DNA of 51,637 bases, taken from the NCBI GenBank assembly GCA_003152695.1, contig PMAT01000047.1, positions 1 to 51,637 on the forward strand, written 5' to 3'. The notes beneath the pieces are model-generated. The model searched no databases. It saw nothing but the letters and a program-made list of their open reading frames with translations, and was not told where the DNA came from. Both the position numbers and the translations under genes were made by a program. Positions 1-51,637 of the stretch are shown one piece after another (within the stretch, counting starts at the first letter, position 1; each line of letters begins with the position of its first letter). The DNA comes from Acidobacteriaceae bacterium. Lineage in GTDB: Bacteria; Acidobacteriota; Terriglobia; Terriglobales; Acidobacteriaceae.

Positions 1-168
1 CCAGCATTGCAACATCGAGCAGGAAAGATTACCGATGGCCCTATAGGAGAACCACGCGGATTAAAATCGCTCACGGAACCGCCACTCAGGGCTTAGCGAG
101 CATGGTCCTTTTCTGCTGAAAATGGCGCTTGCGTTGCGCCCATTTCAGAGCTATGCTTAGGGTGCGCC

Positions 169-1014
169 ATGCATCTACACGTGACCGATTACGTCCTGTG
201 GTTCGGGGGCACCTTCATGCAGGTAGGGGTGCTGGTCGCCATGTACAGGCGTGGCCTGCATCGTGACTATCCTTATTTCTTCAACTATACCGTCCTGCAA
301 GTGGTTAGCGAACCCACCCTCTTTGTGATTCAGAGGTATTCGTACAACATGTACTACTGGGGCTACTGGACTTCGATAGCCCTCAGCGCTCTGGTTTCGT
401 TTGCTGTTCTGCAGGAGATCTTCCACGACGCGTTTCGTCCCTATGAGGCCCTGCGAGACTTGAGTGTCATCCTATTTCGCTGGTCAGCCTTGGTAGTGCT
501 TTTGGTCGGGGTGATGTGGGCCATCAGTGCGGCGCATACGAGCCAGGTTGACGGCATTACCAGTGCGATTCTTCTGGCGCAACGTAGCGTCCGCTTGATG
601 CAATGCGGGTTGGTGTTTTTCCTCCTGCTTTTCAGTGAGTATCTTGGCATCTCGCGCCGTCATGTTTTGTTTGGTATCGCTCTGGGATTCGGTATTTTCG
701 CCTCTGTCAGCATGTTGTTTGCGGCAGCCGCGGCACATCCATCATTTGTGCATATGTCAATATTGCGCGAGATTAACAGTGCTGGGTACACCGTCGCCGT
801 CATGATCTGGCTCGGGTACACTGCCCTGGCGCCAGCCCGCAGCCGTGTGGCTGTAGCCTCCGCTCGATCCAAGGACTGGAACTACGCGCTGGAAGATGCC
901 AGGGTACAACCCCCTGTGGACAGCCTGCTGGACACCATGGATCGCACGGTTGAGCGCCTGCTCTACCCCCGGGAAGAAGCCAAGGCTAGCGTCGCTACCA
1001 GCAATCGACCCTAG
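169..1014 (+). CDS. Hypothetical polytopic membrane protein (281 aa)
   Basis: I do not recognise the family. The protein has about six or seven hydrophobic stretches across residues 5-225 (for example around 10-25, 60-80, 105-120, 140-160, 165-190 and 205-225), then a soluble basic tail of about 55 residues. It contains no catalytic motif I can name. The start at 169 is the first ATG after a weak purine run (AGGG). A good hairpin terminator follows at 1040-1068, so it is probably a single-gene transcript. It converges with the aminomethyltransferase gene. Proteins of this type (short loops, polar tail) are common as unnamed membrane proteins in Acidobacteriota, which is recollection and not a search result. 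Confidence 0.75.
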   Translation: MHLHVTDYVLWFGGTFMQVGVLVAMYRRGLHRDYPYFFNYTVLQVVSEPTLFVIQRYSYNMYYWGYWTSIALSALVSFAVLQEIFHDAFRPYEALRDLSVILFRWSALVVLLVGVMWAISAAHTSQVDGITSAILLAQRSVRLMQCGLVFFLLLFSEYLGISRRHVLFGIALGFGIFASVSMLFAAAAAHPSFVHMSILREINSAGYTVAVMIWLGYTALAPARSRVAVASARSKDWNYALEDARVQPPVDSLLDTMDRTVERLLYPREEAKASVATSNRP

Positions 1015-1039
1015 CTTAATAGCTCCCCAGTGCTTCCTG

Positions 1040-1068
1040 CCGCCGAGGTTTCGGCGGGTTTTCTTTTG
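1040..1068 (+). terminator. Rho-independent terminator
   Basis: CCGCCGA at 1040-1046 pairs perfectly with TCGGCGG at 1051-1057 across a GGTT loop and is followed by a T-rich run (GTTTTCTTTT). It lies 25 bases after the stop of the membrane-protein gene. The minus-strand side lacks a T-run, so it probably serves only the plus-strand gene. Confidence 0.8.
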
Positions 1069-1094
1069 GAGAGCCCATCCCTTCCCGGTCCTTG

Positions 1095-2291
1095 CTAGAT
1101 CGGGGTTTTGGTTTTGCGCGGTGGATTAAAGAATGGCAGAGAACGAACGGTGGCCGACACCTTGTGCCGGACCGCTTCCACGGTCATTTCCATCTGCATT
1201 GTGGTGCCCGGCGTTGCGTGCTGAGGCTGCAAGCTGGCCAGGGCAATCAACTTTTTAAGCAGAGGCGACCAGGTAGTCGAAGTTGCCTTCCCAACCTGAT
1301 CGCGCCCCTTGTACACGGGTACATGTACGCGCGAAGCGGTAGCGGGCGTCTGCGGCGCCAGTCCCATCTGGTCGAATAGCTTTTCCACCTCGTTCCAGTC
1401 GATTTCCAGCCCCATCAAAAGTCGCCGAGGTCCGGCCTGCTTTTCTTCCAGAAGCGCCTTCCGGCCGATGAAATTTTCTTTCTCATAGTGGACGAGTTTG
1501 CCCAAACCGACTTCGGCAGGAGTATATTTTTGCGACGCGATCAGCGCCTTCTTGCTGCTGATGTAATCCACGTCAGCGAGGATGAGCCCGGCTTCGATGC
1601 GGGCCACATCGAGAGCCAGCATGCCGGCGGGATGGATATCGAATCTCCGGCCTGCCTCCATCAGCGCGTCCCAAACCTTGACGGCGTCCTGCCACGGGAT
1701 CCAAATCTCGTATCCCAGATCGCCGGTGTAGCCCGTGCGCGATATGTCCACCGGCACGCCACCAATTTTGCCGCTGGTCTTGCGGAAGTACTTTAGGTTC
1801 TCGATTTCCGCCTCGGCGATGCTCCTCAGCAGTTTTCCCGAGGTTGGTCCTTGCAACGCGAGGGCCGCGACCTGCTCGGTGATCTCCTCGATCTGCACCT
1901 CGAGTCCGATGGCGTTCTGGCGGAACCAGCGCAGATTGGGATCGGCGGCCGTCCAGCGATAGCGGTTCTCCTCCAACCGCGTAATTGTGCCATCGTCAAT
2001 GATCTTGCCTTCTTCGTCGCACCAGCAGCAGTAGATCACCTGGTCGACGGCGACCTTGTTGATGTCACGGGCGATGACACGATTCACGAAGCGGGTGGCG
2101 TCGCGCCCGGCGATCATGTACTTGAACAGCGGGGTCACGTCGAGAAGCGCGGCGGCGTTGCGAATGGCGTTGTATTCATGCTCGTGATGAGTTTCATAAA
2201 CGCTGACCGCATAGAACCCCGACCACTCACGGTAATTCAGGCTCTGGCAAAGTGGAAAGGTGCGCTCGTGGACTGCCGTTCCTATGGGCAC
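1095..2291 (-). CDS. GcvT-like aminomethyltransferase family protein
   Basis: A full-length (398 aa) GcvT/YgfZ-superfamily folate-binding protein. The N-terminal part carries the family pattern of a Leu-Asp-Val-Thr-Pro segment near residue 50 and Arg-Asp-Ile-Asn near residue 74. A Gly-Tyr-Thr-Gly-Asp-Leu-Gly-Tyr-Glu segment sits at about 190-198, and the typical C-terminal barrel follows. Members transfer a methylene or methyl group from an amine substrate to tetrahydrofolate, and include glycine cleavage T protein and sarcosine/dimethylglycine or DMSP demethylases. No gcvH or gcvP lies nearby, so a stand-alone demethylase is more likely than the glycine cleavage system. The start is GTG at 2291, chosen for AGGAG six bases upstream. 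The nearby choline-monooxygenase-like Rieske gene supports a methylated-amine role, which is inference. Confidence 0.85.
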   Translation of the reverse strand: MPIGTAVHERTFPLCQSLNYREWSGFYAVSVYETHHEHEYNAIRNAAALLDVTPLFKYMIAGRDATRFVNRVIARDINKVAVDQVIYCCWCDEEGKIIDDGTITRLEENRYRWTAADPNLRWFRQNAIGLEVQIEEITEQVAALALQGPTSGKLLRSIAEAEIENLKYFRKTSGKIGGVPVDISRTGYTGDLGYEIWIPWQDAVKVWDALMEAGRRFDIHPAGMLALDVARIEAGLILADVDYISSKKALIASQKYTPAEVGLGKLVHYEKENFIGRKALLEEKQAGPRRLLMGLEIDWNEVEKLFDQMGLAPQTPATASRVHVPVYKGRDQVGKATSTTWSPLLKKLIALASLQPQHATPGTTMQMEMTVEAVRHKVSATVRSLPFFNPPRKTKTPI

Positions 2292-2553
2292 GATGACTCC
2301 TGGGTTCGTTTCGACGTGCGCGGATTATAGCTACCGCGAGCGCTATGCGGCAAGGTTGACCAACTTGGCGACGTGGTCCCACTCCCGTAGGCGAAGCACA
2401 GCGGACCACCGCGCTTCCGTCGGTTTCAACCACTGACGACAAATCTGCCGACAACCTTTAGAATGAGGCGCGCCGCGTAAATCGCGATGCGTCGGAATAC
2501 TCATTGCACGCGGTTTTACGCGCAGTGGGGCCACGCAAGTTGCACGAGGAACC

Positions 2554-4155
2554 ATGGGCTCGAAGAATTCAGCAAGATACGATGCTATCGTCATCGGCGG
2601 CGGCCACAATGGCCTGGTCAACGCCGCGTATCTGGCGCGCGCAGGAAAGAAGGTCCTGGTGCTGGAGCGCCGTCACGTCCTGGGCGGCGCCGCGGTCACG
2701 GAAGAGATTATCCCCGGCTTTAAATTCTCGGTGTGCTCGTATGTAGTTTCCCTGCTGCGGCCCGAAATCATTCGCGACCTCGATCTTCCCCGCCATGGTC
2801 TCGAGATCCTTCCCTTGGACGGCACCTTCACGCCGATGCCGAACGGCGACCACTTGTGGCGGGTGAACGACCACGGCAAAACCATGCGTGAGATTCGCCG
2901 CCACTCCAGGTTTGACGCTGAGGCCTATGAAGAATTCGGCAAGGCCATGCTGCAGATGTGCCGCTTCGTGAAGCCGATTCTCGGCATGGTGCCACCCGAT
3001 CCGACCACGCTGAACCCAAAGGATCTGTTCAAGCTGCTCTTTCTCGGCCGCCGCTTCAAGGACCTGAGCGGCGAAGACAAGTACAACCAGGTGCAGCTCA
3101 TGACCATGAGCGCCATCGATTTTCTCGACCAGTGGTTCGAGACCGACGTGCTCAAGGCAACGATGTCGGCCTCGGGAATCATCGGCACCTTCCTGGGAGT
3201 GCGCTCGCCGGGCACGGCCTACGTGCTGCTGCACCACTACATGGGCGAAATTGACGGCGCGTTTCGCGCCTGGGGTTTTGCTCGCGGCGGAACGGGCGCC
3301 ATCTCCAACGCGATCGCCGATGCGGCGCGCGAGCTTGGAGTCGAGATCAAGACCCAGACCGCGATCGCCCAGATTCTGGTCCGCGATGGCAAGGCCGTCG
3401 GCGTTGCCACCACGAGTGGCGACGAGTACTACGCCTCCGTCATCTCGTCGAGCGTTGATCCCAATCTCACGTTCCTGAAGATGCTTGAGCCCCAGCACCT
3501 GAGCACCGAATTTCGCGATCAGGTGAAGCGCTATAAATACCGCGGCTCGTCGGGCAAGGTGAATCTTGCGCTCGATGGCCTGCCCGACTTCACGTGCCTG
3601 CCGGGCGAAGGACATCATCTGCGCGGCGCCATCTCTATCTCGCCAAGTGTGGACTACATGGAGCGCGCCTACGACGACGCCAAGTATGGCAACTACTCGC
3701 GCCGGCCTTACATTGACATGGTCATCCCCAGCCTCACCGATCCTTCGGTGGCGCCTCCGGGCAAGCACGTGATGTCGTGCTTTGTGCAGTACGCGCCCTA
3801 CAAGTTGAAAGAGGGCACGTGGGACGAGAAGCGTGAGGCCTTCGGCGACAATGTGATTGACACCATTGCCGAATTCGCGCCCAACCTGAAAAACATTATT
3901 GTGGGCCGCCAGGTGGTGACGCCGCTCGACCTGGAGCGCGAATTTGGACTGACTGAGGGAAACATTTTCCAGGGCGAACTCTCGCTGGAGCAGTTGTTTT
4001 TCCTGCGACCGGTGCCTGGCTGGGCGCAATACAAGACACCCATTAAGAACCTGTGGATGTGCGGTTCGGCAACCCATCCGGGCGGCGGCATTATGGGCGC
4101 CCCGGGACGCCTGGCCGCACTGGAAATCCTGAAACACACGAAGGGAACCAGCTAG
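2554..4155 (+). CDS. FAD-dependent oxidoreductase, phytoene dehydrogenase/PYROXD2-like
   Basis: A 533-aa flavoprotein of the NAD(P)/FAD-dependent oxidoreductase superfamily. The dinucleotide-binding GGGHNGL motif lies at about residues 12-18, followed by the Glu that binds the ribose (VLVLERR) and the GGAAVTEE segment typical of carotenoid-desaturase-like and PYROXD2 proteins. A C-terminal FAD segment includes WMCGSATHPGGGIMGAPGR near residues 495-515. The substrate cannot be told from sequence; no carotenoid genes (crtB, crtE) are nearby. AGGA precedes the ATG at a short distance. The gene is followed two bases later by a close paralogue, so the two are co-transcribed and may form a heterodimer or act on sequential substrates. 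Confidence 0.85.
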   Translation: MGSKNSARYDAIVIGGGHNGLVNAAYLARAGKKVLVLERRHVLGGAAVTEEIIPGFKFSVCSYVVSLLRPEIIRDLDLPRHGLEILPLDGTFTPMPNGDHLWRVNDHGKTMREIRRHSRFDAEAYEEFGKAMLQMCRFVKPILGMVPPDPTTLNPKDLFKLLFLGRRFKDLSGEDKYNQVQLMTMSAIDFLDQWFETDVLKATMSASGIIGTFLGVRSPGTAYVLLHHYMGEIDGAFRAWGFARGGTGAISNAIADAARELGVEIKTQTAIAQILVRDGKAVGVATTSGDEYYASVISSSVDPNLTFLKMLEPQHLSTEFRDQVKRYKYRGSSGKVNLALDGLPDFTCLPGEGHHLRGAISISPSVDYMERAYDDAKYGNYSRRPYIDMVIPSLTDPSVAPPGKHVMSCFVQYAPYKLKEGTWDEKREAFGDNVIDTIAEFAPNLKNIIVGRQVVTPLDLEREFGLTEGNIFQGELSLEQLFFLRPVPGWAQYKTPIKNLWMCGSATHPGGGIMGAPGRLAALEILKHTKGTS

Positions 4156-4157
4156 CC

Positions 4158-5741
4158 ATGGCGGAGACGCGCGATGTTGTAATCCTCGGCGCCGGGCACA
4201 ACGGGCTGGTCACCGCGTTTTATCTCGCCAAGGCTGGATTCAAGCCGCTCGTGCTCGAGCGCAGGCCAACTGTCGGCGGCTGTGCCATCACCGAGGAATT
4301 CCATCCCGGCTTCCGCTGCTCCCGGTTGGCACACAGCGCCGGACCGATGAGATCTGACATTGTGAGAGACATGGATCTGGCGAAGCATGGGTTGAAGACC
4401 TACACGCCGGATGTGCGCGTGCTGTCGCTATCGGCTGACGGTAGGCCGCTGGTTCTGTACGGCGACATCGGCAAGTCGCAGCAGGAGATCGCCCGGTTTT
4501 CGCAGAAGGACGCCGCGAATTACGCTGAGTTGCAGAAGCCATTGGCCCGCATCGGCGAGGTGGCGAATCTGCTGATGACGATGACGCCGCCCGACCTGGA
4601 AGGTCCGTCAGCAAGCAATTTGTGGGAGCTGATAAAAGCTGGCCGCAAGCTACGCGGTCTCGGCGAGAAGGACCTCTATCGCATGATGCGATGGGGGCCG
4701 ATGGCTGTGGCCGATTTGGTCGCCGAATGGTTTGACACGGAATTGTTGCGCAGCACCATCGCCGCACAGGGAATCTTCGGAACATTTCTCGGCCCGTGGT
4801 CCGCGGGTTCCAGTGCGACCTTACTCTTGCGCTGCGCGTCGGATGGAAATCCGGCAGCACCCGCCTCCTACATTGTGGGAGGACTGGGCGCGCTCACTGC
4901 GGCGATGGCTGCGGCAGCGAAAGAAGCCGGCTCTGAGATTCGAACATCGTGTGAAGTAGTCAGCATCAAGGTGAAGGATGGCTCTGCCGCCGGGGTCGTT
5001 CTCGCCAACGGGGATGGGATCGACGCCCGAACGGTCATCTCTAACGCCGATCCCAAACGCACGCTGCTAGGGCTGGTCGATCCTCAGTATCTGGAGCCGA
5101 GTTTCCTGCAAAAGCTCCAGCATTACCGCATGAACGGGACGCTCGCGAAGGTAAACCTTGCTCTCGGCGCCTTGCCGACATTCAAAGGCGCGGGCGGTGA
5201 TGCCGCCCTCTTGTCCGGCAGGATCCAGGTCTCGCCCGACATCGACTACCTGGAACGGGCCTTCGATGCCTCGAAGTATGGGGAGTTTTCACAGCATCCC
5301 TACCTTGAGGCGACGATTCCCACATTGTGGGACCAATCGCTCGCACCGCACGGGAAGCATGTGATGTCGATTTACATGCAATATGCGCCGTTCCATCTGC
5401 GCAATGCAGACTGGAATACGCAGCGCGATGCCCTTGGCGACACGGTAGTGAAGACGCTCGCGGAGTATGCCCCCGATCTGCCGGGACTAATTGAAGCTCG
5501 CGAGGTGATCACGCCCAAAGACCTGGAGCAAACCTACGGACTGACCGGCGGACACATCTTTCACGGAGAACTGGCCCTCGATCAGTTGTTCACTATGCGG
5601 CCGCTGCTGAACTGGGCGCAGTACCGCACGCCGATCAGGAACCTCTATTTATGCGGGTCAAGCACGCATCCGGGCACGGGGCTGAACGGGATGTCCGGCG
5701 CCAATGCTGCAAGGGAGATACTTAAAGATCTGGGCAAGTGA
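4158..5741 (+). CDS. FAD-dependent oxidoreductase, second tandem paralogue
   Basis: A 527-aa homologue of the upstream gene with the same architecture: GAGHNGL near residues 11-17, the acidic end of strand 2 (LVLERR), GGCAITEE, and a C-terminal LCGSSTHPGTGLNGMSG segment. The reading frame is open further upstream into the previous gene, but the ATG two bases after that gene's stop gives the correct N-terminus by alignment with the paralogue. The overlap-free spacing implies translational coupling. The C-terminal glycine-rich motif differs from the first copy (GTGLNGMSG versus GGGIMGAPG), so the two copies have diverged in the flavin or substrate region. Substrate unknown. Confidence 0.85.
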   Translation: MAETRDVVILGAGHNGLVTAFYLAKAGFKPLVLERRPTVGGCAITEEFHPGFRCSRLAHSAGPMRSDIVRDMDLAKHGLKTYTPDVRVLSLSADGRPLVLYGDIGKSQQEIARFSQKDAANYAELQKPLARIGEVANLLMTMTPPDLEGPSASNLWELIKAGRKLRGLGEKDLYRMMRWGPMAVADLVAEWFDTELLRSTIAAQGIFGTFLGPWSAGSSATLLLRCASDGNPAAPASYIVGGLGALTAAMAAAAKEAGSEIRTSCEVVSIKVKDGSAAGVVLANGDGIDARTVISNADPKRTLLGLVDPQYLEPSFLQKLQHYRMNGTLAKVNLALGALPTFKGAGGDAALLSGRIQVSPDIDYLERAFDASKYGEFSQHPYLEATIPTLWDQSLAPHGKHVMSIYMQYAPFHLRNADWNTQRDALGDTVVKTLAEYAPDLPGLIEAREVITPKDLEQTYGLTGGHIFHGELALDQLFTMRPLLNWAQYRTPIRNLYLCGSSTHPGTGLNGMSGANAAREILKDLGK

Positions 5742-5757
5742 ACGATTCCTATGTGAA

Positions 5758-5849
5758 TTGTCACCACGAGCGCAGCGAGGAATCTGCTCTGCGGCTATGG
5801 TCGAACCGCAGATTCCTCGCGCCAACGAAGGGGGCGCTTGCAATGACAA
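5758..5849. repeat. Imperfect palindromic intergenic repeat, about 92 bp
   Basis: The element begins with TTGTCA (5758-5763) and ends with the complement TGACAA (5844-5849). It also contains a perfect 13-bp inverted repeat, GCGAGGAATCTGC at 5775-5787 against 5808-5820, separated by 20 bases. It sits between two convergent genes, as REP/MITE-like dispersed elements often do. The core resembles intergenic repeats I associate with Acidobacteriota genomes, but no second copy is in this window, so dispersal is not shown here. It may also act as a bidirectional transcription barrier. Confidence 0.65.
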
Positions 5850-5868
5850 AACCTGGTGTGCGAGTCGC

Positions 5869-6996
5869 CTAGTGTATGCCCGCAGTTTCCTCTGGCCGAC
5901 TCTTCAAATCCGCCGCCAGCAGCCGATGAAAAAGATGTTCCCCGGCTTCGCGCCGCACGGATAAGCGCCCTGCACCATAGGCTCGCGAGTGTAAGCCGCG
6001 CTGCACCGCTTCGCAGATGCCGACGTCCTCGTCATTCACCCGCTCGCCGACGGCGATGCTCTGGCGGTTTCGCTCGGCAGCGGAATCGCTCACGTCGTCG
6101 AAGTAGAAGTCGAAAATCACCTTACAGCGATCAGTGCCATCCGGCAGCACCAGGTTCGTATCCATGTAGCCGTGGTAGAGATTGATCATGAAGTTGGGAT
6201 ACTGCCAGAAGTACCAGGCGCGATCGCCAGTGCGCGTTGCCGAGGTGGCAGCGTCCTCGTTCGAAGCGACCATCGGACTAGATTGCAGGCAGTATCGATC
6301 TTCGGTCTCGATGGTGTACTGCTTGTAGTCGAGCACGCTGTTCAGCGCCTTGTGCAGATGAGGCACGTGGTAGCCGCCGTCGAGATAGTTGTCCACGAAC
6401 ACCTTCCAGTTGCAGTTGAGGCTGTACGATCGGCGCTCGAAGAAGTGCATTGAGCCGAGATCGAGCGGAGCAACCCGCTGCACCAGCCTGCCCAGGAAAT
6501 CCGCCAGGGGCGCGGCTTTCGGGTCAAGATTTACGAGGACGAACTGTTCCCAAGTTTCCACGCGCACGAGAAGCAGTCCATTCTGCGCACGATCGAACGA
6601 GCAGACACCCTCAAACTCCGGCGCACCCTTCAGCGAGCCATCGAGACCGTAGCTCCAGCCGTGATACGGACAGCGCAGGATGCTCGCTGTGCCTTGCGCC
6701 TCGGTCACGACGGCAGCGGCGTGGTGCCGGCAGACGTTGTAGAACGCACGCAACTGGCGGTCGTTGCCGCGGACGACAACGAGCGGCTCGCCGACGAGAT
6801 CGGCGGTGACGTACTGGCCGGGCCGCTGCACCTGATCCACCCGCGCCACCACCTGCCACGTCCGCCCAAATACATTCTGGCGCTCCAGTTCGGCGACCCG
6901 TGCGTCCACGTACCACGAAGCCGGAATGGTGTGGGCCTGCTCCAGCGGGCTTCGGTCGTTGTAGGAGGCAAGGATGTCGTGCAGCGAAGTGTCCAT
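5869..6996 (-). CDS. Rieske non-heme iron oxygenase, choline monooxygenase-like
   Basis: The large subunit of an aromatic-ring-hydroxylase-type oxygenase. The Rieske [2Fe-2S] ligands are visible as Cys-Arg-His-His and, 16 residues later, Cys-Pro-Tyr-His-Gly-Trp. The mononuclear iron region is NWKVFVDNYLDGGYHVPHLH, with its two His ligands. A late segment (NDEDVGICEAVQRGL then AYGAGRLS) closely follows plant choline monooxygenase. Known relatives hydroxylate an N-methyl carbon of choline, glycine betaine, carnitine or stachydrine. The start at 6996 (MDTSLHD) is preferred because GGGGA lies upstream; starts further out (GTG 7044, ATG 7038) lack a ribosome-binding site. No reductase subunit is adjacent. 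Exact substrate uncertain. Confidence 0.85.
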   Translation of the reverse strand: MDTSLHDILASYNDRSPLEQAHTIPASWYVDARVAELERQNVFGRTWQVVARVDQVQRPGQYVTADLVGEPLVVVRGNDRQLRAFYNVCRHHAAAVVTEAQGTASILRCPYHGWSYGLDGSLKGAPEFEGVCSFDRAQNGLLLVRVETWEQFVLVNLDPKAAPLADFLGRLVQRVAPLDLGSMHFFERRSYSLNCNWKVFVDNYLDGGYHVPHLHKALNSVLDYKQYTIETEDRYCLQSSPMVASNEDAATSATRTGDRAWYFWQYPNFMINLYHGYMDTNLVLPDGTDRCKVIFDFYFDDVSDSAAERNRQSIAVGERVNDEDVGICEAVQRGLHSRAYGAGRLSVRREAGEHLFHRLLAADLKSRPEETAGIH

Positions 6997-7089
6997 CAAT
7001 AAGGTCCCCGGTCGCGGTTCGCCGATCATAACAGGCATGGGCACAACAAAAAGGTTGACGGCCAGCCGCCGGCGTGTTTCCTTGTCCCC

Positions 7090-7551
7090 ATGCGTTCCCC
7101 AGCAGAGTCTCTGGAAGTTGTGCAGGCCACGCCGGCCGATGTAGGCGACGTGGCGCCGCTCTTCGATGCCTACCGGCAGTTCTACAAGAAGCCGCCCGAC
7201 GTGGAGGCGGCGCGCCGCTTTCTGTTCGCGCGGCTAAGCAAAAGCGAGTCCGTGCTGTTCCTCGCTCGTCATGGTGCGCAAGCGGTCGGCTTTGTGCATC
7301 TCTATCCGGTATTCTCGTCGGTCAACCTGACGCGGCAATGGATCCTCAACGACCTCTTTGTGGTTGCTGAGGCGCGCAAGCTTGGCGTGGGACGCGCCCT
7401 GATGAAGCGCGCTCATCAACTGGCCGAGGACACGCAAGCCGACAGCCTGACGTTGGAAACAGCGATCGACAATTACGCCTCGCAAAAGCTTTATGAAAGT
7501 TTGGGTTGGAAGCGCGATGAGGAGTTCTACCGGTACTGTTTGCCGTTGTGA
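7090..7551 (+). CDS. GNAT-family N-acetyltransferase
   Basis: A 153-aa single-domain acetyltransferase. The acetyl-CoA-binding motif A is readable around residues 94-115 (LFVVAEARKLGVGRALMKRA), preceded by the strand LNDLF. A C-terminal LGWKRDEEFYRY segment fits motif B. The N-terminal part (TPADVGDVAPLFDAYRQFY) is typical of small-molecule or amino-acid acetylating GNATs. Its stop overlaps the GTG start of the permease gene, so the two are coupled; an acetyltransferase paired with an amino-acid permease suggests a common small-amine substrate (inference). It is divergent from the Rieske oxygenase gene. Confidence 0.88.
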   Translation: MRSPAESLEVVQATPADVGDVAPLFDAYRQFYKKPPDVEAARRFLFARLSKSESVLFLARHGAQAVGFVHLYPVFSSVNLTRQWILNDLFVVAEARKLGVGRALMKRAHQLAEDTQADSLTLETAIDNYASQKLYESLGWKRDEEFYRYCLPL

Positions 7552-9011
7552 GCCGGCCGGATTTTCATGAACCAGCAATGAAGATCAACCCAAGCGCCAG
7601 TCCGCCAGACGTACCTGACACTTCCCCGCAACCCAAGCGGGTCCTGGGTCTGCGCGACCTGGTGATGTTCTATGTGGTCGCCACCCTAAGTCTGCGCTGG
7701 ATCCCGGTTGCCGCCAGCGCGGGACCGAGTACGCTCGTGATCTGGCTGATCGGCCTGACAGCCATCTTCATTCCGCTGGCATTGTGCGTGCTCGAACTCT
7801 CCTCGCGCTATCCCCAGGAAGGCGGCATGTATGTCTGGAGCAAGCGTGCCTTCGGTGACTTCGCCGGCTTTCTGACCGGGTGGATTTACTGGACCAGCAA
7901 TCTGCCCTATTTCCCCGCGCTGCTTTACTTCGCGGCCAGCAATGCTCTTTATGTCGGCGGCAGCAAATGGAAAGGATTGCAAGGCAGTGCCGGGTTCTTC
8001 ATGGCATTCTCGCTGCTCGGCCTCGGACTGGCTTTGGCCCTCAACATTGTTGGCCTCGATATTGGCAAGTGGCTGAGCAACCTGGGAGCAATCGGAACGT
8101 GGCTGCCGGTGGCCCTGCTGTGCGTAGCCGGCGTGATCGCGTGGATAAAATTCGGCCCGGCCACCAGCTTCTCCGCCGCGTCGATGAAACCGTCGCTGCG
8201 TTGGGGAAACATCGCGGTTTGGTCCGCTCTGCTCTCTGCATTCAGCGGTGCGGAGTCCGCATCGTTTATGGGCGGGGAGATCAAGGATGCGCGACGCACC
8301 ATCCCGCGCGCCCTCCTGGTCGCCGGAGTACTCATCACCACCGGCTACATGCTGGGAACGGCGGCAGTCTTAGTCGTACTTCCGCACAGCCAATTGAACA
8401 GCCTGGAAGGGATCATGCAAACCATTTCCATCAGCGCCGAACGCGTGGGCTGGAGTGGACTGGGGCCGGCCGTGGCCCTCCTGATCTGCATCTCCAATCT
8501 CGGCGCAGTGGGTGCGTATCTTGCGGCGCTGTCGCGCATACCCTTCGTTGCCGGCATCGATCGTTTCCTGCCGTCGGCATTCAGCCGCGTCCATCCGAAA
8601 TGGCGAACCCCATACGTTTCGCTGATCGCGCAGGCGCTGTGCTGCGTGCTCTTCATCGTACTGGGACAACTCGGCAGCACCGTCCACGGCGCCTATCAGG
8701 TGCTGGTGAGCATGACCATCATCACTACTTTCGTTCCGTATCTGTTTATGTTTGCAGCCATGATTCGCCTGCAACGCGAGCCGGTTGAGCCGGGCGTGGT
8801 CAGAATCCCGGGCGGAAAGCCGGTTGCGATCACGCTGGCGGTTGTGGGCTTCGTAACCACCTGCGCAGTGATCTTGGGCTCGATGGTTCCCGATGCCAGC
8901 GAACCAAACAAGGCCTTTGCCGTCGCGAAGATTCTGCTGCTCAACGCTATTCTGTTCGGCGGAGGGATGCTGCTGTACCGGGTCGGAAGAAGAAGGGCGA
9001 AGGTGAGCTAA
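7548..9011 (+). CDS. APC-superfamily amino acid permease
   Basis: A 487-aa inner-membrane transporter with about twelve hydrophobic segments. The APC signature region appears as RYPQEGGMYVWSKRAFGDF near residues 85-103, followed by a long run of transmembrane helices, and SGAESASFMGGEIKDARR marks the helix 6-7 region. It probably imports amino acids or polyamines by cation symport. The GTG at 7548 overlaps the acetyltransferase stop (GTGA). An internal ATG at 7578 (MKINPSAS) is an alternative start that would remove ten residues; both precede the first membrane segment. Substrate not readable. Confidence 0.88.
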   Translation: MSRPDFHEPAMKINPSASPPDVPDTSPQPKRVLGLRDLVMFYVVATLSLRWIPVAASAGPSTLVIWLIGLTAIFIPLALCVLELSSRYPQEGGMYVWSKRAFGDFAGFLTGWIYWTSNLPYFPALLYFAASNALYVGGSKWKGLQGSAGFFMAFSLLGLGLALALNIVGLDIGKWLSNLGAIGTWLPVALLCVAGVIAWIKFGPATSFSAASMKPSLRWGNIAVWSALLSAFSGAESASFMGGEIKDARRTIPRALLVAGVLITTGYMLGTAAVLVVLPHSQLNSLEGIMQTISISAERVGWSGLGPAVALLICISNLGAVGAYLAALSRIPFVAGIDRFLPSAFSRVHPKWRTPYVSLIAQALCCVLFIVLGQLGSTVHGAYQVLVSMTIITTFVPYLFMFAAMIRLQREPVEPGVVRIPGGKPVAITLAVVGFVTTCAVILGSMVPDASEPNKAFAVAKILLLNAILFGGGMLLYRVGRRRAKVS

Positions 9012-9048
9012 CGCGGTTCCATCGCATTCGCTGGATTTTCGAACGCGC

Positions 9049-10011
9049 CTAGGTCTCCGAGTTGTCCTTTGGGCTGCCGCGTTTGCCCCAGTGAGCAGAG
9101 CGGGTGCCATCCGGATTGCGCGCACTCGAGAGTTCCCACACTCGCCGGAAGCGCGTCGATCGCTCCGTTCCAAACACATCCTCGTATCGAATGAACCCGC
9201 GAAAATGAATAAATTTCTTCCCCGCATCAATGGCTTCAATGTCCGCCTGTTCCAAACTCATCTTGGGGAATATGCCTTCGACGGCCCCCTCAACCACTCG
9301 GTTACTAGGACTGATTACCTGGGGAATGCTCATGGCCGGCCACCACTTCGCATCATCCGGCGGTTCCAGGGAATCCATGAGTTCCGCCCGCGCGCACGAA
9401 GTCATGATGTAGGCCTCGGTCGCGCCATGAAGCGCGATTTTGTACTTCAGCTTGGCCGGGCCGGGTGGCAGCGGCCACTCCAGGGGCATCAGGTCCACCC
9501 GAAGGTGTGCGCGCTCGCGGCTGATAAACATTTCTATGTTTTGCCTGGCCGTCTCGGCATTCTTCTCGGCAAGAGCTACCGACTTCTCCAGAATGCCCGT
9601 CTGGCGCTCCATCTGGTTTGCCTGGCGCTTGATGGCCCGCAAATTTCCCCACAACAAAAACACCTGAAGCCCACCGACGGCCACCAGGAAAAAGGTGAAG
9701 AGCCAGTAAGCGCGGTCGCTCCAATCTTTGGTGATCGACAGGGGAGGAAGCTCGCTCACCTTGACGCTCTGGGTGGGCCCGCCAGCCCCGTTCCCGCTGG
9801 TCCCCTGGCTCTTGCTGGTGCTATCGAGAGAAGGCGCGGAGCTCTGAGCAACCAGGGTTTCGCCACGATCGGCGCCTGTCCCGCTGTCCTGAGCTCCGTA
9901 GGTTGCAACTATCTTCTGAACCGGATCGCCTGGGGCGGCGGGCGCTTTCCCGGGGGATGCCGAGCAGACTTGCAGGGCGAAAGACAGCAGGGCAAATGCC
10001 AGAAGTTTCAT
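9049..10011 (-). CDS. Hypothetical membrane-anchored protein with signal peptide
   Basis: A 320-aa protein of unknown function. It begins with a cleavable-looking signal (MKLLAFALLSFALQVCSA), then a low-complexity Ser/Gly/Pro stretch to about residue 105. One strong transmembrane helix (YWLFTFFLVAVGGLQVFLLWG) follows, then a short Gln/Lys-rich coiled-coil-like region (RQANQMERQTGILEKSVALAEKNAETARQN) and a C-terminal beta-rich domain. The open frame extends 29 codons further upstream, but the ATG at 10011 directly precedes the signal peptide and was chosen for that reason. This architecture is frequent among uncharacterised Acidobacteriota proteins. It converges with the permease gene. Confidence 0.75.
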   Translation of the reverse strand: MKLLAFALLSFALQVCSASPGKAPAAPGDPVQKIVATYGAQDSGTGADRGETLVAQSSAPSLDSTSKSQGTSGNGAGGPTQSVKVSELPPLSITKDWSDRAYWLFTFFLVAVGGLQVFLLWGNLRAIKRQANQMERQTGILEKSVALAEKNAETARQNIEMFISRERAHLRVDLMPLEWPLPPGPAKLKYKIALHGATEAYIMTSCARAELMDSLEPPDDAKWWPAMSIPQVISPSNRVVEGAVEGIFPKMSLEQADIEAIDAGKKFIHFRGFIRYEDVFGTERSTRFRRVWELSSARNPDGTRSAHWGKRGSPKDNSET

Positions 10012-10138
10012 GTGCGACAAATTGTAAAGTAAGAATGGGAGAAGCGAGCAGTCATCTGAAGCTTCCGTAGTGGCGCCAGTTTGAATCGGGCACATCAAGC
10101 AATGCGGTCAGCATTGGGAACTGCCCGCAGGCGAGGGG

Positions 10139-10327
10139 CTACTTATCGTCTTTGCCTTCTCTCCCAATAGGCGCCGCCTGGCTGGCATCCTCGCCGACCT
10201 GCGGTCCCTCCAGGACCGCCAGTTTCCGCTTGGCGTGGGATACCGGGTTGGCTTTGCCAGTCATCGTGTGACACCTTTCTCCGGGTTTAGCACCACAGAC
10301 TGGGCATTCGAAGTCGATTGCGTTCAT
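10139..10327 (-). CDS. Small zinc-finger protein (62 aa)
   Basis: The N-terminal half carries a compact zinc site, Cys-Pro-Val-Cys-Gly-Ala-Lys-Pro-Gly-Glu-Arg-Cys and a later His (NPVSHAKRK), in the pattern of the small zinc-finger domain found in phage and actinobacterial DNA-binding proteins. The C-terminal 25 residues are polar and probably disordered. ATG at 10327 is preferred; a GTG two codons upstream (10333) is possible. No strong ribosome-binding site is visible for either. The role is unknown, probably nucleic-acid or protein binding. Confidence 0.7.
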   Translation of the reverse strand: MNAIDFECPVCGAKPGERCHTMTGKANPVSHAKRKLAVLEGPQVGEDASQAAPIGREGKDDK

Positions 10328-10412
10328 ACCCACACTTTACGCCATTCGCCAAGCGGTTCAAGCCCTCTAGATTTCAAACTGCGGGCGCTTGCCTTCACGG
10401 AAGGGCTGGGGG

Positions 10413-12187
<1,775 letters not shown>

Positions 12188-12583
12188 AACAGCAATTAGC
12201 AACTAGCAAAGGCCGCGCGAGAAACGATGCGGCTTACTGCAAACAATTCGAGAGCAGGGACTCGCCGAAATTGAAATCGGAGTTGGACGTAACTGAGTTA
12301 GGGACCCAGCCTCCGCGACAATCCCAAGGTCAAGCCCGTCAGGATTGCGAGATAGCGCTCTCGGCCACGACTGCGCATGAATGACGCGGGCGGGGAACAT
12401 TACCTTTGGATTGGCGAGGCGGGCCGCTTCCTTCTTGTCATTTCCACATAAGTCTGTGGACGAACTTGTGCGGGCAAACCCCGACGAAACATCAGGCTGC
12501 TCGACTGCCAAAAATCAGGGCGGCTCTGCGTCAATCGAACCGCCCTGAGTCCTCCATTTTCACCGGTCTAAATCCACTGCAGC
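12188..12583. other. Gene-free stretch after thiC
   Basis: About 400 bases with no convincing gene. It starts with a 16-bp motif (12192-12207) also found after hemB. Open frames here (for example 12203-12511 minus) lack a ribosome-binding site and any family resemblance. A weak GCCGC/GCGGC hairpin follows the thiC stop but lacks a T-run. Confidence 0.5.
12192..12207. repeat. 16-bp intergenic repeat, copy 1
   Basis: GCAATTAGCAACTAGC, five bases after the thiC stop codon. An identical 16-mer lies ten bases after the hemB stop at 17137-17152. It is itself built from short AGCAA/TTAGC/CTAGC units. Confidence 0.7.
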
Positions 12584-12763
12584 CTAAGCCTGCTTTTTCT
12601 TCTCTTGATCATGTTCCGCTTGCGCCGGCTGCGGAGTTTTGGGCTCTCCGGTCGGGACCTCCTGTTTCGGAGGCACTGGCACGTTCGGCTGGGTCACAGG
12701 TTTCTGCTCTTCGGGCTTCTGCGGATCGCTGTGCTGTGGTTTGCGAAATTCTTGATCCGACAT
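12584..12763 (-). CDS. Small hydrophilic protein (59 aa)
   Basis: An unrecognised 59-aa protein beginning MSDQEFRKPQHSDPQKPEE. It is rich in Pro, Gln, Lys and Glu, has no hydrophobic segment and ends in a basic Lys cluster, so it is almost certainly disordered. AAGGAG stands at a normal distance before ATG 12763, which is the main support for it being real. It lies downstream of the CsbD gene in the same orientation and belongs to the minus-strand stress-gene run. Such Pro/Gln-rich mini-proteins often accompany CsbD-type genes in soil bacteria; function unknown. Confidence 0.65.
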   Translation of the reverse strand: MSDQEFRKPQHSDPQKPEEQKPVTQPNVPVPPKQEVPTGEPKTPQPAQAEHDQEKKKQA

Positions 12764-12957
12764 TTTGCTTCTCCTTATACTGGTCTTTAGTGTTGTTGGT
12801 AAGTTGTTGTGATCGTGTTAACTGTGATTTACGCGTTTAGCGGGGACATCAGGACGCGAAGATGACGCCCCCCGAATCTCTGCCGTACCGAGCGGGGAAC
12901 GGTGGTGCGTCAGCTGCTCCGAACGCAGGAACATGCTCCGGACAGAGCCCGCCTAAT

Positions 12958-13137
12958 TTACTTCTCGAGCACTTTTTCGATCTGCCCGACCTTTTTTTCA
13001 ACTTTCCCGGCCCTGTGTTCGGCTTTGCCTTCAGCCTCTAAGTCGGGATTGTTCGTGACTTGGCCTGTCTTCTCTTTGACTTTGCCTTTCACTTCATGAA
13101 AAGTGCCTTTAATCTCATCCTTCGTACCCGTGCTCAT
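12958..13137 (-). CDS. CsbD-family stress protein, copy 1 (59 aa)
   Basis: The 59-aa sequence has the CsbD layout: an N-terminal KDEIKGTFHEVKGKVKEKTG helix, the NPDLEAEGKAEHRAGKVEKK core and a Lys-rich C-terminus. CsbD proteins are small, abundant, helix-forming proteins induced by general stress in many bacteria; their molecular task is unknown. AAGGAG precedes ATG 13137. The sequence ATCGTTGAAT, equal to one arm of the palindrome at 49867-49889, lies 14 bases upstream. It is one of three CsbD copies in the window. Confidence 0.9.
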   Translation of the reverse strand: MSTGTKDEIKGTFHEVKGKVKEKTGQVTNNPDLEAEGKAEHRAGKVEKKVGQIEKVLEK

Positions 13138-13342
13138 TTGTTTTCTCCTTATCGTTGAATTAGCCTAATTAAGGAATTAAGGAGCGGGACCTTCGTTACC
13201 CGCCCCGGAAACAGCAGACTGTTCGTCGACCCGTTGCGAAGGTCGCTGCATCATCGCCGACCTGGAGCACACAACACTCTTCCACGAGGCTCGGGGGCAA
13301 TCGAATACGTGCTACCGGCGTTTTTCAGTGCGACCGCGATCC

Positions 13343-13756
13343 TCACAGTTTCAGCAATCTGCCAAAAAAGGAACGATAGCGTTGTAGGGCAACGCGCAGA
13401 TCTTCAGTGGACACGTTATCGCCGCTGTCCCACTGCTTTTCCAAGCCCGATCGCTCGTTGGCGAAACCTCCCGCGAGTCGCTGCATCACCGAAGCTACCA
13501 GCTTGTCCGCGTCCTCTACCGCCCGGCGCGGCTCGTCCACGAAACCAGTCTGTAGGTGGCTCCACTGCGATCGGAAATCTTCCATCTCCGATTCAGTAAA
13601 CAAGGGCATGGGCTCTGAGACTGCAGCCGCTCTATCCAGAGCTTCCGGCTCTTGGCCTTTCATCAGCTTAGGTCCCTTGGGTTGCTCTTGCGCTATGCCA
13701 TGGCTCGCCAGGTCGGCCGTCGTAAGCTCTACTTCTTTTGTCTTCAGTTCGTCCAT
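13343..13756 (-). CDS. Soluble RFVD-domain protein (137 aa), paralogue of neighbour
   Basis: An unnamed protein whose residues about 50-137 match the C-terminal half of the neighbouring 192-aa gene: an FxxxWxxLQTGFVDEPRRAVEDAD segment, LVASVMQRL and a terminal VSTEDLRVALQRYRSFFGRLL. It lacks the membrane anchor and the RFGPEY motif of that neighbour; the N-terminal 50 residues are polar and probably disordered. Its start overlaps the stop of the upstream gene by one base (TAATG), so the pair is translationally coupled. Function unknown; the repeated pairing with stress genes suggests a stress role. Confidence 0.8.
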   Translation of the reverse strand: MDELKTKEVELTTADLASHGIAQEQPKGPKLMKGQEPEALDRAAAVSEPMPLFTESEMEDFRSQWSHLQTGFVDEPRRAVEDADKLVASVMQRLAGGFANERSGLEKQWDSGDNVSTEDLRVALQRYRSFFGRLLKL

Positions 13757-14334
13757 TACGCCACCAATTTCCTCTCAACAGTGGTTGGTGCCTGTACAAG
13801 TTCCTCAAACAGAGAGCGGTAGTGAATCATCGCCGTTCTCAGATCTTCCGTAGTCGCTGCGTCTTTCCCAACCCGCAGCGCAATTTCATGCGCAGACCGG
13901 TAATTCTCTACCACTCGGGGATGGTCAACAGAAATGTCGGCGGCGCGTTGATCGAAATCGGATACGGGATAGCCACGAGTTTTCATTAAAGAGGACACCA
14001 GGTCGTCGGCTTCTGTGACTGCCCCCTTTGGGGAATCGACAAAACGAGACTGTACGGACTCCCACCGTTTCGAAAAACGTTCGTGTTCCATCGGATCAAG
14101 ATCGCGAATGTTGAGCTTTTCAACCCGCTTCTCGCGATCCGCTAATTTCGCTTCTGCTTTTCGTTCTGACCCGTGCTCAAGGACCGCCCGCTCGTACTCG
14201 GGCCCAAATCTCTGCCGCAGGTCTGCGGTCGTACTCCTGCGTTTTCGCACGTACAGCCAAGCAAGCACCGCGATGACCAGAATCACCACGGCGGTGAGCA
14301 CAATCAACTTCGGATCGAGCAGATTTAGATTCAT
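13756..14334 (-). CDS. Membrane-anchored RFVD-domain protein (192 aa), copy A
   Basis: The N-terminus carries one transmembrane helix (residues about 10-28) followed by a basic stop-transfer cluster (VRKRRS). A cytoplasmic domain follows with the landmarks RFGPEYERAV, HGSERKAEAKLADRE, VQSRFVDSPKGAVTEADDLV, RGYPVSDFDQRAADISVDHP and TEDLRTAMIHYRSLFEELV. A close homologue lies at 49971-50546 on the other strand. I know this domain only as a conserved hypothetical family in Actinobacteria and Acidobacteriota. GGGGAGG precedes ATG 14334. It heads a coupled pair with the 137-aa paralogue, with CsbD next downstream. Confidence 0.85.
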   Translation of the reverse strand: MNLNLLDPKLIVLTAVVILVIAVLAWLYVRKRRSTTADLRQRFGPEYERAVLEHGSERKAEAKLADREKRVEKLNIRDLDPMEHERFSKRWESVQSRFVDSPKGAVTEADDLVSSLMKTRGYPVSDFDQRAADISVDHPRVVENYRSAHEIALRVGKDAATTEDLRTAMIHYRSLFEELVQAPTTVERKLVA

Positions 14335-14413
14335 CGAAACCTCCCCGCATCAGGAATGTCCGCAAACCAAACTTGCTCACGAAGTTCCCTTCGCGAACGG
14401 CTTACCGCAGGCC

Positions 14414-14656
14414 TCAAGCTGCCTTGAGACCGGGAACGATGGTTACGGGCTCTGCCGCCCCCGCAGTGTGGGGATTGGACGCGAGGACCTTCATCTGCGA
14501 CCAGTCGTACGGGAACTCGCGGCCGCAATCGAGACAAACCATGTATGTCCCGGTTGCGGAAGCTGCTGCAGTGCTGCGGCACAGCTTGCCGCGCACGGTG
14601 ATGGGGAAGCTGCACCGTTTGTGCCAACAACCGAAGACCAGATCGAACAGACTCAT
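14414..14656 (-). CDS. Small zinc-ribbon-like protein (80 aa)
   Basis: Starts MSLFDLVFGCWHKRCSFPIT and contains Cys-Leu-Asp-Cys-Gly in the segment MVCLDCGREFPYDWSQMKV. With the earlier Cys-Trp-His-Lys-Arg-Cys this could form a four-ligand metal site. The rest is short and Ala/Gly-rich. ATG 14656 follows AGGAGGG; the frame is open ten codons further but the strong ribosome-binding site decides the start. Unknown function, found (from memory) in many Acidobacteriota as a conserved hypothetical. Confidence 0.75.
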   Translation of the reverse strand: MSLFDLVFGCWHKRCSFPITVRGKLCRSTAAASATGTYMVCLDCGREFPYDWSQMKVLASNPHTAGAAEPVTIVPGLKAA

Positions 14657-14769
14657 AAGCCCTCCTCGATTGAAGCTATGATTCATGCCGCCAGCCGGGA
14701 CTTTCGCCCGTCTTCATATATCGAGAACTCGGTTTCGGCTACTTAGCAGCCGTTTCAGGACCGGTCGCG

Positions 14770-14856
14770 TTAAGCGCGTCCGCGTCCCCAGTACCAACCG
14801 CCTCCACCAAGCAAAAACACAACCAGGACGATAACTAGAATCGTTTCGATACTCAT
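14770..14856 (-). CDS. 28-residue single-helix membrane peptide
   Basis: A very short gene encoding MSIETILVIVLVVFLLGGGG followed by WYWGRGRA. It has one hydrophobic helix, a glycine run and an aromatic/basic end, in the manner of DUF3309-type peptides. A strong AAGGAG lies at the correct distance before ATG 14856, which is the best evidence for translation. It lies at the upstream end of the minus-strand stress run. Likely an inner-membrane stress peptide; function unknown. Confidence 0.65.
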   Translation of the reverse strand: MSIETILVIVLVVFLLGGGGWYWGRGRA

Positions 14857-15049
14857 TTTGAAGTTCTCCTTCGAGGGCTGACTTATAGGGTTGGCGGCAG
14901 CCTGGACGGAACGCTTGACAAGTCGCCGCTGGGTGCGCCACTTCCTGGCACGGGCATCGGATATGCGTAACCCCGTCTTTAAGAAGAATGACGGGTGGAG
15001 GCTTGAGCCGTCTGTTCAAAAGAGAACACACTCAAACTTCAGGATTGCA

Positions 15050-15077
15050 TTGATTAGTGTCTCAATTGAACTAAAAT
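15050..15077 (+). promoter_or_regulatory. Putative sigma70 promoter of the DUF1326-like gene
   Basis: TTGATT at 15050-15055 and TAAAAT at 15072-15077 with a 16-bp spacer, ending 32 bases before the ATG at 15110. Confidence 0.5.
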
Positions 15078-15109
15078 GCTCACAACCGGGGTTGAGGAGT
15101 CGCACACCC

Positions 15110-15829
15110 ATGCGTAAAGTTGTTCTGCTGCTTGCTGTTTTCCTAGTTGTTGCCGTAGCCGTTCAGGCCCAACAAATTCGCGGCGATTACATCGAGTCGC
15201 GCTCTACCGATGTTTATGTCGCGCAATGCTTCGCCAACGGTGAGGCCGGTCTGACCGGCAACCAGGCGCTGCTGGCGTGGCACGTGCAGGAAGGTTCGTG
15301 GAATGGCGTAAAGCTCGACGGCCTGACGGTCGCGGCCGCCGTCCGCGCGCGGGCCACACTGGGCGATCCCTATGGCGAGCCTTATCCCGCACAGGCAGTA
15401 TTGATGGTGGACGATGCGGCCAATCCTGCGCAACGCCAGGCGCTGATTGCGCTGGCGAAATACCAGGGCGGCAAGTTGCTGGAAAACGTTGCGCGCGTCG
15501 AATACGTGCCGGTGATTCTGGATGTGCCTGGCGGCCCGCACAACGGACATGCCGTGCTGCGCGCCGGACGCCTGGCAACCATCGTGACCCGCCCGCTCAA
15601 CCATCATGACCATATCTGCGGTAACGAGACCGACTACTATCCTCCGCTGGCCAAGGTGGACCACGCGACCTCGGCCGTGGCACTGACCGACGAGTTCGCC
15701 GGCGACGGGCTGGGATCGCAGTGGAGTACGCATGGACGGCGCAGCGCCTACGTCGGCAGTTTCAGCGAGGGCGGCGCCACTACGGCAGCAGCGCCGGAAG
15801 AGGCGTCCATGCACCATGGGGGAGAGTAA
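15110..15829 (+). CDS. Secreted DUF1326-like protein (239 aa)
   Basis: Begins with a clear signal peptide (MRKVVLLLAVFLVVAVAVQA, cut before QQIRG). The mature part follows the DUF1326 pattern: G-x-Y-I-E-S-R-S near the start, WHVQEGSWNGVKLDGLTVAAAV near residues 50-72, and a VLMVDDAANPAQRQALIALAKY helix. Two Cys (in AQCFANG and HICGNE) remain and could form a disulfide or a metal site with HHDH. DUF1326 proteins are conserved and unassigned. GAGGAG precedes ATG 15110, although the frame is open 73 codons further upstream. It stands alone between the stress-gene run and hemB. Confidence 0.8.
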   Translation: MRKVVLLLAVFLVVAVAVQAQQIRGDYIESRSTDVYVAQCFANGEAGLTGNQALLAWHVQEGSWNGVKLDGLTVAAAVRARATLGDPYGEPYPAQAVLMVDDAANPAQRQALIALAKYQGGKLLENVARVEYVPVILDVPGGPHNGHAVLRAGRLATIVTRPLNHHDHICGNETDYYPPLAKVDHATSAVALTDEFAGDGLGSQWSTHGRRSAYVGSFSEGGATTAAAPEEASMHHGGE

Positions 15830-15909
15830 GCGGCCCCGCTAGCTTCGATCTCAATTGATCGGCATCTAGCCCGAAGGGCGACACACTGACAACTGGCCGC
15901 TGGGTTTGC

Positions 15910-15925
15910 AGTGATTCCGATCACA
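15910..15925 (+). promoter_or_regulatory. CRP/FNR-like palindrome upstream of hemB
   Basis: AGTGAT-TCCG-ATCACA is a near match to the CRP-type consensus TGTGA-N6-TCACA. It is centred 79 bases before the hemB ATG. Sequences TGCGAT (15947-15952) or GATTTT (15950-15955) could serve as a -10, placing the site near -41.5 to -45 as for class II activation. The same half-sites recur at 29605-29620 upstream of the cytochrome operon. Confidence 0.5.
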
Positions 15926-15996
15926 ATTCCGCGAACTCTTTTTGTCTGCGATTTTAGCGCTTCCGCGCCACTCCGGCGGTGCTAGAATTTTCTGTT

Positions 15997-17127
15997 ATGC
16001 CATTCCCAACCGATCGTCCCCGCCGCCTGCGTCGCACGGAAGCGATGCGCTCATTTGTACGCGAAACCAGGCTCAGTCCCGAAGGCTTCGTCTATCCTCT
16101 GTTCGTCTGCCCCGGCGAAGGCGTGCGCAAGGAAGTGCGCTCCATGCCCGGCGTCTTCAATCTTTCGGTGGATGAAGCCGTGAAGGAGTGCGCCGAGGTG
16201 AAGTCGCTGGGCATCCCCAGCGTCATCCTCTTTGGGCTGCCGGAGTCGAAGGACGAGGTTGCCACCGACGCCTGGTCCGACAACGGCATCGTGCAGAAGG
16301 CGACGCGCGCCATCAAGCGCGAGGTCCCCGGCCTGCTGCTGATGGGCGACGTTTGCCTGTGCGAGTACATGTCGCACGGCCACTGCGGCATCGTAGCCAG
16401 CCAGGAAACGGATGCAAGCAAAGAAGTGGCCGAGTTCATTTCCGAACTCGAGGCGCAAGGCAAGAGGCCGATCGCGATTCGCTTCCCTAAGTCGGGCGGC
16501 GCCACTATGGCAACTGCGCTGGCTACCGCTCCGGCCGTCGCCGCTCTGGCGGCCGAGGATTACGAGATCCTCAACGACCCCACGCTTGAGCTGCTGGCGC
16601 GCACCGCAGTGGCGCAGGCCAGGGCGGGCATGGACATCATCGCGCCCTCCGACATGATGGACGGTCGGGTGGACGCCATCCGCACCGCGCTCGATGCCGC
16701 CGGCTATCAGAACATTCCCATCCTTTCTTACGCGGCGAAGTTCGCCAGCGGATTCTACGGCCCGTTTCGCGAAGCGGCCGATTCGGCGCCGCACTTCGGT
16801 GATCGCCGCTCCTACCAGATGGACCCCGCCAACCTGCGCGAGGCCATGCGCGAGATCGAGCTCGACCTTGAGGAAGGCGCCGACATCATCATGGTGAAGC
16901 CGGCCATGCCTTATCTGGACGTGCTGCACGAGGCGCGGCTGCGCTTCGATGTGCCGCTGGCAGCCTATCAGGTGAGCGGTGAGTACGCCATGATCAAGGC
17001 CGCCGCACTCAACGGCTGGATTGACTACGAACGCGTCATGATGGAGTCGCTGCTGTGCATCGAGCGCGCCGGCGCATCCATCGTGCTGACCTACTTCGCG
17101 AAAGAGGCGGCGAGGTTGCTGGCGTAG
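15997..17127 (+). CDS. hemB: Delta-aminolevulinic acid dehydratase (porphobilinogen synthase) with insertion
   Basis: Condenses two 5-aminolevulinates into porphobilinogen, an early step of heme synthesis. The 376-aa protein has the zinc-type metal site Cys120-x-Cys122-x7-Cys130 and two active-site lysines, Lys248 ([18 protein letters not shown]) and Lys301 ([12 protein letters not shown]). The [10 protein letters not shown] and SYQMDPAN signatures are present. Most HemB proteins are 320-340 aa. This one carries about 45-55 extra residues (roughly 134-188) right after the third zinc Cys, in frame, before [15 protein letters not shown] 15997 is chosen by homology. The upstream palindrome and the neighbouring twelve-heme operon suggest coordinated heme demand. 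Confidence 0.95.
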
Positions 17128-17136
17128 CTGCAACTG

Positions 17137-17152
17137 GCAATTAGCAACTAGC
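17137..17152. repeat. 16-bp intergenic repeat, copy 2
   Basis: Identical to 12192-12207 and again just after a stop codon (hemB). Its 3-prime end overlaps a stem: AGCGGCT at 17150-17156 pairs with AGCCGCT at 17172-17178, with no T-run after it. Confidence 0.7.
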
Positions 17153-17252
17153 GGCTGCACCGGTGACGACGAGCCGCTGGTAAGATAGCGATATTCTGCG
17201 GAACCGCTATAGTTCGCTTGCGGCGTGGAGTATAGTTGCTTCACGGCAGCCC

Positions 17253-17627
17253 ATGAGACCCTTACCCCCGGATTCCGTCCGGCCCACAATTCTGTGTATT
17301 GACGACGCGGAGATTGCCCTGCGAGTTCGCAAGCTTCTGCTTACCATCGCAGGCTACGAAGTGGTGACCGCCGCTTCGGGCGAAGAGGGCCTGGAACTAT
17401 TCAAGCGCGGCGGCGTCGATCTGGTGATCGCCGACCACTTCCTGACTGACAAGACGGGTACAGAAATCGCCGGCGAGATGAAGACCATCAAGCCGCACGT
17501 ACCTATCCTGATCGTCTCGGCGGCCTCGGACATCCCCGAGGGAATCGAATTTGCCGATGGGTTCCTGCCCAAAGGCGAATCTCCTGAAGTGCTGCTCGCA
17601 ACCATCGCTCGCTTGCTCAAGAGATGA
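17253..17627 (+). CDS. Stand-alone response regulator receiver domain
   Basis: A 124-aa single-domain CheY-like receiver. Asp-Asp near residues 16-17 (ILCIDDAEIALRVR) forms the acidic pocket, the phosphoacceptor Asp is in DLVIADHFLTDKTG (about residue 58), Ser/Ala follow in LIVSAASD, and the conserved Lys is in FLPKGES. No output domain and no adjacent histidine kinase. It probably acts as a phosphotransfer or allosteric signalling module. It faces the 3-prime end of the cytochrome operon, and no functional tie can be claimed from position alone. Confidence 0.9.
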   Translation: MRPLPPDSVRPTILCIDDAEIALRVRKLLLTIAGYEVVTAASGEEGLELFKRGGVDLVIADHFLTDKTGTEIAGEMKTIKPHVPILIVSAASDIPEGIEFADGFLPKGESPEVLLATIARLLKR

Positions 17628-17683
17628 CATCGTTGAGCTAGGTCTCGGCGCGCGCTTCGAGGCTCCCAGCATTCGAAACCGGT

Positions 17684-18943
17684 TCAGTTCTTGCCTTCAG
17701 CGATTTGCAGATCGAGGGCGGCGCGCTCGCCGTTAATCACGATTGTTCCCGAGTCCAGCAACTGCTGACCGGTGCAATCGTAGGAGGCGAAACAGCGCAT
17801 CACGCGGAAGGGAAAGAAAAATTCCACCGCCTCGGGACTCGAACCGTCGGCGACGTGGATCATACTGCTGAAATCAATGCCATCGAAATCCGGATCTTGC
17901 GGAAAATAGTTCAACACCGGCCGTACCAGGTGAGAAATATGCTCATCGAAGGCCAGGGCCGCCAGTTTGTAGCGAGAGGTGCCCGCGGCCGCATTGACAT
18001 TGGTCGTAATGGACAGTTGCAAGTAGGCGCCCTGACGGAACCCAATGAAGGTGGGCGCCGCGTACGGCAGGAAATGCGCTTCCTGGTTGAGGTCCTTGGT
18101 CATCCGCGTGATCGCGTCATCATTCTGGCGTTGCAATTTCGCCAAATCCTCCGGAGTGAAGATCCGCATTGGCGTCGGTGAAGTCTTCATCAGGTTGGCG
18201 GAGACGGATGGACTGGCCGATGCGGCCGCACTGGGCGCGGTGCTTGCCGTCTCGACGGGCGGCTTGGCCGCGGGCAGGGGCGCGAACTTTTCTTTCCACT
18301 CCTCCGAGGGCGCGCCCTCCTGCAACCACAATGAGTAAGGCTCTCCGTTCAGGAACACCTTCGCTTCCAGAACCGCCGCCTGCTTCTGGTCATCGGTCTT
18401 GGCGTCCACAAGCTTCTGGGCAACCGGGACCGGAATGATGACGGTGACATTCTCCGGGTGCTCTGAGATGACGCCCATCACTTTTTGCCGCACGTGATGG
18501 GAGACCTCGATGGCAAACGCGGCAAATTCCGAATCATCCGGGAAGTGCGGCACCTCCACTTGCAGCATCGGCATGACAACGCTCTGAAAGGTTTCTTTCA
18601 GCCGCTCGTAAGAGTCCATGCGGTCGGCCGAATAGGCGGCATAGTAGTTGCCCGTGATCTCCAGCACCGTTTGACCCTTGTAAATGTCGAAGCGGATGGA
18701 GCGCTGATCGGCCACCTGCATCTTGGCTAGATCGACATCGAGGACCCGGCTGAAATAGAAAGGATAGGGAAATTTGTGCGCTTCGATCTCGGTGCCGATC
18801 GCCATCAAGGTCTTGAGATGCCGCTGCTGCAGTTGCTGCGTTTTCGGATCGGACAACTCCATCGGAGTCATGACTTGCGCCCGTAGGAGACCCATCGACC
18901 CCAGCACCACACTCAGGACCGCGATGCCTTTTGCAAACTTCAT
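17684..18943 (-). CDS. Exported protein with two related halves; last gene of the electron-transfer operon
   Basis: Unknown family, 419 aa with a signal peptide (MKFAKGIAVLSVVLGSMGLLRA). The sequence reads as two related domains. Residues about 35-230 contain VEVPHFPDDSEFAAFAIEV and end with VFLNGEPYSLWLQEG; residues about 265-415 contain PVLNYFPQDPDFDGIDFSS and end with IVINGERAALDLQIAEG. A Pro/Ala/Ser linker (about 230-260) joins them. Only the second half has two Cys (RCFASYDC), perhaps a disulfide. No heme motif. It lies 42 bases after the cytochrome lipoprotein gene, so it is probably co-transcribed and periplasmic. Candidate roles are assembly factor or structural partner; neither is shown. 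Confidence 0.75.
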   Translation of the reverse strand: MKFAKGIAVLSVVLGSMGLLRAQVMTPMELSDPKTQQLQQRHLKTLMAIGTEIEAHKFPYPFYFSRVLDVDLAKMQVADQRSIRFDIYKGQTVLEITGNYYAAYSADRMDSYERLKETFQSVVMPMLQVEVPHFPDDSEFAAFAIEVSHHVRQKVMGVISEHPENVTVIIPVPVAQKLVDAKTDDQKQAAVLEAKVFLNGEPYSLWLQEGAPSEEWKEKFAPLPAAKPPVETASTAPSAAASASPSVSANLMKTSPTPMRIFTPEDLAKLQRQNDDAITRMTKDLNQEAHFLPYAAPTFIGFRQGAYLQLSITTNVNAAAGTSRYKLAALAFDEHISHLVRPVLNYFPQDPDFDGIDFSSMIHVADGSSPEAVEFFFPFRVMRCFASYDCTGQQLLDSGTIVINGERAALDLQIAEGKN

Positions 18944-18985
18944 TGCAGCAGTTTCTTACCTGACAAGGATGGGGTCAACTCCGGC

Positions 18986-19714
18986 TCACTTCTGCGCATA
19001 CACCAGTCCGCCGGCCTCGTACGGTGGATCGGCCACCGCGCGAATGTACGACACCAGCGCAGCGATGTCGCTCTTGGAAAGCGTGTATCCCCAGGGCGGC
19101 ATCTGCGGCGATTTGTTCAAGGCGGGACCGCCGTGGCTGATGATGGCGACCAGGTCGGCATCGCTCATCTTGTTGAGCGTGTCGCCTTCGGTGAACGGAT
19201 GCGGCTTGACCGAGAGATTGTCCATGTTCGAGACCCGCAGCGGCGTGGACTCCGGGTCGTGGCAGCGGACGCAGTATTGCGCGTTGAGCTGCGCTCCTAC
19301 CGTTTGCTGGTAACCCAACGCGATCTCGTCAATGGTGAGGCCGATGTTCTTTCCCGACGCATCGTGCGTATTGGCGATCAGCTTATATCGGCCAGCCTGC
19401 TCGCCGAGTTGGACAGCGCTTGTGACCTGTCCACTGGAATCGGTCAGCGCTGCGGGGGGCGTGAAACTTACGCCAGATGGCCCGCTGAAATACACTGCAG
19501 CACCGGCGACAGCACTTCCCGAGGCGTCGTTCACCTGCACCACGACTGGTTGATCGAGCAGCATTCCGGCATAACCAATCTGCTTGCCGCCGCTGGACTC
19601 GACGATGGCTGTTCCGGCGGCGGTGGATTGCAGAGGCGCAGGCTGGTTGCTCTTGCGCGAGCATCCCGCCATCAGTAGCGTGGCTGCACAAACAGCGATG
19701 AGGACTGGTTTCAT
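18986..19714 (-). CDS. Cytochrome c lipoprotein with Ig-like domain
   Basis: A 242-aa predicted lipoprotein: MKPVLIAVCAATLLMAGC ends in a lipobox Cys at residue 18. Residues about 45-125 look like a bacterial Ig-like domain (VVVQVNDASGSAVAGAAVYF, LTDSSGQVTSAV). A monoheme cytochrome c domain follows with Cys-Val-Arg-Cys-His and a distal Met candidate in SPQMPPWGY. Start ATG 19714 overlaps the octaheme stop by four bases (ATGA), showing translational coupling. The longer open frame upstream is a shadow of the octaheme gene. It probably docks to the octaheme protein or passes electrons toward the outer membrane (inference). Confidence 0.88.
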   Translation of the reverse strand: MKPVLIAVCAATLLMAGCSRKSNQPAPLQSTAAGTAIVESSGGKQIGYAGMLLDQPVVVQVNDASGSAVAGAAVYFSGPSGVSFTPPAALTDSSGQVTSAVQLGEQAGRYKLIANTHDASGKNIGLTIDEIALGYQQTVGAQLNAQYCVRCHDPESTPLRVSNMDNLSVKPHPFTEGDTLNKMSDADLVAIISHGGPALNKSPQMPPWGYTLSKSDIAALVSYIRAVADPPYEAGGLVYAQK

Positions 19715-21762
19715 TTCTTCATCGCCTCCTGCGCGCCGCCAGACTTGAGCGACATTAGAAACGCAGTCAACGAGCGCGCTTCGTCGTCGGTCATGTGCTG
19801 GTTGGGCTCGATGGTCCCCGGACGCAGCGCCTGGGGATCTTTCAGCCAGTGATAAACCCAGGCGGCGTTGAACCGTTTTCCAGTCGCAGCCAGCGCCGGG
19901 CCAATGTAGCCTTTGTCGTTCTTGTAATCGGCAATGTGGCAAGACTGGCAGGCAAATTTGGAATAGAAAAGCTGCCGCCCCTGTTCCACCTGCGCGGGAT
20001 TGAACTGTGACACCAGCAGCGAGTCGCGGTCGAATTCCGGCGTCTGATACACGGTCATCATGTAATCAGCCAGAGTGTTGATGTCCGCATCCGTGAGGTT
20101 GAACTTGGGCATGCGCCGGATCAGCGCCGGGCGCAGCGTTTCCGGGTTCTTCAGAAACTGCGTCAGCCACTCGCGCTGCACCGCGGTCCCCTCCCAGGTG
20201 AGGTCGGGAGCCATGTCGCCACCGTGCCCGTTGATCATGTGGCAGGTGAAGCAGCGCAGGTCGCGCATGAGTTGTCCGGCATTTCCCGCGGGCTGATACC
20301 TGGTCTGCTGCACCGAGGCAATTCGCATGGTGGGCGGCTGGCTCTGCGCTCGGTCGGTCAGCGCCAGCAGCGCGGTGGTGATGGCATCAATCTGCTGCGG
20401 CGTGAACTTGAACTGCGGCATCTTCAGCGACGGCCCAAAAGCCCGCGGATTGCGAACCTTCCCAGCCACATAGCCCGGCAGGCTGTGCTCGACGCCTTCG
20501 ACGAAAATCAGTTGGTTGAGCGGCTTGCTGCCGATGCGGCTCAACTCCGGCGCAAAGTTTTCGGGCTTCTTGATGCCATTGATGTCGTGGCAACTGGCGC
20601 AGCCATTCTCCACGACCAGCCGTTTGCCGTGTTCGATCTGCTCCGGTGTCGCCGGATCCAGATGCACGTTGGCAATGAAGTCGGGCTCCGTCTTGGACTC
20701 CAGAAATCCGGTCAGCGTGACCACTTGCTGAGCGTCGAAGCGGTAGTGCGGCATCATCGTGCCTGGATCGTAGTGACTGGGGTTGCCCACCCAATCCTGC
20801 AGCCACTCCGGTTTCGCTTTCGTACCGATGCCCGTCAGCTCAGGCCCGACATTGCCTCCGACCATCATGCCGGCAGCATTCTGCATGGCATGGCACGACG
20901 CACAGAAGGATTGACCGTACAGCGACGTGCCTGCGGCCGGATCGGCTGGTGCCTTGGTGTCAGCCTTTAGCGGCTGGAGCGGCGGCTCGAGCGGTGTGCT
21001 CTGGGCAAGGATGAATGCCGAGACGTCGCGGGCATCGTCATCGCTCAAGTGGTAGTTCGGCATGGTAGCCGTGCCGGCATAGGCTTGAGGATCTTTGATC
21101 CAGGCATAGACCCACTCGCGCGTGGTCTTGTCGGCGATGTGCTTCAGCGAGGGCGGATCGTCGTCTGGAGTGACGTAACTCCCGTCGCCCTGCTTGATGG
21201 TGTGGCAGTGCGTGCAGCCGTAGCTGACGATGAGTTGCCGCCCCTGGTTGAGAAACGGTGTCCCGGTTTGATTTTCCAGATGGCATTGCCCGCAGCCGGC
21301 TTCGATGTACTTGGCCGGCAGCAGCGGCTGCTCCCATTGTTCCGTGGCGCTATGCGCCTCCTCGACGGTGGTCGCGGCCCCTTGTCCGCGATGGCAGGTC
21401 GTGCAGCCGAACTCCGTCAATTTGTGCGGAATTACCGGGTGTTCGCGAAATGCCACTGAGCTGACGTCTGCAAGGCTGGCTTCTTTCATCCCGAGGTGGC
21501 AGGTCGTGCAACGGTCGGTCACTTGCTGCTCGGGAATCCAGATCTGCTGGATGCCGCCTTGGAAGTGCCGTTCGAGGGTGACAGCGTCGGCGCGGCCGCG
21601 GATGAGATGTAAGTATTGCTTCTGATAATGACGCCACTCACTGAAGTGGTTTTTGGCCGGCGCAATGGCCAGCAGCGCAAGTAAGATGACGCTTGCCGAA
21701 CCGAAGGCGCGAGCGCTGTCGCCGAAGAAGAACTGCCACAACGCGTGAAGGTTATTCTTCAT
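19711..21762 (-). CDS. Octaheme c-type cytochrome, membrane-anchored
   Basis: A 683-aa multiheme cytochrome. One N-terminal transmembrane helix (about residues 20-36) is uncleaved or forms an anchor. Eight CxxCH heme sites lie at residues 85, 120, 157, 183, 287, 388, 504 and 605. The first three sit in a compact N-terminal module; the last five each begin a monoheme cytochrome c-like repeat with distal Met candidates (ATMPNY, TMMPHY, LKMPQF, RRMPKF, and a less clear fifth). The repeats suggest growth by duplication. It follows the cytochrome b subunit IV gene by six bases and is coupled to the lipoprotein gene. It takes the place of cytochrome c1 or f as electron acceptor of the Rieske/b complex (inference from gene order). 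Confidence 0.92.
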   Translation of the reverse strand: MKNNLHALWQFFFGDSARAFGSASVILLALLAIAPAKNHFSEWRHYQKQYLHLIRGRADAVTLERHFQGGIQQIWIPEQQVTDRCTTCHLGMKEASLADVSSVAFREHPVIPHKLTEFGCTTCHRGQGAATTVEEAHSATEQWEQPLLPAKYIEAGCGQCHLENQTGTPFLNQGRQLIVSYGCTHCHTIKQGDGSYVTPDDDPPSLKHIADKTTREWVYAWIKDPQAYAGTATMPNYHLSDDDARDVSAFILAQSTPLEPPLQPLKADTKAPADPAAGTSLYGQSFCASCHAMQNAAGMMVGGNVGPELTGIGTKAKPEWLQDWVGNPSHYDPGTMMPHYRFDAQQVVTLTGFLESKTEPDFIANVHLDPATPEQIEHGKRLVVENGCASCHDINGIKKPENFAPELSRIGSKPLNQLIFVEGVEHSLPGYVAGKVRNPRAFGPSLKMPQFKFTPQQIDAITTALLALTDRAQSQPPTMRIASVQQTRYQPAGNAGQLMRDLRCFTCHMINGHGGDMAPDLTWEGTAVQREWLTQFLKNPETLRPALIRRMPKFNLTDADINTLADYMMTVYQTPEFDRDSLLVSQFNPAQVEQGRQLFYSKFACQSCHIADYKNDKGYIGPALAATGKRFNAAWVYHWLKDPQALRPGTIEPNQHMTDDEARSLTAFLMSLKSGGAQEAMKK

Positions 21763-21768
21763 GACAGT

Positions 21769-22473
21769 CTAAGTCCTCCACGGCCAAACCCACGACCATC
21801 CCGGGCCGCGGAAGAAAGTGCCGATGGCAGTCAGCACAACCAGTTCGAACAGGAACCATGTCATGATCCAGAACGACAGCGGTTTACTGGCCAACCAGCC
21901 GCGGAATCCTCGCGTTGTCTGGGGAGGGGTCTGCGCGGCCAGCAGCATGAATGCGGCGACGATGAGGGTCGGAACCAATGCCACCCAGACATCGAACACT
22001 GCCAGGAAAATACAGAACAGCACAACCACAATGCCGAAAACTCGCAGACGCCTAGCTTTGTCGCGTAACCATAGGCCTTCGGCTTCGATGTTGATGTTGA
22101 AGTACGGAATGACGATGAGTGCCATCACCACGAGACCGGGTATGAGAACGCCTGCCACCACCGGCGGGAAGTAGTGCAGTAATTCCTGTAAACCGAGGAA
22201 GTACCAGGGGGCCTTTGCCGGATTGGGCGTGTGCATGGGATCGGCCAGCCCTTCCAGCGGCGCGTTCCAACGCAGCGAAATGATGACCAATAGGATTGCG
22301 AGTACTTCAATCGCGACGGCGGTGCGGAAAAAGACTTCGGGGTAGGTCATCACCCGCTCTTCATCCTTCACGTGCACTTGTGGCGAGGTTCGCTTGGTGA
22401 TGAAGGCTATGCGCCGGGGTGTCTTACGCACATCGGAGTCCACGACGGCAACGAAATCTTTGGGATCGCTCAT
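21769..22473 (-). CDS. Cytochrome b subunit IV-like (C-terminal cytochrome b/b6 domain)
   Basis: A 234-aa membrane protein equivalent to PetD / the C-terminal half of cytochrome b. A cytoplasmic N-terminus of about 45 residues is followed by helices near 50-67, 102-122, 145-165 and 205-222. The quinol-oxidation-site motif, PEWY in most relatives, reads Ala-Pro-Trp-Tyr at residues 88-91 ([16 protein letters not shown]), so the usual Glu is absent. Its start overlaps the cytochrome b6 stop by four bases. The split b6/IV organisation matches b6f-type complexes rather than bc1. Confidence 0.9.
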
Positions 22474-23225
22474 TTCGCGTCTCCTTCCGCCGGAGATTCA
22501 CCGGAATAGATTCCGCCGTCCTTGCGAATCCGCCAGAAGTGGATGGCGATTAACACAACCGCGGCAAAGGGCAGAATTACGCAGTGCAGAACGTAGAACC
22601 GGAGCAGCGCGTTGGCGTTCACGGCCGTTCCGCCCAGCATCAGGAACCGCATCTTGGCGCCTATCACCGGCACCGCCGAGGCAATGTTGCTGCCGACCGT
22701 CACCGCCCAGAAAGCCAGTTGGTCCCACGGCAGCAGGTAGCCCGTATAACTCAGCAGCAGCGTCATCAGAAGCAGCACAACCCCAATCACCCAGTTGAAC
22801 TCGCGCGGCGGCCGATAGGCCCCGCGATAGAACACCTTGAACATGTGCGCGAACACCAGGAAAACCATGGCGTGGGCCGACCAGCGATGCAGGTTGCGCA
22901 GAAACACGCCTGACGAGACCACGAACTGCAGGTCTTTCATGTCGGCGTACGCCTGCGGGACCGAGGGATGGTAATACAGCATCAGCAGGATGCCGGTGAT
23001 TACAAGAATGAGAAACGTCCCGAAGGTCAGCGCACCCAAATACCACGTCGCACTAAACTCCAGCGTGCGCTTACGCGCCTTGACCGAGAACAAGTGCAGA
23101 AAGACGTTTTGCTGCACAGTTAACGCACGGTGCAGGTTGCTCTCACCGGTGCCGCTGCGAAAGATGGAGCGCCATATGCGGTTCTCGCGAACCTGGTCAG
23201 CGAGGCGATCGATGGTGTTGGCCAC
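22470..23225 (-). CDS. Cytochrome b6-like subunit
   Basis: A 251-aa membrane protein with four helices. Heme-b ligands are paired as His-x13-His in [18 protein letters not shown] and His-x14-His in [19 protein letters not shown], the spacing of b6-type rather than bc1-type proteins. The segment [23 protein letters not shown] matches the quinol-site helix region of the family. By eye, the Cys that binds the extra heme cn in cyanobacterial b6 is replaced by Tyr ([10 protein letters not shown]). It is two bases from the Rieske gene. It oxidises menaquinol or a related quinol in the inner membrane (family knowledge). Confidence 0.93.
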
Positions 23226-23227
23226 GG

Positions 23228-23722
23228 CTAGACCCTCACCAGTTGTTTGATGGCGACAGCGTTGGAGCGGTCAACCATCAAGTTGCCATCGTCGCTGAGC
23301 CACATGCGCAGCCAGGGAAGCGGCCTGGGCGCGGGGCCGGCGATCTTCACGCCGTCCTTGTTGAACTTGCTGCCGTGGCAGGGGCACGCGATGATGCCGA
23401 GGTCCGGCTTATAGGCCGTCATGCAACCCAGGTGAGTACAGATGGCCGAGAGCGCGAAGAATCCCTCCGCCGTGCGCACCACGTAGATCGCTGTCGCCGG
23501 ATCGAGCGTAACCGAGTCAGGAGGATAGTGGTCGGGCTTTCCGGCATCCACAATCGGCGACGGTTCGTAGAGCACGTTCGGCGACAGGTACTCATAAGAG
23601 AAGGCAGCCGTGCCCAAGACGGCCACCGCAACCGAGCCAACTCCGACCTTGACGAAAAACTGCCGCCGGCTCATCTCCTCCGGGGTATCGGGTAAAGCCG
23701 CGGGTTTTGGTTCCTCAGGCAT
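23228..23722 (-). CDS. Rieske iron-sulfur protein of the b/c complex
   Basis: A 164-aa Rieske protein. Tat signal-anchor: Arg19-Arg20-Gln-Phe-Phe then a hydrophobic helix to about residue 45. Cluster ligands are Cys95, His97, Cys113 and His116, with Cys100 and Cys115 as the bridging disulfide (ICTHLGC and [10 protein letters not shown]). The short form and the GSKFNKDG box are typical of respiratory quinol:cytochrome complexes. It is immediately upstream of the cytochrome b6 gene and downstream of the GltD-like gene in the same operon. Confidence 0.95.
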
Positions 23723-23737
23723 AAATCCTCAATATCG

Positions 23738-25708
23738 TCATTTCGCCGGCGCCGGCGCCGCAGGCAGCTTGGGCCCATCGAAGCTTTGAATGGTGATGAG
23801 CCCGGTCGGCTCGGTCGCCACAAAGTTATAAGACTCCATGGTGATGGTGTTGGCGGGACAGCGCAGCGCGCACAGACCGCAGCGGATGCAGCGGGTCTCG
23901 TCCTTCAACATCGCAGTTCCGGTGATGCTGCCTAATTCTGCCGGCTGTAAGTCTGTCAACTGGAAGCCGAAAAACTCTGGATTGTTCGCCAGGGCATCAA
24001 TCGTGTCGGGCTCGAACTGAATCCGGTCCAGCGGAACCAACTCCAGGCAATTCTCAGGACAGACATCCACGCAGCCGCCGCACAGCACGCAGTCAGTGCC
24101 GTCGTGTTCGTTGCCTTCGAGAATGGTGTTGACATAACACTTCAGGCAGCGCTGCGCCTCGGCCATCGCTTCCTGTTCGCTGTAAACCAGTTCGACCTCG
24201 GTCATGCCGGTGCGGCGATCGAGCGGCAACATGGGAATGGCCTGGCGGTGGATGTTCATATAATCCACTGCCATTTGCCAGCGGTCGAGGACTTGCACTT
24301 CAATCTGCGGCTCGGGATGCTCGGTCCCGCGAAGGTACTCATCAATACCCACCGCCGCGCGTTTGCCGTCGCCCACGCTGTCAATGATGAGGCGCGGTCC
24401 GAATGCGCAATCGCCGCCGGCGAATACGCCGGGGGCCGAGGTCATCAAATTGTCGCGATTTACGTTGATGAGGCCGCGAGGCGAGACCAGCACGCCATCC
24501 TCGGGCCGCAGAAACTCGAGGTTGGGCGCCTGCCCGATGGAAAGAATGATGGTGTCGCACTCAAACTGGGTGTCGCTGTTGTCGTAGAACGCAGGATTGA
24601 ATCGGTGGTTTTCGTCGAAGACATATTTTGTCTTCAGGCATTCCAGGCCAACGACTTTGCCGTCACGTCCGAGGACCCGCTTGGGCCCAAAACCCGGATG
24701 CATGATGATGCCTTCGGTCTCCGCCTCTTCGATTTCCTCCAGCGCGGCCGGCATTTCGTGGCGCTGCTCCAGGCAGACGAGGCCAACCTCCTGAGCGCCC
24801 ATGCGCAGGGCCGACAGCGAGATGTCCATCATCTCGTGCGCGGCAACGGTTTGCACATTCTCTTCCGAGGGCGTTATCTCACCGGGCGAATCATGCTGGC
24901 GCAGCACCTCGCGCGCAGCCGAGCGCGCGACGTCCATGGCGACATTGCCGCCGCCGATCACGATTACTTTCTTCCCGATGGTGAACTTGTAGCCAAGATT
25001 GACGTTCAACAGAAATTCGATGCCGCGATGCACGCCATCGAGATCAACGCCCGGGATCGAGAGGTCGCGGCTGCGATGTGCGCCAACTGCGATCAATACA
25101 GCATCGAAGCCCTGGCGCCTCAGTTCGCCCACGGTGAAGTCGCGCCCGGCGGCGGCGTTCAGGCGCAGCGTGATGTCGCCCGTCTCCAGGATCTCGCGTA
25201 CCTGCGCCTCCACCACACTTCGCGGCAGACGATACTCCGGGATGCCGAGGTACAACATTCCTCCGGCGACGGGTGACGCTTCGAAGATGGTTACCGAGTA
25301 GCCCATCAAGGCGAGATCGTGCGCGGCTGAGAGGCCGACCGGACCGCCGCCGATCACCGCGACCTTGAAGGGAAGTTTGCCGGCCGGCTTGGTGCTGGGC
25401 GCAACCGGATGACGCGACTCGGGACCGTGCCGCTCGGTCAGGAACCGCTTCAGGGCACGAATGGAAATCGGGCGGTCGATTTGGCCGCGACGGCACGCGG
25501 TCTCGCAAGGGTGAGCGCAGACGCGTCCGCAGATGCTGGCCATGGGATTCGGATCGCGCGCAATACGATAGGCCTCTTCGAAGCGCCCCTCTGCGATCAG
25601 CGTCACGTAGCGGCCGGCATTAGTGTGCGCGGGACACGCCATCATGCAGGGGAAATTGGTGTTCAGCCATTCCCGATCGACCTTCTTGTTAGCGAAGCGA
25701 ATCTGCAT
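23738..25708 (-). CDS. NAD(P)H-FAD oxidoreductase with ferredoxin domains, GltD/DsrL-like
   Basis: A 656-aa cytoplasmic iron-sulfur flavoprotein. The N-terminal cluster-binding region has Cys21, Cys25, Cys60, Cys64, Cys68 and Cys72. An FAD-binding GGGPVGLSAA follows at about 119-128, and an NAD(P)H-binding GGGNVAMDVA near 253-262. The C-terminus holds Cys-Leu-Lys-Cys and two [4Fe-4S] ferredoxin motifs (CVLCGGCVDVCP and CIRCGLCALRCP). This resembles glutamate synthase small subunit and DsrL/NfnB-type electron-transfer proteins, with added ferredoxin domains. There is no gltB nearby. Fifteen bases separate it from the Rieske gene. It probably links NAD(P)H or ferredoxin to the membrane complex (inference). 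Confidence 0.9.
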   Translation of the reverse strand: MQIRFANKKVDREWLNTNFPCMMACPAHTNAGRYVTLIAEGRFEEAYRIARDPNPMASICGRVCAHPCETACRRGQIDRPISIRALKRFLTERHGPESRHPVAPSTKPAGKLPFKVAVIGGGPVGLSAAHDLALMGYSVTIFEASPVAGGMLYLGIPEYRLPRSVVEAQVREILETGDITLRLNAAAGRDFTVGELRRQGFDAVLIAVGAHRSRDLSIPGVDLDGVHRGIEFLLNVNLGYKFTIGKKVIVIGGGNVAMDVARSAAREVLRQHDSPGEITPSEENVQTVAAHEMMDISLSALRMGAQEVGLVCLEQRHEMPAALEEIEEAETEGIIMHPGFGPKRVLGRDGKVVGLECLKTKYVFDENHRFNPAFYDNSDTQFECDTIILSIGQAPNLEFLRPEDGVLVSPRGLINVNRDNLMTSAPGVFAGGDCAFGPRLIIDSVGDGKRAAVGIDEYLRGTEHPEPQIEVQVLDRWQMAVDYMNIHRQAIPMLPLDRRTGMTEVELVYSEQEAMAEAQRCLKCYVNTILEGNEHDGTDCVLCGGCVDVCPENCLELVPLDRIQFEPDTIDALANNPEFFGFQLTDLQPAELGSITGTAMLKDETRCIRCGLCALRCPANTITMESYNFVATEPTGLITIQSFDGPKLPAAPAPAK

Positions 25709-25783
25709 CAGCCCCCTGTGGAGACGAGGTGCGCGCGGCGATAACTGGAAGAAGGGAGGAGACCCATCCTCCCTTCGTACCGT

Positions 25784-26359
25784 TTACTTCGAGAGGGTAA
25801 AGTCGGCGTTGCCGGTGCCGGCAACATCAACCGACTTACTCTGCTGCTTGGTGCCTTCATGCCAGGCAACCACGTTGTACTTGCCATCGGGAACGTTCTC
25901 GATCTTGTAGTTTCCGCTGGCGTCAGTCTCGGCAAAGTACGGCGTCGGGCTGACAACGATGTAGCCCGCCATTTCCGGGTGCACGTTGCACAGCAATGAC
26001 ACCACACCGGGGTTATCGAACTTAAATGCCTTCTTCTCGCCCTTGGGCCAGGTGCCGAGGTTGTGGCCTAGCTTCTTGTTGCCGCTGATGGAGGGCCAGA
26101 AAACATTGTGCTGAACGGTATCGCTGTTCTGGAACTCGACCGTGGTTCCCACCTGAACCGCCATAACGTGCGGATTGAACATCAGACCCTTCTGGTCCAT
26201 AACCGGCTGCTTCGACGGCGCCGGAAACGTTTTGCCCTGGATGGTGTCCACATAGACGATGGACTTCCCGGGCGATACTTTGCCTTCGATGGTGCCAGCC
26301 ACAGCGGTAGCTGCGACGGCGGTGACCAATAAAACCGTAACTAGAAAACTGCGCATCAT
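25784..26359 (-). CDS. Periplasmic blue-copper-like protein with carboxypeptidase-regulatory tail
   Basis: A 191-aa exported protein. The signal peptide is MMRSFLVTVLLVTAVAATAVAG. A cupredoxin fold is indicated by the type-1 copper ligand set: His in VQHNVFW, then Cys-Asn-Val-His-Pro-Glu-Met in VSLLCNVHPEMAG. The C-terminal 55 residues form a small beta domain like carboxypeptidase-regulatory domains (DASGNYKIENVPDGKYNVVAW). Start at 26359 is set by AGGA eight bases upstream. Within the operon it could be the mobile carrier between the complex and the outer-membrane heme protein, an inference from order and ligands. Confidence 0.85.
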   Translation of the reverse strand: MMRSFLVTVLLVTAVAATAVAGTIEGKVSPGKSIVYVDTIQGKTFPAPSKQPVMDQKGLMFNPHVMAVQVGTTVEFQNSDTVQHNVFWPSISGNKKLGHNLGTWPKGEKKAFKFDNPGVVSLLCNVHPEMAGYIVVSPTPYFAETDASGNYKIENVPDGKYNVVAWHEGTKQQSKSVDVAGTGNADFTLSK

Positions 26360-26402
26360 GAACATTTCCTTTCGTTGTTGTGCTTCTCTCAGGTTCAAGC
26401 TG

Positions 26403-28061
26403 TTAATACACGAATTCTAAACCTGCGACTGCCGTATTGGTATGGAACGGGTTCAGGGCCACCGGGAGACCGGTGACGGGATTTGTCCCGAATATGACCG
26501 ACTGCGACGGACGGAACTGGTACTCAAACGACGCCTTGATGTTGGCGTGCATCAGGAACTGCACCCCCGGAGTAACCCGGTTTCGCGTTACACTGGCCGC
26601 CCCATTGAAGGGAGAGCCGGTGAATCCGCCCGCCGTTAGGCCGTTCACGTAGTCCGAGTTGGAGTTTACGGCGTCATAGCGCATCAGCACCATCATCCAA
26701 GGATAAGCGAGCCATTCGACGTCGGCGAAGCCTCCGCTAAATGTAGCCGCCCGACCGGAAATGAACCCGACGGGTAGCGGCATAGTGCCCACCGGCAAGC
26801 CAATCGGCACGCCATTGGCGTCGATCGGCAGCAGGTTGGAGTCGTGCCCGTACATGTACAGGGCATTGAACTGCAGGCAGCAGCGGTAGTTGAAAGTCAT
26901 GTTGCCGCCGACCCGGTAAAACGGCTCGCGCGCGGTGATGACGGTCGGCACGCCATCGGCGGTGGCCCCCGATAGCCGCTGCACCGAACGTCCATAGAAG
27001 TAATAGCTGCCGAGGTTCAAATAGGTGTGATCGCGCGGTCCGGTGGGGCCGGCTGCCTGGATGGCGTTACGGCTTTCCTTGTCGCGCTCGAGGTTAAACC
27101 GGTAACTGAAGGAGGCGTAGAGGTCCTTGAAGTTCGCATCTGAAGCCACGCCCAGCCCGCCATTATTGCTGCCAGTGGCTTGGGGAACGTAGGGAATGCC
27201 CGAGTTAGCGTCCTGTCCGAATCCACTGGTGTTCTGGTCGATGAAGGCAAGCGAGTAGTAGTAGCCTCCGGTGTGCAGCCCCCCGCTCAACTCGACACCC
27301 TTGCCCGCATCCGCCAGGGTGAATTGGTTATTGACGAACTGCTGCGGGAAGGCCGGATTCACGGCCCCGATATTGGCCTGGGTGTAGATGTCGTAGGGAC
27401 TGATCCAAATGCTGCGGGCCTGGGTAAAGGGCAGTTCCAGTTCAAACTGGCCGACGCGAAGACTCAGCAAGTTCTGGGGCAGTTTCAGGAACCGGCCGAC
27501 ATTGACGAACTTGAGATAGGCATCGCCGAGTCCGCCGTTGGCGTTGGCGCCGCTGACACTGATGTCGTCGTCCACCCAAAATGCCATGTCACTGCCGAAA
27601 TTGCCAGCGGTAAAGATGCTGAATAGCCCAGTCTGGAAGTCAGTGGTCGGAGTATACGGCGCTACTGTTCCAGGCGGCAGCAACTGATTGAACTTCGAGC
27701 TGCTGGTCCCCGTGTACTGAAAGTATTGGTTATAGCGCAGCCCGATCGGCGGCATACCGGGTATGACGCCCGGCCAGACGGCCTTGGGCCACAGTTCTGC
27801 GTTGGCTGGCGCTCCCAGCATTACCGGCGGAATCTTGATCATCGACTCGTCGTCCTTGGGAAACTTGAAGCCCGCATCCTTGAAGGCTTTTCCGAAGTCG
27901 TTCAGCTTGGGGAAGTCAACGTGACAGGTGCTGCAACTGGTGCCATACATGCGTGAAAAAGCGGGGATGGCGTAGCTGGTGCTCGAAAATACGATAGCCA
28001 GTACCATCGGCATCAGAAAGAGGCTTGTCTTACGAAACGCGTTGCAAGGTCGCCGTTGCAT
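26403..28061 (-). CDS. Outer-membrane porin fused to an N-terminal heme c site
   Basis: A 552-aa exported protein. After a signal peptide (to about Ala31) comes a single heme motif Cys43-Ser-Thr-Cys-His47 inside the segment FSRMYGTSCSTCHVDFPKLN. The rest is rich in alternating aromatic/polar strands ending in a terminal aromatic (GLEFVY), as in beta-barrel porins. The N-terminal pattern recurs in uncharacterised cytochrome-porin fusions of several phyla. GGGAGGA before ATG 28061 supports the start, although it lies 32 bases inside the upstream gene. The fusion is a natural candidate for electron transfer across the outer membrane. Confidence 0.85.
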   Translation of the reverse strand: MQRRPCNAFRKTSLFLMPMVLAIVFSSTSYAIPAFSRMYGTSCSTCHVDFPKLNDFGKAFKDAGFKFPKDDESMIKIPPVMLGAPANAELWPKAVWPGVIPGMPPIGLRYNQYFQYTGTSSSKFNQLLPPGTVAPYTPTTDFQTGLFSIFTAGNFGSDMAFWVDDDISVSGANANGGLGDAYLKFVNVGRFLKLPQNLLSLRVGQFELELPFTQARSIWISPYDIYTQANIGAVNPAFPQQFVNNQFTLADAGKGVELSGGLHTGGYYYSLAFIDQNTSGFGQDANSGIPYVPQATGSNNGGLGVASDANFKDLYASFSYRFNLERDKESRNAIQAAGPTGPRDHTYLNLGSYYFYGRSVQRLSGATADGVPTVITAREPFYRVGGNMTFNYRCCLQFNALYMYGHDSNLLPIDANGVPIGLPVGTMPLPVGFISGRAATFSGGFADVEWLAYPWMMVLMRYDAVNSNSDYVNGLTAGGFTGSPFNGAASVTRNRVTPGVQFLMHANIKASFEYQFRPSQSVIFGTNPVTGLPVALNPFHTNTAVAGLEFVY

Positions 28062-29289
28062 CCTTAGTCCTCCCTTTAGGTTGTGTCGTTACGGTCAGGC
28101 TGCGCGATGGTCTTGCCGCCGACAGTCTTTGAAACTCATGTACCGTGAATCCGAGACCGCCTGCCATCAGCAGGATTATGAACGATGCAACCCCGGCCAG
28201 CAAGAGGACGGTTTGCCGGTCAGCATCTCCGCCTTGTGGCTGAACTTCCGGTATCTGGGGAACCGACGATGCGCCGCCATTCATGGGAGGCGTTCCTCCG
28301 CCTGCTTGCGCTGGGTGCGTCAGTGCGCTGATGGTGCCGAGACCAGCCGATTGCGAAGGCGGATAGAGGGTCAGGTAGAGATACACATCCGCAGCTTCGT
28401 CCTCACTTAGGTAATAGAAAACCGGCATTCGGCCGCGGTAGAGCATGGGCGACGCGCCCATCAGGACCGGAGCTCCGCGAGTAACTTTCCGGATGAACTC
28501 CGGCCGACTCTTGCGCATGGTGAGAGTACTCAGCGGTGGAATCGCTCCATTCCAAATCTGTTGGGGACCAGGGTCGGGCCCGGTTGCGGCGTGACAAGTG
28601 TGACAAGTGGATTTCACAATGTGCTCGCCCACGCGGATTCGCGATTCCTTCACCGCCAGCTGCTCCCTCCCTGCGCCGGGAACTGCGGCCAGCTGTTTCA
28701 GATAGGCAAGAAGCGAATTAACCTCGGCTTGGTTCAGGTGAGGAAACGACGGCATATTCTCGCCGCCATTGTGGAGTCGTTGCAACAATGCCGTTTTGGA
28801 CTGCTGCGCCAGCTTGACGGCGTCCGCCCGGCCGATCTCCATTCCTGTCACCTTCATTCGTGCCATCACCAGCTCGACCGAGGTCGCCCGCACTGGGTTA
28901 ATGACCGAGTTGATTTCAGGCGGGGCCCCTTCGCCGGATTCGCCGTGGCATCCCTGGCAATTCATGCGGTACAGGTCGGAGCCATGCAGCGTCAGAGTTT
29001 GCGATGCCACAGCGGACGGCCAGTCGCGTTGCCACTGGGGAGCTGCCTCTCCTGAGGCCGGCGCAGGCGGGCCTAAGCGCCACGTCTTGCCCATGCTGGT
29101 TTCGTCGAACCGCCGATTCAGATGGGTGAGCCAGCTTTCGCCCGCTACTGCCGTCACCCCAGCCTGTTCACTCACGCTTCCCTTGTGTGCCGCTGTGCCC
29201 TGGCGATCTACCTGCGCATAAGCGCAGCGCCCGGCCAGCAACAGCAATGTGGACATCGCGACGCACCGCGATGTCTTCAGGAACTGCAT
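28030..29289 (-). CDS. Diheme c-type cytochrome with C-terminal membrane anchor
   Basis: First gene of the operon, 419 aa. Signal peptide to about Ala25. Two cytochrome c domains: Cys111-Gln-Gly-Cys-His115 with a Met candidate in GGENMPSFPHL, and Cys229-His-Thr-Cys-His233 with a distal candidate in RGRMPVFYYLSEDEAADV. A Pro/Gly-rich linker leads to a transmembrane helix near residues 362-383 (TVLLLAGVASFIILLMAGGLGF) and a basic cytoplasmic tail. A bound diheme protein of this design could take electrons from the b/c complex or feed a copper protein. The next gene begins inside its 3-prime end. Confidence 0.88.
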   Translation of the reverse strand: MQFLKTSRCVAMSTLLLLAGRCAYAQVDRQGTAAHKGSVSEQAGVTAVAGESWLTHLNRRFDETSMGKTWRLGPPAPASGEAAPQWQRDWPSAVASQTLTLHGSDLYRMNCQGCHGESGEGAPPEINSVINPVRATSVELVMARMKVTGMEIGRADAVKLAQQSKTALLQRLHNGGENMPSFPHLNQAEVNSLLAYLKQLAAVPGAGREQLAVKESRIRVGEHIVKSTCHTCHAATGPDPGPQQIWNGAIPPLSTLTMRKSRPEFIRKVTRGAPVLMGASPMLYRGRMPVFYYLSEDEAADVYLYLTLYPPSQSAGLGTISALTHPAQAGGGTPPMNGGASSVPQIPEVQPQGGDADRQTVLLLAGVASFIILLMAGGLGFTVHEFQRLSAARPSRSLTVTTQPKGRTKDATATLQRVS

Positions 29290-29352
29290 ACTGTCCCCCG
29301 TGCTGCTCAGAACTCGATCTCAATCCGAGCCTACGGGGATGCAACAGTGAGC

Positions 29353-29380
29353 TTGTCATGGAGTTGTCAGCTTCCTGTCA
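29353..29380 (-). promoter_or_regulatory. Three TGTCA direct repeats, 11-bp period
   Basis: TTGTCA (29353-29358), TTGTCA (29364-29369) and CTGTCA (29375-29380), each 11 bases apart, about one helical turn. Possible stacked regulator half-sites 64 bases upstream of the diheme cytochrome start. Confidence 0.4.
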
Positions 29381-29604
29381 ACTGTTACTGATCATGTGAA
29401 CTCCCTTGACACTCTTGCTCGCCGGCAAAATGGTGACTGCAAGTGCCGGCAGTACCAGAGCCCCACGGACCGTACGGACGGCCATGCCATGGGGCGCCGA
29501 TCCTCACGCAAGAAATTGTGATCAAGATAGTCCTAGAAGCCTCTGTTGTCCACACACCTGCCGCCGATAGAGAAGGAGTATTCATTTTGGAGCAACCTCG
29601 TCGC

Positions 29605-29620
29605 AGTGATGCAGATCACA
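29605..29620 (-). promoter_or_regulatory. CRP/FNR-like palindrome upstream of the cytochrome operon
   Basis: AGTGAT-GCAG-ATCACA, with the same half-sites (and the same preceding GC on the plus strand) as the site at 15910-15925. Its centre is about 42 bases from the start point predicted by the minus-strand -10 candidate AATACT. Confidence 0.5.
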
Positions 29621-29661
29621 GCGCCCGGTGACGAAGGCGGCGCCGCACGGAGCTTCGGGTC

Positions 29662-32199
29662 TTAGTACAGGAAGTCGAAATCGAACAGGAACTTGCGATC
29701 GTAATTACCGAAAAATGTTCCGTACAGGGGATCGGCGAAGTTGGAATGCACTTCCAGCGGATTGAAATGGTTGGTCAAGTTGCGCACCGTCAGCGACAGC
29801 CGCACCGCGTGCTGCAGATTCACCTGCACATCTTTGGATACGCGCATATCCGCCGAGAAGTAATTCGGGTAGCGGTTTTGAGGGCCGATCACCGGCACAT
29901 ACTGCTGATAGAGATTCGTCGGCTGATAGGGAAATCCGTTGCGGTACTCGATGTGCGGCGACAACGTGATTTTCTTCGGCAGTTTACCGTAGCTTCCCCA
30001 GAGCAGGAAGCGATTGGGTATTTCGCTGGGCAAGCTGGCAATCAGATTGGGTTGAATCACCGGCGAAGGAAAATTTCCCAGGTAGGAGCCGGCGTCGTTG
30101 ACGTCACCGTAGGCATACTGCCGCACGTAGGAGAAGAAGAACTGACGCGGCGAGGCGGACCCGATGCGGGCGGTGAACTCAGCCTGCCGAGTTTGCGCCC
30201 ATCCAGAAGAGTTCAGCGCGAAGGCAGGCTGGTTCTGAATGACCTCGGGTTGCAGGGTGATCATGTCCTGCTCGTGGCTTTGCAGGTACTTGGCGCGGAC
30301 CATCAACCAGCGCGTCACCGTTCGTTCCAATTCCAGGTTCCAAGCGGTGCTGTATGGAGCGAAGTTCCCACTCTTTAGCTTGCGATCGATGAAGGGAAAG
30401 TTCGATTCTGCCGCCTGACCGGTGATGTTGAGATAGCGGACCGGCGGCCCGACCGGCAGGCCCAGCGCGTTGTAAGTGGTGATGACTTGATCGGGGTAGC
30501 TGTTGAAGGCATAGATATCCAGCGGCACTGAGTCATAAAAGATGCCGATGCCACCGCGGAGCACGGTTTTGCCGGACTTGCCCGGCGACCACGCCAAGCC
30601 GGTGCGCGGCGCCGCCCGCATCGTCGAGGTAATGGTCTGGCCTTCCAGACGAAGCCCGATATCAACTGCAAGGTGCGAGTTCAGTATCCAGTGATCTTGA
30701 GCGTAAACTGCCGGTTCCGTATCGGCGACCTGGTAGGGCCTGCCGCCGACATAATCTATCCTCTGCAGCAGTCGTCCACTGGCATCCTGCAAGGTCACAG
30801 GATTACCCAGGAAGTGGCCCTCGTTTTCACTGTGCCCAATTACAGAGCCGATCTGAAAAATGTGATCGCCATGGAAGTGCAAAGTGCGTGGGGTCCACTG
30901 CTCCATCCAGGCAACGCGGGTGGCGCTGCGGGAGTTGTAGCTGAAATAATTTCCCTGGTTGCCCACCGGCGTAAGGACCATGTTCGCGTTGCCCTGTGGC
31001 GAGACTGCGCTGGAAACCCCGGTGCCGGCGAAGGTGCTTTGCAGCAGGCCGTCGCCGATCTGCCAGCGATGGGTCAGCGTCGCGGTGGTTTCGTGGAAAT
31101 TCGCATCCGGCGTTACCGGCTGAGGATTGAAGTAGTCGAGGCCGGCATATTGCAAGCTGTGGGGCGCGAAATGGAGGCTCGCGGTCACGGTCTGCCTGGC
31201 AGACAGAATGGCATCAAGCTGGGTGAACGAATTGTAGGCGCTTGATCGGGTGAGATTTTCCGGATAGGGCAGCGTCATTACTTCCTGATTGTTGAAGAGA
31301 TACTGAAATCCCTCAACGAAATAAAGCTTGTCCTTGACCAGAGGCCCGCTCAGATTAAAGCGCGGAGAGGCATCGGCGAGTCCCTCCAGGTGTCCGCTGC
31401 GGATGCGGAAATCGGGAAAGGGATCGTTCAAGCTGTAATCCCATTTATCGCCACCGCGGCGCGTCTCGGCTGAAACCACACCCGCGGTGAACTTTCCATA
31501 TTGCGCTAGGTACGGCATCTCGGCGACTTCCACAGTCTGCACGCTATCAATGGGTACGCTGAGGCCGAAGCTGCCGGTGGCGGGATCGGTAACATCGACG
31601 GAGTTGACCAGCAAGGCGCTGTGGTTCTCCCCCAACCCCGCGATGCGCACGCTGCCATCCTTGGCGCGCACGATGCCGGGTATGAGAGGCAGCGCGTCGG
31701 CTAGCGTGGCGGGGCGCAGGGCGCCGTTCTTGGCCTGCGCGGTGGGCAGGGTCGCCGGACTGCCCGCGGTTTCCGTGATCGGATTGGAGGCTTCGCCTTT
31801 GACTTCGACACTCTGCTCGCTCAGCGCCGCTTCACTCAAGACGACGTCAATGTCCTGAGCGGCGTTGCTGTTGCTGACCTCCAAGGTGGTTTCATTCGGC
31901 AGGTAACCTCTCTTTTGAACGCGCAGCGAATAACTGGCAGCGCCGTTGACCGCGAGCGTTACTTTTCCCGTGGCACTAGTGGTGGAGGTGCTTATGAGCG
32001 CGCCGCTGGAGCGCATCTCCACCGTCGCATCGGGAACAGGCTGGTTGTTTTCGTCGATCACCGAGAGATTGATCGCGTAGGTCCGAGCGTCGCTGGGCGG
32101 GGAGGCCCAGAGAAAACCGCAGAGCGGCAGCAGCCACACGAGCAGAACCATGCTCTTGAGGATTGCGCGAACTACAAGCGATCGTGATGAAGTGGTCAT
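29662..32199 (-). CDS. TonB-dependent receptor with carboxypeptidase-regulatory domain
   Basis: An outer-membrane active transporter (845 aa from ATG 32199). Signal peptide, then a carboxypeptidase-regulatory-like domain at about residues 40-120 (INLSVIDENNQPVPDATVEMRS). A plug domain follows (TLADALPLIPGIVRAKDGSVRIAG, LLVNSVDVTDPATG), and a large beta-barrel ends with the C-terminal aromatic FLFDFDFLY. This is the common receptor form in Acidobacteriota and Bacteroidota. The frame opens at a TTG further upstream (32274); the ATG directly before the hydrophobic signal was preferred. Substrate unknown. It lies downstream of the ABC importer genes in the same direction but has its own promoter region. 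Confidence 0.88.
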   Translation of the reverse strand: MTTSSRSLVVRAILKSMVLLVWLLPLCGFLWASPPSDARTYAINLSVIDENNQPVPDATVEMRSSGALISTSTTSATGKVTLAVNGAASYSLRVQKRGYLPNETTLEVSNSNAAQDIDVVLSEAALSEQSVEVKGEASNPITETAGSPATLPTAQAKNGALRPATLADALPLIPGIVRAKDGSVRIAGLGENHSALLVNSVDVTDPATGSFGLSVPIDSVQTVEVAEMPYLAQYGKFTAGVVSAETRRGGDKWDYSLNDPFPDFRIRSGHLEGLADASPRFNLSGPLVKDKLYFVEGFQYLFNNQEVMTLPYPENLTRSSAYNSFTQLDAILSARQTVTASLHFAPHSLQYAGLDYFNPQPVTPDANFHETTATLTHRWQIGDGLLQSTFAGTGVSSAVSPQGNANMVLTPVGNQGNYFSYNSRSATRVAWMEQWTPRTLHFHGDHIFQIGSVIGHSENEGHFLGNPVTLQDASGRLLQRIDYVGGRPYQVADTEPAVYAQDHWILNSHLAVDIGLRLEGQTITSTMRAAPRTGLAWSPGKSGKTVLRGGIGIFYDSVPLDIYAFNSYPDQVITTYNALGLPVGPPVRYLNITGQAAESNFPFIDRKLKSGNFAPYSTAWNLELERTVTRWLMVRAKYLQSHEQDMITLQPEVIQNQPAFALNSSGWAQTRQAEFTARIGSASPRQFFFSYVRQYAYGDVNDAGSYLGNFPSPVIQPNLIASLPSEIPNRFLLWGSYGKLPKKITLSPHIEYRNGFPYQPTNLYQQYVPVIGPQNRYPNYFSADMRVSKDVQVNLQHAVRLSLTVRNLTNHFNPLEVHSNFADPLYGTFFGNYDRKFLFDFDFLY

Positions 32200-32613
32200 T
32201 CTTCGAGAGCTCAACGTGGCCCCTCGGCAATACTGGAATGTCGCCTTAGAATTATGCTTGTGGTGGGCTGACAAGCATCCATCTCTTTCATGTTCATGGC
32301 GAACTTGATGATTGAATTCTACCTGCTAGGCGCTAGCGTTGCCAATGACATGAACAGAATGTCATCGGGATACTACGGTAATTCCATTTTCGTTACCTAA
32401 TCTGTAAACCCATGTCTCCATCATCAGTTGCAAGGAAAATGCGTCACCGTACAGGGTGCGTCCTTCGAGGAAAACTCTAGTGTGCTGGTGAGGCTGTGCG
32501 GTCTGTGGCGATGCGACCTACGCTGGAGATACTGATGGTCACCGTTTTCTCGACTTTCAAAAGGAACCACTGCCAACTGGCAACCGGCCCCCATCAGATG
32601 AGAATATGGTTTT
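32200..32613. other. Intergenic region between receptor and ABC permease
   Basis: About 410 bases without a supported gene. It contains the receptor promoter and operator described at 32316-32365. Nothing recognisable lies in 32400-32613, and no terminator hairpin is evident after the permease gene. Confidence 0.5.
32316..32365 (-). promoter_or_regulatory. Putative promoter and palindromic operator of the TonB receptor
   Basis: On the minus strand, TTGGCA (32345-32340) and TAGAAT (32321-32316) are separated by 18 bases, a good sigma70 fit. Directly against the -35 is the inverted repeat ATGACAT-N7-ATGTCAT (32345-32365), the usual position for an activator site. The TGACA/TGTCA half-site also occurs in the cytochrome operon leader. 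Confidence 0.55.
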
Positions 32614-34368
32614 TCAAGTTTCCAGCGTGTAGCGCGTAGCCGCGAGCCGATACATTCGCCGCCAGACCAGGCGGTTCACGGTCACCACCACAATCGCCAT
32701 CACGATGGTGGAAGCCAGTAGTAGATCGAAATTACCGGCATCACTGGCGCGCGAGATGGTCGCGCCCAAACCGACGGTCGTGTACGTCTTGTCCTTCAGC
32801 CGAAAGTATTCGGCCACGATGCTGGCGTTCCATGCGCCGCCGGAAGCCGTCACCATACCCGTAATCAAATAAGGGAAGATGCCGGGCAGAATCAGCTGGC
32901 GCCAGCGTTGCGCGCGATTGAACTTGAACAGGGCCGAGGCTTCCTTCAGGTCGGTGGGAATCGCCATGGCGCCGGCGATTACGTTGAACAGGATGTACCA
33001 CTGCGTTCCCAGCAGCAGCAACACGATCGATCCCAGCCCCAGGCCGCCGCCAATCCGGATCAGCACCAGCAATACGATGGGAAAGAGCGCGGTCGCTGGA
33101 ACCGACGCGGCGATTTGCGCCAGCGGCTGCGCAATGCGCGCCAGTTTGGGATTGAAGCCGATCGCCACTCCCGCGGGAATCGTCCACGCCGCTCCAATCA
33201 CCAGCGCCGCAATCACGCGAAGAAACGTCGCCCCAGCACCCGTCAGTAGTTCCCGATATTCCCAGCTATCCAAGCCGGTCACCATGGCGATGGCCCGGGT
33301 CACGGCATACAACACAGCGAGTACCGCAATCGCCGCGATTGCGCGACCGGTCCATACCTTCCACGGCGCCGGCGGAGCGTCATCTGCGCTGTCGTGCTGC
33401 CGGACGAAATGCATCGTCAGGCGCTCTTGCAAAGGTCTAATCACGCGTTTGCGCAGTCGGACCAGCCCTCGCGAACGCTGGACGACATTAAGAAACCAGG
33501 AGTGCGGCACGTCAGCGCTCTCCACCTGTTCCATCTTGAACTTCTCGGCCCAGGCGATGACCGGACGCCACACGATCTGGTCGAGCAACACGATCACTGC
33601 GATCATGACGCCGACGCCCCAGAGGATAGCTTGGGTGTCGCCCGCGCTCGCCGCCGTTTGCAAGTACGAGCCCAGCCCCGGCAGACGGAAGTCGCGCGAG
33701 CCCAGCACAAACATCTCGCAGGCCATCAGGAAGAACCAGCCGCCCGCCACCGACATCATCGAATTCCACACCAGGCCGATCGCCGCGTAAGGCAGTTCGA
33801 ATTGGGTGAAGCGCTGATACCAGTTGAAACGGTAAATCCTGGCAGCCTCGCGCATGTCGCGCGGGATGCTCTTCAGCGAGGAATAGAAGCTGAACGCCAT
33901 GTTCCACACCTGCCCGGTGAAAATCAGCAGGATGGCCCCCATCTCGACCCCAATCTGATGATGGGGAAACAACGCCACCATGGCCAGCATCACTCCCGGC
34001 AAAAAACTAAGCACCGGAATCGACTGCAGAATGTCGAGCAGCGGAATCATGATCCGCTCGGCCTTCGGGTTATACGCCGCGACGTAGCCGTACACCAGCG
34101 TGAACGCAAGCGAAAGAACGTAGGCCGCCGCGATCCGCAGCAGCGAGTAAGCCGCGTACATTGGTAGCTTGGTGGGATCGCGTGAAATCTCAATGTGAGG
34201 ATTAAACGGTCCGAGCCAGGTGCGCCCCAGCAACAGAATTACGTAGAAAACCGATAACCCGGCGGCGAAGATGACGAAGTCGGTCAGCACCGACCAGGTC
34301 TGCGCGGGCAGCAACGACCACGGGCCCTTGCCCAATATCCTGATCGGCTGCCAGGTAGCGCGCGCCAT
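32614..34368 (-). CDS. ABC transporter permease, two fused NitT/TauT-type domains
   Basis: A 584-aa inner-membrane protein that is a head-to-tail fusion of two BPD-type permease domains. Each half has about six helices and its own EAA loop for ATPase contact: MREAARIYRFNWYQRFTQFELP in the first half and LKEASALFKFNRAQRWRQLILP in the second. The two are joined by a soluble linker (about residues 275-335). Relatives belong to the nitrate/sulfonate/bicarbonate family of importers. Its start overlaps the ATPase stop by one base (TGATG). No periplasmic binding protein is near, so the substrate is open. Confidence 0.9.
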   Translation of the reverse strand: MARATWQPIRILGKGPWSLLPAQTWSVLTDFVIFAAGLSVFYVILLLGRTWLGPFNPHIEISRDPTKLPMYAAYSLLRIAAAYVLSLAFTLVYGYVAAYNPKAERIMIPLLDILQSIPVLSFLPGVMLAMVALFPHHQIGVEMGAILLIFTGQVWNMAFSFYSSLKSIPRDMREAARIYRFNWYQRFTQFELPYAAIGLVWNSMMSVAGGWFFLMACEMFVLGSRDFRLPGLGSYLQTAASAGDTQAILWGVGVMIAVIVLLDQIVWRPVIAWAEKFKMEQVESADVPHSWFLNVVQRSRGLVRLRKRVIRPLQERLTMHFVRQHDSADDAPPAPWKVWTGRAIAAIAVLAVLYAVTRAIAMVTGLDSWEYRELLTGAGATFLRVIAALVIGAAWTIPAGVAIGFNPKLARIAQPLAQIAASVPATALFPIVLLVLIRIGGGLGLGSIVLLLLGTQWYILFNVIAGAMAIPTDLKEASALFKFNRAQRWRQLILPGIFPYLITGMVTASGGAWNASIVAEYFRLKDKTYTTVGLGATISRASDAGNFDLLLASTIVMAIVVVTVNRLVWRRMYRLAATRYTLET

Positions 34369-35708
34369 CAGTGATTCCCCGGCGAGGGAACCGTATCCGC
34401 CTCTTCATTATGGAACAGCCGCTTCGACTCGGAGTCGTAGTCGAATATCTCCGCGTACCGGCCCCAATTCAGTGCGGTCTCGAACTGGCGCTCCACTTCA
34501 GCGGCGCTGAAATGTTCGTCGAGGATGTCGCGGAAGAACTCCTCGCCGATCGCGCGGTCGCGCTTGGCGTGCAAAGTATTCTCGATCAGCCGCAGAAGAG
34601 CAACGTGTTTCAGCGCCGCCTGGCGGAAGATGGCCTTTTGCGTCTGGATGTCAGCCTCCCCGAAGGCACGGCCCTCGGGCGTAATCGCAACATCGCCTTC
34701 CCGCAATTCCGCAAAACCCAACATCACCGAGGCGTCCACGATAGGCAGAAGATCGTCCACGTCCATCGCCAGATCGTCGGCCAGTTTGTAGAGGTCTTCG
34801 GAACCGTTTCGGTCGGCGAGCAACTCCATGAAGCCGGCAATCCCTCCGGGACGGGCGTGGGGCAGCATTTGAAATTTAGTGCGCACACGAGGCTGGCCCT
34901 CGGCGGATTGCCCGGCGGTCTTCCCGGGTGCGGACACTCCTTCCTCTGGGCGCGTCAATGTCTTGTAGATGTAATCCACATAGGCCAAAAAGCGCGGGGA
35001 CTTGCGGTCGCGATACTGCGGAATATCGATTTCGAAGTCCGAACGGATGCGCCCGGGATTTCGGCCGAGCACGATCACCCGGTCCGCCAGCAGTACGGCT
35101 TCCTCGATATTGTGGGTCACGATGAAGATGGCGGTGGTCGGCATCTTCTTGTTCAACCACAACTCCAGCAACTCGGAGCGAAGGTTTTCGGCGGTGAGAA
35201 CATCGAGCGCCGAGAAGGGCTCGTCCATGAACAGCACTTCCGGCTCAACCACCAGCGCCCGCGCGAAGCCGACGCGCTGCTTCATCCCGCCCGACAGCTC
35301 TTTCGGATAGGCAGTTTCGAATCCGTCAAGACCGACGGTATCGATCATCTTGAGCGCCCGCTTGTGCCGCTCGATTGCCCCGGCGCCTCTCGCGACGAGC
35401 GGAGCTTCCACGTTCTCCAAGACAGTGAGCCAGGGAAAGAGGGCGAAGCTCTGGAAGACGATGGAGACATTCGGAATGTGCCCGTCCATGGCTTTGCCGT
35501 GCCACAGCACATGCCCTGAAGACGGTTTCGACAGGCCCGTCAGCATCCGCAGCAAGGTCGATTTGCCCGAGCCCGATGGACCAAGCAAACCCACGATCTT
35601 TCCCGGAGAGATGCTGAGGTCCGTGGGAGCAATCACCTCGATACGATTGCCGTCGGCCTGGGGATAGTACTTCTCGACCGCACAGGCTTGAATGATTGTC
35701 TCAGCCAA
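34368..35708 (-). CDS. ABC transporter ATP-binding protein, NitT/TauT type with AAA-associated C-terminal domain
   Basis: Nucleotide-binding subunit. Walker A GPSGSGKST, the signature LSGGMKQRVGFARAL and Walker B VLFMDEPFSALD are intact, with the switch His in FIVTHNIEEAVLL. The C-terminal 150 residues form the AAA-associated winged-helix-like domain (MLPHARPGGIAGFMELL onward) found in a subset of nitrate/sulfonate-type ATPases. The ATG at 35783 has no ribosome-binding site. TTG at 35708 is preceded by AGGAG seven bases upstream and starts right before the ATPase fold, so I take that start. It pairs with the fused permease. Confidence 0.9.
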   Translation of the reverse strand: MAETIIQACAVEKYYPQADGNRIEVIAPTDLSISPGKIVGLLGPSGSGKSTLLRMLTGLSKPSSGHVLWHGKAMDGHIPNVSIVFQSFALFPWLTVLENVEAPLVARGAGAIERHKRALKMIDTVGLDGFETAYPKELSGGMKQRVGFARALVVEPEVLFMDEPFSALDVLTAENLRSELLELWLNKKMPTTAIFIVTHNIEEAVLLADRVIVLGRNPGRIRSDFEIDIPQYRDRKSPRFLAYVDYIYKTLTRPEEGVSAPGKTAGQSAEGQPRVRTKFQMLPHARPGGIAGFMELLADRNGSEDLYKLADDLAMDVDDLLPIVDASVMLGFAELREGDVAITPEGRAFGEADIQTQKAIFRQAALKHVALLRLIENTLHAKRDRAIGEEFFRDILDEHFSAAEVERQFETALNWGRYAEIFDYDSESKRLFHNEEADTVPSPGNH

Positions 35709-36100
35709 ACTCCCTCTCCTCTGCTCTGGTTTTCTTAGTCTATGGGTTGGTGCCGGTTCAGACAATTGGAAGACGCGATTCATGTGAATGGAGTGTGAAT
35801 TTGCTGCCGCTCCGAGGTCCGTTCAGGGCACTCGAACGGATTGGCAGCAGACTCGGCAACTGACGGGCGCCGCCAGCGGACCTGATCGGGTTCGACGCTG
35901 GTCAGGCTATTTCGCGGCCCCAGCGGCCTATCGCACCATTGTCAGATGTTCCAGCAATAGTCCCAGCGCTAAGGCCGGATTGCTCACAACGAGCTGAACA
36001 GGTCCTGAGAGGGCTTACAAATTCTTTATGCAAGATTTATTCAACCTTTACGAGCGGCGATGTCCAATCTACCGAGCGCAGAAAGGCGCTCCAAAAAGAT
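35709..36100. other. Gene-free stretch between ABC ATPase and a small gene
   Basis: About 390 bases. If the upstream ATG at 35783 is used for the ATPase, 75 bases of this would be coding. I see no hairpin terminator, repeat or strong promoter here. Confidence 0.4.
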
Positions 36101-36340
36101 ATGTCAACCCAGGAAGTTTTCGTTCAGCAGTTTGCGAGATTGTTCCATCATTATCGCGATGCCTTATCGCCGGAAGCAGAACAGGAAAGTGCATCGTGGA
36201 ACTCGGTTCCCCCCGACGAACGCCATCGCCTGGTTGCGGCCGCACGGTTAGCCCTCCTCGAACTGGAAACCGACGGTCGCATGGAAGATGACTCGCGTCG
36301 CTATTTTGCCAAACCGGGAGAGGCCGAGTGGGGATGCTGA
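36101..36340 (+). CDS. Hypothetical small soluble protein (79 aa)
   Basis: An unrecognised helical, acidic protein, MSTQEVFVQQFARLFHHYRD onward, with repeated Leu/Ala/Glu helices and no membrane segment. ATG 36101 is internal to a longer open frame (from 35939). The upstream part has no protein-like composition, and only an A-rich stretch precedes the ATG, so the start is uncertain. Related short helical proteins are frequent near stress genes in Acidobacteriota (recollection only). Confidence 0.5.
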   Translation: MSTQEVFVQQFARLFHHYRDALSPEAEQESASWNSVPPDERHRLVAAARLALLELETDGRMEDDSRRYFAKPGEAEWGC

Positions 36341-36513
36341 CCCAACTCCTAATAACAGCGCGGCTGTGGACACAGCGGGAACCATGGGCCGCGTTAACGG
36401 CAAGCTTTCGACCGGCGTTGAGACGGTTGTCGATGATCACGGGGATCAACGCCCGGCGTGTTTCAAATTAGTTTCCGGGCCAGGTCCCTGGCTGTGCTGC
36501 TCGGAGGTACAAC

Positions 36514-36840
36514 GTGGCAACTGCAAAAGCAAATCACCTGCCGGCTTTGGCCCTCGCCGTCATTCGGCCCGCCCTGGTAGAGGCCAAACTGTTGACCGAT
36601 AAGCATGCGCGCGATGTGGTTTACGTGGTGACGCTGGCCGACGAACTGCGCAGCATCGAAGACAAGATCGTCGCCATGGAGGAAGCCCTACACCTGGTTT
36701 CGCAGCCGGAAGATGCTCCGGCTCTGGGAAGGGCCTGCCGCACGCCCCAGGATGGTCCCGATGCGCACTGGATTCGGGAAAAATCCAGCGAGTTGAGCCA
36801 ACGTCTTCGCCGAATCGAGCAATCCGCCGAAAGTGAGTAA
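36514..36840 (+). CDS. Hypothetical helical protein (108 aa)
   Basis: No recognised domain. GTG start with a strong GGAGG six bases upstream, and a good terminator 40 bases after the stop, so it is a well-bounded single gene. Residues 30-60 (DVVYVVTLADELRSIEDKIVAMEEAL) and 85-105 are predicted long helices with coiled-coil character and no signal peptide. Probably cytoplasmic; function unknown. Confidence 0.6.
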   Translation: MATAKANHLPALALAVIRPALVEAKLLTDKHARDVVYVVTLADELRSIEDKIVAMEEALHLVSQPEDAPALGRACRTPQDGPDAHWIREKSSELSQRLRRIEQSAESE

Positions 36841-36880
36841 CTGGAAACGCTATACCTCTCGGGTTATGACACGTCCGTGC

Positions 36881-36914
36881 CCCGTTCAAGCGAAGCTTGA
36901 GCGGGTGTTTTCTT
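36881..36914 (+). terminator. Rho-independent terminator
   Basis: An 11-bp stem (CCCGTTCAAGC at 36881-36891 with GCTTGAGCGGG at 36895-36905, one G-U pair), GAA loop, then TGTTTTCTT. It ends the small gene at 36514-36840. Confidence 0.85.
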
Positions 36915-37121
36915 GCCAGCTAAGAAAACCTCGCTTAAGCAAAACAGGCTTGGATGACAATACCGGGCAAATTTTTACCAACGACTTCGACCTGAATACT
37001 CCGGTTCCAGTGCCCACAGGTGGAGGCAACGGCGGCTTGTCATGTTCACAATCCATCGTGCGTTACATCACTGAAAACTTCTCGCGACTGGTGCTAGAAG
37101 TACTAAATGGGGAGGTGTTTC

Positions 37122-38393
37122 ATGCCCCGTCCAGGGAATCCCCTCGCTGTTTCCACCGCGTTCACGCTGCCCATTTTCCCGGAGTGCGAAGCCCGCATCG
37201 ATGCCCTGCCGCCGCTGGCCATTCCCCGGTCATCGGCCCTTCTCAGCGAGGTGCCGGATCGCCGACTGTTCCTCAAAATGCTTGCGCTTCCATGCGCGGC
37301 GGCCTGCGTCATGGCCCTTGCCCGTGACTCCATTGCCGTCCCCGTGCGAGCGTGGGCTGCGGCAGAGGAAGACGATTCCCGCTTCCGGATCGAGGCGCGG
37401 TTCTACGAGAAGCTGCCCGGGAAGATGGTTCGCTGCAAACTGTGTCCGCGCGAGTGCGTGGTCGAGGACCGCAACCGCGGCTATTGCCGGGTCCGTGAAA
37501 ACCGGGGCGGAACCTATTACACGCTGGTCCACTCGCGGGTTGTCGCCGCCCACGTCGATCCCATCGAGAAGAAGCCCTTCTTTCATTTTCTTCCGGGCAA
37601 GCAGGCGTTTTCCGTCGCCACCGCGGGCTGCAACGTGAACTGCAAGTTCTGCCAGAACTGGGAGATTTCGCAGGCCAGACCGGAAGACCTGCCCGCAAGA
37701 TACCTGCCCCCGAAAGACCTGGCGACGTTGGCTAAAGATAATCAGTGTGCCGCGGTGGCCTTCACCTACAGCGAGCCCACGATTTTCAACGAGTACGTGA
37801 CCGACGCTGCGGAATCCGCACGCGACTCCGGGTTGAAGAGCATCGTCGTGACCAACGGCTTCATCCAGCAGGCGCCCCTGAAGCGCACCTGCCAGCGTGT
37901 GGATGGCATCAAGATTGATCTCAAAGCTTACTCGCAAGACTATTACCGCGATGTCGTGCGCGGTCAGCTTCAGCCGGTCCTAGATAACTTAATCACCATT
38001 CGCAAACAGGGAAAGTGGCTGGAGATCGTGTATCTCACGGTGCCGACTCTCAACGACCGCGACGCCGAGATTCGCGATATGTCGCGTTGGATTAAAACGG
38101 AGTTGGGACCTGATGTCCCCATACATTTCACGCGCTTCATGCCGCTCTATCTTTTGAAGAACCTGCCCCCGACTCCGGTGCCGACGCTGGAGCGCCTCAA
38201 AGCGGTGGCCGATGCGGAAGGTCTGCAATATGTGTATATCGGCAATGTGCCGGGGCATCCTGCAGAGAACACGTATTGTCCCAAATGCCACAGCCTTGTC
38301 ATCGAACGGGCGGGTTTCACCATCAAGCAGATGAACCTGCACAAAGGCAAGTGCCCGAAGTGCCAGCATCCGATCCCGGGCGTGTGGAGTTGA
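37122..38393 (+). CDS. amrS: AmmeMemoRadiSam system radical SAM enzyme with Tat-like signal
   Basis: A 423-aa radical-SAM protein. The [4Fe-4S]/SAM motif is Cys170-Asn-Val-Asn-Cys174-Lys-Phe-Cys177, after a Cys-rich segment with Cys105, Cys108, Cys112 and Cys122 typical of the AmmeMemoRadiSam and pyruvate-formate-lyase-activase-like subgroup. The C-terminus ends in a zinc-ribbon (CPKCHS and CPKCQH). Unusually, residues 47-78 (DRRLFLKMLALPCAAACVMALA) look like a Tat signal, which would send the protein to the periplasm. ATG 37122 follows GGGGAGG; a GTG just before the twin Arg is a possible internal start. It is two bases from the Memo-AMMECR1 fusion gene. Confidence 0.9.
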   Translation: MPRPGNPLAVSTAFTLPIFPECEARIDALPPLAIPRSSALLSEVPDRRLFLKMLALPCAAACVMALARDSIAVPVRAWAAAEEDDSRFRIEARFYEKLPGKMVRCKLCPRECVVEDRNRGYCRVRENRGGTYYTLVHSRVVAAHVDPIEKKPFFHFLPGKQAFSVATAGCNVNCKFCQNWEISQARPEDLPARYLPPKDLATLAKDNQCAAVAFTYSEPTIFNEYVTDAAESARDSGLKSIVVTNGFIQQAPLKRTCQRVDGIKIDLKAYSQDYYRDVVRGQLQPVLDNLITIRKQGKWLEIVYLTVPTLNDRDAEIRDMSRWIKTELGPDVPIHFTRFMPLYLLKNLPPTPVPTLERLKAVADAEGLQYVYIGNVPGHPAENTYCPKCHSLVIERAGFTIKQMNLHKGKCPKCQHPIPGVWS

Positions 38394-38395
38394 AC

Positions 38396-39934
38396 ATGAT
38401 GAGGCGACCAAAGAGCATATTCCTGGCGCTGATTGTGGCGTTCCTGTTGGCGGCCAGCGCCGCCGGGACCGCGCAAGAAAAAGTGCGGCAAGCGGGGATA
38501 GCGGGAGCATTCTATCCGGCCAATCCCGACGAATTGAGCAAGATGGTGGATGGATTTCTGGCTAAAGCCCAGGTTCCGTCCATCAAGGAACCGCTGATTG
38601 CGTTGATTGCTCCCCACGCCGGATATCCGTACTCCGGCGGCGTCGCAGGCCACAGCTACGCGCTGCTCAAGGACCGCAAGTTTCACCGCGTAGTGATCAT
38701 CGCGCCCTCGCACTACGAGGCGTTCCCCTTCTCCGCGGTTTACGACGGAGACGCATACGTCACTCCTCTGGGTAGAATCCCGGTGGACAAGGCCTTTGCG
38801 GCGGCGCTGGTTAAGCAAAGCCCTTCGATCCGCTTATCGGGCCGCGGACATGACCGTTCGGGAGAACAGGCTGAACATTCTGTGGAAGTCCAGCTTCCGT
38901 TCTTACAGCGGACAATTGCCCAATTCCAACTGGTTCCCATCATCATGGGTGATCAAAGCTACGAGGCAAGTCGCGCCCTTGGCGTGGCGCTGGCTAAGTT
39001 GATCCACGACTCCGACACGCTCATCGTCGCCAGTTCCGATCTCTCGCATTATCATCCCTATGACGAGGCATCGACCATCGACCACAACACGCTGCGCGCT
39101 ATCGAGGCGTGGGACTATTTCAACCTCTCGCGGAACCTGCAGGCGCGGGTGTGGGAGGCCTGCGGTGGCGGCCCGATTGTAGCCGCCATGATCGCGGCCG
39201 AGCGCCTGGGTGCGAACCGTGCCGAGTTGCTGAAGTACGCCAACTCGGGCGACGTGACCGGCGATCGCTCGCGCGTGGTGGGCTACAGTGCTTTCGCTCT
39301 GTACAAGGCCGCGCCCACCAACTCCGTCGCTCACCCCTTTACCCTGACCTCCAAAGAGAAACAGGAACTTCTGAGCGTGGCGCGGAAGTCGGTGGAGAGC
39401 GCAGTGCGTGAGCGCAAGGCCTATAAGCCGCCAGCCGGATCGCCGGCACTGCAGCAGGACCGCGGCGCCTTCGTAACCATCACCAAGAATGGAGAACTCC
39501 GCGGGTGCATTGGATACGTATCCCCCATGCAGCCGCTGCTCGAAACGGTTGGCGAGGTTGCTGCGCTGGCGGCATTGCGAGATCCCCGCTTCCCTCCGGT
39601 TGTACCAGCGGAGTTGGCAGAGTTGCAATACGAGGTCTCCGTCCTGTCTCCCTTCCGGCGCGTGCTCGATGTCCGGGAGATACATGTCGGCCAGCATGGC
39701 CTTCTGATGAAAAAGGGCAACCATGAAGGCGTGCTGCTGCCGCAGGTGCCCATTGACGCGGGATGGGACCGCAAGACCTTTCTGGAAGAGACGGCGAGGA
39801 AGGCAGGGCTGCCTGCTGCGGCGTGGAAGGATGACGATACCGACATCTTCTTGTTTTCCGCGCTGGTGTTCAGCGAAGGCAAGCCGCTGGAGAGCATCAC
39901 ACCGGAAGCATCTTCTCCCGTGAAACGGCCATGA
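38396..39934 (+). CDS. AmmeMemoRadiSam proteins B and A fused (Memo-AMMECR1), exported
   Basis: A 512-aa fusion. A signal peptide (MMRRPKSIFLALIVAFLLAA then SAAGTA) precedes a Memo-like domain at about residues 35-305, with its metal-site segments APHAGYPYSGG, PSHYEAF, EQAEHSVEVQLPFL and SSDLSHYHPYDEA. An AMMECR1 domain follows at about 325-505 (LRGCIGYVSPMQPLLETV, ELQYEVSVLSPF). Memo relatives are non-heme-iron dioxygenase-like; the joint role of this three-part system is not established. The ATG directly follows the radical-SAM gene. Its 3-prime end overlaps the opposite-strand synthase-like gene by 38 bases. Confidence 0.9.
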   Translation: MMRRPKSIFLALIVAFLLAASAAGTAQEKVRQAGIAGAFYPANPDELSKMVDGFLAKAQVPSIKEPLIALIAPHAGYPYSGGVAGHSYALLKDRKFHRVVIIAPSHYEAFPFSAVYDGDAYVTPLGRIPVDKAFAAALVKQSPSIRLSGRGHDRSGEQAEHSVEVQLPFLQRTIAQFQLVPIIMGDQSYEASRALGVALAKLIHDSDTLIVASSDLSHYHPYDEASTIDHNTLRAIEAWDYFNLSRNLQARVWEACGGGPIVAAMIAAERLGANRAELLKYANSGDVTGDRSRVVGYSAFALYKAAPTNSVAHPFTLTSKEKQELLSVARKSVESAVRERKAYKPPAGSPALQQDRGAFVTITKNGELRGCIGYVSPMQPLLETVGEVAALAALRDPRFPPVVPAELAELQYEVSVLSPFRRVLDVREIHVGQHGLLMKKGNHEGVLLPQVPIDAGWDRKTFLEETARKAGLPAAAWKDDDTDIFLFSALVFSEGKPLESITPEASSPVKRP

Positions 39935-42242
39935 ATGTCAGCAGGGCTGTCGCCAGATTCAATACCAGAATCAGCAGGGCGGCTTTTAGGAATCCGAAAA
40001 GCGGTACCAGACAGGCGCTCAGTACAACTGCACCGATACACGCTCCCAGCAGATCGACGGCATACAGAGTTCCGGTGTTCTGCGGGGACGCATCTTTCCG
40101 GTCAGAGAAGAAGAGGTTGCTGGCCAAGGGGAATTGGTAGCCGCCTAACATCCCGCAGAGCAAGGCGACTCCGGGAAAAAGAATTTCCCCGACCAGGAAG
40201 AGCCCGGCCCGGCTGTTGGTTCGCGCGCAGGTCAGAAAGAACCCGTACAGTAACACCGGCGATAGGGCCGCGATCACCTGGACGGTGGCCAGGGCGCGCA
40301 GCTTGGTGCTATTGTCCCCGGCTCGCCGGCCAATGCTTCGCAATCCCAGCCAACTGCCCAGGGCCATGCCCATCATCACCGCCGCAACCAGCAGTGCCAG
40401 TTGCTGATAAACATAGCCGTAGATCGCCTGAAAACCCAATAGCAGCAGGACCTCCAAGGCCATCAGCGTGAACCCCATGGCGCCGACGCAGCCTGCCACA
40501 GACACGCGGTTAAGCTTCTTTGGCCTCAACACCGCAAGAATGAGTAGCCCGGTCACTACCAGCGCAGTCAGTCCCGATAGGATCCAGCGAAACTGAATGC
40601 GCGCCATGCCCGTGAAGATTTCACGATAGCGGCCATTGAACTGGGTGCTCCAAAGCGCTATATCGAAGTAGTAGGCGACCGGCGCAAAATCACGGTTGAC
40701 GGGAGTTTCCGGCCGGGGCCGAATCTGTTCCGCCATTTCGAGCATGCGATCGGGGGCCATGCGGAAGGGGAGGTAATACTCGCGCACATAGCTGGTCTCC
40801 AGGTGGCGGGACTCCAGCCTTTGCAGCAAGTCATTGGCACGAGCCGTCAGAGTGCCCGCTTGCGTGGCGGCGAAGAAGTACGCGGTGTCTCCAGGAATTG
40901 TAGTGACCTCGGGAAATACCTCCTGCAAGCTCCGGTTAATGCACCGCAGGAAACTCCCCAGTGTCGGCGTGATGTAGTTCTCCGATGCTCGCAGTTGGAA
41001 AGAGAAAATGCCGCCGGGATTCAACTTCGCGGCAGCTTCGCGGAAGAACTCGACGGTGAAGAAGCGGTTCAATTGCGCGGTCTGCGGCTCCGGCAGGTTG
41101 AGGATAATAACGTCAAATGTCTCTGCGGTGCTCTTTAGAAATAAACGGCCATCGGTAGCGCGCAGGTGCACACGCGGCTCGTGCTGCAGCATGACCATCT
41201 CGGCGGTGAAGTAACTCTGCCCAAGCTCAAAGATTTTGGGATCCAGTTCGACCATATCGATGCGTTCGATCAAGGGATGCTTCAGGGCTTCGGCGGCGCT
41301 CCCATTCAGTCCCCCGCCGATCAACAACACGCTTCTCGGGGCCCGATGCTGCAGGAGCGCGTAATGAACGGATTCTTCCGCAGCCTGAGGGTCAGGCACA
41401 GTAAAGAGCACGAGACCGTTATCGAGAAGCGTGCGGCTGCTGTCCGTTTCCACTACCGCTAGATTTCCGTATGCCGAATTTTGGCTGGTCAGGAGATGAA
41501 GTCCCTGCCAGAGCCGCCTAAGTGAAAGCGTTTCCATCCAAGGCGCGCCGAATGGAAACAGCCCGGCGACGAAAACCGCAAATATTGCCGTGTACGCAAC
41601 CTTGCGCCAGACAGGCCCGCGAAAAATCAAGCTGGCGGCCGCTAGCAGGTTCAATAACCCGAGGCAAAATGCAATTTGGAAGGACGTGTAATGGCGGACC
41701 AACATCAGGCTGGCGAGCAGGCCACCGATGCCTGACCCAAATGCTTCCAGAAGATAAACGGATCCCGTAGCCCTCGCCGGCACAGCCCCGGTTTCCTGAC
41801 AGACCAGGCGGCTGCCCGCTGCAAACATTCCTCCCGAGAACAGGCAGAACGGGCATAGAACCACAAGGGCGGTAAGGAACATCGGCCACGGCCCCAGGAT
41901 TTCGCCGGGAACATTGAGAAAAATTCCTTTGCTGCTTCGGACTGCGAAGATGGTCAAGGGCAGCGCTAACGCAAGGAGCGCCTGCAAACCGGCCATAGTT
42001 TTGCGCGGATCAGCGAACCATGCGGTCTTCCGGCCGAAGAGGCTGCTACCGATACCCGTCCAGAACAACCAACTGGCAAGCAAGAGTCCCAGGGAGATCT
42101 CGTTGCCATAAAACACCACCAGCAGCTCCCGCATGAGCAAGATCTGGACAACGGTCGCCGTGAATCCGATCAGCAACAGCAACGGCCGGAGCCGCCACAT
42201 GCTCTGCCATGACGACTGACGTTGCTGGGATGGGATCACCAT
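39897..42242 (-). CDS. Membrane-fused spermidine synthase-like protein
   Basis: A 781-aa protein with three parts: an N-terminal block of about six helices (residues 15-230), a soluble methyltransferase-fold domain (about 250-470), and a C-terminal block of about seven helices (to residue 775). The central domain shows the polyamine-synthase pattern: LLIGGGLNGSAAEALKHPLIERIDMVELDPKIFELGQSYF and ATDGRLFLKST. Such fusions are common, and their substrates are mostly unproven. It converges with the Memo-AMMECR1 gene with a 38-base overlap. No ribosome-binding site is clear at 42242; ATG 42200 (MWRLRPLLL) is an alternative. Confidence 0.85.
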   Translation of the reverse strand: MVIPSQQRQSSWQSMWRLRPLLLLIGFTATVVQILLMRELLVVFYGNEISLGLLLASWLFWTGIGSSLFGRKTAWFADPRKTMAGLQALLALALPLTIFAVRSSKGIFLNVPGEILGPWPMFLTALVVLCPFCLFSGGMFAAGSRLVCQETGAVPARATGSVYLLEAFGSGIGGLLASLMLVRHYTSFQIAFCLGLLNLLAAASLIFRGPVWRKVAYTAIFAVFVAGLFPFGAPWMETLSLRRLWQGLHLLTSQNSAYGNLAVVETDSSRTLLDNGLVLFTVPDPQAAEESVHYALLQHRAPRSVLLIGGGLNGSAAEALKHPLIERIDMVELDPKIFELGQSYFTAEMVMLQHEPRVHLRATDGRLFLKSTAETFDVIILNLPEPQTAQLNRFFTVEFFREAAAKLNPGGIFSFQLRASENYITPTLGSFLRCINRSLQEVFPEVTTIPGDTAYFFAATQAGTLTARANDLLQRLESRHLETSYVREYYLPFRMAPDRMLEMAEQIRPRPETPVNRDFAPVAYYFDIALWSTQFNGRYREIFTGMARIQFRWILSGLTALVVTGLLILAVLRPKKLNRVSVAGCVGAMGFTLMALEVLLLLGFQAIYGYVYQQLALLVAAVMMGMALGSWLGLRSIGRRAGDNSTKLRALATVQVIAALSPVLLYGFFLTCARTNSRAGLFLVGEILFPGVALLCGMLGGYQFPLASNLFFSDRKDASPQNTGTLYAVDLLGACIGAVVLSACLVPLFGFLKAALLILVLNLATALLTFMAVSREKMLPV

Positions 42243-42288
42243 AGGACTGGCCCACCCAATAGCGGGGCGTTAGCCTCCGACTGACCCA

Positions 42289-42642
42289 TCAGAACATGAC
42301 GCAGGCTTCGGTCACTCGTTCCAGTACGCGTTCCAGCAGTCCCAGCTTCTGCTGCTGTTCAATCTTGTGCGCGGCATTCTCCGGGTGAGCGATGCCTTCG
42401 GTCAGCGTGCGCTTTTGCGCACGCAGGAGGTCAGCAACCCCTTCAAGTTCATCGGAATCGAGTCGTAGGTCTCGGGCCAGGACCTTGTCCAAAACATCAT
42501 TAATGAACCGGGGACTTTGCCCTATGCCCCTGTCGGATTGGACGCTCCCGGTCGAAGGAGCTTGAGCTGATATCGTGCCCACCCGCTCCAGCAAGATGTT
42601 CGCAAGTAGATTTAGCTCGTCGGGTTCCAGATGCAATTGCAT
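42289..42642 (-). CDS. Hypothetical helical protein (117 aa)
   Basis: No known domain. It begins MQLHLEPDELNLLANILLER and contains two similar helix pairs: DELNLLANILLERV near residue 8 and DSDELEGVADLLRAQKRTL near residue 62, suggesting an internal repeat of a short helical motif. It is soluble with no Cys except near the C-terminus. GGAGAAGGG precedes ATG 42642. Function unknown. Confidence 0.7.
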   Translation of the reverse strand: MQLHLEPDELNLLANILLERVGTISAQAPSTGSVQSDRGIGQSPRFINDVLDKVLARDLRLDSDELEGVADLLRAQKRTLTEGIAHPENAAHKIEQQQKLGLLERVLERVTEACVMF

Positions 42643-42805
42643 TACCCTTCTCCGATCCGGAGAGAAAACACCTTAGAAATCTCTACCGTAGAAATTGAAT
42701 CATGCCGACGATGAAGCTGTCAGTGACAACGATCGCGTGGCCCTTATATGAGCAGACGAAGCCAAGGGCAACTGGATGTAACGTGTGGGCTGGCATTTGT
42801 TTCTC

Positions 42806-43702
42806 TTAATGGTTCTCAGCTACAACAATCTGCCCACTGAGAATGTCAGCGGCCTGAGTAAGGGTCAGGTCATCGGCCACGCGCTGGAAGTCATTGCGGG
42901 TTTCGGTCTGCTGCACGTTGATTGTCTTGAAGAAGAGAGCTTTTCCTTTCATGTCCACAGCCATGGCAGCCATTTCCCAATGGCCTGCTGCAACTTCTTC
43001 CTGCCTGACCTCGAAATGGCCTCCCTTGTTCAAGTGTCCCAGCAGGCCGCCTCCAAATTTCACGTCCCCGGTGAGACGGCCATTCATTGCGGCAAGTCTT
43101 TCTTGTTTGGCATCGACCCACAATTCGCCTTCCATGTCGTGAAAAACGCGGGCCTCCAACGACGGCGGCTGAAAATTCGGGTTGGGTCTGAAGCTCAGCT
43201 TTATCAGGCCTCCCTCACGACCCGCATAGCTGTACACAAATGCGTCCGCCAGCATCTTGAACAATCGTCTCCCTTGTTCTGTCTCGGTATTTCGCGCCCG
43301 CTGCAACCTTCGTTGCTCAGTTGGATTGCTGACCAGCTCTTGAATACGCTGGTTCTCTTTCTGCAGTTGTTTCGCGGTGAGGGGGTGGTCGTTAATAGCC
43401 AGGAGTCGACTGAGATCACCATCTTTTGTCTCAATGGTTCTCTTGGTCTGTTTCTTGCCGGCTTCTTCTTTTTCTTGCCGGTACGCCCACTGGGCATGAT
43501 CCTCATCCTGGAATTTCAGTTCGTTGGCGACCACCCTCCGTGCCAACTCGTCGGCCGACACTTCTTGGCTGCCGGGAGCAGATTGAGCGAGTGTCATCGA
43601 TCCAAGCAGAATGGCGGCCGTCATAACGGCGACGGGGCTGTGTATCAGTCGCACCGCCAATGGCGACGCTAGTGCGCAGCCCGTTTTCAGCCACTTATGC
43701 AT
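42806..43702 (-). CDS. Exported hypothetical protein (298 aa)
   Basis: Signal peptide region at residues 10-43 (VAVMTAAILLGSMTLAQSA), then a charged helical region (about 45-130, Gln/Glu/Lys-rich). A beta-rich C-terminal domain follows with GREGGLIKLSFRPNPNFQPPSLEARVFHDMEGELWVDAKQ and FGGGLLGHLNKGGHF. The family is not one I can name, though this design is frequent in Acidobacteriota. GGAGG precedes ATG 43702. It stands alone between gene-poor flanks. Confidence 0.75.
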   Translation of the reverse strand: MHKWLKTGCALASPLAVRLIHSPVAVMTAAILLGSMTLAQSAPGSQEVSADELARRVVANELKFQDEDHAQWAYRQEKEEAGKKQTKRTIETKDGDLSRLLAINDHPLTAKQLQKENQRIQELVSNPTEQRRLQRARNTETEQGRRLFKMLADAFVYSYAGREGGLIKLSFRPNPNFQPPSLEARVFHDMEGELWVDAKQERLAAMNGRLTGDVKFGGGLLGHLNKGGHFEVRQEEVAAGHWEMAAMAVDMKGKALFFKTINVQQTETRNDFQRVADDLTLTQAADILSGQIVVAENH

Positions 43703-44237
43703 GTGACCACCTCCGTGACTGAGACCGACGGTGGCAACGACCGCTAGATTCCCGTCGCTGTCGCAGTCCTTTGGTTCCTCACAACTTTCATCATCGAACC
43801 CGGGTACCCAAAAAGCTGTTCAAAATCGCACACACTTCCTTGGTCCTGTGGGTCCGGTCGGTCGCCTGGCCATTCTCGAAGTCTCGCCGGATAGGGACAT
43901 CAGATGCACGCGACCGGCTGCAAGCGAGGGAAGCAATAGGCGCTGCGGAAACATCCGACGGAAAGTTCGCAACCAGGTGCGGCGAGACCCCACTCCTTGT
44001 TTCTATCCGTCAAGCGACAGAGATCTGCGCTGGACGCGCGAGCATTTCCAAGCAGATTTCCGTAATCCCAATTGATTCCCTGCGTGTCCTTTTCCCGTTT
44101 CGGGATGAAGCCGAGACTCACTCCAGATATGGTCAATTCTGCTCAGACCGCAAAAAGCCCCGAGATTACAAAAGTGACAGCCCTCAAAGCGGCTCAGAAG
44201 AGCCGTAATCCGAGTTTTACGAGGGCCAAGGAGAAAT
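43703..44237. other. Divergent intergenic region, 535 bases
   Basis: Short open frames on both strands overlap each other and none has a ribosome-binding site or recognisable protein. A 6-bp hairpin (CGGCTC-AGAA-GAGCCG, 44190-44205) lies in the probable leader of the CsbD gene. Otherwise I see nothing definite. Confidence 0.45.
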
Positions 44238-44450
44238 ATGAAAACCAGCACGAAAGACCGGATCAAGGGCAGCTTCCACGAAGTGAAGGGAACCATCAAG
44301 GAGCAGGTCGGAAAGGCTACGAATGACCGCCAGTTGAAAGCTGATGGGAAAGCTGAAAAGAACGTAGGCAAGGTTCAACAGCGCATAGGGCAGGCTAAAG
44401 AAACCGTGGCAAGGTTGAAAGGAAAGCTAAAAGGTCTAAAAACTGCGTAG
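44238..44450 (+). CDS. CsbD-family stress protein, copy 2 (70 aa)
   Basis: CsbD pattern with KDRIKGSFHEVKGTIKEQVG, DRQLKADGKAEKNVGKVQQ and a longer Lys-rich tail (LKGKLKGLKTA) than the other two copies. AAGGAG precedes ATG 44238. It is a lone gene upstream of the MgtA-type ATPase, about 150 bases away. It diverges more from copies 1 and 3 than they do from each other by eye. Confidence 0.88.
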   Translation: MKTSTKDRIKGSFHEVKGTIKEQVGKATNDRQLKADGKAEKNVGKVQQRIGQAKETVARLKGKLKGLKTA

Positions 44451-44599
44451 GCCATTCCGAAATGAATCGGCGAAGTTGATTAAGGCTGGTACTTGCGAGG
44501 GGGGACGATGTGCCGGCGGAGATCCTAAGAGTAGAATCAGGTCGGCCAATTCAGCACAATTTTTCTTCTATTCCCGAGTCGGCCGACGCGAGATAAGGC

Positions 44600-47197
44600 G
44601 TGGTGCCGGAGGACGCGCCAGAACCATACCCAAACCCGTGGAGTGAGCCGCTTATGGGAAGACAAGGCCCAATTGCAGGGTGCTTTTGGGATCAGCCGCT
44701 ACAAGACCTGCTCCATCTGTTGCAGACATCCCCAGCAGGTCTGAGTTCTGCCGAAGCGACACAACGGCTGCGTCTTTATGGCGCCAACAGCTTCGTGCAG
44801 GAATCCCGCTTCGCCGCACTATTCAGTTTTCTCCGCTTATTTGCTAATCCCCTCGTCATCATTCTTCTCATTGCCAGCGCCATATCTCTCGTACTCGGCG
44901 ACCCAGTTGGCGGACTGATCATCATCTCCATCGTTGTGCTGAGCCTGCTGCTGAACTTCTTCATGGAATTCCAGGCCCGGCATGCCGTTGAGAAGATCCA
45001 AAAACAGGTTGCCACAACTGCTGCTGTCATTCGTGATGGCAAAGAACAAGAACTGCCGGTAGCAGAACTGGTTCCGGGAGACGTCATTCGACTCAATGCT
45101 GGGGACCTTGTGCCGGCAGACTGCCGGTTGCTCAAGGTAACCGACCTGCATGTGCGCGAGTCAGCCCTCACCGGAGAGTCGCTCCCCGTCGAGAAGTCCG
45201 CCGATGATCTTCCGACGGGCAAACATGGGGTGGCTGACGCTGGCAACAGCGTTTTCCTCGGCACCGCGGTGCAGACCGGTATTGCTACCGCGGTTGTCAT
45301 TTGTACAGGCAAAGATACCGCCTTCGGTGAGATTGCCAAGCGCCTGACTATGCGGCCGCCGGAGACCGAATTCGCTCGTGGTATACGCCACTTCGGCCTG
45401 ATGATCACGTGGGTAACCATGCTGCTTGTGCTTTTCGTCCTGCTGGTAAACATCATCCTTCACCGTCCGCTACTGGAGTCTTTCCTTTTCTCCGTCGCGC
45501 TTGCCGTGGGGATGACCCCGGAGATGATGCCCATGATCATCACGGTCACACTGGCCCAGGGCGCTAGACGCATGACGAAGATGAAGGTCCTAGTCAAGCA
45601 ACTGGCGGCCATCGAGGATTTTGGCAGTATCGATATCCTCTGCAGCGATAAGACGGGAACACTTACGGAAGGGGAGATCGTGCTCGACCGGCAAGTCGAC
45701 GTCCAAGGTAAGGACGAAGAGAATGTGCTGCGGATGATTTATCTGAACAGTTACTTTGAAGCCGGCATCAAAAGCCCGCTTGACGACGCGGTCTTGAAGC
45801 ACGAGCACCCTTCCATCGTGGAGTACGAGAAGGTGGACGAGATCCCCTTCGACTTCAACCGCAAGCGCCTTTCCGTCGTGGTACGGCATGGTGACGAACA
45901 TCTCCTCATCACCAAGGGCGAGGCGGAGAGCGTCTTCGCAATTTGTCAGACCGTTAACATCGCTGGGGCTTCCCAGCCGTTCGATGAAAGCCAGCGGGCC
46001 AGTGCGGCAGAGACCTTCAAGAAGCTGAGTGCCGACGGCTACCGCACTCTTGGTGTCGCAGTGCGGAAGGTGGACAAACAGAATGCCTACACTCTAGCGG
46101 CTGAGCAAAATATGACCCTGGTCGGGTTTGCTGCGTTCCTGGATCCCCCCAAGGAGGGGATCCAGTCCGTTCTCGAGGCTCTAAAGAAGAATGGGATTTC
46201 CGTAGTCATCATGACTGGCGACAACCAATATGTGACACAGAAGGTTGCCCATGACGTTGGATTGCCGGCAGATCGCATTCTCACCGGGAGTGAGGTTGAC
46301 ACTACGGACGATGCCGCTCTGGCTTACCAGGCCGCGCACGGCGCCATCTTCGCCCGTATGTCTCCGGAACAGAAGAACCGGGTCATCCTTGCTCTTAAAA
46401 CACGGGGGCATGTGGTCGGATACATCGGTGACGGCATCAACGATGCTCCGTCACTGCACACTGCGGATGTCGGTATCTCCGTAATGAATGGCGTGGACGT
46501 AGCCAAAGACGCTGCCAAGGTCATCCTGTTGGAAAAGGACCTTGCAGTATTGAACGACGGGGTGAACGAGGGACGTCGCTCCTTCGCCAACATCATGAAG
46601 TACATCATCATGGGAACCAGCTCGAACTTCGGCAACATGTTCAGCATGGCGGCGGCATCGCTGTTCCTGCCCTTCCTGCCCATGCTGCCGACCCAAATTC
46701 TGTTGAACAACTTCCTGTATGACCTTTCGCAGATCAGCATCCCCGGCGACAATGTTGATCCCGCCCTACTGCACCGGCCCAAGCGATGGCAGATCGCCTT
46801 CATTCGCCAGTTCATGATGATCGTAGGGCCGATCAGTTCGCTTTACGACTTCCTCACCTTCGCAGTGCTGCTCTGGGTGTTCCATGCTTCGACCAACGCA
46901 CCGCTATTCCGCACCGGATGGTTCGTAGAGTCCCTGGCAACTCAAACGCTCGTGGTTTTTGTGATCCGGACGGCCGGCAATCCCCTGAAGAGCCATCCCA
47001 GCCGCCCGTTGTTTTTAAGCGTGCTGGCGGTCGTGGGAATCGCCGCGGTGCTGCCGTATACGGTAGTAGGAAGGCTCTTGCGGTTTACTCCGCTACCACT
47101 GTCGTTGCTGGGTACGATTGCGTTTCTCGCCGTGACCTACATCCTGCTGGTGCAGGTCGTAAAGTCCTGGTTCTATCGCCGGCACGCGCTGCTTTGA
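44600..47197 (+). CDS. mgtA: P-type ATPase, magnesium importer MgtA-like
   Basis: A type-III P-ATPase of 865 aa from the GTG at 44600. The catalytic Asp350 is in DKTGTLTEGE; TGES (ALTGESLPVEKSA), the nucleotide-binding KGEAESVF and the hinge GDGINDAPSLHTADVGISV are intact. About ten transmembrane helices. The overall order and the C-terminal RPKRWQIAFIRQF segment fit the Mg2+-importing MgtA/MgtB subgroup rather than Ca2+ or K+ pumps. The start is uncertain: ATG 44654 (MGRQGPIAGC) has GGAG ten bases upstream, while the GTG has only a close AAGG. No MgtA leader or riboswitch is obvious in 44451-44599. Confidence 0.9.
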   Translation: MVPEDAPEPYPNPWSEPLMGRQGPIAGCFWDQPLQDLLHLLQTSPAGLSSAEATQRLRLYGANSFVQESRFAALFSFLRLFANPLVIILLIASAISLVLGDPVGGLIIISIVVLSLLLNFFMEFQARHAVEKIQKQVATTAAVIRDGKEQELPVAELVPGDVIRLNAGDLVPADCRLLKVTDLHVRESALTGESLPVEKSADDLPTGKHGVADAGNSVFLGTAVQTGIATAVVICTGKDTAFGEIAKRLTMRPPETEFARGIRHFGLMITWVTMLLVLFVLLVNIILHRPLLESFLFSVALAVGMTPEMMPMIITVTLAQGARRMTKMKVLVKQLAAIEDFGSIDILCSDKTGTLTEGEIVLDRQVDVQGKDEENVLRMIYLNSYFEAGIKSPLDDAVLKHEHPSIVEYEKVDEIPFDFNRKRLSVVVRHGDEHLLITKGEAESVFAICQTVNIAGASQPFDESQRASAAETFKKLSADGYRTLGVAVRKVDKQNAYTLAAEQNMTLVGFAAFLDPPKEGIQSVLEALKKNGISVVIMTGDNQYVTQKVAHDVGLPADRILTGSEVDTTDDAALAYQAAHGAIFARMSPEQKNRVILALKTRGHVVGYIGDGINDAPSLHTADVGISVMNGVDVAKDAAKVILLEKDLAVLNDGVNEGRRSFANIMKYIIMGTSSNFGNMFSMAAASLFLPFLPMLPTQILLNNFLYDLSQISIPGDNVDPALLHRPKRWQIAFIRQFMMIVGPISSLYDFLTFAVLLWVFHASTNAPLFRTGWFVESLATQTLVVFVIRTAGNPLKSHPSRPLFLSVLAVVGIAAVLPYTVVGRLLRFTPLPLSLLGTIAFLAVTYILLVQVVKSWFYRRHALL

Positions 47198-47249
47198 TGG
47201 AGCGGCTGAACAAGGCGCAGAACCGGCCTTGCTTCCGATTGTCCCGCAC

Positions 47250-47945
47250 TCACACGACTGTTCCGAACAGCCACCCGACGCCTGAGGTGATCGCCATGGC
47301 GAGCGCACCCCAGAAGGTGACGCGAATTGCGCCTCTCATTACTCTTGCGCCACCCGCGTGTGCAGCCAACCCTCCTAGAAGCGCGAGGAACAGCAGTGAA
47401 GTGCCAGACACAAAGGGGATCAACCCTGCCTCCGGGGATATGGCAGTGACCAAGAGAGGCAGGACTGCTCCCATGGCGAAGCTGCCAGCCGATGCCCATG
47501 CCGCCTGAATCGGACGCGCACGAAGAGTCTCGGAGATGCCGAGTTCATCGCGGGCATGCGCGCCTAGCGCATCATGGGCCATCAACTGCTCGGCAACCTG
47601 TTTCGCGAGCGGAGGTTTGAGCCCGCGCTCGACATAGATTGCCTGTAGCTCCTTGTGCTCGCCCTTGTCGTCAGCCTTGAGTTCCGCCCGCTCAAGCTTG
47701 AGGTCGGCCTGTTCGGTATCGGCCTGTGAGTGGACAGACACGTACTCACCAGCAGCCATCGACATGGACCCGGCTACCAAGCCGGCGACCCCTGCGACCA
47801 ATACGCTGCGGTGATTGGCATGCGCGGCAGCGACACCGAGCACTAAGCTCGAAGTTGAAAGGATGCCGTCGTTCGCGCCCAGTACCGCTGCGCGCAGCCA
47901 GCCGATGCGTCCTGTGCGGTGTCGTTCCTGGTTGCCCACAGCCAT
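47250..47945 (-). CDS. VIT/CCC1-family iron/manganese transporter
   Basis: A 231-aa membrane protein of the VIT family. GANDGILSTSSLVLGVAAA (helix 1) is the family hallmark, followed by GSMSMAAGEYVSVHSQAD and a long charged cytoplasmic region (Glu/Lys-rich, residues about 75-145) that would be the metal-binding domain. Three more helices end the protein. It exports or sequesters Fe2+ or Mn2+. The ATG at 47945 (AGAGG upstream) is preferred over earlier in-frame starts. It converges with the mgtA-like gene. Confidence 0.9.
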   Translation of the reverse strand: MAVGNQERHRTGRIGWLRAAVLGANDGILSTSSLVLGVAAAHANHRSVLVAGVAGLVAGSMSMAAGEYVSVHSQADTEQADLKLERAELKADDKGEHKELQAIYVERGLKPPLAKQVAEQLMAHDALGAHARDELGISETLRARPIQAAWASAGSFAMGAVLPLLVTAISPEAGLIPFVSGTSLLFLALLGGLAAHAGGARVMRGAIRVTFWGALAMAITSGVGWLFGTVV

Positions 47946-48017
47946 TCTTGAGGCCTCTTTGAGCAGGGCAAAGCGCGATCCTCGCATGAATCGCGCTCTG
48001 CCGAAAGACAATTTTCC

Positions 48018-49577
48018 CTACTGCACGCTTCCTGTTGTGATGGTTACATCGGTCCCGATGGACTCACCGGATACGACGAGCTCAACCCGTCGATTCTCCT
48101 GCCGTCCCGCGGAGTTATCGTTGGAGGCCACCGGCAGCGTGTTGCCAAAACCTTGCGCGGTTATCGAATTTGTCGATACACCTTGTTGCACAAGGTAGTC
48201 GCGCACGGCCCCGGCCCGCTGCTCAGACAGCCCTTGATTGAGCTGGTCGGTGCCCACATTGTCGGTGTATCCTCCAACGGCAATGTTGAGCCCAGGATAG
48301 GCAATCAAGATACCGGCGACCTTGGAAAGTTTCTCTCGGGCGCCCGGCTTCAAGGTGTACTTGCCGGTGTCAAACAAGACATCCGACATACTAACGATCA
48401 GCCCACGGGCGGTGTCGCGGGTTTGCAGGATGGCGTTCAATTGCAGTGACAGCCGTGTCCGCATAGCCGCCTTGTCGCTTTCGGCGACCTGCAGTTGCTG
48501 CTGGGCCTGGGTCGCCGCTAAGCGAGCCTGCTCCGTGTCGGCTTGTGCCGCCGCCACTTGATGGGCTGAGGTGGCTTCGCTCTGCTCCATGTCCGACTTC
48601 GCTTTGGCAGCGTCGGCCTGTGCCAGTTCCTTCTGCCGGGTCGCGTTGTCTGCCGCCTGCGCAGACGCCTGCAGTTCGTTTGCGTGATGTTCCGCAATCA
48701 GCTTCTTGACTGCAATCTCGCGGGCGTCTTCCGCCGTCTGTACCGCTTCGCGCGACACCGCAATCATCTGTTTTCTGTCGATGTGCTTACTGGTAGCGTA
48801 GCCGTCCGCCTGCTCCATCAGGCTGACAGCATGCTGGTAGCTGGAGCTGGCGTACTGCTCTGCCCCAAAGGAATGTGCGATGCGCAGAGCATTACGCGCC
48901 TCGAAAAACTCCAAAGGCAGCCTGGCATTCAGCACGACCGGATCGAACTTGTAGCCGGTGGGAACATATCCGCCGCGTTCGAGAAGATCGTATTTTGCAT
49001 TCATGGGCTCGGTCGTTCCCCTGGTGTCTTCACGAACCACGTTTTCAAGTACTACGACGTTGCTGGGCTGGCGCACGGCATAGTACGGTTCCGCTGTTAC
49101 AATCAGCGCGAATGCCTGCAGGTCGGTGGTCACATCCAGCTTGCTGCGGTCGTTGTCGCCTACCAATACCTCCCCGAGGTTTATGGCGCGGCCCTCAGGA
49201 CTAATCGCCCACATCACATAGGTCAGATACTCATTGCCGAAGGTCGTAGGTCTCTCCAGCTTGCCAAATTCGACTTCGATTTCGATGTAACCTTTCTTGC
49301 TTTCGACCTTGGCCTCGCCGTTGGCCGCAGGCATCAGGTCCGTTCCTGCGAAATTCAGTTTGGTCGCTCCGCCACGGTGACGATAGTTGACCGCCTGCAC
49401 CGTCCGGCTAACTACATTTACCCGGAATGTCGTTATGTGCGTAGTCTTGGTTTCAACGACTTGTGTCGTTGGCTGTGTGCCAGGATCGGATGAATTCGTC
49501 TGCTGCGGAGATGGCATTGCCAGCGCCGAAACACCCAATACCATGAGGCAGGGTAGGAACATCGTCGCTATTTTCAC
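48018..49577 (-). CDS. OmpA-family outer membrane protein with long helical middle
   Basis: A 519-aa protein starting with GTG after GAAGGAGG. Signal peptide to about Ala23. An N-terminal beta domain follows (about 45-190), then a long Ala/Gln/Glu/Asp-rich helix with heptad character (about 225-380) in which repeats like AQADTEQARLAATQAQ are visible. A C-terminal OmpA peptidoglycan-binding domain has DVLFDTGKYTLKPGAREKL, GYTDNVGTDQLNQGLSEQRA and NRRVELVV. It tethers the outer membrane to the wall (family knowledge). It is the next gene upstream of the VIT gene on the same strand. Confidence 0.9.
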   Translation of the reverse strand: MKIATMFLPCLMVLGVSALAMPSPQQTNSSDPGTQPTTQVVETKTTHITTFRVNVVSRTVQAVNYRHRGGATKLNFAGTDLMPAANGEAKVESKKGYIEIEVEFGKLERPTTFGNEYLTYVMWAISPEGRAINLGEVLVGDNDRSKLDVTTDLQAFALIVTAEPYYAVRQPSNVVVLENVVREDTRGTTEPMNAKYDLLERGGYVPTGYKFDPVVLNARLPLEFFEARNALRIAHSFGAEQYASSSYQHAVSLMEQADGYATSKHIDRKQMIAVSREAVQTAEDAREIAVKKLIAEHHANELQASAQAADNATRQKELAQADAAKAKSDMEQSEATSAHQVAAAQADTEQARLAATQAQQQLQVAESDKAAMRTRLSLQLNAILQTRDTARGLIVSMSDVLFDTGKYTLKPGAREKLSKVAGILIAYPGLNIAVGGYTDNVGTDQLNQGLSEQRAGAVRDYLVQQGVSTNSITAQGFGNTLPVASNDNSAGRQENRRVELVVSGESIGTDVTITTGSVQ

Positions 49578-49970
49578 GGTTAGCCTCCTTCAAGAAGTTT
49601 GCAACCTCCCATTTTGAAGGCTGTTCGTCCTGAATACTGAGCATATTTGACCGCTCCCGGTTGTCGCAGGTCAGGAGATTCGCGACATGGATCAGATGTC
49701 AGGCGGGACACTGCGGATTAGCCGAGGCAACCGGTCGGACCAAAGAAGATCAAGTTAGGGTGCACAATTTTTGCACAGCTTTTTGGGGGCAGCGCGCCCC
49801 AGAGAAAGCAACAGATCACTGAGCGCTCATAGCCAACGAGCAATTCTGACCAGCTTTTGACACCTGATCGTTGAATACTAGTCAACGATACAAGACTCCG
49901 CTTCACACAAGGAAACTTGCAAACCGAACCTTAACGGTTCCGCGACACGTAAGGCGTAAAGGAGTTCTCG
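49578..49970. other. Divergent promoter region, 393 bases
   Basis: Separates the OmpA gene (minus) from the second stress operon (plus). It contains two palindromes: GTGCA-N7-TGCAC (49760-49776) and the stronger one at 49867-49889. No gene is supported here. Confidence 0.5.
49867..49889. promoter_or_regulatory. Perfect 8-bp inverted repeat, candidate operator
   Basis: ATCGTTGA-N7-TCAACGAT, 81 bases upstream of the RFVD-protein start. The arm ATCGTTGAAT also occurs 14 bases upstream of the CsbD copy 1 gene (13151-13160), which links the two stress loci. Confidence 0.55.
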
Positions 49971-50546
49971 ATGAATCTCAATCTGATGGATCCAAAACTG
50001 ATTGCTCTCGCAGTGGTGGTGGTTCTGATAATCGTGGTTGGCATTGCCCTTTACATGCGAAAACGCAAGAAGACCACGGCAGGACTTCGCGACCGTTTCG
50101 GGCCGGAGTACGACCGGGCGGTTAAACAACATGGGTCTGAACGCAAAGCGGAAGCGAAGCTGACAGACCGTGAAACCCGGGTTGAAATGCTGAAGATCCG
50201 CGATCTTGACCCAGCGGAGCGTGAACGCTACCTGGCCCAGTGGCAGGCGGTGCAATCCCGCTTTGTCGATTATCCGAAAGGTGCAGTAACGGAAGCCGAC
50301 GAACTGGTGTGCTCGCTGATGCAAGCGCGTGGCTATCCGGTCGCTGATTTTGATCAGCGCGCGGCGGACATTTCCGTCGACCACCCCCAAGTAGTGGAGA
50401 ACTATCGTTCGGCGCACGCCGTCGCATTGCAGCTCGGCAAAGGCGAAGCCAGCACCGAAGACCTGCGAACCGCGATGATCCACTATCGCTCACTCTTCGA
50501 TGAACTGGTGCAGGTGCAGATCCTTGGCGACAAAAAAGTGGCGTAG
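49971..50546 (+). CDS. Membrane-anchored RFVD-domain protein (191 aa), copy B
   Basis: A close homologue of the 192-aa protein at 13756-14334, with the same N-terminus (MNLNLMDPKLI), transmembrane helix at about 10-28, KRKK stop-transfer and the motifs RFGPEYDRAV, VQSRFVDYPKGAVTEADELV, FDQRAADISVDHP and TEDLRTAMIHYRSLFDELV. AAGGAG precedes ATG 49971. It is followed by CsbD and DUF883 genes on the same strand. Unlike copy A, no soluble 137-aa partner follows. Function unknown. Confidence 0.87.
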   Translation: MNLNLMDPKLIALAVVVVLIIVVGIALYMRKRKKTTAGLRDRFGPEYDRAVKQHGSERKAEAKLTDRETRVEMLKIRDLDPAERERYLAQWQAVQSRFVDYPKGAVTEADELVCSLMQARGYPVADFDQRAADISVDHPQVVENYRSAHAVALQLGKGEASTEDLRTAMIHYRSLFDELVQVQILGDKKVA

Positions 50547-50615
50547 CCCCGGCGTCTGCAACTCTCCAGCAGTAAGCGTCAATTGGAACCTAACCACGGA
50601 ACAGAGGAGGAATTC

Positions 50616-50798
50616 ATGATGAAACCGAGCACGGACGATAAGACCACAGGCAAGGTCCACGAAGTCAAAGGAACAATCAAGCAGAAAGTCGGCGAGCTTA
50701 CCAAGAACCCCGACCTGGAAGCTGAGGGCAGAGCTGAAAGGAATGCCGGCAAAGTTCAAAACTGGGTCGGCAAGGTCGAAAAGGCCGTCGGGGAATAA
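50616..50798 (+). CDS. CsbD-family stress protein, copy 3 (60 aa)
   Basis: CsbD landmarks GKVHEVKGTIKQKVG and NPDLEAEGRAERNAGKVQN are present, and it is closer to copy 1 than to copy 2 by eye. Two adjacent ATGs (50616 and 50619) follow AGAGGAGG. It is the middle gene of a three-gene stress operon. Confidence 0.9.
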   Translation: MMKPSTDDKTTGKVHEVKGTIKQKVGELTKNPDLEAEGRAERNAGKVQNWVGKVEKAVGE

Positions 50799-50840
50799 GC
50801 GAATCAACCTCGAACTGGAAACGAAAGAGGGTAAAGCATT

Positions 50841-51110
50841 ATGGCGCAATCAGTGTCGGAACGAACGGGCGAGCAAATTGCCGAGACGGTACGCAAGGCT
50901 TCGCGGGCGACATCTGCCGTTGCGGATGCAATTGAAGATGGCTTAGGAGCAGCGCGGCGTGTCGCAAAACAAGGTGGCGACGCTGCTGAAGAGCTCTTTG
51001 ATGACACAACCAAGCGCTTACAGCGACATCCGATTGAAACAATTGTAGTGACATTCGGAGTGGGCGTTGCGGCTGGAATAGCGATCGGCTGGATGATGAA
51101 GCGCAGATAA
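50841..51110 (+). CDS. DUF883 (ElaB/YqjD-like) membrane protein (89 aa)
   Basis: An amphipathic N-terminal helix of about 60 residues (SERTGEQIAETVRKASRATSAVADAIEDGLG onward) is followed by one C-terminal transmembrane helix with the family pattern HPIETIVVTFGVGVAAGIAIGW and a short basic end. E. coli relatives are stationary-phase, ribosome-associated inner-membrane proteins. GAGGG precedes ATG 50841. It ends the operon, and a terminator follows 30 bases after its stop. Confidence 0.85.
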   Translation: MAQSVSERTGEQIAETVRKASRATSAVADAIEDGLGAARRVAKQGGDAAEELFDDTTKRLQRHPIETIVVTFGVGVAAGIAIGWMMKRR

Positions 51111-51140
51111 CGTTAACCATCGCAGCAAATATGCGAGAGA

Positions 51141-51168
51141 AGGGTCCAGATGCGCTGGGCCCTTTTTT
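51141..51168 (+). terminator. Rho-independent terminator
   Basis: AGGGTCCA (51141-51148) pairs with TGGGCCCT (51156-51163, one G-U), seven-base loop, then a run of six T. It closes the RFVD-CsbD-DUF883 operon. Confidence 0.88.
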
Positions 51169-51332
51169 GCTAGATCTATAAAGTCTCATCCCCAACACGG
51201 CCGTTCAGACGATGGTGTCTTCCCAGAGAGAGAGTCAGTCCACGGCGGCCCAACTTGCGCCCAACAAGCGGTGATCAAAAGGACACAGCTATTCGTCGCG
51301 CCTGCGCCTAAGCTGGTGCTGAGGTAACACCC

Positions 51333-51637
51333 ATGAAAGCACTTGTAGCTCTCGGAACAGCAGTCCTGTTCCTGTCTCTCGGAACCACGGTCCCTGCCTT
51401 TGCACAGCACGGACAAGAGGAAGCCAAGCCGGAACAGAAGCAGCAACCGCAGCATGCTCAGCCGCAGCAACCGCAGCATGCTCAGCCGCAACAACAGCAG
51501 CACGCTCAACCGCAACAGCATGCCCAGCAGCAGCCGAAACAACAACAGCCGCAGCAGCATGCCCAGCAGCAACCGAAACAACAACAGCCGCAGCAGCATG
51601 CCCAGCAGCAACCGAAACAACAACAACAGCAGCAGCA
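51333..51637 (+). CDS. Secreted Gln/His/Pro-repeat protein, 3-prime truncated by window end
   Basis: Signal peptide MKALVALGTAVLFLSLGTTV then PAFAQHG, with AQ-type cleavage. From about residue 36 the protein is low-complexity, built of Gln-Pro-Gln-His-Ala units and then 13-residue repeats of Gln, His, Ala, Pro and Lys. GAGGT precedes ATG 51333. The frame is open to the last base, so the size is unknown. Repetitive His-rich secreted proteins may bind metals or the envelope; no known family is visible in the part present. Confidence 0.75.
   Translation, partial: MKALVALGTAVLFLSLGTTVPAFAQHGQEEAKPEQKQQPQHAQPQQPQHAQPQQQQHAQPQQHAQQQPKQQQPQQHAQQQPKQQQPQQHAQQQPKQQQQQQ
51441..51488 (+). repeat. Two 24-bp tandem repeats inside the secreted protein gene
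   Basis: Copies at 51441-51464 and 51465-51488, each coding for the eight residues Gln-Gln-Pro-Gln-His-Ala-Gln-Pro. Confidence 0.85.
51516..51632 (+). repeat. Three 39-bp tandem repeats inside the secreted protein gene
   Basis: Copies start at 51516, 51555 and 51594, nearly identical at the nucleotide level, coding for a 13-residue Gln/His/Lys/Pro unit. The array may continue past the window edge. Confidence 0.9.

Follow-up and report, generated by a model that had tools for sequence, protein, structure and literature searches.

The 51,637-nucleotide stretch of Acidobacteriaceae DNA analysed here (contig PMAT01000047.1, hereafter the window) probably encodes an extracytoplasmic form of the AmmeMemoRadiSam system. 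Radical-SAM enzymes and SAM are regarded as cytoplasmic. Judging from its genes, the bacterium seems to export a whole radical-SAM modification system and to retain a second copy inside. An earlier note on this DNA had pointed to neighbouring export signals on two of the proteins; the observation is confirmed as real, and it is larger than that note had it. Sequence comparison establishes the two predicted signals and their conservation, the intact catalytic residues, the presence of two sets in one genome and the co-inheritance of the enzyme with a membrane protein that we call “SPEM.”

The enzyme gene is located at 37122–38393 on the plus strand, within an open frame of 428 aa (37107–38393) whose first ATG is at 37107. 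The ATG at 37122, the start adopted in the earlier note, follows a Shine-Dalgarno-like GGAGGTG (37111–37117) at a spacing of 4 nt. The product matches the NCBIfam model TIGR04337 with 363.5 bits (cut-off 220) and the radical-SAM superfamily profile PF04055 with 57.9 bits. Among solved structures, only pyruvate formate-lyase activating enzyme (3c8f, 8fo0) is matched by sequence, and distantly (profile E 1.8e-12). The cluster motif CNVNCKFC of the window enzyme (37629–37652, plus strand), which contains C175, C179, and C182 in the numbering of the 428-aa frame, lines up with that of 3c8f, and the SAM-site segments also align, whereas the additional N- and C-terminal cysteine motifs and the export signal distinguish the window enzyme from this relative.

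AmmeMemoRadiSam radical-SAM enzymes fall into three clades, A, B, and C, and the window enzyme is a member of clade B. In the tree, the clade-B rows come together as a single group with a support of 92/84, slightly under the 95/80 at which the tool awards a star, which somewhat weakens the extracytoplasmic reading. Every one of the 87 clade-B rows keeps the cluster cysteines, the E-P, and, within the DLK segment, the D and the K. These cluster and SAM-site residues are common to all three clades and are as conserved in B as in the signal-less clades. Such complete retention despite wide divergence (the window enzyme and L039, both of clade B, share 41% identity) argues against the proposal that the protein is exported to serve in iron-sulfur or metal binding and is no longer a radical-SAM enzyme. 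That proposal, which we consider quite unlikely, draws on the four N-terminal and four C-terminal cysteines kept in all three clades, which could bind other metals, and on the fact that neither a reductant nor a periplasmic SAM source was found in this analysis.

The predicted Tat signal (37260–37322, plus strand) spans the twin-arginine motif RRLFLK at 37260–37277 and the hydrophobic stretch. After RRLFLK come one Met, the segment LALPCAAACVMALA, a stretch rich in alanine, and the acidic EEDD. The protein has the N-terminal twin-arginine motif followed by a hydrophobic stretch that marks Tat substrates, as the earlier note had read it. The host Tat translocase is represented in the same genome by a TatC match of 238.3 bits. 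A survey for Tat-bearing radical-SAM genes, which the note had suggested, was made over the 30 Radical_SAM matches of this genome, and the window gene has the top Tat score (2.27). Two others exceed 0.8 (L157, 1.06; L143, 0.93), and by our judgement these look like segments of folded domains.

Signals were scored by in-house rules combining motif and hydropathy, with thresholds fixed after a first look. A cruder Tat label, RRx[FLIMVYW] anywhere upstream, was dropped; because it wrongly flagged rows of clades A and C (L010, L020, L024), a hydrophobicity of at least 0.8, a value picked after viewing the data, was additionally required. By this rule, 81 of the 87 rows of clade B have the Tat signal, vs. 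0 of 14 in clade A and 1 of 16 in clade C, with L118 and L065 left out of the counts as duplicates of L034 and L035. In the single clade-C row, L024, the first start codon comes after the RR, so that clades A and C contain no translatable Tat signal. Shuffled clade-B extensions satisfy the rule in 3.4% of cases. In a sample taken across phyla, the signal is found in 39 of the 40 B rows scored out of 67 (the single miss is L210) and in 0 of 20 rows scored from among the non-B ones; this sample is not wholly independent of the named loci, since L202 at least seems to duplicate L076. Going by record titles, the signal-bearing named loci span ten phylum-level groups. Orthologues lacking the signal, which the note had regarded as a possible refutation, do exist and weaken the extracytoplasmic reading, but they are few: L081, L085, and L090 among the 87 rows show no sign of contig truncation, and L079 is cut off by a contig end.

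The signal might be an annotation artefact, with translation starting downstream to give a cytoplasmic enzyme. In the window gene, three ATGs and one GTG lie between the RR and the first cysteine motif; the window alone therefore leaves room for an internal start, which the note had also raised, and orthologues can exclude it. Indeed, 14 of the 81 Tat-bearing clade-B rows and 8 of the 39 rows of the phylum sample have no ATG, GTG, or TTG in that interval. In L064, the sole start codon stands two codons before the RR, one codon past the stop codon of the preceding gene. Together with the occurrence of the signal in ten named groups and in none of the 20 non-B rows, these cases make the artefact scarcely credible. 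Upstream of the RR, the alternative start GTG 37251 is three codons 5′ of the motif, which is therefore retained from either this start or ATG 37122.

Alternatively, the twin-arginine segment might be a membrane anchor that keeps the catalytic domain on the cytoplasmic side, since in some members no evident cleavage site is seen, by eye, beyond the hydrophobic stretch, and the DUF362 partners treated below often have no signals. We consider this highly unlikely: in 68 of the 81 Tat-bearing clade-B rows, the charge is lower after the hydrophobic stretch than before it, a bias for N-in/C-out; the Memo partner has a separate signal; and in an alignment of nine rows, the two arginines and the Phe two positions further along never change, whereas the hydrophobic stretch does.

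The gene for this partner, the fused Memo-AMMECR1 protein, is located at 38396–39934 on the plus strand and begins 2 nt past the stop of the enzyme gene. Its product (MMRRPKSIFLALIVAFLLAASAAGTAQEK) combines, behind an N-terminal Sec-type signal, a Memo domain (38486–39298, residues 31–301; TIGR04336, 280 bits against a cut-off of 26) and an AMMECR1 domain (39365–39871, residues 324–492; TIGR04335, 172.7 bits against 99). The Sec-type signal claimed in the earlier note is recovered in the window gene and in 48 of 49 clade-B loci with a Memo frame, vs. 0 of 28 scored stand-alone Memos, at a threshold of 1.7 chosen after seeing the data and with a score that is the best over several possible starts, of which the stand-alone Memos, with their shorter extensions, offer fewer. 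The stand-alone set is 29 taken from a longer match list, one of which (L165) is unscored because its first match row is a fragment. In some relatives, the Memo partner resembles a lipoprotein. There are also cases that weaken the extracytoplasmic reading: a Memo ORF is absent from the fetched stretch in 38 of the 87 clade-B loci; the fused Memo of G059 has no signal by score; and G016 pairs a signal-bearing fused Memo with a clade-C enzyme, its only TIGR04337 match, and has no SPEM.

SPEM is encoded on the minus strand at 39897–42242, convergent with the Memo-AMMECR1 gene and overlapping its end. Profiles, a predicted model, and fold comparisons describe it as an MFS-like membrane protein of 14 helices, between the seventh and eighth of which a spermidine-synthase-like domain (Rossmann, with a SAM motif; residues ~249–506, 40725–41498, minus strand) is inserted; the model, with 7+7 helices, has a pLDDT of 91.5. 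Neither this gene nor the second, signal-less set of the same genome was mentioned in the earlier note. The model superimposes on spermidine synthase 3anx (Z 30.3, 293 aligned, rmsd 3.1), and the helices on VMAT2 8wvg (Z 26.1, 353 aligned, rmsd 3.7) and 6zgs (Z 23.4, 354 aligned). The MFS match comes from this later comparison; a Foldseek search with the whole model gave only spermidine/thermospermine-synthase-type chains among the matches listed. The fused MFS/spermidine synthase model NF037959 is matched above its cut-off (59 bits vs. 40), and the membrane spermidine-synthase homologues NF002956/PRK03612 over both helices and domain with 163 bits, far under the cut-off of 472. In every one of 55 sequences, charge bias places the domain on the outer side, and a cytoplasmic placement was dropped on this basis.

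In spermidine synthase, according to PMC10349129, the D or E of GxG(D/E)G binds decarboxylated SAM. The window SPEM has L at this place. Of the 53 sequences that have a residue at this position, 47 lack the acid, and the other six show E within a region that aligns poorly. Fungal NHMT is a seven-transmembrane spermidine-synthase-like methyltransferase in the ER whose targets are secreted proteins, and the issue of limited SAM in the ER is likewise raised by its authors (PMC10349129). So described, and likened by description rather than by sequence, NHMT shares with SPEM the order of seven helices followed by a spermidine-synthase-like domain and the replacement of the acid of GxG(D/E)G, whereas SPEM has seven additional helices (PMC10349129).

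SPEM, the Memo partner, and DUF362 are the top three recurrent neighbours of 88 clade-B loci, in a survey whose 23-locus cluster and smaller clusters are only partly annotated. The clade-B enzyme and SPEM occur together in 64 of 247 genomes, and only one of the pair occurs in 6. The clade-B limit in this count, 433 bits, was set after seeing the list; a limit of 413 bits would add G080 only, which has SPEM. The five lowest TIGR04337 matches above the cut-off (G014, G019, G051, G052, and G056) were counted as clade C by score. Among 61 relatives, six genomes in which no clade-B enzyme was read match the SPEM profile weakly, at E 1e-31 to 1e-37; these matches are taken as other membrane spermidine-synthase homologues.

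DUF362, the commonest neighbour, is located upstream of the enzyme in other loci, but the genome from which the window comes gave no match to it. Its structure matches with E <= 1e-3 are LarA-like nickel-pincer enzymes or lactate/malate racemases in 11 of 12 cases, at 11–16% identity and a query TM of at most 0.46; the twelfth is 4nar, a Thermotoga protein. By rule, DUF362 has a Tat signal in 31 of 68 loci and none in 37, with a call in L100 that looks spurious and one in L058 lost to the threshold; the signal-less loci also weaken the extracytoplasmic reading. The same genome contains a second enzyme, Memo, and AMMECR1, all without signals. The window set matches all three AmmeMemoRadiSam models (TIGR04335/04336/04337) above cut-off and shares its catalytic residues with the signal-less clades, whereas the Tat-bearing enzyme, the Memo-AMMECR1 fusion behind a Sec-type signal, and the company of SPEM set it apart.

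As for electron supply, radical-SAM chemistry requires SAM and a strong reductant. The search for a paired reductase or reductant advised in the earlier note found none among the recurrent, partly annotated neighbours of the 88 clade-B loci, and this weakens the extracytoplasmic reading. In L088 (Aminicenantes), Fer4, CCG, and 2-oxoacid oxidoreductase genes are located downstream; the neighbour clusters to which they belong are small, with 7 to 9 loci each. The note had interpreted the two signals as an extracytoplasmic pathway perhaps fed by the cytochrome operon. Its first half is supported by the signals of orthologues, which predict export of both proteins; the second half is unsupported, since the cytochrome cluster lies elsewhere in the window (17.7–29.3 kb, minus strand), with outer-membrane receptor and ABC-transporter genes between it and the enzyme, and the commonest identified neighbours are not cytochromes.

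In the extracytoplasmic version that we favour, the radical-SAM enzyme would fold and take up its clusters inside and then leave by Tat, to be freed or retained on the outer face of the inner membrane, where the fused Memo-AMMECR1, leaving via Sec, would join it. SPEM would display its SAM-motif domain on the same outer face, and its MFS-type helices could carry SAM, or a substrate, across the membrane. The combined system may modify a small molecule or an exported protein outside the cytoplasm, alongside the signal-less set in the same cell. Both the export of the proteins and the orientation of SPEM are what we infer from sequence and model, and what is said of SAM supply, reductant, and substrate is pure conjecture.

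Tat exports folded, cofactor-loaded proteins, and we know of no dedicated SAM exporter here, SPEM aside; the enzyme might therefore be exported with SAM prebound and act once or a few times, making a periplasmic SAM supply unnecessary. This seems unlikely to us, because co-inheritance with SPEM, whose SAM motif is kept and predicted to face outward, suggests a continuing SAM need outside. A fuller form of the extracytoplasmic reading, which we offer tentatively as possible, is that a complete SAM-fuelled radical pathway operates outside the cytoplasm in many phyla, in which SPEM would carry or pump SAM to its own domain and to the enzyme, together with the exported Memo-AMMECR1 and often the putatively LarA-like DUF362.

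The key prior work is that of Burroughs and colleagues in 2019 (J Biol Chem), which may already mention the signals or these neighbours. Content of Burroughs et al. (2019) is relayed in PMC7159879 and PMC7694686. In the open-licence literature, nothing on exported AmmeMemoRadiSam proteins is found among the matches listed.

If true, a conserved exported branch accompanied by an outward-facing SAM-motif protein would mean that the periplasm contains SAM, a low-potential electron donor, or both, and either possibility can be put to the test. Memo and AMMECR1, long unexplained and present also in humans, would gain a defined setting, and because one cell has one set inside and one outside, the chemistry that the two sets share would be directly comparable. 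The find poses a testable puzzle on chemistry in the cell envelope.

The AmmeMemoRadiSam radical-SAM enzyme of the window (428 aa) lies in an open frame at 37107-38393 on the forward strand and matches TIGR04337 with 363.5 bits (cut-off 220). ATG 37122, the start chosen in the earlier note, has GGAGGTG 4 nt upstream, and GTG 37251 stands three codons before the twin arginine. Two bases past the enzyme stop opens a further forward frame (38396-39934) which, by profile matches, encodes Memo and AMMECR1 domains behind the signal-like MMRRPKSIFLALIVAFLLAASAAGTAQEK. Convergent with it runs a reverse-strand gene (39897-42242) whose membrane-protein product, here called SPEM, carries a spermidine-synthase-like domain. 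Another radical-SAM enzyme, the thiamin synthase ThiC, is encoded at 10454-12187 (forward strand, 620.8 bits). The same genome holds a further TIGR04337 enzyme of 361 aa on contig C121, a stand-alone Memo on C35 and a stand-alone AMMECR1 on C40, all scored without a signal and spread over three separate contigs; the set in the window is therefore an extra, exported-looking one.

An enzyme tree of 117 rows, drawn from 61 related genomes and 80 named loci of a genome scan, falls into three groups, A (14 rows), C (16) and B (87). Clade B (support 92/84) includes the window enzyme, and the paralogue from its own genome belongs to clade A. When a Tat signal was scored as RRx[FLIMVYW] with a hydrophobic stretch behind it, 81 of the 87 B rows passed (83 with a looser motif), as did 0/14 in A and 1/16 in C, and 3.4% of shuffled B extensions. 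The lone pass in clade C has its twin arginine upstream of any start codon. In 14 B rows there is no start codon from the twin arginine to the first cysteine motif, and in locus L064 the sole start codon lies two codons before the twin arginine, one codon past the stop of the upstream gene. Judged by the titles of their records, signal-bearing named B loci include members of Acidobacteriota, Aminicenantes, Zixibacteria, Calditrichota, Latescibacterota, KSB1, Poribacteria, Planctomycetes, Myxococcota and Omnitrophota. A second sample covered 247 genomes of the phylum, with at least 433 bits on a clade-B profile taken as a clade-B call, which gave 67 rows in 66 genomes; 40 of these and 20 lower-scoring rows were fetched, and the signal was present in 39/40 (at least one of the 40 duplicating a named locus) versus 0/20. 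The export signal which the earlier note had seen on the enzyme thus recurs in its orthologues, and the predicted Tat signal is a property of one enzyme clade, B.

Six B rows fail the strict rule: L079 is cut by a contig end, the looser motif picks up L101 and L111, and a search of L081, L085 and L090 found no twin-arginine signal. In these last three the signal is apparently lost and the enzymes may have returned inside; all three are without a DUF362 neighbour, and the Memo partner still scores a signal in L081 and L090 and has a weak one in L085.

Judging from its residues, the clade B enzyme looks catalytically competent: none of the 87 rows has lost any of the three cluster cysteines, either residue of the E-P pair, the D or K of the DLK segment, or any of four cysteines near the N-terminus, and four C-terminal cysteines are kept in all 86 rows long enough to include them. 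PFL-activating enzymes are the only solved relatives detected by sequence.

A Memo ORF lies within the fetched stretch in 49 of 87 B loci, in most of which AMMECR1 shares its frame. The signal proposed for this partner was borne out, being scored in 48 of the 49 as against 0 of 28 scorable stand-alone Memos (29 in all) of related genomes; the fused Memo of G059, scored without a signal, is an exception. The Memo partner of clade-B loci is accordingly predicted from its signals to be likewise exported. A second exception is related genome G016, which has a signal-bearing fused Memo-AMMECR1 (L196, contig C84), yet its sole TIGR04337 match is of clade C, and neither a clade-B enzyme nor SPEM was found there.

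By hydropathy of 55 sequences (the window and 54 others), the spermidine-synthase-like domain of SPEM stands between two blocks of seven helices each, and an AlphaFold model (pLDDT 91.5, pTM 0.91) agrees with this layout. In structure comparison spermidine synthases match the soluble domain (Z 30.3), and MFS proteins match the helices (VMAT2, Z 26.1; 6zgs, Z 23.4). Alternating loops of 115 and 67 residues differ in charge (mean Lys+Arg 20.7 versus 5.5), a bias that would put the domain outside the membrane in 55/55 sequences. The SAM motifs GGGxxG, ELDP and DGR are mostly kept, and the acid used by spermidine synthases for decarboxylated SAM is absent in 47/53. NHMT, a fungal seven-transmembrane methyltransferase that is found in the ER and acts on secreted enzymes, shows the same acid loss (PMC10349129).

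Among the 61 relatives, strong SPEM matches occur in exactly the nine genomes with read B enzymes, and weak ones in six further genomes. In the 247-genome sample, spanning 30 families, 64 genomes have both B enzyme and SPEM, 2 the enzyme alone, 4 SPEM alone and 177 neither (Fisher p 1.2e-51, relatedness ignored), and 46 of the 64 pairs are at most 5 kb apart. In many Acidobacteriota SPEM sits downstream in convergent orientation, in others it points the same way as the enzyme gene, and in L039 it lies upstream; the link has therefore outlasted rearrangement. In a genome of the same genus, SPEM is matched in two pieces (G002:C30:17156-19333), perhaps by a frame break.

Of 86 B loci examined, 67 have a DUF362 gene upstream on the same strand, at most 600 nt from the enzyme cysteine motif; a search of the window's own genome found no match. 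DUF362 scores a Tat signal of its own in 31/68, chiefly outside Aminicenantes and Zixibacteria. Signal-less DUF362 beside a Tat-bearing enzyme (L096:4773-5693, L107:3726-4634, L121:5084-6001) could be carried out in complex as a Tat "hitchhiker" or kept inside. For a DUF362 model from L059:4860-5876 and relatives (pLDDT 91.6), 11 of 12 structure matches with E up to 1e-3 are LarA-like nickel-pincer enzymes or racemases (TM at most 0.46), which offers a clue to how this uncharacterised family folds.

The earlier suggestion that cytochromes feed the exported system is left without support: no conserved redox partner was found among the identified neighbours of B loci, and the cytochrome cluster of the window (17.7-29.3 kb, reverse strand) is separated from the enzyme by genes for ABC transporters and for an outer-membrane receptor. 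Besides several c-type cytochromes, the stretch 17684-32274 (reverse strand) encodes proteins of the cytochrome b/bc type, one resembling plastocyanin and an outer-membrane receptor of the TonB type.

The signals, their conservation, the intact sites and the co-inheritance are all read directly in the sequences; export of enzyme and partner and the orientation of SPEM are predictions. Most likely, the folded, cluster-loaded enzyme would exit through the Tat route and Memo-AMMECR1 through the Sec route, to work together with SPEM at the outer face; SAM might be supplied by SPEM transport or leave bound to the enzyme. An exported system is absent from the matches listed in a mainly open-licence literature, with most subscription papers outside it. 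The AmmeMemoRadiSam system itself is known, and the proposed exported form is a variant of it.
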